NCBI RefSeq assembly: GCF_036711975.1 | Contig: NC_091975.1 | Coordinates: 622,501-686,500 of the forward strand | Origin: Onthophagus taurus | Taxonomy: Eukaryota > Arthropoda > Insecta > Coleoptera > Scarabaeidae | Direction: 5' to 3' | DNA: 64,000 nucleotides | In this document: positions 1 to 64,000 of the stretch, in pieces | How the letters are laid out: each line of letters opens with the position of its first letter | How positions within the stretch are numbered: the first letter of the stretch is position 1 | The notes under the pieces: model-generated | The model's database searches: none | Told to the model about the DNA's origin: nothing | What the model saw: only the letters and a program-made list of their open reading frames with translations | Program-made: the position numbers and the translations under genes

Positions 1-384
1 CCATTTCCATCGATTCGTTGGAAAGAGTGCTCGCCCCAAATTGCGGCGCTACGCGAAAAAGAAAAAGGCGATTGGAAAAATTTGGATTGCAAAGATAAAA
101 GAGCTCTGTATCGGGCGTCTTTTCGCCAAACATTCGCTGAAATGCAAGCTCCAACCGGGGAGTGGAAGTCAACTTTTGGGTTCACTTTTATGTTTGTTAG
201 CATCGCGTTATGGATTTATATGGGTATTAGGGTTTACGTGCAAAATCCGTGGCCGAAATCTTACAAAGAGGAAGCAAGGGAGGCCCAATTAAAAAGAATT
301 TTGGATTTACAAATCGAAATTTTACACGGGCTTTCATACGAATGGGATTATGAGAATAAAGAATGGAAAAAAGGATGGTTTTAA
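1..384 (+). CDS. COX4: Cytochrome c oxidase subunit 4, C-terminal part (5' end outside the window)
   Basis: The reading frame is open from base 1 to the TAA at 382-384, about 127 residues. It reads the mature C-terminal part of COX4, a nuclear-encoded inner-membrane subunit of respiratory complex IV. The family signature ALYRASFRQTFAEMQAPTGE is followed by one membrane helix (FGFTFMFVSIALWIYMG) and the typical end containing WDYENKEWKKGWF. The N-terminus and mitochondrial presequence lie upstream of the window. Two AATAAA signals (407-412 and 456-461) follow the stop. The gene is tail to tail with the choline-transporter-like gene, whose stop is at 494, so their 3' UTRs probably overlap. Identification is by family signature and is secure. 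Confidence 0.93.
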   Translation, partial: PFPSIRWKECSPQIAALREKEKGDWKNLDCKDKRALYRASFRQTFAEMQAPTGEWKSTFGFTFMFVSIALWIYMGIRVYVQNPWPKSYKEEAREAQLKRILDLQIEILHGLSYEWDYENKEWKKGWF

Positions 385-493
385 TTGTATTAAAACCAGA
401 TTATTAAATAAATTACGATTAAAATATTTATATTATTACATTATTATTGTATTTCAATAAATATCACATATTTTATCTGTAGAATAGATGCAA

Positions 494-3400
494 TTACTTA
501 TTCTTTTTGTTGAGCACGTTCATAAGATTTTTGGTCATAAAATAAGGCCTCTCTCTTGATCCATCGTTGCGTTCGCAATCTTCAACTAAAATTTTAAAAA
601 TAATTAATCAAAAAATACGTGTTGTAGAAAACAACTTACGGAAGCACAAAAATAAGGTATCAATAGCCATTATATAAACTTTGAAGAAGACCGATGCGAT
701 CAAATACGTGCAAATCGCAATAAAAATGATTGGGATATAAACATAATTTAATTTGATGACGCTTACATAAGTTAAAATTGAATAAATAATACTTGAAACA
801 CCAATTACAACAATAATTTTGCTTAAGAAGAACAGAAAATCCGTTATCTAAAAAAGAATTTGTATCAACACCAAATAATGATTATGTTAATAATTGAGGA
901 GCGTCTGTTCAAAAGTTTTCAGCGTAATTTACTAGTTTGGTAAAAACTCCTTCAAATTTTGTACTAATTTTTTGATTCTGTTGATGAGGACATCTTTTTA
1001 GCAAAGCTTCAATAATAAGGGCAGTCTCAGAAACTTTTTGAATAATCTACTAATGGCACTTCCTGAACCATATTATGAAATTTATAGAAAACATGGGACA
1101 TTGAAAGTTTTGGAAGAAAACTGGGCTCTGTATGATATCAAAGACCTTGAACAGTATTATAAGAAAGAAGTAGATATCCGTTCAGTTTGCTAAATTGTTG
1201 CATAATTACCCTCAAGATATGTGTAAGCAGGAATAAAAAGAAAGAAGTAACTCTTGTCAAGCAGTTTAGTGACAGCTGAGCTAATTTAACGGAGTTGGCA
1301 GAATTGGTAATCACTGCAAACTGATTACAGCTTTGCAAAATTATTTAAATCTTATCTAAATGGTAAAGAACTCTTTTACAAGTGTTCAAAATGGTGGAAA
1401 TCATTTGGAAATAGGGTTTCTAAAATTTCTTTACTATGAAATAGCCCCTTTTGAGCAGACGCTCCTCATTATTATTACCTTATCTAAAACGAAGACTCTT
1501 AAAATATTTCTAATAAGTAGATTAAAAGCATCTTTGGCACTAGCACAAAAGTTTTTGCCATGAACGGCACACATAATGTAAGCGTTACGATTAATGAATT
1601 TTAAAAATTTCTCCAAACACCAAAAGAAACATTTTAAACAGCACATTATCGCCCTTGTTAGCGCATTATCGTATTTCTTCAATTTATGATCGATGTATTC
1701 CAAAATCACTCTGATAATCCGACAAATCGTAATGATTAATGAGCCAAAAGCCAACGTTCCGATGTGATATCGCAACGTTCTTAACGTCGATGTTGTAACG
1801 TTGAAAAACGGAACGTTCTTTTTCTCGAACGTCCAATACCACGTTGCAAATACTCCGGCTAGAATCATTTCGCAAAGAGCCGAGATGAAGAAAACGCCCC
1901 AGAAAAATCCAATGATGTTAAAAGCTAAAAATTAAGAAAAAAAATCAAATTAAGTAATTAATTAATTAAAGGATTAATTACCGTGAATGTAAGGAACGTA
2001 ATTATCGTTGCTTGTTTTAATAAATTTACAAGTAGCCTCGCAGTATTCACCCAATTTATTGCCACACTTAATAAATGTATCAACGTTACATTCATCTCCA
2101 TTCTAAAATGAATCGTATTAAATTAATAAATTTTTGAATAAAGTTTAAACGTCAATGTGACACAAATTCAATGTTACCAACTGTAACTAACTTCACAACA
2201 ATTTTATGAAACGTCATGTTTTTTACGAAAATTAATTTTTAATACATACTGCATAGTTGCAATCACATTTATTTGAGTCAAAATTTCTAACTTCATATAA
2301 GGGGCCTCCCACGGTTGAGATGTAAACAGCTACAGCAATTGTATAACAAATCACACCAAATTGAAGTATCCACGGAATTATAGGGAAGAAAAGCGCTGAA
2401 GTAGTCGAACTAACAGCCCTACGAAAAATATGTTAATAAAAATAAAAAGTATCAAATTAAAATACCAACTTGCTCCCTTCCTGAATTAAGGCAATCGCCA
2501 AAACAATTCTTTTCCGTAAAAACACCACGATTAAAAATAAAAGACCCAAAATCACCGAGAGGATGATTAAAATCCACATCCATGTTGATGGTTTTTTAAA
2601 TGCTCTATCAAATGAATTTGTAGCATCCTCGTATTTATATGGATTATCTTTATAATATTGGTATTGAGTAACGCTGTAGTAAACACCTAAAATTTTTTCA
2701 ATTATCGACTGCGTATTTGGTTGCATAACTTACAAAATGCTAATCCCGCCAATGCACCAAGAATTGATAACCAAACCATAACAGGAGCGATCCATCTCAG
2801 TAAGACGATGTAAATGATACAAACAACGATACTTAAACCAATTCCGAGTAAGATTTCTTTGTACGAATCTTTAATGTCGTTTACGACGTTCATGCCGGCC
2901 TATTTAAGTTAAATTATTAAAATAATTAAGAACATTGCTAAATATTATTGAATAATTAAATGATTTTAAATTAGCATTTCGCGCGCGCAATTCAAATTTT
3001 GCACTAGCGCCATCTTTTAAAAAACAAAAAAGTGAGGTTATGAATACGACAAGAAACAGAAAAATTAAAGTATTACTCTCTCAGTCCCAAATTATGATAT
3101 ACAAAACTCTGTAAATTGCTTTATTTGTAAAATTAGTAATTCAATTTGTAACTTAATTTAAATATATGTACAGGGTGGGGTCACAGAACAGTAGTATATG
3201 TACAGGGTGGGGTTTAAAGGGAACTTTTCTTTCTATGTACAGGGTGGGCAAATTTGGTTGTTACTATAGGCTATCTCAGAAACTATCAGAGATACGAAAA
3301 AAGTAGGTGCCATATCCCGGTCTCTTTTTCCGAGACTAATCCAATCCCGCAAAAACCAAACCTCTACCTTCTTTTGTTTTTAAGTTATAGCCAAAAAGTC

Positions 3401-6400
3401 ACATTTTCGCGATTTCAAAAAATGCTCATATTTCATTTATTTTTGAAATTGGAGAAATGGGGTTGATACGTTCTTAAGACACTTTTTTAAGTAGAATACA
3501 CTGCCGTTGAAAGATTTTAAATATACTTGTTGGTTTTTGAGATACAACACAAAGTTGTATTTTTTTAAATACAAACTATACTTGATTATGATGTTACTGA
3601 AAAAAGGATATTTTTAGCTTTCCAATGATGTATCGCATGCATGGTGTATGTGCGGAAAATAAGTGTTATTTTTCAATTCCAAAATAATAAGGGCTAATAT
3701 TCAAAATTTTGATTATAGTAGGCGGGTTCGAATAGTAAATACTACCTAGTTGCTATAGTAACGTGTGTTTATTTGTCATCTAGTTAAAAAACTTAAGTCA
3801 GAAATTGTAATAGGTAGTTTTTTTAAAAACTAATAACATTCAATTCGAAAATGGAATTCAGTAACTATGAAAAGTATGATATGTTGGAATGTTTTATTCA
3901 CAATAATGACAACGCTGATGCTGCGTGTGAAACATATCTAAATCGCTACCCAATCAAGTCAATTTTTAACCGCCTGAAAGAAAATTTAATCAACTATGGA
4001 TGTTTTAAAAAATCAAGACCACAAAAGTATAAAATTCAAGGTGCTGAAAATGTCGCAATTGATGTAATTGGAGCCGTCATTGCAGATCCATCCATCTCCA
4101 GTCGACAAATTGAAGCGGATTCAGGAATTTCTAGACGCCGTGCTCTAACTATTTTGAAAAACAATAAATTTAAACCATATTTAATACGGAAACGTCAACA
4201 GCTTGTAGAAGGGGATTCTCAAAGGCGTCTACAATTTTGTATATGGTTCGAACAACAATGTTTAGAAGATGCATCGTTCCCAAGAAAAATTATTTGGACT
4301 GATGAATGCTATATATCTAGCAATGGTATCTTTAATCGTCATAATAACTAAATCCTCATCAAACTATTGATATTCAGAGTCAGGGACGATTTGGCTTCAG
4401 CGTTTGGTGCGCACTTCTTGGAACTTAATGTTAGTGTATAAAATTTACGATGGAAAATTAAATGGCCAGAGGTACCACCAAATCATATCTGACAATATTA
4501 TAAACAATTATATGGACCAAATCCCATTAATGGAAGCACAATATTTTCAATTTTGGCCTCTAGGCGAAAAACAAAAGACGATAGCGCTATAAGGTTTTCG
4601 GCATTAGCAGTTTCTCGAAAAACGAGATCATGACATGTAAGCTACTTTTTTTCTAACTCTTATAGTTTCCGAGTTAGCCTATTCGGACATCGAATTTGAA
4701 CCACCCTGTACATATAAGAGATAGAGGAAAAATGATATCACTGTCTGAGGCTCGGATTTTTATAAGAAAGTTAATGGCGAAAACCGCATTTCGATATCTC
4801 TTACGGTTTCAGAGATACAGGTGTTTTTGAAAAGAAATGATTTTGTAAGAAGAGCTATAACATCGGTGGGACAAGATTTGCCAGCAAATTGGGAGGAAAA
4901 ATTAATACAATTTGGACTATAAAATGGACTTAATTAACATTGGGAATATGAATGAAGTACCAGTGAGTTTTGACTTACCATCAAAATTTACGTTTGCAAA
5001 AAAAGGCAGTGATGACATAAAAATTGTAACTACTGGACATGAAAAATCCAATTTCACTGTGACTTTAAGTGTTCTTGCTAAAATCGTAAAATATTAAATA
5101 ATATTTCTGAGTACGTCGGATTAAAATAAAATTCTACACTGAATTGAAATGAGCAACTAGAAGAAGATGAAGCTATAAATGAAGTGGAAGTAAACGATCA
5201 AGAAGAAAGCAACGAAAATAATCACGAATCATTTATTTTTGTCGGACTTCGATTCGGATTGACCAGGTCATGATTTTATGATCTCATAGAATACTTATCT
5301 TCCTACACATAGTAGGTACATAATTTGTTTTATTTCCAAAGCAACTTTTTATGTAGAATTCGATGGAATAAGTTAGCTTTCCCTCAAAGCAATATTTTAG
5401 TAGTTGTAAAAATTCAGATTTAAGCCATACAGAACTGGTGCATGATTTTGCTGTTTTCTGGCATTGTCATAGCATGTTCTGGCTACTACAGCCATTAACA
5501 TAACTTTAATTATGAACCGTTTGCTTTTACAATGCCTTTCTGGTTCTGCTTCATCCAGCGTGATGTAGAATAACCTTTTAACTTGCAGATATTTTAACTT
5601 TACGTAGTTGTAGTTTTGACACAACTGGTTTGACTCTTGTAAAGTTTAGAGAAATGTATATCATAATTTTGGATAGAGGGAGTATTATTTATAGATTACA
5701 AAATAGAAACAATAAATCCAACGACTCGATGAAGCAACAAATAAAGCGACAAAACAACACCTATAATATATGTTACCTTTTCAATTTCAGCTAAAATTTT
5801 AATATTATTTGTAGAACTTATTAGTTCATCGTTATTTATAATATCACTTGGAAAACCTGTTAATGCATCTTTAAAAGGAACACACCTATTAAGAACTAAA
5901 AATTGCAAAAATTAATTATTAATTCATCAAAAACACACATAAATGACAACAAAGAGGATTTATTTTAGAACGGAAATCATTTTTAGATGACAAAACAACA
6001 CCTACTTCGAAAATTGAAATGTTATTAGATGAAGGAAGAAGACCAAAGATTCTTTAGATGTTAAAAAATCTTGATTTATTTTTACCTGTTGAGCTTCAAC
6101 GCTGTCTGAGAAACGATCGACTGCGTATTGGACAACAAGACCAAGCCAGCTGCTTGCAATATCCAAAAATTTTTTCACTTCGGATACTTCGTCTCGTTCA
6201 ATGTTGGAAGATCTTGGTATTTTCAAAGATCGACGATCCTCGATTTTGTACAAACATCTCTTAAGAACTGATAAATATCGAATTTGGAAAGATTCACAAC
6301 AAAACAACACATTTCATGGACATAAAACAATAAAAATAAACATCTTTTATACTTACTTTGTTCGCTTTTTAAAACCCATTTGGCGCAATCACCCTTTTTT

Positions 6401-8404
6401 ACTAAACTATCCAAAGATTCATTTTCATTTATATCATATTTGCACACTGTTTTTGATTTATCATTTTGATTACTATTTTCAATATGATAATAACTCTCTT
6501 TTGGACAATTTTTAACACAAACCTAAAAAAACAATTAAATTAAGAATTCTTTAATATTTTAAAGCGTTTATTATACTTGTGGAGTGTTGCATCCAGTAAA
6601 TGGTACAGATGGATCAATACATTTCGTGAGATCGAAAAAATGTAAATATGGTTTGTCTTTAACGTGGGCATCGTATCCACATCTACTTCCATAGGAATCT
6701 CTCGGTATCAATAATTTTTCTGGATCTCCGTTTACAAAGGCTTAAAATTAAATTGTTAATTTTTTTTGATTATTTTTTTATTTAATTTACCAAAAATTCC
6801 GATTCCGATCCAGCATCCGATAAAAACCAAAAAAAGTAATAGGCAAATCACATCTGTACAAGATCTTCCTTTTAATGGACCATTAAAATCTGGATTATAC
6901 GATATTCTTTCACCTAAAATTAAATTTAAATTAATTAAAATTAATAACCTGTCAAAGTCAAATTATTAGGGTTTCGGTTGGTATTATCTAGGGTGTTTTA
7001 AAACTGTGACACAAACTGAAAGTCTAATTTTAATTGTTTTTTTAGATCTCAGTTTAGTGTTAATTAAAAAAATAATGTTTCTACTTGACGTTTAAGGTTA
7101 AATAATAAATTTAAATTAAAGTGACGTTTTAATAACGTTTTCTACTTTATCGACGTACCATTTTATTTAACTTATAAGTTAGACAACCAATCGAACGCAT
7201 TTTTATGCAAAACATTAATTTACAACAATTTTAATTTTTAATGAATCAAAATTTGAAATAACTTTAAACTCAATAAAAACGAAATAACGTGTTTTTACTT
7301 GGCGCGTTCATTAATTTGGGGGTCAATGAACTGTCTAGACTCGAAGAGGCTGAAATTAATAACTTTATTCGCAAAGTTTGTTTACGCGCACGCCCTTTAA
7401 ACATTTTTGTGTCGTTAAAATGTGTTTGTTTGATCTCAGTTTAGTGTTAATTAAAAAAATAATGTTTCTACTTGACGTTTAAGGTTAAATAATAAATTTA
7501 AATTAAAGTGACGTTTTAATAACGTTTTCTACTTTATCGACGTTTCATTTTATTTAACTTATAAGTTAGGCAACCAATCGAACGCATTTTTATGCAAAAC
7601 ATTAATTTACAACAATTTTAATTTGTGATGAATCAAAATTTGAAATAACTTTAAACTCAATAAAAACGAAATAACGTGTTTTTACTTGGCGCGTTCATTA
7701 ATTTGGGGGTCAATGAACTGTCTAGACTCGAAGAGGCTGAAATTAATAACTTTATTCGCAAAGTTTGTTTACGCGCACGCCCTTTAAACATTTTTGTGTC
7801 GTTAAAATGTGTTTGTTTGATAACTTACCGTAATCGTATTCGTCATCTCGATTTCGAGTCATTTTTAGCAACAAAAACAAGTATTTTTTCGAAAAAAGTT
7901 ATAACACCCACGTACACATTAATTTTGTGGCTTAACGAAACCGATAACACTATTTAACTTTTATCTTGATAACGAACGACCGCAATAACTTCGTTTTAAG
8001 CATTGACCTTACCGATGAAGTTGTCAAGCATTTAAGGAATGACCTCGAGAAAATAAGAAATAATAAGTAACTTAACGTTCATTTAAACTTATTATTTTTA
8101 TCTTTATCCGTATAAATCTTGTATTGCTTCACAGATATGGTTATAATAAGATAAGCGATTGATTATAATGTATTGGGAAAAACAAACAGTTTTTGTAGTA
8201 TGTATTTATTTCTTTTGCATTGTTTAAAATGTGACCTACCTTATAAAATCGTGCCAATGTCGTTTATTGTTATATTTTTTAATTTTTTTCCAACTGATAA
8301 CGTTAAAAGAAATTGAATCACGCTTTTTATGAGTATTATTTATAATTAATTTATTAAAACTCACCGATATCGTTGTCAGCTAAAGCGCTTCTTGATCCCC
8401 TCAT
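494..8404 (-). CDS. Choline transporter-like protein (SLC44/CTL family), 12-exon gene with alternative exons
   Basis: A multi-pass plasma-membrane protein of the SLC44 family (choline-type substrates). Coding exons on the minus strand: 8365-8404 or 7829-7862 (alternative starts), 6791-6913, 6577-6740, 6357-6522, then 6086-6267 or 5777-5895, then 2734-2899, 2470-2686, 2250-2418, 1982-2102, 1479-1924, 640-847 and 494-585. All junctions are GT-AG and the phases agree, giving about 697 residues in the longest form. Family marks in order: NPDFNGPLKGRSCTD, then a first membrane helix; a Cys-rich extracellular loop; LLRWIAPVMVWLSILG; FLRKRIVLAIALIQEGSKAV; the AYIMCAVHGKNFC segment; and an end with DTLFLCFLEDCERNDGS and ERPYFM. 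The exon ending at 2470 uses GTTGGT as donor, because that restores the family SKAV sequence. The orthology group (CTL1, 2 or 4) is not resolved here. Confidence 0.9.
896..1467. mobile_element. TIR element in the transporter intron (unclassified DNA transposon remnant)
   Basis: The ends are inverted repeats of about 20 bp: GAGGAGCGTCTGTTCAAAAG on the left, and on the right its complement with one change. The flanking ATT/ATT is compatible with a 3-bp target duplication. Inside, on the plus strand, a degenerate stretch from about 1053 reads like protein (for example YYEIYRKHGTLKVLEENWAL) before stops appear. It may be a decayed transposase piece, but I cannot name the family. The right end sits only 11 bases from the exon 1479-1924, just beyond its donor. 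Confidence 0.55.
3240..4708 (+). mobile_element. Tc1/mariner-type transposon, degenerate
   Basis: The element is bounded by inverted ends beginning CAGGGTGG and flanked by TA on both sides (3238-3239, 4709-4710), the target duplication of this superfamily. The ends stay similar for about 60-70 bases. An open frame at 3851-4351 holds an N-terminal helix-turn-helix region and the first catalytic Asp context WTDECYISSNG. The next part, around 4380-4545, is in another frame (KIYDGKLNGQRYHQIISDNI), and the final catalytic region is lost, so the transposase is dead. Two more CAGGGTGGGG ends just upstream (about 3171 and 3203) suggest older solo ends of the same family. It lies in the 2.9-kb intron of the transporter gene. 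Confidence 0.8.
4830..5260 (+). mobile_element. pogo/Tigger-like transposase fragment
   Basis: Conceptual translation from about 4833 gives NDFVRRAITSVGQDLPANWE, then NIGNMNEVPVSFDLPSKF and TTGHEKSNFTVTLS. This is the entry to the DDE domain of pogo/Tigger transposases. The usual NMDE catalytic Asp reads Asn here, and at least one frame change separates the two pieces. An acidic stretch from about 5160 could be the usual C-terminal tail. No terminal repeats were found, so this is an internal fragment lying directly behind the mariner-like copy. Confidence 0.65.
5261..5776. other. Intron stretch without recognisable content
   Basis: This is the rest of the long intron upstream (in gene direction) of exon 2734-2899. 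A 75-codon minus frame at 5397-5624 has no family resemblance that I recognise and no coding context. I see nothing else in it. Confidence 0.5.
5777..6267 (-). other. Candidate mutually exclusive exon pair in the choline-transporter-like gene
   Basis: Exon A (6086-6267, 182 nt) and exon B (5777-5895, 119 nt) both start with a TTCTTAA sequence, enter in phase 1 and leave in phase 0. Each reads ILxRC at its start (ILKRCLYKIED and ILNRCVPFKDALTGF). Both have good acceptors and donors (CAG/GTAAAA and AAAG/GTAACA). Either one alone keeps the frame into the exon at 2734-2899. Both together would break it, because 182+119 leaves a remainder of 1. The pair encodes alternative versions of the extracellular stretch just before the second membrane helix. 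The exon limits are read directly; the exclusivity is inferred from phase. Confidence 0.65.
7044..7820. repeat. Recent tandem duplication, about 388 bp x 2
   Basis: The segment from about 7044 to 7431 is repeated almost letter for letter at about 7432-7820. Both copies begin with GATCTCAGTTTAGTGTTAAT and end near GTGTCGTTAAAATGTGTTTG. The downstream copy abuts the proximal first exon (7829-7862) of the transporter gene, so one copy is its immediate 3' flank inside the intron. An apparent plus-strand frame at 7676-7957 is incidental. Confidence 0.85.
7829..8404 (-). promoter_or_regulatory. Two alternative coding first exons of the transporter gene
   Basis: The distal start exon (8365-8404) encodes MRGSRSALADNDI and the proximal one (7829-7862) encodes MTRNRDDEYDY. 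Both end in phase 1 with a strong donor (GTGAGT and GTAAGT) and join in frame to the exon at 6791-6913, which begins ERISYNPDFNG. Two starts imply two promoters and two cytosolic N-termini, an arrangement known in SLC44 genes of other animals. No convincing TATA box was seen for either. Confidence 0.7.
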
Positions 8405-9528
8405 AGTTAAAGCTCAACTGAAAACTTATCACCTCGAATAGCTTTGATAAAAACACTGTTTCTAAATTTCTCCGAATTATCCTGTTAACTCCATTTGAGT
8501 CATCGAATGTTTATTTCAAACAAGTTTATTAATTGTAATCTAATCGATTCAAGTATCCATAAATTTCCCAATATTTTTTGTAAATCGTGAAAGGATTTAA
8601 TTAATATTTAACGTAAAAATCGTTGGGATTACTGCTTTCATCTCTTCTAATTCTAATTTAATCCTATCTTATCAAATACGACTGATTAATTAAACACAAA
8701 GTAAATATTCACCCTAAACAACATAGAAAAAGGAAAATTTTAAAACGTGTTATAACGACGGTTGTTGGAGCGCAACTGAATTCATTTCTCTGCACCGAAT
8801 ACACAACGTTGGTGACCTTCTTAATGTTGTTTTCACAATTACTCCTCTTAATTTCGCAATAATCCTTTTCTTGTTATGATTAGTACGACGAAATGTTTCG
8901 ATAATTTTTCGATTTAATCCATTTAATGAAAAAGCGGCTATTTTAAAACGAATAATTTCGTAAATTAGCACAAACGCCGCTATTTTTAGATTTAAATTAC
9001 AAATTCGTTCTAAAATTGTGACAGTTAATTTAAATTTTGACGTTTCACAATAAAAATAAATTTGTCGATGGCGACATCTATGATTAAAGTGACTAATTTT
9101 AATTTTTAATTAATCCCAACTTAAACGTGAACAATTATTGATATTTAATTATTAATATTAAAGCATAACTTCATAACCTAATTAAAAATTAAATTAGATT
9201 ACTTCTTGTATTTTAAATAATTTTGCGTTAATACCTCTACGTTAGAAGCTAAGAGATGTCGCCACCTTACAAGGATTTAACCCAACATTAATTTAAATAA
9301 ATAAAATCTTTTTATTAATGAGCTAATCCGTTACATAATTAAAAAATGGAATCATTTATAAATAAGCAATCTCGAATCATGAAGATTTTTGCTTACAATT
9401 GGGACTAAATCGTTTTTTTGAGGTTATGTAAAACGTCAAAATTAAATTTTTTTATTTTTTAGTAAATTAATTAGAAATGACGTTAAAAAACTTATCATAC
9501 AGAATTATTGTAATAAAATAATTAAAAC
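8405..9528. other. Intergenic region between NKAP and the transporter gene
   Basis: This holds the 5' flank of the distal transporter start exon and the 3' flank of NKAP. It contains scattered AACGTCAA- and GAGGTTATG-type words (for example 9042-9050 and 9419-9440) that recur near both genes. A 73-codon minus frame at 8750-8971 has no family resemblance. No RNA gene was recognised. Confidence 0.5.
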
Positions 9529-10712
<1,184 letters not shown>

Positions 10713-11107
10713 ATAAAAATTTAATATAATTATTTTAATTAAATACATTTATTACATTTCAAAAGTGTTTTATTTTATTTATTATTACTTTAATATCATA
10801 ATTTAGTCTTTTTTGATATTAATATCTCAAATTAAAAAAGAAATAATAAACATTTTGTTTACATAACAATCATCTAAAAAACACTTCCAAGAATTATAAA
10901 CACATTAAAATATGTTATTCAACACTATTTATAGCAAATAATATCTAATTAACAAGAACAAAAACATTGGGGCCAAGATTTTTTAATGGGATCTAAACGT
11001 TTTGTTAAAAAGACTGACACAAACTCTTTTCTCGTTTTTTTTTAACACGTGATGGTTTAATCACGGCTTTAATAACAGTTTAAAGTGTCCCCGAGCTATC
11101 AAGGAGG

Positions 11108-11141
11108 TATAAATTAAGAAAGTTGTTTGCAACACTCAGTC
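11108..11141 (+). promoter_or_regulatory. TATA/Inr core promoter of the WAP gene
   Basis: TATAAAT at 11109-11115 is followed about 28 bases later by an arthropod initiator TCAGTC (11136-11141). The predicted start leaves a 5' UTR of about 57 bases before the ATG at 11195. A strong TATA promoter fits an inducible or highly expressed secreted-protein gene. The upstream stretch 10713-11107 shows nothing further that I can name. Confidence 0.65.
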
Positions 11142-11194
11142 TTTCTCGTTCGAGCGAAGCTTCAAGCAAACTTGTTATATTACAAACAAATAAA

Positions 11195-11574
11195 ATGGGT
11201 AAAGTACAACTATTATTGGTATTTTCCATTGTATTCTTAGTAACATACGTTTACGGCCAAGGAAGTAAGTAAATGAACATTTAAAATAACATTTATTTCT
11301 TTGTAATTTTTTAGAAAGTTGTCCTTTGGCCAGCAAGGTCACTTCGTGCAGTCCAAAATGCAAAGACGATACCGAGTGTTTCGGTAAAAGATGTTGCAAT
11401 AACATTTGTAACACAAAATCGTGCGTTGCCGAAAATATAAGAGGCGGAGATGATGATTATAAAGGTTCAAAGAACACTGCAACTGGGTCTTATTGTGGAA
11501 ACGTAAAATGTAGCGCGTTTGAAAAGTGTCAAATAGATCGCACCACAAATCGTCAAAAATGTGTTCGATCTTAA
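11195..11574 (+). CDS. Small secreted WAP-domain (four-disulfide core, waprin-like) protein
   Basis: Two exons, 11195-11264 and 11315-11574, joined by a 50-base GT-AG intron in phase 1, give 109 residues. A signal peptide (MGKVQLLLVFSIVFLVTYVYG) occupies about residues 1-21. The WAP core CPLASKVTSCSPKCKDD continues with TECFGKRCCNNICNTKSC, giving the eight-cysteine pattern with the central CC pair. A glycine/aspartate linker leads to a short Cys-containing tail (YCGNVKCSAFEKCQ). WAP proteins act extracellularly as protease inhibitors or antimicrobials. Which applies here cannot be read from sequence. A polyadenylation signal AATAAA lies at 11638-11643. Confidence 0.85.
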
Positions 11575-11643
11575 TACAAAAACCTTTTTTCTTTACTTTA
11601 TACAATACTACTATCTTTATTTAATCAATATGTACAAAATAAA

Positions 11644-12120
11644 CAGATAAAGTAAATTCTTGTGGTTTTTCTTGTTTTAATTCATCACAAAAACCTTAAT
11701 TTTTAAGTTTCCATCGTCTTAGGCATGTAATAAAAAGCTAATAGAATTGGAATGAAATCGATTAAGAAACATATCTTCTAGGGTTGATAATGAACAAAAT
11801 TTATTGATAAAGTTTTCCGCCTTTGTTTTTTTTATATTAAAACGAGTACACTACTTTTAGATAGATTATATTTGCCTATATTTGTCTCAGTATTTTATGT
11901 ATATCTTCTATTCTTCATATTTTTGTATATTTCTCAATATTGACGCATCTAATAGCAATAGTGCAATAGAGCAATATTAATAGTTAACGATTTCTGTAGT
12001 TGAAATACAGTAACCTGTAATTTATAGTTAACCCATCTAATAATAGATGGTGCAACCTTAACAAATACAAAAATTCTTTATTAATTTTTATTAAAATTTT
12101 TTAACGGGTTGTTGATTATA
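11644..12120. other. Intergenic stretch with a dispersed repeat word
   Basis: This is AT-rich sequence between the WAP gene and the next minus-strand gene. Around 11935-11985 it carries a word (GACGCATCTAATAGCAATAG) resembling segments at about 20232-20285 and 20878-20935, so a low-copy dispersed repeat is present. Nothing else was recognised. Confidence 0.4.
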
Positions 12121-12762
12121 TTAAGCTTTGTGTTCCTGATCCCACCGTTGTTGTTCTTCATTTTTAACATTTTTATTCTGTTTCTCGCACGATTCAGTTT
12201 GGTCTTCCATCGGATTAATCTTGTCGTTCGATGGAAATTTTTCATCTCCCGATGGAAGGTTTTTGTCTTCTTGAATATTATTGGCATCATCAACGGAAGC
12301 GATATTTTGGAGGCTACACACAATGGTCTCGATATCAGAGATAACATTATCCACGTATTGGGTCCTATCTACCGTTAAAGGCATCTTTTTATAAAAATCT
12401 TCAATCTCGCTGTAAATCGTAACAAGCTGCGATTGAAGTTCCTCCAATTTCTCCAAATCTTCGTCTTTTGTGCTATAAAAGAAGTCAAGGAATAAGTTAA
12501 AATTGTGATAGATATTTTTACGGGATATTTACCTTTCCATATCTTTTACGTGGGTTTCGGGGGATTCAGGGACGACGCCGTTCGGTTCCGGATGGGCATT
12601 TTCCATTCTATCCCCGTTGGACACGAGAATTTTGGTGTGTATTTTCGAGACGTAAATGTCGAGGGACTCTGTTTTGGTTAGACGTCGCTCGGCAACGAAA
12701 TGAAGCCGGGTATACAACGAATTTTTTTTTGAATGGCAACGAAAGATTCGGTTCGGATTCAA
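12121..12762 (-). CDS. Unrecognised two-exon protein, acidic C-terminal half
   Basis: Exons 12533-12762 and 12121-12472 join across a 60-base GT-AG intron (GAAAG/GTAAAT to TTATAG/CACAAA) to give 193 residues in one frame. A shorter start (MENAHPEPNGVV, from about 12609) is also possible. I do not recognise the family. The second exon starts with a probable coiled coil (DEDLEKLEELQSQLVTIYSE) and ends in a polar, Glu/Asn/Lys-rich tail. There is no signal peptide or membrane helix, so a cytosolic or nuclear adaptor is plausible. In-frame splicing and a predicted helix support a real gene, but no function can be given. Confidence 0.55.
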
Positions 12763-13529
12763 TTTGAATTTTAAAGTATGTATTTTTGAAAAAGTAAGGG
12801 AAATTTTCTGTTTACAGTGTTTTCATTTACGTTAAAGAGCAAAACCGTTTGGCAACCGTTCTGCATTCAATATAAGGACGAGCTGCTGCCAAGTGGGACC
12901 CCTTCATTTTTTAAAGGACCTGCTGTTGCGCTCACATAATGAGCTTGTTGCACGGGCCGCAGGCGTTGCTCTAGTCACTTGGGGTTGCAATAGCACGTCC
13001 TGCTTTGCTTCCTTCTCCTATCGGAATCAACAGTTATCTCGTCAATCTTGAATATTCAGTTCTTTGTTTTTTTGAAAATCAATGTATTTACTGAATTAGA
13101 GTCGTTAGGGATATTTATTTGGTGGAGGACAACGCAGGGTTGGAGGCGGCGTGTGTTTAAATTAATTATGTCGAGTAAATAATTCGGCGACACATATTGC
13201 GTTAATATTTCAGACCGAAACTGGGGCGGCAATTCGAATTTTAATAACGGTGGGTGGCTCACAATATTTGTTGCTACGCCCCAAACTATAGTTAGCGGGG
13301 CGGCGTACCCATCCACTCGAGGGTGCTGTTAATGCCATAAATAATCAATTAAATAAACATATTTATTGTTGCGGACCGAACCGACTGCCTGTTTACGCCG
13401 CAAAATGTGACGCGTCGAACCGATTCGAAAATGTCGTTTTCACAGAAATCATTTTCAACGACAAACATTATTACAAGCGCAAATATATGCAGAGGTGAAA
13501 ATACGATCGATATGGTTCTTTTGGAATTC
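12763..13529. other. GC-richer single-copy stretch
   Basis: This is the 5' flank of the unrecognised gene. It contrasts with the AT-rich satellite that follows and contains CpG-bearing words and TAATTA-type homeodomain-like words. Frames at 13056-13316 and 13349-13546 (minus) show no family resemblance or splice support. It may be regulatory or conserved noncoding DNA; this cannot be shown from one sequence. Confidence 0.35.
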
Positions 13530-15955
13530 TTTTCTGGAAATTTCAATAATATTATAATATAGTTTTTATATCATATCATAAACTAGAATCTTTAAGCTAC
13601 AATTTAACATATTAAGCATGCCGTTATCTATAATAATACGGATGATATGATTTTTTGAAAATTTCGTATTATTTTTAATTTATAAATTTGACAGTTTCTT
13701 CTTTAATAATTATTTCCTGGAAATTTCAATAATATTATAATATAGTTTTTGTATCATATCATAAACTAGAATCTTTAAGCTACAATTTAACATATCAAGC
13801 ATGCCGTTATCTATAATAATACGGATGATATGATTTCTTGAAAATTTCGTATTATTTTTAATTTATAAATTTGACAATTTCTTCTTTAATAATTATTTCC
13901 TGGAAATTTCAATAATATTACCTTATAGTTTTTATATCATATCATAAACCAGACTCATTAAGCTTCAATTTAACATATGAAGCATACCGTTATCCTTAAA
14001 AATACCGATGATATGATTTTTTGATAATTTCGTATTATTTTGATTTATAAATTTAACAGTTTCTACTTTAATAATTTTTTCCTGGAAATTTCAATAATAT
14101 TATAATATAGTTTTTATATCATATCATAAACTAGAATCTTTAAGCTACAATTTAACATATTAAGCATGCCGTTATCTATAATAATACGGATGATATGATT
14201 TCTTGAAAATTTCGTATTATTTTAATTTATAAATTTGACAATTTCTTCTTTAATAATTATTTCCTGGAAATTTCAATAATATTACCTTATAGTTTTTATA
14301 TCACATCATAAACCAGACTCATTAAGCTTCAATTTAACATATGAAGCATACTGTTATCCTTAAAAATACCGATGATATCAATTTTTGATAATTTCGTATT
14401 ATTTTGATTTATAAATTTGACAGTTTCTTCTTTAATAATTATTTCCTGGAAATTTCAATAATATTGTAATATAGTTTTTATATCATATCATAAACTAGAA
14501 TCTTTAAGCTGCAATTTAACATATCAAGCATGCCGTTATCTATAATAATACGGATGATATGATTTCTTGAAAATTTCGTATTATTTTTAATTTATAAATT
14601 TGACAATTTCTTCTTTAATAATTATTTCCTGGAAATTTCAATAATATTACCTTATAGTTTTTATATCACATCATAAACCAGACTCATTAAGCTTCAATTT
14701 AATATATGAAGTATACCGCTATCTTTAAAAATACCGATGATATCATGTTTTGATAATTTCGTATTATTTTGATTTATAAATTTTACAGTTTTTTTCAATA
14801 AATTTCATAAATATTGTAATATAGTTTTTATATCATATCATAAACTAGAATCTTTAAGCTACAATTTAACATATCAAGCATGCCGTTATCTATAATAATT
14901 TTTTTGCTGGAAATTTCAATAATATTACCTTATAGTTTTTATATCATATCATAAACCAGACTCATTAAGCTTCAATTTAACATATGAAGCATACCGTTAT
15001 CCTTAAAAATACCGATGATATCATTTTTTGATAATTTCGTATTATTTTGATTTATAAATTTGAGTTTCTTCTTTAATAATTTTTTCCTGGAAATTTCAAT
15101 AATATTATCTTGTAGTTTTTTTATCATATCATAAACTAGAATCATTAAGCTTCAATTTAACATACATATCATATCAAAATTCCTAAAAACACAGTTAATA
15201 TGATGTTTTGAAAATTTATCTACTATTCATAAATTTGACACTTTTTTCTCTAATAATTTTTTCCTAGATATTTCAATAATATTACCTAATAGTTTTTATA
15301 TAATATCATAAACTAGAAGCTTTAAGCTTCAATTTAACATACAAATCATATCATGATTCTTTAAAATGCAGTAGATATGATTTTTCTAAAATTTCGTGTT
15401 ATGTTGATTTATAAATTTGGCAATTTGTTCTTCAACAATTTATTCCTGGAAATTTTAATAATATAATCTTATAGTTTTTATATCATATCATAAACTAGGA
15501 TTTTTAGGCTTCAATTTAACATACATATCATATCAAAATTCTCAAAATTACAGTCGATATGATTTTTTGAAAATTTAGTATTATTTTTAATTTATAAATT
15601 TGACAGTTTCTTCTTTAATAATTTTTTGCTGGAAATTTCAATAATATTACGATATAGTTTTTAGTTCATATCATAAGCTAGACTAATTAAGCTTCAATTT
15701 AACATATGAAGCATACCGCTATCCTTAAAAATACGGATGATCTGATTTTTTGAAAATTTCGTATTATTTTGATGTATAAATTTGGCAATTTCATCTATAA
15801 TAATTTTTTCCTGAAAATTTTAGTAATATTACTTAATAGTTTTTATATCATATCATAATTAAAATATCATACCAAAATCGTTAAAAACACAATCGATATG
15901 ATTTTTTTCAAAAATTTCTCGTTATTTTTTAATTTATTCTCAACCATATCATATT
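13530..15955 (-). repeat. Satellite S1 array, left inverted arm
   Basis: About 13 tandem units of roughly 182 bp, oriented opposite to the arrays at 17.7-20.2 and 29.7-33.9 kb. Units contain TTCAATAATATTA, TATATCATATCATAAAC and GGAAATTTC. Two unit types partly alternate: one has GCATGCCGTTATC with AATCTTTAAGCTACAATT, the other GCATACCGTTATCC with GACTCATTAAGCTTC, so part of the array is a dimeric higher-order repeat. Units become more diverged towards 15.2-15.9 kb. No coding sequence is present. Confidence 0.92.
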
Positions 15956-16316
15956 CGTATCTTTGAGTAGTTGAAACGTCTCGAAATTGCTTTACGAAAC
16001 GGAAGAAAGGGTTTCCAGCCGTTTTTCAAAAGGAATTTTTGTTGCAAAAAGGTTGTGTATACTCTTGAAATGTATCGTGCATTCTTAAATTTAAACGTGG
16101 ATGAGCACGCAGTGAAATTTACCTTCCCGCTGGACCGTCGGGTTGGCCCTACCGGGGCGCGTTGCTATAGCACCCGAAAGCAAAATTTATCGACTTGTTT
16201 ATGGAAACTTTTTGTCCGGTAACGTATTACCGTGCCATTTTTCATGTTCGGGCGGGTTCTGCCGTTGCAGATTTTAAACTATGATATATACACGGATGTA
16301 TCATCGAATTTTATTT
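15956..16316. other. Single-copy spacer between the left S1 arm and the protease homolog
   Basis: Mixed-composition unique sequence downstream of the protease-homolog gene. An 83-codon plus frame (15971-16222) has no family resemblance. Nothing further was recognised. Confidence 0.35.
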
Positions 16317-17129
16317 TTACATGTTACAAAGGAAAATAATTAGCAACAAAAATCGTTTTATACTCATTCTGATTTGTTGGGATGATGATCTTAAGTTTAA
16401 ATTTTTGATTGAGATGGTTCCGTTGATAACTCTTTGAATGAAAAGGAGGTGCTTTTTGAGGTTTGTGTACCCAATTAGATATCCTTTTTCGTCACAACCT
16501 AAAATCTTGGTGATTACTCCTATTTGTACGTTGTCGTTGCACATAATTGGACCACCCCTGTTTAAGATGCAATCTGCGGTTATTGAAGAAAATGCGTTTT
16601 TGGTACATCCAAAGTCATCGTTGATTTTTCCGCACTCACTCTTTTCCACGGCAACCATTTTTTCGCATTTAACACTTCGCTCGTTGTTTCGAGTATTTTT
16701 TTCTAACCTAGCCATAAATGAGATGTCGCAATTTGCTATTTCATAACTATCTGTAACATTCCCATATTTGATAACGCGATTTTCCAAAATGCTTTCTTTT
16801 AACTTAATCAGACAAAGATCCTGATTGAAAACAACGCTTAATATTTTCGAAATAAAATTGGTTTCTCTCCAAATCAACAAACCAAATCCAACGTGCGCCG
16901 TTTTTGGGTTCAAATCCAAACAACATTGTTCCGAGGTTAAAACCCAATCTTGGCTTAACAAAGATCCGGTGCAAATCACTTCATCGTTATTTTTGATAAT
17001 TCCTAAATACTTATAACACCGCTCCATCGATTCCAACCTTTCCACGTGCGATAAACGGAAATTATCTCCTCGCATTAGCTTAAAATTAATTAGAACTAAA
17101 ACAATAATTACTTTGACGTTGTCAGTCAT
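16317..17129 (-). CDS. Intronless serine-protease homolog, catalytically dead
   Basis: About 270 residues from the ATG at 17129. A second ATG ten codons upstream (17159) is less likely, because the hydrophobic signal VKVIIVLVLINF follows the chosen start directly. A trypsin-like (S1) fold is visible: ICTGSLLSQDWVLTSEQCC around the histidine site, NQDLCLIKL at the aspartate site and LNRGGPIMC at the serine site. The catalytic His is Gln and the Ser is Arg, while the Asp remains, so it cannot be a protease. Such homologs act as cofactors or decoys in insect immune cascades. The C-terminus is hydrophobic (RFLLLIIFLC). No clip domain and no introns are present, unlike the SP1-SP5 family further along. 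It sits between two mirror-image satellite arms. Confidence 0.8.
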   Translation of the reverse strand: MTDNVKVIIVLVLINFKLMRGDNFRLSHVERLESMERCYKYLGIIKNNDEVICTGSLLSQDWVLTSEQCCLDLNPKTAHVGFGLLIWRETNFISKILSVVFNQDLCLIKLKESILENRVIKYGNVTDSYEIANCDISFMARLEKNTRNNERSVKCEKMVAVEKSECGKINDDFGCTKNAFSSITADCILNRGGPIMCNDNVQIGVITKILGCDEKGYLIGYTNLKKHLLFIQRVINGTISIKNLNLRSSSQQIRMSIKRFLLLIIFLCNM

Positions 17130-17159
17130 TTCTAAACAAAGACGAAACAATTCCGGCAA

Positions 17160-17664
17160 AGGAGCTGATTAAAATTTCATTGCATCAAGACTTTAGTTGA
17201 CTTCACTTTCGTGTTGGTCCAAAAATTCTTTTTTCGTCTATAACCTTAAATATTTTACGATCTCGATCCATAATAGACGCAATACCTTGACTTATTGATG
17301 CTTTCTGTTCTAAGTGAACTACGTTTTTGGAACAAAAATGTGAAACTAAAAATCTCCGGGTGTATTGGAGTTAGTTTCGTTCGGGGGAGATAAATCCGGG
17401 TGAATCGAGAGCGTTCGTCCGCCATTCAAATGGCGGATTCGAGGGGGTCGCAACGAAGCCGCCGATCTGTGAGAACGGATAAATAAAACGCCCGAATCGA
17501 CTGGATGGGGAAATAAATAGCTTCGAGTTATTGGATCTCGTTTTTACATCCGCGAGAGCGTTCGGATGGGGATTAGGTGCTTTTCCGGTTACTACAGTCA
17601 GTCTCGTTCCACTCGTGATGCATCTTGATTAGTAACTGATTTTGATAAAGTGGAACCGATTTAT
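17160..17664. promoter_or_regulatory. 5' flank of the protease homolog with a GC-rich hairpin
   Basis: Single-copy, GC-richer sequence. At 17418-17437 a perfect inverted repeat with 9-base arms reads TCCGCCATT-CA-AATGGCGGA. Each arm contains GCCAT, the core word bound by Pho/YY1-type factors. The hairpin is read directly; any binding is inference. Confidence 0.4.
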
Positions 17665-20215
17665 TACAAAAACTCATTAAAGAAATTAAAAATTTAATTT
17701 TTAATAATATTGACATGATATGTATGTTAACTTGAAGTTTAAAGATAAGGTTTCTTTCAAAATATCATATTAACTGTGTTTCTAGGAATCTTGATATGAT
17801 ATGTATGCTAAATTGTGCCTTAATGAGTCCAGTTTATGATATGATATAAAAACTAGAAGGTAAGATTATTGAAATTTCCAGAAAAAAACTATTAAAGAAG
17901 AAATTGCCAAATTTATAAATTAAAAATAATACGAAATTTTCAAAAAATCATATCGACTGTAATTTTGAGATATTTGATATGATATGTATGTTAAATTGAA
18001 GCCTAAAAATCCTAGTTTATGGTATGATATAAAAACTATAAGATTATATTATTAAAATTTCGAGGAATAAATTGTTGAAGAACAAATTGCCAAATTTATA
18101 AATCAAAATAACACGAAATTTTAGAAAAATCATATCTACTGCATTTTAAAGAATCATGATATGATTTGTATGTTAAATTGAAGCTTAAAGCTTCTAGTTT
18201 ATGATATTATATAAAAACTATTAGGTAATATTATTGAAATATCTAGGAAAAAATTATTAGAGAAGAAAGTGTTAAATTTATGAATAGTAGATAAATTTTC
18301 AAAACATCATATTAACTATGTTTTTTGGAATCTTGATATGATATGTATGTTAAATTGAAGCTTAATGATTCTATTTATAATATTATTGAAATTTCCAGAA
18401 AAAAATTATTAAAGAAGAAACTGTTAAATTTATAAATCAAAATAATACGAAATTATCAAAAAATTATATCATCGGTATTTTTAAGGATAACGGTATGCTT
18501 CATTTGTTAAATTGAAGCTTAATTAGTCTAGCTTATGATATGATATAAAAACTATAAGGTAATATTATTGAAATTTCCAGGAAATAATTATTAAAGAAGA
18601 AATTGTCAAATTTATAAATTAAAAATAATACGAAATTTTCAAGAAATCATATCATCCGTATTATTATAGATAACGGCATGCTTGATATGTTAAATTGTAG
18701 CTTAAAGATTCTAGTTTATGATATGATATAAAAACTATATTATAATATTATTGAAATTTCCAGGAAAAAATTATTAAAGAAAAAACTGTTAAATTTATAA
18801 ATCAAAATAATACGAAATTATCAAAAAATGATATCGTCGGTATTTTTAAGGATAACGGTATGCTTCATATGTTAAATTGAAGCTTAATGAGTCTGGTTTA
18901 TGATATGATATAAAAACTATAAGGTAATATTATTGAAATTTCCAGGAAATAATTATTAAAGAAGAAATTGTCAAATTTATAAATTAAAAATAATACGAAA
19001 TTTTCAAGAAATCATATCATCCGTATTATTATAGATAACGGCATGCTTGATATGTTAAATTGTAGCTTAAAGATTCTAGTTTATGATATGATATAAAAAC
19101 TATATTATAATATTATTGAAATTTCCAGGAAAAAATTATTAAAGAAGAAACTGTTTAATTTATAAATCAAAATAATACGAAATTATCAAAAAATCATATC
19201 ATCGGTATTTTTAAGGATAACGGTATGCTTCATATGTTAAATTGAAGCTTAATGAGTCTGGTTTATGATATGATATAAAAACTATAAGGTAATATTATTG
19301 AAATTTCCAGAAAAAAATTATTAAAGAAGAAACTGTTAAATTTATAAATTAAAAATAATACGAAATTTTCAAGAAATCATATCATCCGTATTATTATAGA
19401 TAACGGCATGCTTGATATGTTAAATTGTAGCTTAAAGATTCTAATTTATGATATGATATAAAAACTATATTATAATATTATTGAAATTTCCAGGAAAAAA
19501 TTATTAAAGAAGAAACTGTTAAATTTATAAATCAAAATAATACGAAATTATCAAAAAATCATATCATCGGTATTTTTAAGGATAACGGTATGCTTCATAT
19601 GTTAAATTGAAGCTTAATGAGTCTGGTTTATGACATGATATAAAAACTATAAGGTAATATTATAGAAATTTCCAGGAAATAATTATTAAAGAAGAAACTG
19701 TCAAATTTATAAATTAATAATAATACGAAATTTTCAAGAAATCATATCATTCGTATTATTATAGATAACGGCATGCTTGATATGTTAAATTGTAGCTTAA
19801 AGATTCTAATTTATGATATGATATAAAAACTATATTATAATATTATTGAAATTTCCAGGAAAAAATTATTAAAGAAGAAACTGTTAAATTTATAAATCAA
19901 AATAATACGAAATTATCAAAAAATCATATCATCCGTATTTTTAAGGATAACGGTATGCTTCATATGTTAAATTGAAGCTTTATTAGTCTAGCTTATGATA
20001 TGAACTAAAAACTATATCGTAATATTATTGAAATTTCCAGCAAAAAATTATTAAAGAAGAAACTGTCAAATTTATAAATTAAAAATAATACGAAATTTTC
20101 AAAAAATCATATCATCCGTATTATTAAGGATAACGATATGCTTTTTATGTTAAATTGAAGTAATAATAAGTCTATCTTATGATATGATATAAAAACTAGT
20201 AATATTATTGAAATT
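17665..20215 (+). repeat. Satellite S1 array, right inverted arm
   Basis: About 13-14 units of roughly 182 bp in the orientation opposite to the left arm. The most diverged units are again at the inner edge (17.7-18.4 kb). Variant words seen in the left arm recur in mirrored order: GTCGATATG-type, then the GCAGTAGATATG-type, then CTACTATTCATAA-type. The outer edge of each arm falls at the same monomer position (around GAAATTTCAATAATATT), as expected for two halves of one inverted duplication. Confidence 0.92.
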
Positions 20216-20990
20216 TTCACATTTTCAAAGTTTTCTCGATATTTATGCATCTGAGAGCAAGAGTGTAATAGTATATTAAAAATGTTAAATTCATTAAAAA
20301 ATTTTTAATGAATGAGTGCTTTAAGTCTAATGAAACGTGTTTTTTATGCTATTTTTTGTAATTCGTGTTTTTATACTTTTTTTTAACAAAAATAAAGTAA
20401 ATTTTGGCAATGTAGGGAAATAGGTATGTAGCAGTTGGTAACACCGGAACACTTGAAAATAGAAACTTTGAATTGACAATTAGAAACTGTCAAAACACAA
20501 AATATATTCACCTGAAAAAAATGTTTGATGTACACCTCCCAAAATAAGAGAAATTGCTCAGAGTCAATGTCCTCATCATTGTGGACCTTGTATTCGACGC
20601 TAAGAACGTGTTTAAACATCCATAGACAAAAATTGTCACATTGACAACTAGAAAAATTAATGACCCAATGTCACCAACTTGAACTGGTTCCATAAAATGT
20701 TACTAAAATCTCATTACAGCATCGGATGCTGTAAGGAGTCTCATTACAGCACCCGTTTGAGTACTGTTATAGCTTCCATTACCGTACTTTCTTACTAAAA
20801 CGTTCCGAATCACGTACTCTACTAACAACAAGATGTAAAACCACAATTTCATCTAAATTTCACTTTTTCGAAATTTTGTCGATATTTATGCATCTGATTG
20901 TGAGAGCAAAAGTGTAAAAGAGCAATATTGTTAAAAATACCAAAACTTTTTTACTACAACGTTCCAAACCCGTACTCTAAGATATACAAC
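20216..20990. other. Intergenic stretch with dispersed repeat words and a perfect palindrome
   Basis: Two copies of a dispersed word (TCGATATTTATGCATCTGA with a GAGCAA tail) lie at about 20232-20285 and 20878-20935. At 20714-20734 TTACAGCATC and GATGCTGTAA form a palindrome with one central base, and ATTACAGCA recurs at 20743. Minus frames at 20383-20693 could be a decayed gene, but I recognise no family. Confidence 0.4.
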
Positions 20991-22090
20991 CACGATTTCA
21001 TCTAATTGTGCTGGTTCCAGCGCGCTTCCTCTTGGAAAGTGGTGGGGGCCGCTGTCACCTGGACGAGTTCGTACACGTTTCCACGGCGGCGTCGGAATCC
21101 TACAACCGTAACGGACGATAAAACTCATTACGCGCCTATCGCCATCACGCAACATAAATAATTTTGACAGTTTTATTCGAAAATGGATGCAGGATACAGG
21201 CCAATTCGAGCGAACGATTATATCTACATAAATTATAACAGCGGCTGACATTTATATAAATAGGTACATGCGCTACGTTGTACCGCGCCCGATAGATGGG
21301 GTGCGTGTCCTGTCCCTCCCGTTTCCCCCCCTTTCGCCCCCTTTCGCCGGCGGTTTATGTCAGTGTTCTGCTAACGGCGCCGCGATGCAATCGATCATTG
21401 ATCGCTTGTTTATACTCGTGTTGTACAACGGTTTCACGTTTATTGGGGGCGCGTACACGGACGGGATTGCGAATAAATTATCTTCTGATTTCTACTTTAA
21501 AAGTGCACGTTCCGCGTTGATGGTCGAGGCGTAACGCTTCAGGTCTTGGGGGGTTTCAGTAACAGGTGCCCGGAACGACGGTTTCTAAACCTCGAACCGT
21601 CCTCCTTAACTTGGTGACAGCCCGTATCCCTTCGCCTTCGACGGCTGTCGCTTTTGCACGCGGCTCACGTGCCAGTTATGCGCTGACATCACCGAATTAT
21701 CGACACGTGCGTACATCCCTTCGCTTGTCAACGATCAAGATATATCTTTCTTTTCTTAATAAAATTTAACTAGATGGTACTACATATTTCAATTCGTGTT
21801 CGGCCGCACTTTGCGAATTGAAACAAACGCTCACGGCTTTTTCCCTGTTTCGCCGTTAGTCTCTTCCTAATGTACGTCGGGGGCATTTATTGTAATTACT
21901 CCGGACCTTTCCGACTGCGGCGCCACTGCAGCCCTGCAAAACTCGAGACCTGGCCGGAAATGGTCTACGCTATAGGAACACAACATCCCAACCAAACGTC
22001 TGCTTCTTGTTTCACCATTGAAACAGTAATCGCCTCTTATTAGACAACGAAATATTTCCGAAAATTTTACGTTAATGAAAATTTACAGTA
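20991..22090. other. GC-rich single-copy island
   Basis: CpG-containing unique sequence between satellites. Several frames of 60-106 codons occur on both strands (for example 20931-21251 minus, 21268-21534 plus), as expected from GC-rich DNA, but none has a recognisable domain, splice context or signal. It is a candidate for conserved noncoding or regulatory DNA. Confidence 0.35.
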
Positions 22091-22094
22091 ATTA

Positions 22095-23815
22095 AGTAGG
22101 CATTAAGACAAAAGATTAGATACTGCTGGTAGAGAGCTATATTTTGATGTAAAATACCAGATTATGCTGGCTAAAGATTATATACTAGTCCTTAAAAACT
22201 AAATACTGGTGGCAGAGGACTAGACATTGTTGCAAATGACAAAATATTACTGGAAAAAAGTAATACTGGATCTAAAATAGTAGATACTATCTATGAAAGA
22301 TTAGATACTGCTGGCAGAGAACTATATTTTGATGTAAAACACCAAATTATGCTGACAAAAGATTAGATACTAGTCCCTAAAAACTAAATACTGGTGGCAG
22401 AGGACTAGACATTGTTGCAAATGACAAAATACTACTGGAAAAAAGTAATACTGGATCTAGAATAGTAGATACCATCTATGAAAGATTAGATACTGTTGGC
22501 AGAGAACAATATTTTGATGTAAAACACCAAATTATGCTGACAAAAGATTAGATACTAGTCCCTAAAAACTAAATACTGGTGGCAGAGGACTAGACATTGT
22601 TGCAAATGACAAAATACTACTGGAAAAAAGTAATACTGGATCTAGAATAGTAGATACCATCTATGAAAGATTAGATACTGCTGGCAGAGAACTATATTTT
22701 GATGTAAAACACCAAATTATGCTGACAAAAGATTAGATACTAGTCCCTAAAAACTAAATACTGGTGGCAGAGGACTAGACATTGTTGCAAATGACAAAAT
22801 ACTACTGGAAAAAAGTAATATTGGATCTAGAATAGTAGATACCATCTATGAAAGATTAGATACTGCTGGCAGAGAACTATATTTTGATGTAAAACACCAA
22901 ATTATGCTGACAAAAGATTAGATACTAGTCCCTAAAAACTAAATACTGGTGGCAGAGAACTAGACATTGTTGCAAATGACAAAATACTACTGGAAAAAAG
23001 TAATACTGGATCTAGAATAGTAGATACCATCTATGAAAGATTAGATACTGCTGGCAAAGAACTATATTTTGATGTAAAACACCAAATTATGCTGACAAAA
23101 GATTAGATACTAGTCCCTAAAAACTAAATACTGGTGGCAGAGAACTATATTTTGATGTAAAATACCAGATTATGCTGACTAAAGATTAGATACTAGTCCC
23201 TAAAAACTAAATACTGGTGGCAGAGAACTAGACATTGTTGCAAATGACAAAATACTACTGGAAAAAAGTAATACTGGATCTAGAATAGTAGATACCATCT
23301 ATGAAAGATTAGATACTGCTGGCAGAGACTATATTTTGATATAAAATACCAGATTATGCTGACTAAAGATTATATACTAGTCCTTAAAAACTAAATACTG
23401 GTGGCAGAGGACTAGACATTGTTGCAAATGACAAAATACTACTGGAAAAAAGTAGTACTGGATCTAGAATAGTAGATACCATCTATGAAAGATTAGATAC
23501 TGCTGGCAGAGAACTATATTTTGATGTAAAACACCAAATTATGCTGACAAAAGATTAGATACTAGTCCTTAAAAACTAAATACTGGTGGCAGAGAACTAT
23601 ATTTTGATGTAAAATACCAGAATATGCTGACTAAAGATTATATACTAGTCCTTAAAAACTAAATACTGGTGGCAGAGGACTAGACATTGTTACAAATGAC
23701 AAAATACTACTGGAAAAAAGTAATACTGGATCTAGAATAGTAAATACCATCTATGAAAGATTAGATACTGCTGGCAGAGAACAATATTTTGATGCAAAAC
23801 TCCACATTATGCTTC
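22095..23815. repeat. Satellite S4 array, 185-bp unit
   Basis: About nine tandem units, measured by the spacing of TTAGATACTGCTGGCAGAGA (22301, 22486, 22671, and so on). Each unit is built of shorter related words of the type TACTGGTGGCAGAG, TACTACTGGAAAAAAG and TACTGGATCTAGAATAG, so it seems to have grown from a smaller ancestral word. Some units are partial or fused (around 23130 and 23590). It has no similarity to S1-S3. Confidence 0.92.
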
Positions 23816-24900
23816 AGCATTGAAACAATAATCGTCTCTTATAACACAATGAAATATTTCGAAAAATTGTACGTTGGGGAAAAAAAGTGTAGTTTTTAAT
23901 GAAAATTTACAGTAATTAAGTAGGCGTTAGCAGAATTTTGCAGTTTCCGAAACAGGAAAGCCCCACGCGGCCCGTTTGTGGGGCACTTATTCATAATTAT
24001 TGCCTCGCCTCGCCGACCGACCTCGGATTAAAACTAACTCCGCGAATGCAGCGGCGAATGGGCCGTTTATTGGAAATATAACCGGCGTTTATGCCCCGGT
24101 TTTGCGGCGGCCCACTCGCTTATCGGCGGCCGATTTATAGCTGGAAAATCGATTGCGCGCCTTAATGTACAAGAAAACCCCCACCGTCTAAGTTTCTCTT
24201 CAGGATAACACCTCCCGTTGAGTCCCGAAAGATAGCACGAAAGCTAGTGTATCTCAATTAGATCTGGGAGCGGTCAGGACTGAAGAATCTAATTAAATCC
24301 CACGTCCAGGGGATCGATCCAATTGTTGAGTTAACCCGGCTCGGACTCCATCGGAAATTTTCATTAGCGCAATGTAATGTCGCCGTGGACGCGCTTGGAA
24401 TATCAAATGCGGTTATTACCGTGGAAAGAGTTCTTCCGTACGAGATGGCGCCCCTAGATATGCAGGACCTCTCATCGGGTATACGTTACCCACGACGGAA
24501 ATAGAATTAAGTTTTCGGTCCCGGGTAGAAAGAGAGCCTGATTGGAAAAATGAAATCGCCCGGAGCGGCTTCAAGAAACCCCTTTTCATAATAGAACCGC
24601 ATCAGATTACGTTCGGAACCATTTGTTTCCGCGTAATTACGTCGTCGAGGGGCTGCTATAAATAATTTATTCCATGTACCTTGTTTAAACTTGCCCACTC
24701 ATGCCATGTTTCGCTCACTTTAACTTACGTGCAAAGATCTTATCCTGCGTTTACGCTTTTTATAAGTTTTATTAAAATTTCAACCCTTAATATTATCACA
24801 AATAAGTTTAAAATAATCTGTATAAACTTTTCTAAAGCTAATTCTTCATTGTAATAAGGAAATTACTCTATAAGTGTAATAAAGTAAGCACTTAGGAATG
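23816..24900. other. GC-rich single-copy island
   Basis: Unique sequence. Its left part repeats the flank upstream of the S4 array: AGTAATTAAGTAGGC occurs at about 22088 and 23911, and a shared TGAAACARTAATCG word occurs on both sides. The array therefore probably arose within a duplicated or split single-copy segment. The 63-codon minus frame at 24507-24698 has no family resemblance. Confidence 0.4.
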
Positions 24901-24904
24901 TGTG

Positions 24905-25085
24905 GTTAAAGGAAATACTGGTGTCACACGATTAGATGATAAAATACTACTGGCAAAAAGTAATACTGGTTCTAGAATAGATACTATCTATGAAAGACTA
25001 AATACTGCTGGCAGAGAACTACTAAATATTGTTTCCAAAACATTAGACATTGTTGCTGGAAGACTAATTCTGGCTGATTCATTTG
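24905..25085. repeat. Single diverged relative of the S4 unit
   Basis: One copy of an S4-like unit (ATACTACTGGCAAAAAGTAA, then CTAAATACTGCTGGCAGAGA) lies 1.1 kb beyond the array. It is open in one frame for its whole length. It is either a founder-like copy or an early escapee of the satellite. Confidence 0.75.
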
Positions 25086-26290
25086 AAACGTCTAATACTA
25101 TGTGCTTCTGGACCTCATTTTCCATCTTCAATTCAAGTTGACCACTTTTGAAGACTATATATCACTTACTTTTGAAGACTACAGTCTAACCGGAATAAAT
25201 GGTTGTATAAAATTTGTAGATTTTACATTATGTTGTATTATTTACACGGATATAGACGAGCAAGTTGGGTTTATTGAATTGGTGACGACCCCTAAGACGC
25301 GAATCCGGCAGAATAAGAACGATAATTGCGCCCCATTCGTTTCGAAAAGTCAAAGGTCGCCCCTCAAGGAGGAACGGAGCGGCGCGGACATCGAAGTTAA
25401 TCCGCCTGAATGGACACAAGTCCCGGCGCGCGTCGCTAAGAAAAGAAACTCCAACTTCCGGGCTCCCGGCGAAACTGCATTTGGGAATTGAGAACTTACC
25501 CTTGCGCCCCACGGCCAGCACCGAATTCGAAACTGTTTATGCAACCAGTCTGTGTACTATGCGCAAGTTTTGTGCAGACGTCGACTTCAATCTCCACATA
25601 CTCCACACCCTTTCCTATATACTACATTAAACTTGCTTTGCTCGGTATGTTACACGAGGAATTTTTATTTATTCCTAGAAAAAAAAATTTGTTAAATATT
25701 TAGCCATTTCCATATTCAATTTAATGTTGAATAAAATAGAGCTGCAAGTCGCAGTACGTTACTTCCGGCTGGAGAACTGCCGGAAACAATTACGGGTAAA
25801 ACGGTGCGGACCACTGGTTCTGCGAATCCCTAGCGAACAGGGTTCATATTAGCGCCTCCCCCAGCATCCCCCGTCGTAATTTATTCGTATTTGTTTAGTA
25901 ATCGGGAAAAATGGGTGGCTGTGAAACGCACGCAGCGCCGCCTATGACAACAACAACTGCAAAAACTAGGGGTCGCTCGCATATTTTAATTGCTATCGTT
26001 TATTCGGCTATCGATTTGGGGGGCGGTTGCAACTATGCACGGCACTGCCGCCGCCGCCTCCAACCTATTGATGTACAAATTTAATTATTGCTGCATTACC
26101 GTACAGAGCCTGTTATCTCCGGTGACCGGTCTGCGACCGTAAATGAAATTTAATTAAATTCGTCCAGTCGGTTTATCCCGATTTCAAAAACAAAACGAAA
26201 CAAAACTGTTGAGAAGAAAAGTTCATCGCGGAAAATACTCGCTCGGTTACTTGATTTTGCTGCCGATTTTCAAGTTTATGCGTATAACTT
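25086..26290. other. GC-rich single-copy island
   Basis: Unique CpG-containing sequence between S4 and SP1. Frames at 25102-25491 (plus) and 25228-25544 (minus) overlap each other and resemble no family. Nothing with splice or domain support was seen. Confidence 0.35.
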
Positions 26291-26304
26291 GAGAATCACC
26301 CTGT

Positions 26305-26595
26305 ATATCATTAGAAATTGGTGATAGATAAATATGAAATAATTACGGATTATGATTTCTTGATGCATTAGCAACATTTTTTATTCATAACGTCTTTCCT
26401 TGTCACTTATAGTACATATGTTGTAGTTGATTTTATTAAAAAGTTGATTTATGCTATATCACTAGAAACTGGTGATAAATAAATATGAAATAATTATGTA
26501 TTATGATTGCATGATACATTAGCAGCATTTTTTATTCATAACGTTTTTCTCCATCACTCTTAGTATTTATGTTATAGTTGATTTACTTTATTAAA
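26305..26595. repeat. Tandem duplication of about 150 bp x 2, 3' of SP1
   Basis: Two diverged direct copies (about 26306-26450 and 26457-26595) share ATCAYTAGAAAYTGGTGATA, AATATGAAATAATTA and TTTTTATTCATAACGT. The second copy overlaps the SP1 polyadenylation region; AATAAA on the minus strand is at 26587-26592. Confidence 0.75.
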
Positions 26596-26623
26596 AAAAA
26601 TCTTAATATTGTTATAAAACATT

Positions 26624-28073
26624 TTAAGGCCATACAATTCCTTCAATCCAATTAATATAATAAGACACTCTCGTATAAATCGCCGGTGCAATACCACAAT
26701 TTATCCCAAACGATGTAACTCCCACAATTTGATACAATTGTGACTCAAAAAAATTTAAAGGTGTCCCCGAATCACCCTATTACAAAAAATAATGATTTTA
26801 AATAACAATCAATGTTATAGATAATAAAAAATTTACTTGGCAAGTATCTCCACCTGGATCAGCTCCTTCAGCACAAATCTGCGTATCAAGATTCACCCCA
26901 TTTTCCAATCCGTTAGTTTGCCTACTATAAGTTTTAGAACAAGTTTCAATCTCCGTAATATTTAATTCAACTTTTTGCAAATTATTGGGATGAGTCCCCC
27001 CGAAATAAACCCTCCCCCATCCCGCCACAATAAATCGTACATTTTTTGGGAACTCCCTTGGCACATAAATACAGGCCGGTTTTATATAAGCATTAAAATC
27101 AACGTTCTTTTTTAATCGAACCAACCCTATATCGTGATATTTACTATCCGGGCGATATTCAGGAAATTCGAAAACTTCTGCAACTTCGTATTCTACAGGA
27201 AATGCGTCATCGTCGTTTGAGCGAATATCTAAATCACCTAAACGAACGTATTTAACTGTTCCACTAAAAAAAAATGGGATTAATAATAAAATTGTTTTAA
27301 TAAGAAAGTGTTACTATAAATCGGCTGATAAACAATGAGCTGCTGTTAAAATGAAGTTTTCGCTTATTAAGCCACCCCCTGAGAGCCAATGAATATCATT
27401 TGGATCCCCATACCCCAACAAAGCAACATGGGGAAACTCTAAAGGTAACGCATCAATTCCCCCAGTTATAAATTTATGGGGGTTAATAAGAACTTCTTTA
27501 TACGGCGCTGGTGTTGTTGTTGTTGTCAATACAGATTTATCAGGAAATTTGTATTCGAGACTTTTATATTCTCTGCATTCTAAAATAAGTTATTAAATTA
27601 TTAAGTTAAATAATTTTTAACAAATTACTTTCAGCGCTTTTTTGGCCATCAATACGAGTTGTTGCATCACTAGCTTGATTTAGGTCCCTATTATTTTCTT
27701 TTGATTCATTTAAATTTGGAATTGAAGTGGTTGGTTTAAAAGTAAACGTCGCAAGGGTGGGATCATAAGGTAAATCATTTTCTGGTACGCAACAAACGAT
27801 CGGTATAAAAGGAGATGTTTCTTCGAAACTACACACAATCGGTCGTTCATGATTTAACAACATTTCTCTTGCTGATGCGCAAAAATCGACTCTTTTGCAT
27901 ACCCCGATATCACCGTTATATAATAAACACCTAGAATTAACTGGAAGGCTAAGTTGTTGACCTAAAACAATAATAATATAATGAATATAATGAAATTCAA
28001 AGATAATTAAATACTCACCAATTGTTGTAAATGTCATATATTTAAAAACCACGTATGCTAATAACAAAGACAT
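26624..28073 (-). CDS. Clip-domain serine protease SP1
   Basis: Five exons (28019-28073, 27629-27961, 27315-27579, 26837-27263, 26624-26776), all GT-AG with matching phases, give 410 residues. Order: signal peptide from MSLLLAYVVFKYM; clip domain with six cysteines (CLLYNGDIGVCKRVDFC to PIVCC); a Thr/Ser-rich linker; an activation region before [20 protein letters not shown]; then the S1 protease domain. The triad is complete: TAAHC, KYHDIGLVRL and QGDSGTP. The usual WxCGG cysteine is Ser (WLSGGGLISEN), so one conserved disulfide partner is missing; GDSGGP reads GDSGTP. Clip proteases are secreted zymogens of hemolymph cascades (Toll activation, melanization). The end GIVWP resembles snake/persephone-type (CLIPC) proteases. 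It is the close paralog of SP2. Confidence 0.9.
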
Positions 28074-28190
28074 TGTGTTGTGAAACCGAACGGATCGACC
28101 GAGAAACTAAAAACCTGTCGGTTGGTCCGTGGATTCCTCGATTCGTTGTTTTTATTTGAAACCTTCATGAAGACAGGTTTTAAACAATCT
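28074..28190 (-). promoter_or_regulatory. SP1 proximal promoter, shared with SP2
   Basis: Upstream of the ATG the minus strand reads ACAGGTTTTTAGT (28106-28118), then a CGATYCGTTCGGTTT block leading into the start codon. The same words at the same distance occur before SP2 (43413-43457). Further out, both have GAGAAGATTGTTT and TTCATGAAGAC. The TTTAGT word is a plausible transcription start. Confidence 0.5.
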
Positions 28191-29665
28191 TCTCGTTTCG
28201 TCAAATTAAAGAAAAAAAATCGATTAGAATGGAAGAAACAGAAATAAATTTGAAAATTTATTTCTTTGATTCACAACTTTCTCTTTTAACGTTATACGTA
28301 CTCTGAATGACTTATTTAAATGCCACTAAACTTGAAAAACAACTCAATTTATATCCGATTTAAAATTAATTTGAATTTAATTAATGGAGTTAGAAAATTG
28401 TTTATTGGATATTGTGCTATTTTAAACGTGTTTAATGGCTGAATTAAGATTTAAACATTTTTTAGTAAGAAGTTGTAATTTTTGTTTCTTTCTTCAGCCG
28501 ATTTCAATCTACAGACCATCTTCAGGAGAAACCTAAATAATTTCTAAAAATATTTTCGATTTCAAACAACGATAAGGAAGTTCGAGTAGATGATGAGACA
28601 TCACAACAAGTAGCTATTTCAAAGGGAGTATTGTCACAATTACTATTCATAGTAATATTTATTTAGTAATATTATTAACAAGAGGAGCTGTCGTTTTAAA
28701 CGATAGTTCTGTAGATGGCAAAAATGTTGCAGACGATTGTGTTAAGGGTACAATTTGCTACAACATTTTAGGAACAGAATCATAACTTTATAACATTTTT
28801 AGTTGGATCTAAATTGTGTTATAAAAGTTTTGTACATTTGATGTCGGATCGCGCATCTGTGACTAATTCTTATTGAGAAGGACCCAGCGGCGACATCGTC
28901 GTTTCGAAGATTACTTCCGCCTCCGTGTGCCCTGTAAGCACCGGCCACGCCGAACCCCATCAGAATTCAATTCGAGTAGATAATTCGGTTGAAGGAGCGT
29001 CGGGTGTACGGGCGAATGGCCATCATCGCTCTACTCAAACGCACCACTTAACCTATATTCGCTCTCTGCACAGGTGAGGTAGGTTCACACGCGCCTCACC
29101 ATCTAACAACTATAAATCGAAACGGTGTCAACGCCAAAACGTTCATTAAGACTAAAATTTACATCAAACGTTGTTAGGCAATGCAGATATCTTTTCGTTT
29201 GTTCTTTTCCATTATAATGTCGGTTTAAATGACTATGGGGTAGTGACAATTCGTTTAAATCGAGATAGCCGAAAATTCAACCGATGCCATCAATTTTAAA
29301 GTTAAACGGACTCTCGGTCGCATTACCAGCTCATGCATCTTTAATGGCATCGGTAGTCGAGCCGTAGCGCTAAAAACTTAATATATTTTATTGATTCGGT
29401 CTAAACGAGGATTTAACGACATCGGACGTCGCTAAGTGCTGTTTGTATGGCTACGGTGCAATTAAGGACCCCTATAACGGGGTGCGTAGTTCTATTACAT
29501 AGGAAGCGGCGTCTGTAACGACTCCGAGGGAGTAATTTTTTCGAGTACCATGAAATATGTGGTATTAATCTTTACCGAAAACGATCCAAAAATATACCCA
29601 CTTTTGTCCATGAATCTTGTGTTAGACATAACATTCGTTACACCGAAAGAAGAGTTCTCCTCCTT
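28191..29665. other. Intergenic stretch with a GC-rich island (28.83-29.5 kb)
   Basis: The first half is AT-rich and unremarkable. The second half is CpG-containing unique sequence like the other islands between satellites. A 72-codon minus frame at 29495-29713 runs into the satellite and is not convincing. Confidence 0.35.
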
Positions 29666-32600
29666 TTTGGAAATCATATCATCCGTATTATTAAGGATAA
29701 CGTTATGCTTCATATTTTAAATTGAAGCTTAATGACTCTAGTTTATGATATGATATAAAAACTATAAGGTAATATTATTGAAATTTCCAGGAAAAAGTTA
29801 TTAAAGATAATATTGTCAAATTTATAAATCTAAATAATACGAAATTTTCAAAAAAACATATCATCCGTATTATTACAGATAACGATATGCTTCATATGTT
29901 AAATTGGAACTTATTGAGTCTAGTTTATGATATGATATAAAAACAATAAGGTAATATTATTGAAATTTCCAGAAAAAAATTATTAAAAATTAAATTGCCA
30001 AATTTATAAGTCAAAATAATACGAAATTTTCAAAAAAATATATCATCCGTATTTTTAAGGATAACGGTATGCTTCATATGTTAAATTGAAGCTTAATGAC
30101 TCTAGTTTATGATATGATATAAAAACTATAAGATAATATTATTGAAATTTCCAGAAAAAAATTATTAAAGATGAAATTGCCAAATTTATAAGTCAAAATA
30201 ATACGAAATTTTCAAAAAAACATATCATCCGTATTTTTAAGGATAACGGTATGCTTCATATGTTAAATTGAAGCTTATTGAGTCTAGTTTATGATATGAT
30301 ATAAAAACAATAAGGTAATATTATTGAAATTTCCAGAAAAAAATTATTAAAGATGAAATTGCCAAATTTATAAGTCAAAATAATACGAAATTTTCAAAAA
30401 AATATATCATCCGTATTTTTAAGGATAACGGTATGCTTCATATGTTAAATTGAAGCTTAATGAGTCTAGTTGATGATATGATATAAAAACTATAAGGTAA
30501 TATTATTGAAATTTCCAGAAAAAAATTATTAAAGAAGAAACTGTTAAATTTATAAATCAAAATAATACGAAATTATCAAAAAATGATATCATCGGTATTT
30601 TTAAGGATAACGGTATGCTTCATATGTTAAATTGAAGCTTATTGAGTCTAGTTTATGATATGATATAAAAACAATAAGGTAATATTACTGAAATTTCCAG
30701 AAAAAAATTATTAAAGAAGAAACCGTTAAATTTATAAATCAAAATAATACGAAATTATCAAAAAATGATATCATCCGTATTTTTAAGGATAACGGTATGC
30801 TTCATATGTTAAATTGAAGCTTAATGACTCTAGTTTATGATATGATATAAAAACTATAAGGTAATATTATTGAAATTTCCAGGGAAAAATTATTAAAGAA
30901 GAAATTATCAAATTTATAAATTAAAAATAATACGAAATTTTCAAAAAATCATATCATCCATATTTTTGAAGATAACGGTATGCTTCATATGTTAAATTGA
31001 AGCTTAATGAGTCTAGTTGATGATATGATATAAAAACTATAAGGTAATATTATTGAAATTTCCAGAAAAAAATTATTAAAGAAGAAACTGTTAAATTTAT
31101 AAATCAAAATAATACGAAATTATCAAAAAATGATATCATCCATATTTTTGAAGATAGCGGTATGCTTCATATGTTAAATTGAAGCTTAATGACTCTAGTT
31201 TATGATATAATATAAAAACTATAAGGTAATATTATTGAAATTTCCAGAAAAAAATTATTAAAGAAGAAATTGTTAAATTTATAAATCAAAATAATACGAA
31301 TTTATCAAAAAATGATATCGTCGGTATTTTTAAGGATAACGGTATGCTTCATATGTTAAATTGAAGCTTAATGACTCTAATTTATGATATGATATAAAAA
31401 CTATAAGGTAATATTATTGAAATTTTCAAAAAAACATATCATCCGTATTTTTAAAGATAACGATATGCTTCATATGTTAAATTGAAGCTTATTGAGTCTA
31501 GTTTATGATATGATATAAAAACTACAAGGTAATATTATTGAAATTTCCAGGGAAAAATTATTAAAGATGAAATTGCCATATTTATAAATCAATATAATAT
31601 GAAATTTTCAAAAAAACATATCATCCGTATTTTTAAAGATAACGATATGCTTCATATGTTAAATTGAAGCTTATTGAGTCTAGTTTATGATATGATATAA
31701 AAACTATAAGATAATATTATTGAAATTTCTAGAAAAAAATTATTAAAGATGATATTGCCAAATTTATAAGTCAAAATAATACGAAATTTTCAAAAAAACA
31801 TATCATCCGTATTTTTAAGGATAACGGTATGCTTCATATGTTAAATTGAAGCTTATTGAGTCTAGTTTATGATATGATATAAAAACTATAAGGTAATATT
31901 ATTGAAATTTCCAGGAAATAATTATTAAAGAAGAAACTGTCAAATTTATAAATCAAAATAATACGAAATTATCAAAAAATGATATCATGGGTATTTTTAA
32001 GGATAACGGTATGCTTCATATGTTAAATTGAAGCTTATTGAGTCTAGTTTATGATATGATATAAAAACTATAAGGTAATATTATTGAAATTTCCAGAAAA
32101 AAATTATTAAAGATGAAATTGCCAAATTTATAAGTCAAAATAATACGAAATTTTCAAAAAAATGATATCATCGGTATTTTTAAGGATAACGGTATGCTTC
32201 ATATGTTAAATTGAAGCTTATTGAGTCTAGTTTATGATATGATATAAAAACTATAAGGTAATATTATTGAAATTTCCAGGAAATAATTATTAAAGAAGAA
32301 ACTGTCAAATTTATAAATCAAAATAATACGAAATTATCAAAAAATGTTATCATGGGTTTTTTTAAGGATAACGGTATGCTTCATATGTTAAATTGAAGCT
32401 TATTGAGTCTAGTTTATGATATGATATAAAAACTATAAGGTAATATTATTGAAATTTCCAGAAAAAAATTATTAAAGATGAAATTGCCAAATTTATAAGT
32501 CAAAATAATACGAAATTTTCAAAAAAATGATATCATCGGTATTTTTAAGGATAACGGTATGCTTCATGTGTTAAATTGAAGCTTATTGAGTCTAGTTTAT

Positions 32601-33930
32601 GATATGATATAAAAACAATAAGGTAATGTTATTGAAATTTCCAGAAAAAAGTTATTAAAGATGAAATTGCCAAATTTATAAATCAAAATAATACGAAATT
32701 TTTAAAAAAACATATCATCCGTATTATTACACATAACGATATGCTTCATATGTTAAATTGAAGCTTATTGAGTCTAGTTTATGATATGATATAAAAACAA
32801 TAAGGTAATATTATTGAAATTTCCAGAAAAAAATTATTAAAGATGAAATTGCCAAATTTATAAGTCAAAATAATACGAAATTTTCAAAAAAATGATATCA
32901 TCGGTATTTTTAAGGATAACGGTATGCTTCATATGTTAAATTGAAGCTTAATGACTCTAGTTTATGATATGATATAAAAACTATAAGGTAATATTATTGA
33001 AATTTCCAGGGAAAAATTATTAAAGAAGAAACTGTTAAATTTATAAATCAAAATAATACGAAATTATCAAAAAATGATATCATCGGTATTTTTAAGGATA
33101 ACGGTATGCTTCATATGTTAAATTGAAGCTTATTGAGTCTAGTTTATGATATGATATAAAAACTATAAGGTAATATTATTGAAATTTCCAGAAAAAAATT
33201 ATTAAAGATGAAATTGCCAAATTTATAAATCAAAATAATACGAAATTTTCAAAAAATCATATCATCCATATTTTTGAAGATAACGGTATGCTTCATATGT
33301 TAAATTGAAGCTTAATGAGTCTAGTTGACGATATGATATAAAAACTGTAAGGTAATATTATTGAAATTTCCAGAAAAAAATTATTAAAGAAGAAACTGTT
33401 AAATTTATAAATCAAAATAATACGAAATTATCAAAAAATGATATCATCGGTATTATTACAGATAACGATATGCTTCATATGTTAAATTGGAGCTTAATGA
33501 GTCTAGTTGATGATATGATATAAAAACTATAAGGTAATATTATTGAAATTTCCAGAAAAAAATTATTAAAGATGAAATTGCCAAATTTATAAATCAAAAT
33601 AATACGAAATTTTCAAAAAATCATATCATCCATATTTTTGAAGATAACGGTATGCTTCATATGTTAAATTGAAGCTTAATGAGTCTAGTTGACGATATGA
33701 TATAAAAACTGTAAGGTAATATTATTGAAATTTCCAGAAAAAAATTATTAAAGAAGAAACTGTTAAATTTATAAATCAAAATAATACGAAATTATCAAAA
33801 AATGATATCATCGGTATTATTACAGATAACGATATGCTTCATATGTTAAATTGGAGCTTAATGAGTCTAGTTGATGATATGATATAAAAACTATAAGGTA
33901 ATATTATTGAAATTTCCAGGAAAAAATTAA
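29666..33930 (+). repeat. Satellite S1 array, long unpaired array
   Basis: About 23 units of 182 bp, measured from repeats of AAGGATAACGGTATGCTTC at 30057, 30239, 30421, 30603 and 30785, in the same orientation as the right inverted arm. Units differ in blocks (GATGAAATTGCC against GAAGAAACTGTTAAA; ATCATCCGTATT against ATCATCGGTATT). A 364-bp dimer is duplicated cleanly near 33.3 and 33.65 kb. The right edge falls at the same monomer position as the outer edges of the inverted arms. Confidence 0.93.
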
Positions 33931-35480
33931 AAAGTATTAAGGAAAAAAATATCAAATATATAATATTTTATAATTTTATTTGTTACCATTTACATAGAAA
34001 GATACATTAAACGTCAATTTTTATTGACTTCTTATGTTGTTGCTGATTTTAATAAACGAATTTGAATTAAAGGGATCTTGGACCAACATCAAAATGGCTT
34101 GATGTGCTTTTGTACACTTTTTATTCTTTTTTTTAATGATTCAAAGTAAAACTAATCGAGCGCTCATCGTTCACTGAAATTCCATAGCCGGGGCAAGTCG
34201 AATTCAGTTAAATTGTCGACATTCTCAACGTAAGATGGGCGTCACGACGCCCCATAAATATTTATAAAAGCCCAGTACTGACGCTATCAGTGTTTGCGTT
34301 CGGTTTGTCACCCGTCGACGACTGATGTCGGACCGTCCATGAATAATGGAAAGGAACCCATCGCGTTGGAAAATACTACCGCGTCATCGGTAACAGTTAA
34401 TTTACAAAGAGTTTACATTGTCTTTTGCACGAGAGAAAGGGACAAAGTAGTACATGACCACGAAGACTGTAACGTCGAAATGCAATGCCATAAAATTGTT
34501 ATTCGACGATCGCGAGTTCTTCATTGTTCATATCTTCGGGCGCCAATAACCGACCGAACAGTCGGCACGAAATTGCCGCTCTCCGATAGGTCGTAATATG
34601 CAAACTACCTCCGCGAATTCGAAAATCTCCCCAGACACGCAATAAGACTCCAAACGGCAGATGAAAAAAAAAGAAAAAAAGATAAAAACGGAAGAAACCG
34701 AGTCCCTACTACCATGCCGGTTGATAATAACCATTCGAAGAGACGCAACAGCGCCTCTGGCGGCCTGTGGAGACACCTCTCAATTCACCGCTGTATCGTG
34801 TATCGATTGTTTAACGTTCCTTTGTCCTAGGATATTGTCTGTTTGTCCTACATACACCCGTGCACAAAGCGCCCTTAATGGAAGCTCTCGTTGCACGAAA
34901 GTCCAGATAAGACCTGCGAAAACTAATAATTACATCTCAGCACGTTTTGCTATCTCCCTAATATACAGGTGTTTTAAAAGTGCTCTCCTAGACGTAGTAA
35001 AGAAAACAATAAAGAAATTCTTACACCTTAAAGATATTGTTATGAACATTATAAAAGTTTTATTTTACCCAAGTTACTCAGAAGAGGTAGAAAAGGAGTT
35101 GGAAATATTTTCGGAAAAGTTTGAAAACTAAAAAAAAAGAGGAAAATAGGGGGTGAAATTCGGTTCTAAAGTTGGTTGCCTTTATAAAGGAAACGCACAG
35201 TGGGAGCGGGAAGTTGCGGCGACGGACCCAGTATCTCTTGCCAAGTCCTAGAGGGCCGCCATTAGGGTTTCCGGTACGGTCGGGAGCGTCTCTCTTCCAC
35301 CTGAATAATTTTCAATTTGAGCCTTCTCCAGATTAAAACCCGCCTAATGCCTAATGAACGGCCGCTTCCGTCAATTCGATGTCGACGGGTCCTTTCCATC
35401 CGCGACGCGATTCCTGCTAAATGAGGCTGTACGACACCTCTTCACGACATTATAATCTCGTTGAAACACCCGGACGTAAT
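33931..35480. other. GC-rich single-copy island with a candidate promoter
   Basis: Unique sequence. A possible core promoter lies at 34263-34291 (listed separately), with a 7-base-arm GC palindrome GGGCGTC-AC-GACGCCC at 34237-34252. Frames at 34294-34596 and 34661-35131 (plus) show no domain and no codon pattern that convinces me. Confidence 0.35.
34263..34291 (+). promoter_or_regulatory. Candidate TATA/Inr core promoter
   Basis: TATAAAAG (34263-34270) is followed 17 bases later by TCAGT (34287-34291), so the initiator A is 26 bases from the TATA start, within the arthropod range. A GC palindrome sits 11 bases upstream. The transcript would cover an ATG-initiated frame from about 34339 (MNNGKEPIALENTTASS) of unknown nature. 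It may be a noncoding RNA or enhancer promoter, or chance. Confidence 0.3.
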
Positions 35481-35659
35481 TCCAAACGAATATTTTTTCC
35501 AATTAAAAAGTTTTTTTTTATCTTATCTAAAATTATGAGCGGTTTAATTCGTCACGAAATGTCAATGGATTTAATTGATAAAAGTTATAAGGTAATTGAA
35601 AATCAAATCAACTGTATTTTTAAGTATCTTGATATGATATATATAGTTGATACACCTTA
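35481..35659 (+). repeat. Diverged S1-related monomer, left piece
   Basis: The stretch reads CCAATTAAAAAGTT, then GAGCGGTTTAATTCGTCACG, and ends with an S1-like word (CAACTGTATTTTTAAGTATC, then TTGATATGATATATATAG). The GAGCGGTTTAATTCGTCACG segment recurs at about 38167, and the matching right half of the S1-like monomer starts at 38074. LINE B therefore sits inside an isolated, old, S1-like monomer. Confidence 0.6.
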
Positions 35660-38050
35660 GCATATCTCATTCCAAGAAAACTGGTCCACAGTAGGCCAAG
35701 TCTCTCTTTAGCCCACAGTCAAATCATATGTTTGGACATCGCAAATGATATACCAATTAACTCTCGTGCTAGCTCATCTACTGCTTCATCGCCAGCAACC
35801 CCAGAGTAACCTGGGACCCAGATCAGAAAAACTCTCAGTTCTATCACGTTCTTCACCCCTCTCTCAAAAAGGGTTTTAGCACCTATGTCAATAGCAAATA
35901 CTTCAGCCTGCACTTTCTCTATATGCAAATGTAAAGGAGATAGGCCAAATAGAACATCAAGCCCACAAGGATAGTCTAGCTTTGTGTAAAACTACCTGCA
36001 AATGTCCATTCCATGAGAGGGTTTTGTCTAGGATTACTCCTAGATATTTGACTTTCTTTGAGAAAGGAATTTCTTCGCCTTGGATAGTTGGGCGGATTAG
36101 TGAGTACAACTTTCGTCTCTTGGTGAAGGGCACAACGATTGTCTTTTGCGGGTTTAGCGAGTGATTTTAAATGGTATCTGGGGTTGTATGTAGGAAAGCG
36201 GAGGGTATGCTACGCACACAGCACCTAGGCCCCAACGGGCCCCTTGTACATCCTCCTACACTGTCTCCGGCTACATCAACCAGCCTAAGGAATTTCCGAA
36301 GGCTAGGATACAGCTCAGAGGTGTGTTCCTGATGCCATCTGTGGTCGGCCATTCCTCTCCGAAGTCTCTCATTCTGAGGTCTTGCAGAGTGGGGCATTCA
36401 CACAAGATGTGTCGGACCGTCTCCTCGCTCTCTTTACAGAGGCGACAGAGAGGACTAATAGCAAGCTTAAGGTTATAAAGATGCTTGTTTACCTTACAGT
36501 GACCCGTGACGAGCCCCGTTACAGTTCGTAAAGCCTTACGAAAGACAAGGCTGCCTCTGCTGAAGGATAATGTAATACTTCCTTAGACAGATGGCAACCC
36601 TTAACCCTATCCCACCAGTTCATGAACTTTTTGTGGATAAAATCTTTAATTATCTCAATCTGAGTTGATAAGGACGGAGCGATTATCGGTTCAGGCGAAC
36701 ATGGCGCTCGCTTGGCAGCCCTTTTGGCAAGCCTATCAGCGTGCTTGTTACCTGAACAAGTTGAGTGTCCTTTTATCCATCGAAGTATGACACAGTTATG
36801 CACTGCGGCCTTCTCCAATGTCAGATGACAACCCATAACAAGTCCTGAGGTAATTGTTATTCTACTCAGGGCTAAAATAGCTTGTCTACTGTCATAAATT
36901 GTAAAAGTCTTACCTACCAAGTTGGATCTGACAATAACGTCAGCGGCAAGTTGTATGGCGATTAACTCCGCCTGTATGACGGTGGTACTTATACCTAAAG
37001 GTTCAGATACGTGGAGTCGGAGATCGTACGAGAAGACTCCGGCTCCAGCTCCTTCCCGTCTCTTTGAACCATCAGTGTAGATTTTAAGGCTGTTTTTTAT
37101 CTCTACTTCTGTGGAGCTTGGGTGGGTGAGATATTTCTTCGTAAAAATGTGTTGTAGGGGTGTAAAGTCCGTTACACACTCCAGAATTGGTGAGTAATCC
37201 ACCATTTCATTCCAGAGATTGGCATTTTTACTATTTCTCTCACCCATTAGAATTCCTGCTGCTCGCAGTCGAGTCATGGTCACCAATGCCACCTCTTGGA
37301 TGAACAAATGAAGTGGCGTTAGGTTTAACATGTTTTCCATGGCTGCAGTGGGGGTAGTCCGCAGCGCACCTGTAACATACAAACACGCAAGTCTCTGTAC
37401 TTTATTAAGTGCAGTAGTGGATGTAGACTGTAGGGTCTTTGACCACCATACTACTGCACCATAAGTAAGCATAGGTCGGATTACAGCCGTGTAAATCCAG
37501 AGGGCATTTCTGGGTGACAAACCCCATGTCTTACCTATAGCCCTCCGGCATTGACCGAATGCAACGTACGCTTTTTTTACTCTATTATCTAGGTGGGCTC
37601 TCCATGTCATTTTATTGTCAATGCCCAGATATTTAACTTCTTTTGACAATACCAATGGAGTATCAGCAAGGGATGGCATTCTGGGATTGCCAACCTTCCT
37701 CATCCGTGTGAAAAGAATCAACTCTGTCTTCTTAGGATTCACAGAAAGTCTTTGTTCGTCACACCTCTGGTATCTGGGGTTACCTGGAGGACTTTGGATA
37801 TCCTCGACAAAGAGATTCCTTTGACCATAACGACAATGTCATCAGCATACGCTTATATTACAGAAGGGATTATAGTTGCTTCCACTTCCCTGTCAAGAGC
37901 AGCTCTTTCAAGAGAACCTGGAGCGTCCTGAATACTCTACCAACCTAGTTGTGTAGAGCCATTTCTGCTGACTTTCCCGCTTGATAAGCGTACTGGTGGC
38001 GACTCAGTGGACTACGGATTTACCGTCCTAGAAGTTTTTCAAGGATTTCT
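35660..38050 (-). mobile_element. LINE B (RNase H-bearing non-LTR retrotransposon), interrupted by LINE A
   Basis: In minus-strand order, 38050-37769 holds the end of the RT palm (VVMVKGISLSRISKVLQV). It continues after the inserted LINE A at 36185-35990 with SLNPQKTIVVPFTKRRKL and VKYLGVILDKTLSWNGHL. An RNase H part follows at 35928-35700 (KVQAEVFAIDIGAKTL, LIWVPGYSGVAGDEAVDELA). The region between RT and RNase H is largely deleted, stops are present, and both ends are truncated, so it is dead. RT plus RNase H without LTRs places it in the I/Jockey-related LINE groups. Confidence 0.75.
36186..37768 (-). mobile_element. LINE A copy 1, 5'-truncated
   Basis: Inserted into LINE B and flanked by a perfect 13-base target duplication (GGTATCTGGGGTT at 36173-36185 and 37769-37781). 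It begins inside RT (VNPKKTELILFTRMRK, EVKYLGI), then carries the RT thumb, RNase H (IYTDGSKRREGAG, QAELIAIQLAAD, GNKHADRLAKRAAKR) and a Cys/His tail (CRLCKESEETVRHILCECP). The main frame (to 36519) ends ALSFVRLYEL-stop, while the expected continuation RKALRTVTGLVTGHC is in another frame. One Thr codon before DSRQA is missing compared with copy 2. Confidence 0.85.
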
Positions 38051-38215
38051 AACAGAAATGACGTTAAGCTGAATTGAAGCTTACTTTATGGTGTCATATA
38101 AAAGTTAGTAGATATTATTATAATTTCCAATTAAAAAGTTCTTTTTTTAATCTTATCTGAAGTTATGAGCGGTTTAATTCGTCACGAAATGTCAATGAAT
38201 TTAATGAATAAATCC
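38040..38215 (+). repeat. Diverged S1-related monomer, right piece
   Basis: GAATTGAAGCTTACTTTATG and ATATTATTATAATTTCC continue an S1-like unit from the left side of the LINE insertion. They run into a second copy of the CCAATTAAAAAGTT ... GAGCGGTTTAATTCG segment found at 35500-35560. Confidence 0.55.
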
Positions 38216-39074
38216 CATCAAAATCCGAAGTTAATTACATTGATGCGTAGCGTATCGTGATATGCCATTCGCCGACACAAAATGAGTACCAAATAAACAT
38301 TTCCAGGTTAAATCTATTTCGAGAAAAAAGGTTGAATGAATGAATTTTTTAAAAGCTCATCGTTTATCGGTGATACGCACTGTTCACGTCATTGCCATCG
38401 TCTGTTCTGTTCCATTGTTCATCGATGTCAGAGCAGAGAGACAGAGAGAGAAGTTCGTTGACCCACAATTCGATATTAGGGCCTCCCCCGGTATCCCAAC
38501 AGAACAATGGGATATTCGAAGGGGGATGAGATGAGCGGCTCTCTCTCCCGTCTCTCGTTTTGTCCAAACCGGAATAATCGCGACTTTATAAAAATTCTCG
38601 ACACGAAACGAGCAAGTTTCGTTGAGCAAACGCCGAAGGCGTAAAACTGGTAAGTTAGCCACGGAGCGATATAAAGGGTTTATTATCTGCTGTAAAGTTT
38701 AAGAGCGGCGACGACGCGATATGAGGCGGGATGAGATAAAATTTATTGCGTCATTTCCGCGAGCTTTCGCGTTCCGAAAACGACCCTCGTATGTGGAATA
38801 CTCCCCCTAAAATGAAAATCTATCAATAGAACTTAACGTTAAGATTTTCTAATCCTTATATAAAATAATTCACAAAATAATGTTTTTTAATATCTTTAAG
38901 TTCGAAAATTAAGCATTTATCGATTTATTATCCATTATTCTTGACAATGGAAAACTTTTGCGTCCAATTTATAGTTACAATTACATACACTTAGATCATC
39001 AGTGTCCAAATGGGATGGATTCGATTTTGGCAAGCGACAAACCACATTGAACCTTCCTCTATTTCGTTAACATC
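38216..39074. other. Single-copy stretch with a GC-rich core (38.33-38.8 kb)
   Basis: Short overlapping frames occur on both strands around 38340-38662 without domain or splice support. The last 200 bases become AT-rich and lead into satellite S2. Nothing was recognised. Confidence 0.35.
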
Positions 39075-42000
39075 TTATGTCAAATGTCAAAAAAGATAAA
39101 ATTTTAATTGTCTTATCTTAAATTAAAGCTTAAAGATTACTCTTTAAAATGGTGTATAATAATCCTTAAGTTGTATTATAAAAATATCGAGAAAAATAAT
39201 GTTGAGTTAGAACCTACGTTTTTGCTTAATACATAAATGTCAAAAAAAGGTAAAATTTTAAGAATTCGTGGAATCTTTGTTTATGGAAATAAAGAAACGA
39301 GTCATATCTCAAAATAAAGCTTAAAGATTTCTCGTCAAAATGATGTATAATAATCATTGGGATGCATAATAAAAATATGGAGAAAAGAAATGAATGAGTT
39401 AAAACCAACATTTTTATTTAATCTATAAGTGTCCAAAAAGGTAAAATTTTAAGAATTCGTGGAAGCTTTGTTTATGGAAACAAAGGAATGAGATTAATCT
39501 TAAATTAAAACTTAAAGATTACTCTTTAAAATGGTGTATAATAATCGTTAGGTTGCATTATAAAAATATCGAGAAAAATAATGTTGAGTTAGAACCTACG
39601 TTTTTGCTTAATACATAAATGTCAAAAAAGGTAAAATTTTAAGAATTCGTGGAATCTTTGTTTATGGAAATAAAGAAACGAGTCATATCTCAAAATAAAG
39701 CTTAAAGATTTCTCGTCAAAATGATGTATAATAATCATTAGGTTGCATAATAAAAATATGGAGAAAAGAAATGTTGAGTTAAAACCAACATTTTTATTTA
39801 ATCTATAAGTGTCCAAAAAGGTAAAATTTTAAGAATTCGTGGAAGCTTTGTTTATGGAAACAAAGGAATGAGATTAATCTTAAATTAAAGCTTAAACATT
39901 ACTCTTTAAAATGGTGTATAATAATCGTTACGTTGTATTATAAAAATATCGAGAAAAATAATGTTGAGTTAGAACCTACGTTTTTGCTTAATACATAAAT
40001 GTCAAAAAAGGTAAAATTTTAAGAATTCGTGGAATCTTTGTTTATGGAAATAAAGAAACGAGTCATATCTCAAAATAAAGCTTAAAGATTTCTCGTTCAA
40101 ATGATGTATAATAATCATTAGGTTGCATAATAAAAATATGGAGAAAAGAAATGTTGAGTTAAAACCAACATTTTTATTTAATCTATAAGTGTCCAAAAAG
40201 GTAAAATTTTAAGAATTCGTGGAAGCTTTGTTTATGGAAACAAAGGAATGAGATTAATCTTAAATTAAAGCTTAAACATTACTCTTTAAAATGGTGTATA
40301 ATAATCGTTACGTTGTATTATAAAAATATCGAGAAAAATAATGTTGAGTTAGAACCTACGTTTTTGCTTAATACATAAATGTCAAAAAAGGTAAAATTTT
40401 AAGAATTCGTGGAATCTTTGTTTATGGAAATAAAGAAACGAGTCATATCTCAAAATAAAGCTTAAAGATTTCTCGTCAAAATGATGTATAATAATCATTG
40501 GGATGCATAATAAAAATATGGAGAAAAGAAATGAATGAGTTAAAACCAACATTTTTATTTAATCTATAAGTGTCCAAAAAGGTAAAATTTTAAGAATTCG
40601 TGGAAGCTTTGTTTATGGAAACAAAGGAATGAGATTAATCTTAAATTAAAGCTTAAAGATTACTCTTTAAAATGGTGTATAATAATCGTTAGGTTGTATT
40701 ATAAAAATATCGAGAAAAATAATGTTGAGTTAGAACCTACGTTTTTGCTTAATACATAAATGTCAAAAAAGGTAAAATTTTAAGAATTCGTGGAATCTTT
40801 GTTTATGGAAATAAAGAAACGAGTCATATCTCAAAATAAAGCTTAAAGATTTCTCGTTCAAATGATGTATAATAATCATTAGGTTGCATAATAAAAATAT
40901 GGAGAAAAGAAATGTTGAGTTAAAACCAACATTTTTATTTAATCTATAAGTGTTCAAAAAGATAAAATTTTAAGAATTCGTGGAAGCTTTGTTTATGGAA
41001 ACAAAGGAATGAGATTAATCTTAAATTAAAGCTTAAAGATTACTCTTTAAAATGGTGTATAATAATCGTTACGTTGTATTATAAAAATATCGAGAAAAAT
41101 AATGTTGAGTTAGAACCTACGTTTTTGCTTAATACATAAATGTCAAAAAAGGTAAAATTTTAAGAATTCGTGGAATCTTTGTTTATGGAAATAAAGAAAC
41201 GAGTCATATCTCAAAATAAAGCTTAAAGATTTCTCATCAAAATGATGTATAATAATCATTGGGTTGCATAATAAAAATACGGAGAAAAGAAATGTTGAGT
41301 TAAAACCAACATTTTTATTTAATCTATAAGTGTCCAAAAAGGTAAAATTTTAAGAATTCGTGGAAGCTTTGTTTATAGAAACAAAGGAATGAGATTAATC
41401 TTAAATTAAAGCTTAAAGATTACTCTTTAAAATGGTGTATAATAATCGTTACGTTGTATTATAAAAATATCGAGAAAAATAATGTTGAGTTAGAACCTAC
41501 GTTTTTGCTTAATATATAAATGTCAAAAAAGGTAACATTTTAAGAATTCGTGGAATCTTTGTTTATGGAAATAAAGAAACGAGTCATATCTCAAAATAAA
41601 GCTTAAAGATTTCTCGTCAAAATGATGTATAATTCTCATTGGGTTGCATAATAAAAATATGGAGAAAAGAAATGAATGAGTTAAAACCAACATTTTTATT
41701 TAATCTATAAGTGTCCAAAAAGGTAAAATTTTAAGAATTCGTGGAAGCTTTGTTTATGGAAACAAAGGAATGAGATTAATCTTAAATTAAAGCTTAAAGA
41801 TTACTCTTTAAAATGGTGTATAATAATCGTTACGTAGTATTATAAAAATATCGAGAAAAATAATGTTGAGTTAGAACCTACGTTTTTGCTTAATACATAA
41901 ATGTCAAAAAAAGGTAAAATTTTAAGAATTCGTGGAATCTTTGTTTATGGAAATAAAGAAACGAGTCATATCTCAAAATAAAGCTTAAAGATTTCTCGTC

Positions 42001-42230
42001 AAAATGATGTATAATAATCATTGGGTTGCATAATAAAAATATGGAGAAAAGAAATGTTGAGTTAAAACCAACATTTTTATTTAATCTATAAGTGTCCAAA
42101 AAGGTAAAATTTTAAGAATTCGTGGAAGCTTTGTTTATGGAAACAAAGGAATGAGATGAATCTTAAATTAAAGCTTAAAGATTACTCTTTAAAATGGTGT
42201 ATAATAATCGTTAGGTTGTATTATAAAAAT
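39075..42230 (+). repeat. Satellite S2 array, 380-bp dimeric units
   Basis: About eight dimers, each made of two related units of roughly 190 bp. One half carries AAAGATTACTCTTTAAAATG and ATCGAGAAAAATAATGTTG. The other carries AAAGATTTCTCGTCAAAATG and ATGGAGAAAAGAAATG. The shared part is GGTAAAATTTTAAGAATTCG. The dimer step is 380-381 bp (39622, 40002, 40763 and 41143 mark equivalent points). Minus-strand frames of 61-69 codons recur in most dimers but are a by-product of repetition, not genes. Confidence 0.93.
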
Positions 42231-43029
42231 ATCTTTATTAAGGAAGTTCAGCTTAACTATCTGCCTTGAACACGATTACCATATACTTGATTTTTAAACC
42301 TTGATATTTCACGTAACGTTTTTGATAATAAATTGAACTTTAATGCTTTCATTAATTCTTTTCATAGAGTTTATTTTATTATGTTTCATTCATTGTTTAA
42401 AAAAAACGCAAAATCTCTTTTAATTAAATCTAGATAAATTTTATGAATAATTTCATGATTATATTTACAAAAATAACACCATTAATGACGTCAACGAATA
42501 CAACGACAATAGCTTTTTCATAAAATTCACATAATTACTTCGCATTTTCACGGTCACGTCACTTTTTGTGTTGTTGTTTTTATGCTCAGTTTCACAATCA
42601 CATATAAAGTTCCACTATGTAATTATGTTATACACTTTAAAAATAAGCAATTACTGATTTTAAAAGTAAAAGAAATGATGACTTTTATAATAATAATATT
42701 TCAAGTTATCGCGTTGATCTAATTTCATAAAGTGTTATAACATTTTGACTCGTAGGAGTTAACGTTGTCCCTTTCCTTCCGTAATTCGGGTTGAATTACA
42801 ACATAACTTTTAACCTGCTCTAGTAAAATAATTATGGTTCTACCGATAAGACAAAACGTAAAATCATTAAAAAGCACAATCTCTAGAAAGTTACAAATTA
42901 AAACACTAGGATTAACTCAGATTTAAGGTAACAGCTCCCTAAATACCTGAAAAAGCACAGCAGCAGTTATTGTAACTTATTTATTGTAACCGAAGGGGGC
43001 TCATAATAAGAGTTATATTAAGAATAAAA
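42231..43029. other. AT-rich intergenic stretch
   Basis: I see no gene, RNA or repeat family in this stretch. Confidence 0.4.
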
Positions 43030-43165
43030 TGGAATCATTTTAAAGAGTAATCTTTAAGCTTTAATCTAAGATGAGACTCGTTTCTTTATTTCTATAAACG
43101 AAGATTCCACAAATTCTTAAAATTTTACCTTTTTTGATATTTATAGATTAAACAAAAATGTTGGT
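43030..43165 (-). repeat. Single inverted S2 monomer upstream of SP2
   Basis: Reading the minus strand gives the S2 words CGTTTATAGAAATAAAGAAA, CTTAAAGATTACTCTTTAAA and AAGGTAAAATTTTAAGAATT. It is one isolated copy about 0.8 kb from the array and in the opposite orientation, 0.3 kb upstream of SP2. Confidence 0.8.
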
Positions 43166-43457
43166 TCTATCACATTATATTGCGGAAATGAAATTGTGTA
43201 ACCGCAAGTGGTATATTATGCTGCAATTCATCCATATCTTAGAATACCTCTCGATGAATGTTTTAGAAATATTGTTAATCTATGACTGTCATAAGAAAAT
43301 TGAGTGTATCCCACTCCAGCTAATATTTCATTGATTTGTCGACAAGAGAAGATTGTTTTTATGAATTCATGAAGACTGGTTTCTTCATGACCGTTTACCT
43401 TCATGAATACCAACAGGTTTTTAGTATCTCGCTCGATTCGTTCGGTTTAACAACAAA
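43166..43457 (+). promoter_or_regulatory. SP2 5' flank and proximal promoter
   Basis: It contains the same block as SP1: GAGAAGATTGTTT, ATTCATGAAGAC, then ACAGGTTTTTAGT at 43413-43425 (33 bases before the ATG) and CGATTCGTTCGGTTT next to the start. Confidence 0.5.
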
Positions 43458-44915
43458 ATGTCTTTATTATTAACATGTTTATTTTTAATATATACAACAT
43501 TTACAATTGGTAAGTATTTTATCTTTAATTTTCATCTTAAATATCTATTTTTTTTAGTTTTAGGATTAGGTCAACAACATAACCTTCCAGTTAACTCTAG
43601 CTGTTTATTATCTAACGGCGATATCGGGGTATGCAAAAGAGTCGATTTATGTGCGTCAGCAAAACGAGTGATATTAAATCATAAACGACCGATTGTGTGT
43701 AGTTTCGAAGAAATCTCCCCTTTTATACCGATCGTTTGTTGTGTACCAGAAAACGATTTACCTTTCCATTCTGCTCTTGCTTCATTTACATTTAATACTA
43801 CAACTACAACTCCAAGTTTAAGTGAATCAAATACAAGTTCAGAAAATAATACTCAAACAAGAAGCCAAACTAGTGATGCAACCATTCGTATTGGTGGAGA
43901 AAAAAGTGTTAAAAATAATTTATTAAAAATTTTTTAACTTAATAATTTAAAAATTTATTTCAGAATGCAAAGAATATAACGATTTTGACTACAAATATCC
44001 CACTAATTTACCAGTAACATCAACGACACAAGTACCGTATCAAGAAGTTCTAATTAACCCTCATAAATTTATAACCGGGGGAATTGACGCATTACCTTTA
44101 GAATTTCCTCATGTTGCTTTGTTGGGTTATGGTGACCCAAATGATATTCATTGGCTATCCGGGGGTGGCTTAATAAGCGAAAACTTTATTTTAACAGCAG
44201 CACATTGTTTATCAGCCGATTTATAGTAACACTTTCTTATTAAAACAGTTTTATTATTAATCCAATTTTTTTAAGTGGCCCAGTTAAATACGTTCGTTTA
44301 GGTGATTTAGATATCCGCTCAAACGACGATGACGCATTTCCTGTAGAATACGAAGTTGCAGAAACGTATGAATATCCTGAATATCGCCCGGATAGTAAAT
44401 ACCACGATATAGGGCTGATTCGATTAAAAAAGAACGTTGAATTTAGTACTTATATAAAACCGGCTTGTATTTATGTTCCAAAAGAATTGCCGAAGAATGA
44501 ATCCTTTGTTGCGGCGGGATGGGGGAGGGTTTATTTCGGTGGAACTCATCCCAATAATTTACAAAAAGTTGAATTAAACATTACGGATTTTCAAACATGT
44601 TCTCAAACATACACTAAGGGAATTGATGGATTGGAAGACGGGGTAAATGTGGATACACAAATTTGTGCTGAAGGAGCTGATGAAGGCGGAGATACTTGTC
44701 AAGTACGATTTTTTAATATTATCTACTATAACATGAATATTAAATTATTATTTTTATGATAGGGTGATTCGGGGACACCTTTACAATTTTTTGATCCAGA
44801 GTTGTATCAAATCGTGGGGATTACTTCGTTTGGGATAAATTGTGGTGTTGCACCAGCAATTTATACAAGAGTGTCATATTATATTAATTGGATTGAAGGA
44901 ATTGTATGGCCTTAA
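43458..44915 (+). CDS. Clip-domain serine protease SP2
   Basis: Exons 43458-43509, 43570-43905 or -43914, 43964-44225, 44276-44702 and 44763-44915 give 409-412 residues. Signal peptide, six-Cys clip domain ([17 protein letters not shown] to PIVCC), Thr-rich linker and S1 domain match SP1 closely. The triad is complete (TAAHC, KYHDIGLIRL, GDSGTP), and the WxCGG cysteine is again Ser (HWLSGGGL). The exon-2 donor used in SP1 (GAAA/GTAATT) reads AAAA/ATAATT here (43915-43916), so it has lost its GT. A GT nine bases upstream (43906-43907) would splice in the same phase and remove three residues. A polyadenylation signal AATAAA is at 44945-44950. Function is inferred as for SP1. Confidence 0.85.
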
Positions 44916-44959
44916 ATGTTATTGTAACAATATGATATTTTTTCAATAAAGAAAATCTT

Positions 44960-45700
44960 AATTATTTACAAAACCAACTGGCTTGCTAGATATGTTCAGG
45001 TGTAACTTCGGAGGTGATGACTTGGTTCCATGTCAGTCTCCAGGTCCGTTGGATAGAATCATTGTGGATTTGGATTTGTCCATTCTTCAATATTTTTCTC
45101 AAATCTTCTCAGCTTAGGTGATGGAATGGCTGAATGCAAGAAGCCAGTGTATGGGAGTACTTTTTATATAACCGGTGATTCGCATGGTGGTGTTTATTTG
45201 GACTTCCCACCTGTCACTGAGTATGTTATTGAGCAGTAAGTGTCTTACAAGGAAATTAAATAGCAGTCCTTTCCTCCATATGGTGTTGTAGGCTTCTTCT
45301 AGTTCTAAAAGCCAGCCTCGATATAAGTTGTAAAGTAGAGCCCTCATCCATACAGTTGCGACCCCGCTTGAAGCTTACTAATTGGACGGGAATTTTCTTA
45401 GGGCAAGTTCTTAGTAGGCAGGTGGCTAGCTTATCCAGCTTTAGGATGGAGATTATCTTTGTCTTCTTAAATTCCTTTGGTATAAGGCCGATTTCTTGGC
45501 TGCACTTCACTAGGAATTCGTTATGAATACCGTCGAAGCCCGGTTTTTATCTGTTGGAGTGCGTTGAAGACTTCATCATGTATGAAGGGTTGCTACTGTA
45601 GTTGTAGAACTGTTAGAAAGGCATATTGAACAGGTTCTTTATCTTCCAATTTTAATTTCATCAACCACTACACCATCTTCTCCTGGAAATTTGTTTTTCT
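44960..45700 (-). mobile_element. LINE C, Jockey-like RT fragment
   Basis: Minus-strand translations show WKKAKI-type RT motifs: IPKEFKKTKIISILKLDKLA, then FKRGRNCMDEG (family FRPGRNC), then a frame change to EEAYNTIWRKGLLFNFLV (family AYDTVWREGLL). A C-terminal scrap follows (LRRFEKNIEEWTN). It is dead and truncated at both ends. It lies directly behind the SP2 polyadenylation site and probably was the landing site of LINE A copy 2. Confidence 0.65.
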
Positions 45701-46783
45701 TAGTCTTCATATCTGGCAGTGTTCCCAACCTTGGCTAACAATGCCATTTTTAGAACAAGTTTTCTGGTTTATATCTCTCTTCTTCTTTATGTATGTAGGA
45801 AAGCGGAGGGTATGCTACGCACACAGCACCTAGGCCCCAACGGGCCCCTTGTACATCCTCCTACACTGTCTCCGGCTACATCAACCAGCCTAAGGAATTT
45901 CCGAAGGCTAGGATACAGCTCAGAGGTGTGTTCCTGATGCCATCTGTGGTCGGCCATTCCTCTCCGAAGTCTCTCATTCTGAGGTCTTGCAGAGTGGGGC
46001 ATTCACACAAGATGTGTCGGACCGTCTCCTCGCCCTCTTTACAGAGGCGACAGAGAGGACTAATAGTAAGCTTAAGGTTATAAAGATGCTTGTTTACCTT
46101 ACAGTGACCCGTGACGAGTCCCGTTACAGTTCGTAAAGCCTTACGAAAGACAAGGCTGCCTCTGCTGAAGGATAATGTAATACTTCCTTAGACAGATGGC
46201 AACCCTTAACCCTATCCCACCAGTTCATGAACTTTTTGTGGGTAAAATCTTTAATTATCTCAATCTGAGTTGATAAGGACGGAGCGATTATCGGTTCAGG
46301 CGAACATGGCGCTCGTTTGGCAGCCCTTTTGGCAACCCTATCAGCGTGCTTGTTACCTGAACAAGTCGAGTGTCCTTTTATCCATTGAAGTATGACACAG
46401 TTATGCACTGCGGCCTTCTCCAATGTCAGATGACAACCCATAACAAGTCCTGAGGTAATTGTTATTCTACTCAGGGCTAAAATAGCTTGTCTACTGTCAG
46501 TATAAATTGTAAAAGTCTTACCTACCAAGTTGGATCTGACAATAACGTCAGCGGCAAGTTGTATGGCGATTAACTCCGCCTGTATGACGGTGGTACTTAT
46601 ACCTAAAGGTTCAGATACGAGGAGTCGAGAAGACTCCGGCTCCAGCTCCTTCCCGTCTCTTTGAACCATCAGTGTAGATTTTAAGGCTGTTTTTTACCTC
46701 TACTTCTGTGGAGCTTGGGTGGGTGAGATATTTCTTCGTAAAAATGTGTTGTAGGGGTGTAAAGTCCGTTACACACTCCAGAA

Positions 46784-47021
46784 TGATGGACTTTCTTGAA
46801 TATTTAAACGACTTTATGGCTTTTGGTACGGGAATTTTATTTTTGCCAATTTTAAAGCAGAATCTTGTACATCTTGTATATGACAAAATCGTAAACAACA
46901 ACAACAACTTTTTTATATCACTATGCTTACAACATATAAATTATTAACAGGTAAAGTGATCTAAATACTTATTATAAAATAAACGTTGATCAAAATAATT
47001 ATCAACTAAATTATTCTAACA
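46784..47021 (-). repeat. Copia LTR (3' LTR in element orientation)
   Basis: 238 bp, begins TGATGGACTTTC and ends TATTCTAACA on the plus strand. It matches the other LTR by eye. Confidence 0.92.
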
Positions 47022-50000
47022 CCCTCCCTCAACGTTTATAATGAATATTCTAATTAAATTAAACCTAAACCTTTCCTAAACTTCCTAAGTTTTATTTTAT
47101 CTAACGGTTTAGTCAGTATATCAGCTATCATATCTTCAGTAGGTAAATATTTTATATTTATTTTATTTTTATTTACTAAATCCCTTATATAATGGTATTT
47201 CGTATCTATGTGCTTAGTTCTTTTCTTTAACTGGTCATTTTTGGTAAGTTTTATGCAACTTTGATTATCCTCGAAGATTATCGGTGTTACATTAATGCCT
47301 ATTTCTGATAATAATCTCGTGTACCATTCAAGCTCTGTAGTTAATTCAGTTAGCGCAACATATTCCGCCTCAGTAGACGATAAGCTTACGCATTTTTGTT
47401 TTGTGCTGCTCCAAGTCATTAAATTGCCATTTAAGAATACACAATATCCACTATTTGATTTCCTATCAATTAAATTCGATCCCCAATCTGCATCCACATA
47501 TGCAATTAGGTGATCCGTTGATTGATCTGGGCTTGATTTTATTTGTAATTTTAAATCAATGGTATTTTTCAAATATCTAAATACTCGTTGCACTTCTATC
47601 CAATCCCTTTTCATTGGATTCGTCACTTTCTGTGCTAAAATAGATACTGAAGCAGAAATATCTGGTCGAGTATTATTTGCAATATACAGTAAAGCTCCAA
47701 TTGCACTTCTGTACTGTTTTTCGTCAAATTTTTCGCTTCCGGTTAAATCATCTTTTCTATATCCTGTGTTCATTGGTATATCACTATTCTTAGCGTCTTC
47801 TAAGCCAAATTCTTTTAATTTTCTTGATATATATGTTCTTTGATGTAGTTCAAAATGCTGACCATCTCTTTCTATTTGAACACCTAAAAATTCTGTAATT
47901 TCTCCCAACAATTTAATTTTGAAATAATTATTTAGTGCTCGCTCCATATTATCAAAAGTTTTATCAAATTTTGCTACACAACATATATCATCTACATAGA
48001 TAGCTAAGTATAACATATCTTCATTAACTTCTTTAAAATATAAACAATGATCATTTTCGCTTTGTTTAAAATTATTTTCAATCAAAATTTTCTGTAATTT
48101 TTTAAACCATTCGTTAGCACCTTGTTTTAATCCGTACAAATTTTTTAACAATTTGCAAACTTTAGTTGTATTTAAACCAAGTGGTGGTTTTAAATATACT
48201 TCGTGTTTTAAGTCTCCATTTAAATATGCTGTTTCAACGTCATAATGTCTTACCTGTAAACTCTTTTTACTAGCTAATTCAAGAAGCGTTTTTACAGTAA
48301 TTGATCTAGTTACGGGTGCAAATACTTCATCATAATCAATTCCGTATTTTTGTGAACAACCTTGTGCTACTAATCGTGCTCTGAAACGTTCTTTAACTCC
48401 ACTTTCGTTAGTTTTACGTTTATACACCCATTTTGTACCAATAGCTGTTTTTCCTTTTGGCAATTCCATTAAAATCCATGTGTTATTTTTCTGAAAAGCT
48501 GCCAATTCCTCATTCATAGCCTGTACCCATTTATCTTTATCCTTTGAATTTATCGCTTCTTCGTAGGTTTTTGGATCATCTTCGAATATATTTTCTGCAT
48601 ACTTTACACTTTCAATAAATCTCTTAGGTGGAATACCTCTATTTTTCCTTGTTGGGTATCTATGCTCCTCTTCGGTTTGTTGTTTTTCTTCTTGTACCTC
48701 TTCATTCAAATTTTTTTGAATTCGAAATGGTTCTTGTAGATCTTCATTATTTTCCAGATTTATCATAATTATATTCTTTTCATTACAAGGTTTTTCAACG
48801 GTTATCTTAGGTTGATTACATTTTTCGTCGGCTAAAATTATATTTCTTATATTTCTCGTAATCTTTACCTTTCCGTTATTAACAAGTATTCTGTAACCCT
48901 TTGTGTTCTCTTCATATCCAATAAATATACCTTTTTCTCCTCTATCATCAAGTTTTCGTCTGTCTAAATGATCATTATAATAATAAACTGTACTTCCGAA
49001 TGAAATCATATCATTATATGTTGGCATTTGATTATACCACTGTTCATACGGTGTTTCATATGTTTTTTCACCAAAATCTAACACAAATAGTTTACCTAAC
49101 TTATTAAATTTCATTATTATATTATCCTTACATTTAACAAAACCTCCCTTTTCATTAAATATAACTTCTAACCCTTTACTTACTAGATTACTAACTGAAA
49201 TTAAATTGCTATCTAAATTCGGTACATATAAAACATTGTTTAACTTTATAACCATATTACTACTATCATTAGCAATGCTTCTAATAACGCACGTACCTGT
49301 ACCCCTGACATTTAACTTACGACCGTCTGCTACACTAACTACTGTGGCACCGTTTTTATTAATATGTTCTAATAATTCTGGATTGTTACACATGTGGGCC
49401 GTTGCTCCAGAATCTATGTACCACATTTGGTCGTCTCGCTGTCCTGTTATAGTGTTGGATTTATTGCAATGATGAATTATGGTATTTTCCTTCGCTATAT
49501 AACTCAAATACTCTTCCTTTTCATTGTCTGAATTTTCTTTCTTGTCTTCTGCTATCTTGGCTTTGTGTTTCTTCAACCAAGTTATATACTTTCGACATTC
49601 TTTCTTCATGTGTCCTTTTTTCTTGCAAAAGAAACATTCAATATTTTTCTTCTCTATACCTCTAGAATACTGCAGTGTCTTCATGGCCTTTGAAGCTTCG
49701 TCGAAGTCCCGATTTTTTCGTTTTTCATACTCCTCCAGAAGTCTTTGTTTCACAAATTCCGCTGTCAACGTGTCCGTTCTGTTTTCTAATGCAATTATAA
49801 GATGATCATAACTAGCTGGCAAACTTTGTAAATAAAATATAACAATCATTTCTTCAGGAAAAATATGTCCAGCAGTTGTTAATTGCTCCAATAGTTCCTC
49901 CATTTCCCTTATGTGAATTTCCATGTCACCACCTTCTGAGAGTTCCCTTTTGCATAACTTTTTGAGTAGTCTGGTTGTCACTCCTAATGTAGACTTTTCA

Positions 50001-50341
50001 TGGAAGTTTTTTAATGACAACCACATTTCTTTCGCCGTTGTTTTCCCTTTTATAAGCTTCAGTTGGGTATCATCCACTAATAATCCAATTGTTGCTCGAG
50101 CCTTTTTATCTGTAAGGTCCCACATATCTTCTTTTGGAGTTGGACTTGCCAAAGATTTTCCCGAATTAACAACATCTCAACTCGAAATTTCCATGTCTGA
50201 TAATTGTTGTTAGATAATAGCTTTATTTGACCCATATGCTTTCCGCTTTCCATCTTGAAATCTTTCTGTTATATCTCCTTATTATATATTATACTATATA
50301 AATATTTCAATCTTTATAACCCGCGATCTGGGCCCATAACC

Positions 50342-50579
50342 TGATGGACTTTCTTGAATATTTAAACGACTTTATGGCTTTTGGTACGGGAATTTTATTT
50401 TTGCCAATTTTAAAGCAGAATCTTGTACATCTTGTATATGACAAAATCGTAAACAACAACAACAACTTTTTTATATCACTATGCTTACAACATATAAATT
50501 ATTAACAGGTAAAGTGATCTAAATACTTATTATAAAATAAACGTTGATCAAAATAATTATCAACTAAATTATTCTAACA
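50342..50579 (-). repeat. Copia LTR (5' LTR in element orientation)
   Basis: 238 bp, the same sequence as 46784-47021. The initiator-tRNA-Met-type primer site adjoins it on the inner side. Confidence 0.92.
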
Positions 50580-51011
50580 CAGAATTGGTGAGTAATCCAC
50601 CATTTCATTCCAGAGATTGGCATTTTTACTATTTCTCTCACCCATTAGAATTCCTGCTGCTCGCAGTCGAGTCATGGTCACCAATGCCACCTCTTGGATG
50701 AACAAATGAAGTGGCGTTAGGTTTAACATGTTTTCCATGGCTGCAGTGGGGGTAGTCCGCAGCGCACCTGTAACGTACAAACACGCAAGTCTCTGTACTT
50801 TATTAAGTGCAGTAGTGGATGTAGACTGTAGGGTCTTTGACCACCATAAGTAAGCATAGGTCGGATTACAGCCGTGTAAATCCAGAGGGCATTTCTGGGT
50901 GACAAACCCCATGTCTTACCTATAGCCCTCTCGCTTTTTTTACTCTATTATCTAGGTGGGCTCTCCATGCCATTTTATTGTCAAGTGTGATGCCCAGATA
51001 TTCTTCTTTAT

Positions 51012-51315
51012 ATTACTTACTTTATGTAAACTTGCCCGTGACGTCCTTACCTATCTGGTTTTTCCAAAAAATTTTGGTTGCTTTTAGAGGTTAAACAAAG
51101 AATTCCATAATCTTATTATCATGAATTAAATGATTCTTTTAAGATCTTGGAAAATTTATGACTCATTTTTTTAATTAATTGTATTGATGAGCCTATTTCT
51201 CAATACAACTACCTAATTTTACATGAATTTTTAGGTCCGTTGAGAATGATCTAACGCAATTCTGAAAACTTGAAACTTGTTTTGGTGGTAAAACCCATCT
51301 TAGGAATTCAATAAT
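51012..51315. other. Short stretch between LINE A copy 2 and the SP3 promoter
   Basis: AT-rich. It contains no recognised gene; it may include the far side of the LINE C landing site. Confidence 0.35.
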
Positions 51316-51405
51316 CGTTTTCTCCTTGTTTTGAACTCCTTGATACATTGAAAACCGGCTGAGTTCGTTTAGTTCCTCAGCGCATTTGCACGTTACCACA
51401 ACGAA
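51316..51405 (+). promoter_or_regulatory. SP3 promoter box shared with SP4 and SP5
   Basis: CGTTTTCTCCTTGTTTTGAA (51316-51335) lies 71 bases before the ATG. The same 20-base word, with at most one change, precedes SP4 (59528-59547, minus strand, 76 bases) and SP5 (62218-62237, 84 bases). A TTTAGTT word and CAACGAAATGTC at the start codon are also shared. This box is absent from SP1 and SP2. Confidence 0.55.
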
Positions 51406-52949
51406 ATGTCTTCGTTCTTAACCTACATTTTATTCATCACGATTTTAATCCAGTTAAGTTTAAAAATAAACGGTACGTATTACTTTAATTAATACTTAAT
51501 TATTTTTTTATCATACAAATAAACAAACGTATTATTTAAAATAAATCAAGGAATATTTTATCAAGGTAAACAACAAAGTTCATTTTAGGTCGGCATCTTA
51601 ACCTTGAAGTGAATTCTTCGTGTATCTTATCCGATGGAGATGGAGAAGCAGGAGTGTGTAAAAGAGTCGATTTATGCGCATCGGCCAAAGAAATGTTGTT
51701 AAAGAAAGAGAAACCTAATTTGTGCAGTTTTGATAAGGATCTTCCGTTACTTCCGGTGGTTTGTTGCGTCCCTGGAGATGATTTACCATATGATCCTAGT
51801 TTCCTTTCGTTCTTTAAGCAACACAATTTTACAAAACCGAGTATTTTGTATAATTTTTTGAGTTCTCCAGCACAAATTAATCCCCCGCAAGAAAAAATAG
51901 ATACTCCTTTAAGTAGCACATTAATTCGTGAGTCAAATGATAAAAAAAGTGTTCAAAGTAAGTGTCAATCTTAATTAAAACATTTTTCTTACCCCATTTT
52001 TTTTAATAGAATGTTTCGAATACAGTTCTTCAGCAATAACTACAACAACGACCACAACAACAACAATGAGACCTTTAAATGAAGAGGACGACGGTATTTC
52101 CCAAATCTTCGTCGTAGGGGGAGAAAATTCAAAAGCCAAAGAATTCCCTCATGTTGCTTTATTGGGGTATGGTGACCCCGATGATACCCAATGGCTTTGT
52201 GGGGGGGCTTTAATAAGCGAAAACTTCGTTTTAACAGCTGCGCATTGTTTATTATCCAGGGAATAGTCAGTAAAAATTTTTAACTCATTTATTATAAATA
52301 AATGTATTTCTTTTTTAGCGGCCCAGTTAATATCGTACGTTTAGGTGATTTAGACATCAAATCCAACGAAGACGACGCTTCCCCAAGACAATTCGGAATT
52401 GCGCAAACTTTTCGCCACCCCGAATACGAATCGGATAAGAAATACCACGATTTGGCTTTGTTACGATTAAATTCTTCGGTCGATTTTAATGTTTATATAA
52501 AACCGGCGTGTCTTCATACTGAAAAAGAGTTATTGAACGATCGATTTATCGTGGCTGGCTGGGGGAAAACTTCTTTCGGGGGGGATGATGCGAGCATCTT
52601 GCAAAAGGTTAATTTAACGATTTCGGATCATACAAGTTGTTCTAAAACGTATACTAAACGTGTTAATGGGTTAAATGATGGGTTAATTGAAGATATTCAA
52701 ATTTGTGCTGAAGGAGCTGCTAAAGGGGGAGATACTTGTCAAGTAATTTTTTGTTAATGTTAATTAATTTGGTGTATTAATTTTTTTTCTTTGCAGGGTG
52801 ATTCAGGGGCTCCTTTACAATATCGCGATAATCGCTTACATAAGATCGTTGGGATAACTTCTTTTGGAATTAATTGTGGATTAGTTCCTGGAGTTTATAC
52901 AAGAGTATCGTATTACGTCCCGTGGATTGAAGGAATTGTATGGAATTAA
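51406..52949 (+). CDS. Clip-domain serine protease SP3
   Basis: Five GT-AG exons (51406-51472, 51589-51957, 52010-52265, 52319-52742, 52797-52949) give 422 residues in one frame. Signal peptide ([14 protein letters not shown]); clip domain ([19 protein letters not shown] to PVVCC); Thr-run linker; activation region before [21 protein letters not shown]1 domain with the full triad ([22 protein letters not shown]). Unlike SP1 and SP2 it keeps the [11 protein letters not shown] cysteine. It ends [12 protein letters not shown]. It is the most canonical member of the cluster and looks functional. Expected role: secreted zymogen in a hemolymph cascade. The specificity pocket and partner cannot be settled by reading. 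Confidence 0.9.
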
Positions 52950-53729
52950 AAAGACGACGATAAATAAGAAGCTTAATTAGATTATATTTAAATTAGATAC
53001 ACTTTTTTTATGTATTTATTTTTATAAAGTTTCAATCTGTGCTGATAGAATTTTAGTATTATTGATCCTACTATATGAAATATATTAGTTATTACATATT
53101 TTCATTCTCGTTGTCTTTTTAACCCCATACAATTCCTTCAATCCAGGGAACATAAGAAGACACTCTTGTATAAATTCCAGGAACTAATCCACAATTAATT
53201 CCAAAAGAAGTTATCCTGTATAAACGATTATCATTTCATTCAAGATATTGTAGCGGTGCTCCTGAATCGCCCTGCAAAGAAAAATCAATAAAATAAATTA
53301 AAACAAATTAATTAATAAAAATTTACTTGACAAGTATCTCGGCTCCTTCAGCACAAATTTGTATATCTTCAATTAACCCATTATTTAACCCATTAACCCG
53401 TCTAGTATACGTTTTAGAACACTTTGCATGATCTGAAATAGTTAAATTAACCTCTTGCAAAATACTCGCAGTATTTCCACCAAAAGAAGTTTGCCCCCAA
53501 CCAGCCGCAATAAATTGATCGTTTAATAATTCTTTTTCTGTATAAAGACAAGCAGGTTTTATATAAATATTAAAATTAACCGACGAATTTAACCGTATCA
53601 AACCCACATCATGATACTTTTTATCGAACTCGTACTCAGGGTGTTGATAAGTTTCCGCAACACCGTATTGTCTTGGAAATGCGTCATCATCATCGGATTT
53701 GATGTGTAAATCACCTAAACGTACGATGT

Positions 53730-56700
53730 TTACTTATGTTTATTTATGTCTCAAATTGAAGATTAAAGCTTCTATTTTAAGATGTTGTGTGATATATAGG
53801 GTGTTTGATTAAAAATTTTTTTAGAAAAAGGCGTTTGAAAAAATGTTGTTTGAATTAGGTTAAGTTTGAAATTGTTAAAAAAGTAAGAATTTCAAAAAAT
53901 TACCACGTCCACATTTTTAAGAGTTAGAAAACGATTTATGTCTCAAATTGAAGATTAAAGCTTCTATTCTAAGGTGGTGTATGATATGTAGGGTGTTTAA
54001 CTAAAAAAATTTTTTTTAAAATGCGTTTGAAGAAATGTTGTTTGAATTAGGTTAAGTTTGAAATTGTTAAAAAAGTAAGAATTTCAAAAAATCACCACGT
54101 CCACATTTTTAAGAGTTAGAAAACGATTTATGTCTCAAATTGAAGATTAAAGCTTCTATTCTAAGGTGGTGTATGATATGTAGGGTGTTTAACTAAAAAT
54201 TTTTTTTAAAAAATGCGTTTGAAGAAATGTTGTTTGAATTAGGTTAAGTTTGAAATTGTCAAAAATGTAAGAATTTCAAAAAATCACCACGTCCACATTT
54301 TTAAGAGTTAAGAAACGATTTATATCTCAAATTGAAGATTAAAGCTTCTATTTTAAGATGGTGTATGATATGTAGGGTGTTTGATTAAAAATTTTTTTAG
54401 AAAAAGGCGTTTGAAAAAATGTTGTTTGAATTAGGTTAAGTTTGAAATTGCCAAAAAAGTAAGAATTTCAAAAAATCACCACGTCCACATTTTTAAGAGT
54501 TAGAAAACGATTTATGTCTCAAATTGAAGATTAAAGCTTCTATTCTAAGATGGTGTATGATATGTAGGGTGTTTAACTAAAAAATTTTTTAGAAATAGGC
54601 ATTTGAAGAAATGTTGTTTGAATTAGGTTAAGTTTGAAATTGTCAAAAAAGTAAAAATTTCAAAAAATCACCACGTCCACTTTTTTAATAGTTAGAAAAC
54701 GATTTATATCTCAAATTGAAGATTAAAGCTTCTATTTTAAGATGGTGTATGATATGTAGGGTGTTTGATTAAAAATTTTTTTAGAAAAAGGCGTTTGAAG
54801 AAATGTTGTTTGAATTAGGTTAAGTTTGAAATTGCCAAAAAAGTAAGAATTTCAAAAAATCACCACGTCCACATTTTTAAGAGTTAGAAAACGATTTATG
54901 TCTCAAATTGAAGATTAAAGCTTCTATTCTAAGATGGTGTATGATATGTAGGGTGTTTAACTAAAAAATTTTTTAGAAAAAGGCATTTGAAGAAATGTTG
55001 TTTGAATTAGGTTAAGTTTGAAATTGCCAAAAAAGTAAGAATTTCAAAAAATCACCACGTCCACATTTTTAAGAGTTAGAAAACGATTTATGTCTCAAAT
55101 TGAAGATTAAAGCTTCTATTCTAAGATGGTGTATGATATGTAGGGTGTTTAACTAAAAAATTTTTTAGAAATAGGCATTTGAAGAAATGTTGTTTGAATT
55201 AGGTTAAGTTTGAAATTGTCAAAAAAGTAAAAATTTCAAAAAATCACCACGTCCACTTTTTTAATAGTTAGAAAACGATTTATATCTCAAATTGAAGATT
55301 AAAGCTTCTATTTTAAGATGGTGTATGATATGTAGGGTGTTTGATTAAAAATTTTTTTAGAAAAAGGCGTTTGAAGAAATGTTGTTTGAATTAGGTTAAG
55401 TTTGAAATTGCCAAAAAAGTAAGAATTTCAAAAAATCACCACGTCCACATTTTTAAGAGTTAGAAAACGATTTATGTCTCAAATTGAAGATTAAAGCTTC
55501 TATTTTTAAGATGGTGTATGATATGTAGGGTGTTTGATTAAATTTTTTTTTAGAAAAAGGCGTTTGAAGAAATGTTGTTTGAATTAGGTTAAGTTTGAAA
55601 TTGTCAAAAAAGTAAGAATTTCAAAAAATCACCACGTCCACATTTTTAATAGTTAGGAAACGATTTCTGTCTCAAATTGAAGATTAAAGCTTCTATTCTA
55701 AGATGGTGTATGATATGTAGGGTGTTTAACTAAAAAATTTTTTAGAAAAAGGCATTTGAAGAAATGTTGTTTGAATTAGGTTAAGTTTGAAATTGTCAAA
55801 AAAGTAAGAATTTCAAAAAATCACCACGTCCACATTTTTAAGAGTTAGAAAACGATTTATGTCTCAAATTGAAGATTAAAGCTTCTATTCTAAGGTGGTG
55901 TATGATATGTAGGGTGTTTAACTAAAAAATTTTTTTTAAAAATGCGTTTGAAGAAATGTTGTTTGAATTAGGTTAAGTTTGAAATTGTCAAAAAAGTAAG
56001 AATTTCAAAAAATCACCACGTCCACATTTTTAATAGTTAGGAAACGATTTATATCTCAAATTGAAGATTAAAGCTTCTATTTTAAGATGGTGTATGATAT
56101 GTAGGGTGTTTGATTAAAAATTTTTTTAGAAAAAGGCGTTTGAAGAAATGTTGTTTGAATTAGGTTAAGTTTGAAATTGCCAAAAAAGTAAGAATTTCAA
56201 AAAATCACCACGTCCACATTTTTAAGAGTTAGAAAACGATTTATGTCTCAAATTGAAGATTAAAGCTTCTATTCTAAGATGGTGTATGATATGTAGGGTG
56301 TTTAACTAAAAAATTTTTTAGAAAAAGGCATTTGAAGAAATGTTGTTTGAATTAGGTTAAGTTTGAAATTGCCAAAAAAGTAAGAATTTCAAAAAATCAC
56401 CACGTCCACATTTTTAAGAGTTAGAAAACGATTTATGTCTCAAATTGAAGATTAAAGCTTCTATTCTAAGATGGTGTATGATATGTAGGGTGTTTAACTA
56501 AAAAATTTTTTAGAAATAGGCATTTGAAGAAATGTTGTTTGAATTAGGTTAAGTTTGAAATTGTCAAAAAAGTAAAAATTTCAAAAAATCACCACGTCCA
56601 CTTTTTTAATAGTTAGAAAACGATTTATATCTCAAATTGAAGATTAAAGCTTCTATTTTAAGATGGTGTATGATATGTAGGGTGTTTGATTAAAAATTTT

Positions 56701-57660
56701 TTTAGAAAAAGGCGTTTGAAGAAATGTTGTTTGAATTAGGTTAAGTTTGAAATTGCCAAAAAAGTAAGAATTTCAAAAAATCACCACGTCCACATTTTTA
56801 AGAGTTAGAAAACGATTTATGTCTCAAATTGAAGATTAAAGCTTCTATTTTTAAGATGGTGTATGATATGTAGGGTGTTTGATTAAATTTTTTTTTAGAA
56901 AAAGGCGTTTGAAGAAATGTTGTTTGAATTAGGTTAAGTTTGAAATTGTCAAAAAAGTAAGAATTTCAAAAAATCACCACGTCCACATTTTTAAGAGTTA
57001 GAAAACGATTTATGTCTCAAATTGAAGATTAAAGCTTCTATTCTAAGGTGGTGTATGATATGTAGGGTGTTTAACTAAAAAATTTTTTTAAAAAATGCGT
57101 TTGAAGAAATGTTGTTTGAATTAGGTTAAGTTTGAAATTGCCAAAAAAGTAAGAATTTCAAAAAATCACCACGTCCACATTTTTAAGAGTTAGAAAACGA
57201 TTTATGTCTCAAATTGAAGATTAAAGCTTCTATTCTAAGATGGTGTATGATATGTAGGGTGTTTAACTAAAAAATTTTTTAGAAAAAGGCATTTGAAGAA
57301 ATGTTGTTTGAATTAGGTTAAGTTTGAAATTGTCAAAAAAGTAAAAATTTCAAAAAATCACCACGTCCACTTTTTTAATAGTTAGAAAACGATTTATATC
57401 TCAAATTGAAGATTAAAGCTTCTATTTTAAGATGGTGTATGATATGTAGGGTGTTTGATTAAATTTTTTTTTAGAAAAAGGCGTTTGAAGAAATGTTGTT
57501 TGAATTAGGTTAAGTTTGAAATTGTCAAAAAAGTAAGAATTTCAAAAAATCACCACGTCCACATTTTTAATAGTAAGGAAACGATTTATGTCTCAAATTG
57601 AAGATTAAAGCTTCTATTTTAAGATGGTGTATGATATGTAGGGTGTTTGATTAAAATTTT
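53730..57660 (+). repeat. Satellite S3 array, 192-bp unit with higher-order structure
   Basis: About 20 units, measured from TGTAGGGTGTTT at steps of 192 (53799, 53991, 54183, 54375, 54567, 54759). Units share AATCACCACGTCCAC and TGTTTGAATTAGGTTAAG. Variants differ at the GTTTGATTAAA or GTTTAACTAAA site and the GGCGTTTG or GGCATTTG site. The variant order from 54759 repeats from 56103, a 1344-bp (7-unit) step. The array lies entirely inside the remains of SP4. Confidence 0.93.
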
Positions 57661-57689
57661 TTTTTGAAAAAGTTGTTTAGACTCTGTTA

Positions 57690-58215
57690 CAAATGGGAGT
57701 TAACTAGAAACAGAAAAATCCACAACGTTAGTAGTTTTTGGCGCAAAACGTGTTTGTGCAAGCGCGCGATCGTAGCGTGTTATACACCACTAGAAAGAGC
57801 AGGAAATTTTCGATAAGATAGATATGGTTCTATTGTTTTCTCCTGCTCATATAAGAAAGTTATCGACCCGAACAGGGTTTAAGAATGGCTAAAACGTGTG
57901 AATTTAGCAGTTTTTGGCCAAAAATGTACGTGTGCAAGCTCGCGATCGCCGCGTGTTATACATCACTAGAAAGAGCAGGAAATTTCCGATAAGATAGATA
58001 TGGTTCTAGAGTTTTCTCCTGCTCATATAAAAAAGTTATCGACCCGAATAGGGTTTAAGAATGGCTAAAACGTGTGAATTTAGCAGTTTTTGGCCAAAAA
58101 TGTACGTGTGCAAGCTCGTGATCGTCGCGTGTTATATACCACTAGAAAGAGCAGAAAATTTTCAATAAAATAGATATGTTGCTATAGTTTTCTCCTTATC
58201 AAATAAGAAAGTTGT
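57690..58215 (+). repeat. Repeat S5, three units of 176 bp
   Basis: GAGCAGGAAATTTTCGATAA-type words recur at 57797, 57973 and 58149. Units carry GTTTTTGGCCAAAAATGTAC and CAAGCTCGCGATCG. It adjoins S3 without obvious similarity to it. The following 58216-58646 is intron sequence of SP4 with nothing recognised. Confidence 0.85.
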
Positions 58216-59527
58216 TTAGAGGAAGAGTACTTAAGCGTTTCTGCGTGTAGGGATGGACATTAAGGGTGATTTAAGCATGACGCCGATAGATATTGACCCG
58301 GATTAAGATAGCTGAAGGAGTGCCTTTTCTGACTGTGATAACAGTTTTTTAAAATTCGGTTTCATAACAATTGCACAAAGCTTTGAAGTTTGGTAATTTT
58401 GAGCTGTTTTAAGTACAGCGCGGTGTTCTTCATTTTATATTTATCTTAATATCAACCTTATCGGCAGACGAAAACCCGGTTTTAGATAGAGAAAGATTCA
58501 AGCTTTCAAGTGGTGCATTTAGTTTTTCGCTATCCCTAATTATAAGGAAGATATCAGCTAAGAAAGTAAATAGAAAATTACGGGTAAAAATTTGTTGCTA
58601 TCGTCGCACCGGTACTTAAATAAGGATTAAGAAAGATGTTAGTTACTATTCTGGTGATGATAAGCAATGCGCAGCTGTTAAAATAAAGTTTTCGCTTATT
58701 AAAGCCCCCCCACAGAGATATTGAGTATCATTTGAGTCACCATAGCCTAATAAGGCAACGTGAGGGAATTCTTTAGCTTGTGAGTTTTCACCGTTTACTA
58801 CGAAAATTTGAGATGTAGCGGTTTCTTCGTCGGTTGAAGGAGTTAATGTGGTGGGGACTGTTGTTGTTGTCGTCGTGGTTGTTATTGTTGTAATTGGTGT
58901 TATAGGTGGATAAAGATATAATTTATTGCTGTATTCTCCACATTCTATGAAAAATAATAAAATTAACAATTATTACATTTAAAAAAAAATAACTTACTCT
59001 GAACACTTTTTTTATTTTTATTTTTTTCGTTGATTAATTTTTCGGTGAAAGGATTAATTCCCCCAGAAGAAGAACTTATCAAATCGGATTCTTTTAAATT
59101 ATCGAAAACACTTTGATTAAAAACCGTTAACAAATTAGGATCAAATGGCAAATCATCTCCTAGCACACAACAAACAATCGGAATGAAAGGAAGATTTTTA
59201 TCAAAACTACAAATATTAGGTTTCTTTTTCTTTAACAAAATTTCTTTGGCTGATGCACATAAATCCGCTCTTTTACACACTCCGAGATCACCATTAGCTA
59301 AGGAGCAAGGAGTATTAATTTCACGATCAAGCTGACCTAAAATCAATATAAATCAATGTTAATAAATAAATAGATTTACTCTTACTGCTCGTTTTAAGAC
59401 TTAAATTAATTAAAAACAAAATAAATAAAATATGGGTCGACGGAGAAGACATTTCGTTGTTGAAACGAGTAAATAAGTTGGGGAACTAAATGTATACAGT
59501 TCACAACAAATTATTTCCACCCATTAC

Positions 59528-59547
59528 TTCAAATCAAGGAGAAAACG
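59528..59547 (-). promoter_or_regulatory. SP4 copy of the shared promoter box
   Basis: On the minus strand CGTTTTCTCCTTGATTTGAA lies 76 bases before the SP4 ATG, identical to the box of SP5 and one base different from that of SP3. Confidence 0.5.
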
Positions 59548-59797
59548 TTTATTGAATTTCAAAGTTGGGTTTTACCTCGATATGCGTAGTTAAATTTGTG
59601 AAAATTGTATTAAAGCGTGCGGTTATGAGTCATAAGTTTCTTAATAAACAGATCATTAAAGAATGTTTAGAAAGTTCCTCATTAAGTCACACAAAGTTAC
59701 CTAAATTTGGCAACTTATACACAATTAGTATCTGGGCTATGAAATGTAGTGAGTGTAATAATCCAATTATTAAATTGCTTTTTATATGTTTGAATTA

Positions 59798-61116
59798 CCG
59801 TATTTCCTCGAATCTTATCCGCATCTTTCTTTGAGCAATTCGACAACACTAAAACGATGCGATGCTTGTTGTTAACCATAAATATATATTTTTTCTGTTG
59901 ACTGATACTGATGCACCTAAAGAAACCTTGTTTACGACGAGTTTTTATTAGACTAGACTTTAAATTTACCAAGCCAGAAAAAATTGGAAAATAAATATAA
60001 TTTTAAAAATAAATAGTAATCCCTAGCACGAATTCCGTTCATATACTGCCCTCGTAGTAGCTCGAACGTGCGGTGTGTGCTTAATTATACATATAATAGC
60101 GTAATTATAAAAAAAAGTAGCAAAAATCTAAAAGGTTCTTCTATACAGCAAAGTTTAAACAGATGTTATTAAGTTAGCGTTAAGAAAATCGAAAAGCTGG
60201 TACAATTTTTGCTGATAATGAGAGTAACATTGCGGCTGTTGTGGAAAGACCAGGTAGCTATTGCAGACTGAGGCATCGTGCAAAAAATTTACCGGGCCAA
60301 AGAAGAGACGATTTCATGAAAATGACGAGGCAGTTTTCTAGTTCTCTCAAGAAAAACGAAAGGAGAGACTAAAAAATTTTTTATACTAGCAAAGGTCGGA
60401 CTGTGGGATTTATGCGCCGAATGATGTTTGTCTCAAATTGCAAATGTCAACGAAATGGTAGTATATCTGGATATGCCACCCAATTACACACTGGAAAGAG
60501 GAGATGTGTGGGAAATTTCTTTATAAACGAGTGGTTGCGAAAAATTGCGCATAACATTGATGCTAGTAGTAACAAGTGATAGGGAAAAATTGTTGTCATT
60601 AGTAATATTGAGAAAAAAACCATTCTGAAATCTGAAAGACTTCCCGAATGACGTCCTAGTTAGGGCACAACAAAAAGGATGGATAATGGACCAGGAGGAT
60701 TATTAAATAAGGATACTAATTAATCATAGACTGATTACCCTTGGTTTAGACTTCTTGTCATAATAATAATACCTGGTGGAATAACATCCATACTACAACC
60801 TGTGTATGTATATGTATATCAACAAACTCGAGAATTAACAAAACCTGGAGCAATTAAAGGAGCTTCTGAACTTGTTCAGTGAGTGTAGGCGACATCCCTG
60901 AAAACAATATTATAACATCATTTAAGAAGTTTTGTATAATCCGAAGATGACGTAATATGGGAAGAAAATGATACATAAAAATGTAAATATCGTTCTAAAA
61001 CCCTTAATAAAGTGTTACGACTGCGAATCTAATCCGCACCCGATTCTAATCCGCATTTGATTTTAGAGCACATAAAATTTGTAAAAAAGGTGCGGATTAC
61101 ATTCGAGAAAATACGG
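59798..61116 (+). mobile_element. pogo/Tigger-like DNA transposon, degenerate
   Basis: The inverted ends read CCGTATTTCCTCGAATCTTA on the left, with the complement of CCGTATTTTCTCGAATGTAA on the right, flanked by TA/TA (59796-59797 and 61117-61118). Subterminal CTAATCCGCA words repeat near 61028-61055. Inside, on the plus strand at about 60450-60700, decayed DDE-domain text is readable: VVYLDMPPNYTLERRGD, EKLLPLVILRKKTILKSERL and VLVRAQQKGWI. Many stops interrupt it. It is a different, older copy than the fragment at 4.8-5.3 kb. Confidence 0.75.
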
Positions 61117-61124
61117 TATTTGAT

Positions 61125-61228
61125 TTTTTTATTGAAAAAGCTCCGGTCCATTTGGAATATGAGCCAAAAAGGATACTACCAAAAAGTAGCCTACAAAGTC
61201 TGCATGAACTCCCTCTACGGGATATTCA
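61125..61228 (+). other. Fossil scrap resembling a family-B DNA polymerase (Polinton- or virus-type)
   Basis: A short translated stretch ends KVAYKVCMNSLYGIF, which fits the K-x6-NSLYG motif of protein-primed or viral family-B DNA polymerases. It is a broken remnant of unknown age, cut off by the inverted-repeat element that follows. Too little is left to choose between a Polinton and another DNA virus-like source. Confidence 0.3.
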
Positions 61229-61785
61229 GCTCAGTAGTATATTAATGCCGATTCTGGAGCGGAAGTGAATCCCCCAATCCCCCTGCTCCTGCGCATGCGC
61301 CGTAAAGTATACTGCGAATTTTTAAAAAAAGTACTATAACAGTAAGGGTTTTACTATCATTTTCTTAATATTATGTAATTTTTATTGTAAAAATGTCTAT
61401 TAATACTTTTCAATATACTGGCTTGATTGGGGGGAATTAAATTGTTTTATTATTATTTCCGGAATATTCCTAAGTTCCTGCGAATTTCAAATTTCCCGGG
61501 CCGACATTGGAGCGTGACGTCACAAAGGGAGCAATTTCCAGTCCAACTTAAAAATATGATAGCGCCATCTATCGGTCATCAGGTAAATTTTAAGCTGCGC
61601 CATCTATCGCCCATCAGGCAAACCACCCCCTTTTTAGTTTAACTACACAACGCTAGATGGCACACATGAATTTTGAATTTCAAATTTCCCGCGCTTTGAC
61701 GTCACTTCCGGCGCATGCGCAGGAGCAGGGGGATTGGGGGATTCACTTCCGCTCTAGAATCGGCATTAATATACTACTCAGCTTC
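61229..61785. mobile_element. Long terminal inverted-repeat element (MITE or foldback type)
   Basis: About 72 bp at each end are nearly perfect inverted copies, from AGTAGTATATTAATGCCGAT inward through GCGGAAGTGAATCCCCCAAT to CTGCTCCTGCGCATGCGCC. The middle (61310-61690) contains GCGCCATCTATCG-type words twice (61562 and 61598). There is no coding capacity. A target duplication could not be fixed. It interrupts the polymerase-like scrap. Confidence 0.8.
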
Positions 61786-62217
61786 AAGTCATGAATGAAT
61801 TTGTGATGTAAGTGTTGCTACTAAATATTTCATTCTTCTTATTCCGGGATAAACTTTATTTAACCTATCTTTTCTTCTAAACTTAGCCTTTGTTATGTCT
61901 TCGGTTTTTAATACAACAACTTTTTTGTCATATATTTTGTTACATTCATAACTGGGAGAAGAGAAATCGTTCACTCTCTTTTCCTCTTCTTCTCTCTCCC
62001 CATCAGTTGCTTTTCAATCTATTAAGAATGTCAAGTTCATATCTTTTGTGAATTATTTATTCGTTCACAAAAAAATTTCATTTTCTAATTCATTTCATTA
62101 TGAAGTTTCCACCTTTGCTCTCAACCTGTTGTGAATAAGTCTAATATAATTTAATACACTTTTCAAAAACATAAATATGTATAATGCGGTAAAAACCCAA
62201 CATTGCATCTTATTAAA
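61786..62217. other. Unassigned stretch before SP5
   Basis: A 61-codon minus frame at 61789-61974 (YDKKVVVLKTEDITKAKFRR) has a protein-like composition but no family that I can name. The remainder shows nothing. Confidence 0.35.
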
Positions 62218-62320
62218 CGTTTTCTCCTTGATTTGAACTAATAGGTGGATACGTCGTCTTGGTTAAAGTTAACGTTCATTCATTTAGTTTCCCAACGGAT
62301 TTGTTGGTCCCCACAACGAA
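62218..62320 (+). promoter_or_regulatory. SP5 promoter with the shared box
   Basis: CGTTTTCTCCTTGATTTGAA at 62218-62237, then TTTAGTTTCCCAAC and CAACGAAATGTC at the start codon, as in SP3 and SP4. Confidence 0.5.
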
Positions 62321-62769
62321 ATGTCTTTGTTATCAACTTATATTTTATTCACCTCGATTTTAATACATTTAACTTCAAAAGCGAACGGTACGTACTAAAT
62401 TATTTATTTATTTAAATTTAATTATTTAAAATACATTCAGGAATATTTTATCAAGGTAATCAAGAAAGTTCGTTGATTTTAGGTCAACACCGTAACCTTG
62501 AAGAGAATGATGCGTGTTCTTTAACCGATGGAGATGTGGGTGTGTGTAAAAGAGTCGATTTATGCGTATCGGCTAAACAATTGTTGTTAAATAGAAGAAA
62601 ACCTAATTTATGCGGTTTTGATACAATTCTACGATTACTTCCGATTGTTTGTTGTGTTCCTGGAGAAGATTTACCTTTTGATCCTAACTTTTTGTCGTTC
62701 TACAAACATTATAATTTTACAAAACCTAATATTTTATATAATTTTAATGAAATGAATGTGTTAAGTTAG
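62321..62769 (+). CDS. SP5, clip-only fragment of a clip-domain protease gene
   Basis: Exon 1 (62321-62387) encodes a signal peptide (LLSTYILFTSILIHLTS). Exon 2 (62483-62769) encodes a six-Cys clip domain ([17 protein letters not shown] to PIVCC) and stops with NEMNVLS. That gives 117 residues in all. The SP3 counterpart continues through a linker and a GTAAG donor, but SP5 has a stop before any good donor, and no protease exon follows in the remaining 1.2 kb. It is either a truncated pseudogene or a free clip-domain protein. The promoter box is intact, so expression is possible. Exon 1 and 2 splice sites match SP3. Confidence 0.7.
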
Positions 62770-64000
62770 AATTAAAATTAAAATTAGAAGATAATGGATT
62801 ACATAGTATACTAAGTTTTTTTAATAATACAGATTCTAACATTATTGATTTACTATGTTATATAAAAAAATTCAAGTTGTATTGGGTAAGAGCAATCACA
62901 CAACAGTCAGTGCCATTCAAACAGGCAAAAAAATTCCTTCAGGTCTCTTCAATAATTAAATTCTGCGCAAAAAAAGGTCATATAACACTCACTGGCATAT
63001 TCAAATGTCTCCAGAAATGTCTAAATAAGCCCAAAGATCTCAAAATGTGCCCAAAGTGTAACCAAATGTTTCCAGAAACGTGCAAATGTTCCCAAAGGTC
63101 TCAAAATATATCCCAAGTAGGTTGGGTTGGGTTGATTGATGGAAGACTCATGTAAGCGTTGTTCTGCTGATAGTGTGCTATAAATGCGCAAGAATCAAGC
63201 ACTTACGCAATTTTAACCAAGTAGTGGAAGCATTTAGCCACTGGAAAAAATAATAGATAGAAAAATGTAACAGATACAAATTTCTGCACCTAATTCATCC
63301 AAGAGCGATGTCTCAGTCTGTTGGAACAATGAGCACGCAATTTTTTATTAACTTTTGCATATCTCAAAAAAAAATTTGATGAAGACATCATTAACATTAT
63401 TAATAGTTCCTTTGAAAAGTCGACTTTGTTTGGTAATTGGAGCGGCCTCAAGATTGTAGTCAAATTAAATTACAGATTTCCGATAACGACGAACCCCCGG
63501 CATGGAAACGTGTGGTCGCAAAGTTGCCAGGTAATGACCCTCTCACCTCGTGGTGAATAAACAACCAGTACTCTATCCCCAAATTAATTCCGCAACCCGG
63601 AATTATACAACCGGCTATTTCGAACCCTTAAGAAATGAAAAATTACTCGCTGACAGGTAACTTGAACCACAAAATTCTTTCCTGTCCTTTTTTTATCATA
63701 ACTATTAAACCCGTAACGGGCACGTGACAATTGCACCCAGATTTCACCGGCGTGTCACATTACCATATTGATGGGTATGCTAATCTCGTATTGAAGCATG
63801 CTGGTGACAGGCGTGTAATAAGGAACCGATTTAGGTGTGTAGCATTTGCATATTACGCCCTCTGATGGGAATTAGGTTCAAAAACAACCTCTTCTTACGT
63901 GGCGAGTGTTCAAGATTGATTATAAGTAACGCAAAAAAGTTTTAATAAAAATCGATAAACCGGCTACAGTCTGTCCTTGAGCTAGTGCACACAAACTGAT
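62770..64000. other. Single-copy stretch to the window end
   Basis: It contains a two-copy, 61-bp tandem duplication (62999-63120; words CAAATGTYTCCAGAAA and CCCAAAGRTCTCAAAAT). The rest, including GC-richer sequence from about 63.4 kb, shows no gene that I can support. The frame at 62877-63155 spans the duplication and is not convincing. Confidence 0.4.

Follow-up and report, generated by a model that had tools for sequence, protein, structure and literature searches.

Two arrays of the 182-base tandem repeat S1 lie in opposite orientation on either side of a single-copy spacer in the Onthophagus taurus window analysed here (64,000 nucleotides of contig NC_091975.1), are of near-equal length, and hold private units in mirrored order. 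The arms resemble mutual copies more than they do the two arms of a transposable element. The explanation we favour, whose chances we put at about even, is that copying of one S1 array placed a second, inverted array on the far side of a resident single-copy gene.

Geometry of the two S1 arms

The left arm (13515..15940, minus strand) consists of 14 unit hits at 13515–15901 and a partial 5′ unit at its inner edge that extends to ~15940, and the right arm (17690..20219, plus strand) of 14 unit hits at 17765–20219 and a partial unit that starts from ~17690. They are ~2.43 kb and ~2.53 kb long, respectively, and in both the 5′ ends point inward and the 3′ ends outward. Between them lies a spacer of 1.75 kb (15941..17689), and when the region 15950–17700 was compared with its own genome it matched only itself. 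The initial annotation, made from the sequence of the window, had described two S1 arrays facing each other across a unique spacer, and this description is borne out. It had also placed both outer edges at the same monomer position, which is only roughly so, with the right arm terminating at unit position 117 and the left arm reaching ~127–137. Since the 3′ ends of seven of 16 other S1 arrays fall at unit positions 104–139 (a count that leaves out L055 and the plus-strand array of locus L049, both cut by the ends of their own loci), this rough agreement is a family trait.

The outer flanks of the two arms differ. The left flank (12800–13524) gave only a self-match in its own genome, and outside the right arm lies a dispersed abundant element (20262..20786, plus strand, ends approximate; 485 bp, mostly 98–99 % among the 40 matches scored of 1815 candidates). 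Beyond this, the stretch 20835–20934 is 74–75 % like a tandem repeat found upstream of a sister array in locus L043. A third S1 array in the window, A3 (29673..33963), is on the plus strand, as is the right arm, and does not include the private units.

The gene in the spacer

The spacer includes an intact intronless open frame of 270 aa (16317..17129, minus strand) that encodes a trypsin-like serine protease homologue (Pfam Trypsin, 2.8e-17, in a scan that covered this one spacer frame). In an alignment to trypsin, Gln is found at the catalytic His and Arg at the Ser, and the Asp is kept. The gene had been called dead and, though the catalytic His and Ser are replaced, a broken gene was rejected, as the frame is open over all 270 aa. 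Each of the seven further matches that the protein gave (7/7) likewise sits in a single open frame; hence, an intronless gene is unremarkable in this genome, and capture of the gene, as might be deduced from its missing introns, was also rejected. The protease-homologue gene is read as a bystander.

Private units and their order

The fetched S1 loci are drawn from the best hits of an S1 search rather than from a random sample, and their units (303 in one comparison and 350 in another) were compared one by one with those of the left (L) and right (R) arms. L03 paired with R02 (97.2 % identity, runner-up 89.1 %) and L04 with R03 (98.8 %, runner-up 89.2 %). The two pairs are adjacent in both arms (L04–L03 at 15205..15566, minus strand; R02–R03 at 17947..18289, plus strand) and follow the same 5′–3′ order. 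The diverged L03–L04 block, which was the sole block compared with the whole genome (the other unit identities being those among the fetched arrays), is 98 % identical to the right arm, and none of the other matches listed exceeds 88 % (~150 listed of 463 matches, 40 of 510 candidates scored). These pairs, with no listed equal elsewhere, argue for a private history common to both arms.

In the 5′–3′ direction, both arms run 02-03-C-(A-B)x4, the unit types A, B, C and A′ having been assigned by eye from the alignment. The straight order of units scored 91.0 and the reversed order 74.0; when the R units were shuffled 2000 times, three of the shuffled orders reached the straight score. The mirrored unit order that had been claimed for the inner edges therefore stands for L03=R02 and L04=R03, but is broken by L02 (15568..15745, minus strand), which is near the inner edge of the left arm and has as its best relative (97.8 %, next 94.3 %) R13 (19923..20101, plus strand), near the outer edge of the right arm. 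Hence, the mirror is imperfect, and a rotated order of the R units scores 92.8 versus 91.0 for the straight one. Units L06, L07 and R04 are shortened, and R05 is a mosaic that also bears part of the A′ signature. The array at locus L043, which is 450 kb away, holds the best outside match of seven of the 14 R units and four of the 14 L units, and L05 pairs privately with one unit there (94.4 %, next 92.0 %).

Recurrence of close inverted pairs

The initial annotation had proposed looking for other loci with paired S1 arms, and five inverted pairs no more than 3 kb apart, the window pair being one of them, were found among 80 arrays, where 5000 random placements (with the lengths of contigs C11 and C15 assumed) gave a mean of 0.056 and a maximum of 2. 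The list of 80 arrays was typed by hand from partial listings and the fetched loci, and same-strand hits were merged by eye, owing to which its zero same-strand neighbours carry no meaning. The spacers of the five pairs are 1.2–2.8 kb long, and the 5′ ends are inward in four of the five. In one pair (C10:8638–8644k) the arms are mutual best relatives among the fetched arrays for 14 of 15 and nine of 10 units, and in another (C10:10024–10031k) the best outside match is in the opposite arm for none of the units (0/9 and 0/23). The pairs at C10:1104–1111k and C6:14754–14760k are known as coordinates only. One minus-strand entry for C10 (8641830–8646964) corresponds to two arrays ~2.9 kb apart, and locus L044 has no S1 hits after position 7586.

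A proposed inverted copy of one array

If the second arm arose by copying, the source would be a single S1 array of ~12–13 units in which the 5′ diverged units 02-03-C preceded four A-B dimers, and the copy would have landed in opposite orientation on the far side of the serine protease homologue gene. The copy could have been made by template switching at a break, or an excised copy, perhaps circular and drawn to the local array, may have been re-inserted. Exchange at a later time, or opening of the circle at another point, might then have left A′ inner in one arm and outer in the other. A transposase would not be required. Consistent with copying are the private pairs, the unit order common to both arms, their similar lengths, the second such pair at C10:8638–8644k and the excess of close inverted pairs over random placement. 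Against it are the pairing of L02 with R13, the score of the rotated order, a kinship to L043 that is as close, and the unrelated arms of the pair at C10:10024–10031k. A search of the arm edges found no break-point signature.

Alternative explanations

A small inversion of 4.3 kb, including the gene and the R arm, that split one ~28-unit S1 array by a break inside it, is possible but rather unlikely. In the original array, a 12-unit block would then have been present twice in tandem, which would account for the diverged units common to both arms. As R ends at position 117 and L begins at ~143 (by eye), the two edges could be the halves of one unit with ~26 bp lost, and the L02=R13 pairing would be explained with neither rotation nor conversion. 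However, the break must fall near the middle of the array, exactly where the repeated block restarts, the diverged or truncated edge-like units R14 and L01 end up mid-array, and the positional fit has, by our own estimate, about a one-in-seven chance of being accidental.

Two independent S1 insertions flanking the gene and later homogenised by gene conversion appear decidedly unlikely, although S1 arrays do arise at new places and one inverted pair does have arms that are not related. S1 was found on many contigs of the genome, and in loci L044, L048, L064, L067 and L070 it is joined at unit position 113/114 to the subterminal tail of an element with the terminal inverted repeat (TIR) CAGTGTTCACCAAAAAGTCA. 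Only in L048 is there a TIR on both sides of the S1 array. A perfect 55-bp direct repeat, which a search found nowhere else, flanks one further S1 array. S1 arrays elsewhere thus do show signs of movement, namely the TIRs at L048, four tail-adjoining arrays and the 55-bp repeat frame. A long direct repeat at locus L047 (score 32) proved to belong to a local repeat, several copies of which lie in the flanks of this locus. A masked all-against-all comparison of 13 fetched loci and the 10–36 kb part of the window revealed no flank common to S1 loci in general, and one common flanking element around S1 arrays was rejected. At the window arms, neither a target duplication nor a TIR was recognised. 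The outer edges having been proposed as sites of target duplications, direct repeats were sought around each arm and around the unit as a whole, and gave ungapped scores of 7, 9 and 9 where chance gives 7–11. This range includes a target duplication of 8–10 bp, and a short one that had eroded would escape notice. The S1-element TIR and tail were not found in the window at up to four mismatches or E<10. Furthermore, conversion must bring identical edge units to mirrored places, and random placement yields far too few close inverted pairs.

Capture of the protease gene by a DNA transposon of the foldback type, comparable to Tetris or Galileo and with S1 arrays as its arms, is very unlikely, though the locus has the shape of one, with long inverted arms of tandem repeats flanking a middle domain, and elsewhere in the genome S1 is associated with a TIR element. 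Of a 9-bp match that is within chance, the copy at 20220 adjoins the right edge but the one at 13450 is 57 bp beyond the left edge, and no exact 8-mer is common to both outer edges within ~30 bp. The spacer has no second copy in its own genome and is unrelated to those that separate the arms in two other pairs; with spacer and left flank both single-copy, several copies sharing ends and middle were not found. A foldback element, which the initial annotation had envisaged as moving as a block with the gene, was rejected given the single-copy middle and the lack of a recognised TIR, tail or target duplication above chance. Its other suggestion, a large inverted duplication, survives for the S1 arms, which share private mirrored units, but not for the unique DNA of the spacer and left flank. 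That one array was placed twice in opposite orientation by the assembly is barely credible because, though assembly of inverted repeats is difficult, substitutions (1–3 % in the mirrored private units) and independent truncations distinguish the two arms, as do their outer flanks.

Wider implications

Copying of one array may be an instance of a more general process that specifically makes inverted pairs of dispersed satellite arrays around spacers of 1.2–2.8 kb, a tentative and rather unlikely proposal under which the window pair would be circularly permuted copies of a 12-unit block, formed when circular satellite DNA re-inserted beside its source in opposite orientation. Were this so, transcription across opposed pairs could yield satellite hairpin RNAs beside genes. 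The question bears on how satellite arrays enter gene-containing DNA and why they are found in opposed pairs. Private units that keep their order around a single-copy gene allow the copying event to be traced one unit at a time and, as close inverted pairs recur, a specific mechanism could be tested through related genomes.

Comparison with known systems

As described in PMC7492417, the Cg_HINE Helentrons of Crassostrea gigas carry satellite-like arrays that are dispersed and, as with some S1 arrays, linked to a non-autonomous element; however, they are of a different element class, and no element ends were found at the window arms. The TCAST elements of Tribolium castaneum also have satellite inverted around non-satellite DNA near genes but, as described in PMC3411249, they are repeated elements no longer than 1181 bp that have a middle in common and TIRs of ~269 bp, whereas the window has long arrays and a unique middle. 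Tetris of Drosophila virilis, which PMC4079207 links to the rise of a satellite, shares inverted arms with tandem repeats (~220-bp in Tetris) and a middle domain. It has, in addition, a flanking TIR domain and 8–10 bp target duplications, neither recognised in the window.

Macro-dyad symmetries of satellite arrays are described for TmSat1 and TmSat2 of T. madens in PMC13081366, where they are said to be documented exclusively within Tribolium. There, the subarrays abut at a conserved inversion site within regions that are megabase-sized and probably (peri)centromeric. A conserved inversion site with abutting subarrays is absent from the window, the spacer being unrelated to those of two other pairs, and the window instead has short dispersed arrays with a 1.75-kb single-copy gene-bearing spacer between them. 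Opposed subarrays of one satellite are nonetheless present in the window and, like the Tribolium macro-dyads (PMC13081366), they extend over kilobases, such that very long hairpins are possible in principle.

Two opposed satellite arrays around a single-copy gene

S1 is an AT-rich satellite of 182 bp, and genome searches found its arrays dispersed across many contigs of the 291 Mb, 33-contig assembly, the window itself being part of contig C10. A 23-base S1 pattern, allowed ≤2 mismatches, has 2866 matches in the assembly, against 0 for its backward control. An S1 profile search of the window located the left arm (L; 13515–15901, minus strand, 14 units), the right arm (R; 17765–20219, plus strand, 14 units) and a third array, A3 (29673–33963, plus strand, 24 units). 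Partial units extend the arms inward, the left to approximately 15940 and the right to approximately 17690, and each arm has its 5′ end toward the spacer. This bears out the initial annotation, which had two S1 arrays opposed across a unique spacer, as 14 minus units stand against 14 plus units by profile and the spacer is single-copy by genome search. The satellites of 190 bp and 192 bp in the window (39110–42233 and 53742–57672) also give weak, regular matches to the S1 profile, covering a core of 80–130 bp, and these matches suggest that S1 and these two satellites form one old superfamily.

The spacer had been thought to hold a dead protease gene. However, a broken gene is ruled out by an open frame of 270 aa (16317–17129) that matches Pfam Trypsin (2.8e-17), though when aligned to trypsin it has Gln for the catalytic His and Arg for the catalytic Ser, with the Asp retained, at the columns we take to be catalytic. 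The frame encodes a serine protease homologue that lacks the catalytic pair. The seven other genomic matches to this protein, down to E 3.5e-4, are single open frames with no stops.

Order and relationships of the units

Units were numbered from the inner, 5′ edge of each arm and compared with one another in a set of 303. Private pairs, in which an L and an R unit are clearly nearer to each other than to any other unit of the set, were L03 and R02 (97.2 % identity, next best 89.1 %), L04 and R03 (98.8 %, next best 89.2 %), and L02 and R13 (97.8 %, next best 94.3 %). The first two pairs are neighbours with the same 5′–3′ order in both arms, and hence are mirrored on the chromosome. When the 362 bp L03–L04 block was searched against the genome (about 150 of 463 matches listed; 40 of 510 candidates scored), the R arm matched at 98 % and others at ≤88 % among the matches listed. 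The order of L scored 91.0 against that of R and 74.0 against the reversed order, while shuffles of unit order averaged 51.5 and reached 91.0 in 3 of 2000.

The L02/R13 pair contradicts a plain mirror, as its L member holds the next-to-innermost place and its R member the next-to-outermost. Thus, the proposed mirroring of diverged units at the inner edges holds for L03/R02 and L04/R03 but not for L02/R13. Rotation of R by 10–12 units gave 92.8, slightly above the straight order. Judged by eye, both arms run 02-03-C and then four A-B dimers, with a unit of the L02/R13 type (A′) ahead of this block in L and behind it in R. Because R05 also carries part of the A′ signature, exchange between units is as possible as rotation as the cause of the A′ placement.

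In the same test, L05 formed a private pair with a unit of the L043 array, about 450 kb away (94.4 %, next 92.0 %), and no private pairs were found between R and L043, L and A3, or R and A3. Among the fetched arrays, the best outside match of L units lies in R (9/14), L043 (4/14) or A3 (1/14), and that of R units in L (7/14) or L043 (7/14). The arms therefore have their A-B part in common with L043, and it is through the diverged inner units that L and R are tied.

Outer edges and flanks

The outer edges, initially placed at one monomer position, agree only approximately, since R ends at unit position 117 and L at about 127–137. Seven of 16 other arrays (excluding two cut by locus ends) end at positions 104–139, in part because an element with the TIR CAGTGTTCACCAAAAAGTCA meets S1, by its tail, at 113/114 (loci L044, L048, L064, L067 and L070). 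This TIR was seen beside TA on both sides of an S1 array in L048 only (L048:1927–4990). By profile, S1 adjoins the element in 4 of 12 loci drawn by its tail and is absent from 8. Neither TIR nor tail was found within the window.

Target duplications, envisaged at 13.53 and 20.22 kb, were not recognised: direct-repeat scores (left arm 7, right arm 9, whole unit 9) lie within the range of random flank pairs (7–11), a test that an eroded short duplication would escape. The outer edges have no exact 8-mer in common within about 30 bp; a 9-mer is shared by 13450 and 20220. Direct-repeat tests of 21 blocks revealed two long repeats, both outside the window. The L047 match lies inside a local repeat, and a 55/55 bp repeat frames a nine-unit S1 array (L049:1485–3065, at C10:10024k), with no third place for it found by genome search.

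The left flank is single-copy. The outer neighbour of the right arm (20262–20786) is a very abundant dispersed element of approximately 0.5–0.6 kb, mostly 98–99 % identical (40 of 1815 candidates scored) and tandem in places. A stretch of the right flank (20835–20934) is 74–75 % like a tandem repeat (L043:1–1345) upstream of the L043 S1 array.

Origin of the pair

The mirrored units private to the two arms, the similar lengths of the arms and the single-copy spacer between them are best fitted by inverted copying, in which one S1 array would have been copied, inverted, to the opposite side of a resident gene. A serious rival is the splitting of one longer array by a single inversion, since one unit, cut in two, could have given both the outer end of R and the inner end of L. 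The foldback transposon suggested initially fits in shape only, as neither copies nor element ends were found.

Other opposed pairs

Inverted neighbours within 3 kb number five among 80 arrays compiled by hand from partial listings (the window pair, C10:1106/1109k, C10:8640/8641k, C10:10025/10027k and C6:14756/14758k), with 5′ ends inward in four; the zero for same-strand neighbours in this count arises from merging by hand. Arrays placed at random along the contigs concerned gave a mean of 0.056 such pairs and a maximum of 2 in 5000 trials. The arms of the C10:8640k pair are mutual best relatives (14/15 and 9/10 units). Both arms of this pair (beside L044:1939 and 5809) abut the same sequence, a hairpin-like one from another repeat family. 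In the C10:10025k pair, 0/9 and 0/23 best outside matches fall in the opposite arm. Units of its minus array, the nine-unit one framed by the 55 bp repeat, are 97–100 % alike in best matches within the array, which over 1259 bp has ≤89 % identity elsewhere among the matches listed; one unit has its best outside match (94.9 %) in the R arm of the window. The spacers of these two pairs contain no ATG/GTG/TTG-started frame of ≥100 aa and do not match the window spacer.

Comparison with known systems

Judging by titles and abstract openings among the matches listed, no literature on opposed arrays flanking single-copy genes was found. Satellite repeats within mobile elements are described in excerpts on Tetris (PMC4079207), TCAST elements (PMC3411249) and oyster Helentrons (PMC7492417). 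In Tribolium madens, satellite macro-dyad symmetries are reported from blocks that are probably (peri)centromeric, and the paper states that such symmetries had been documented in Tribolium alone (PMC13081366).
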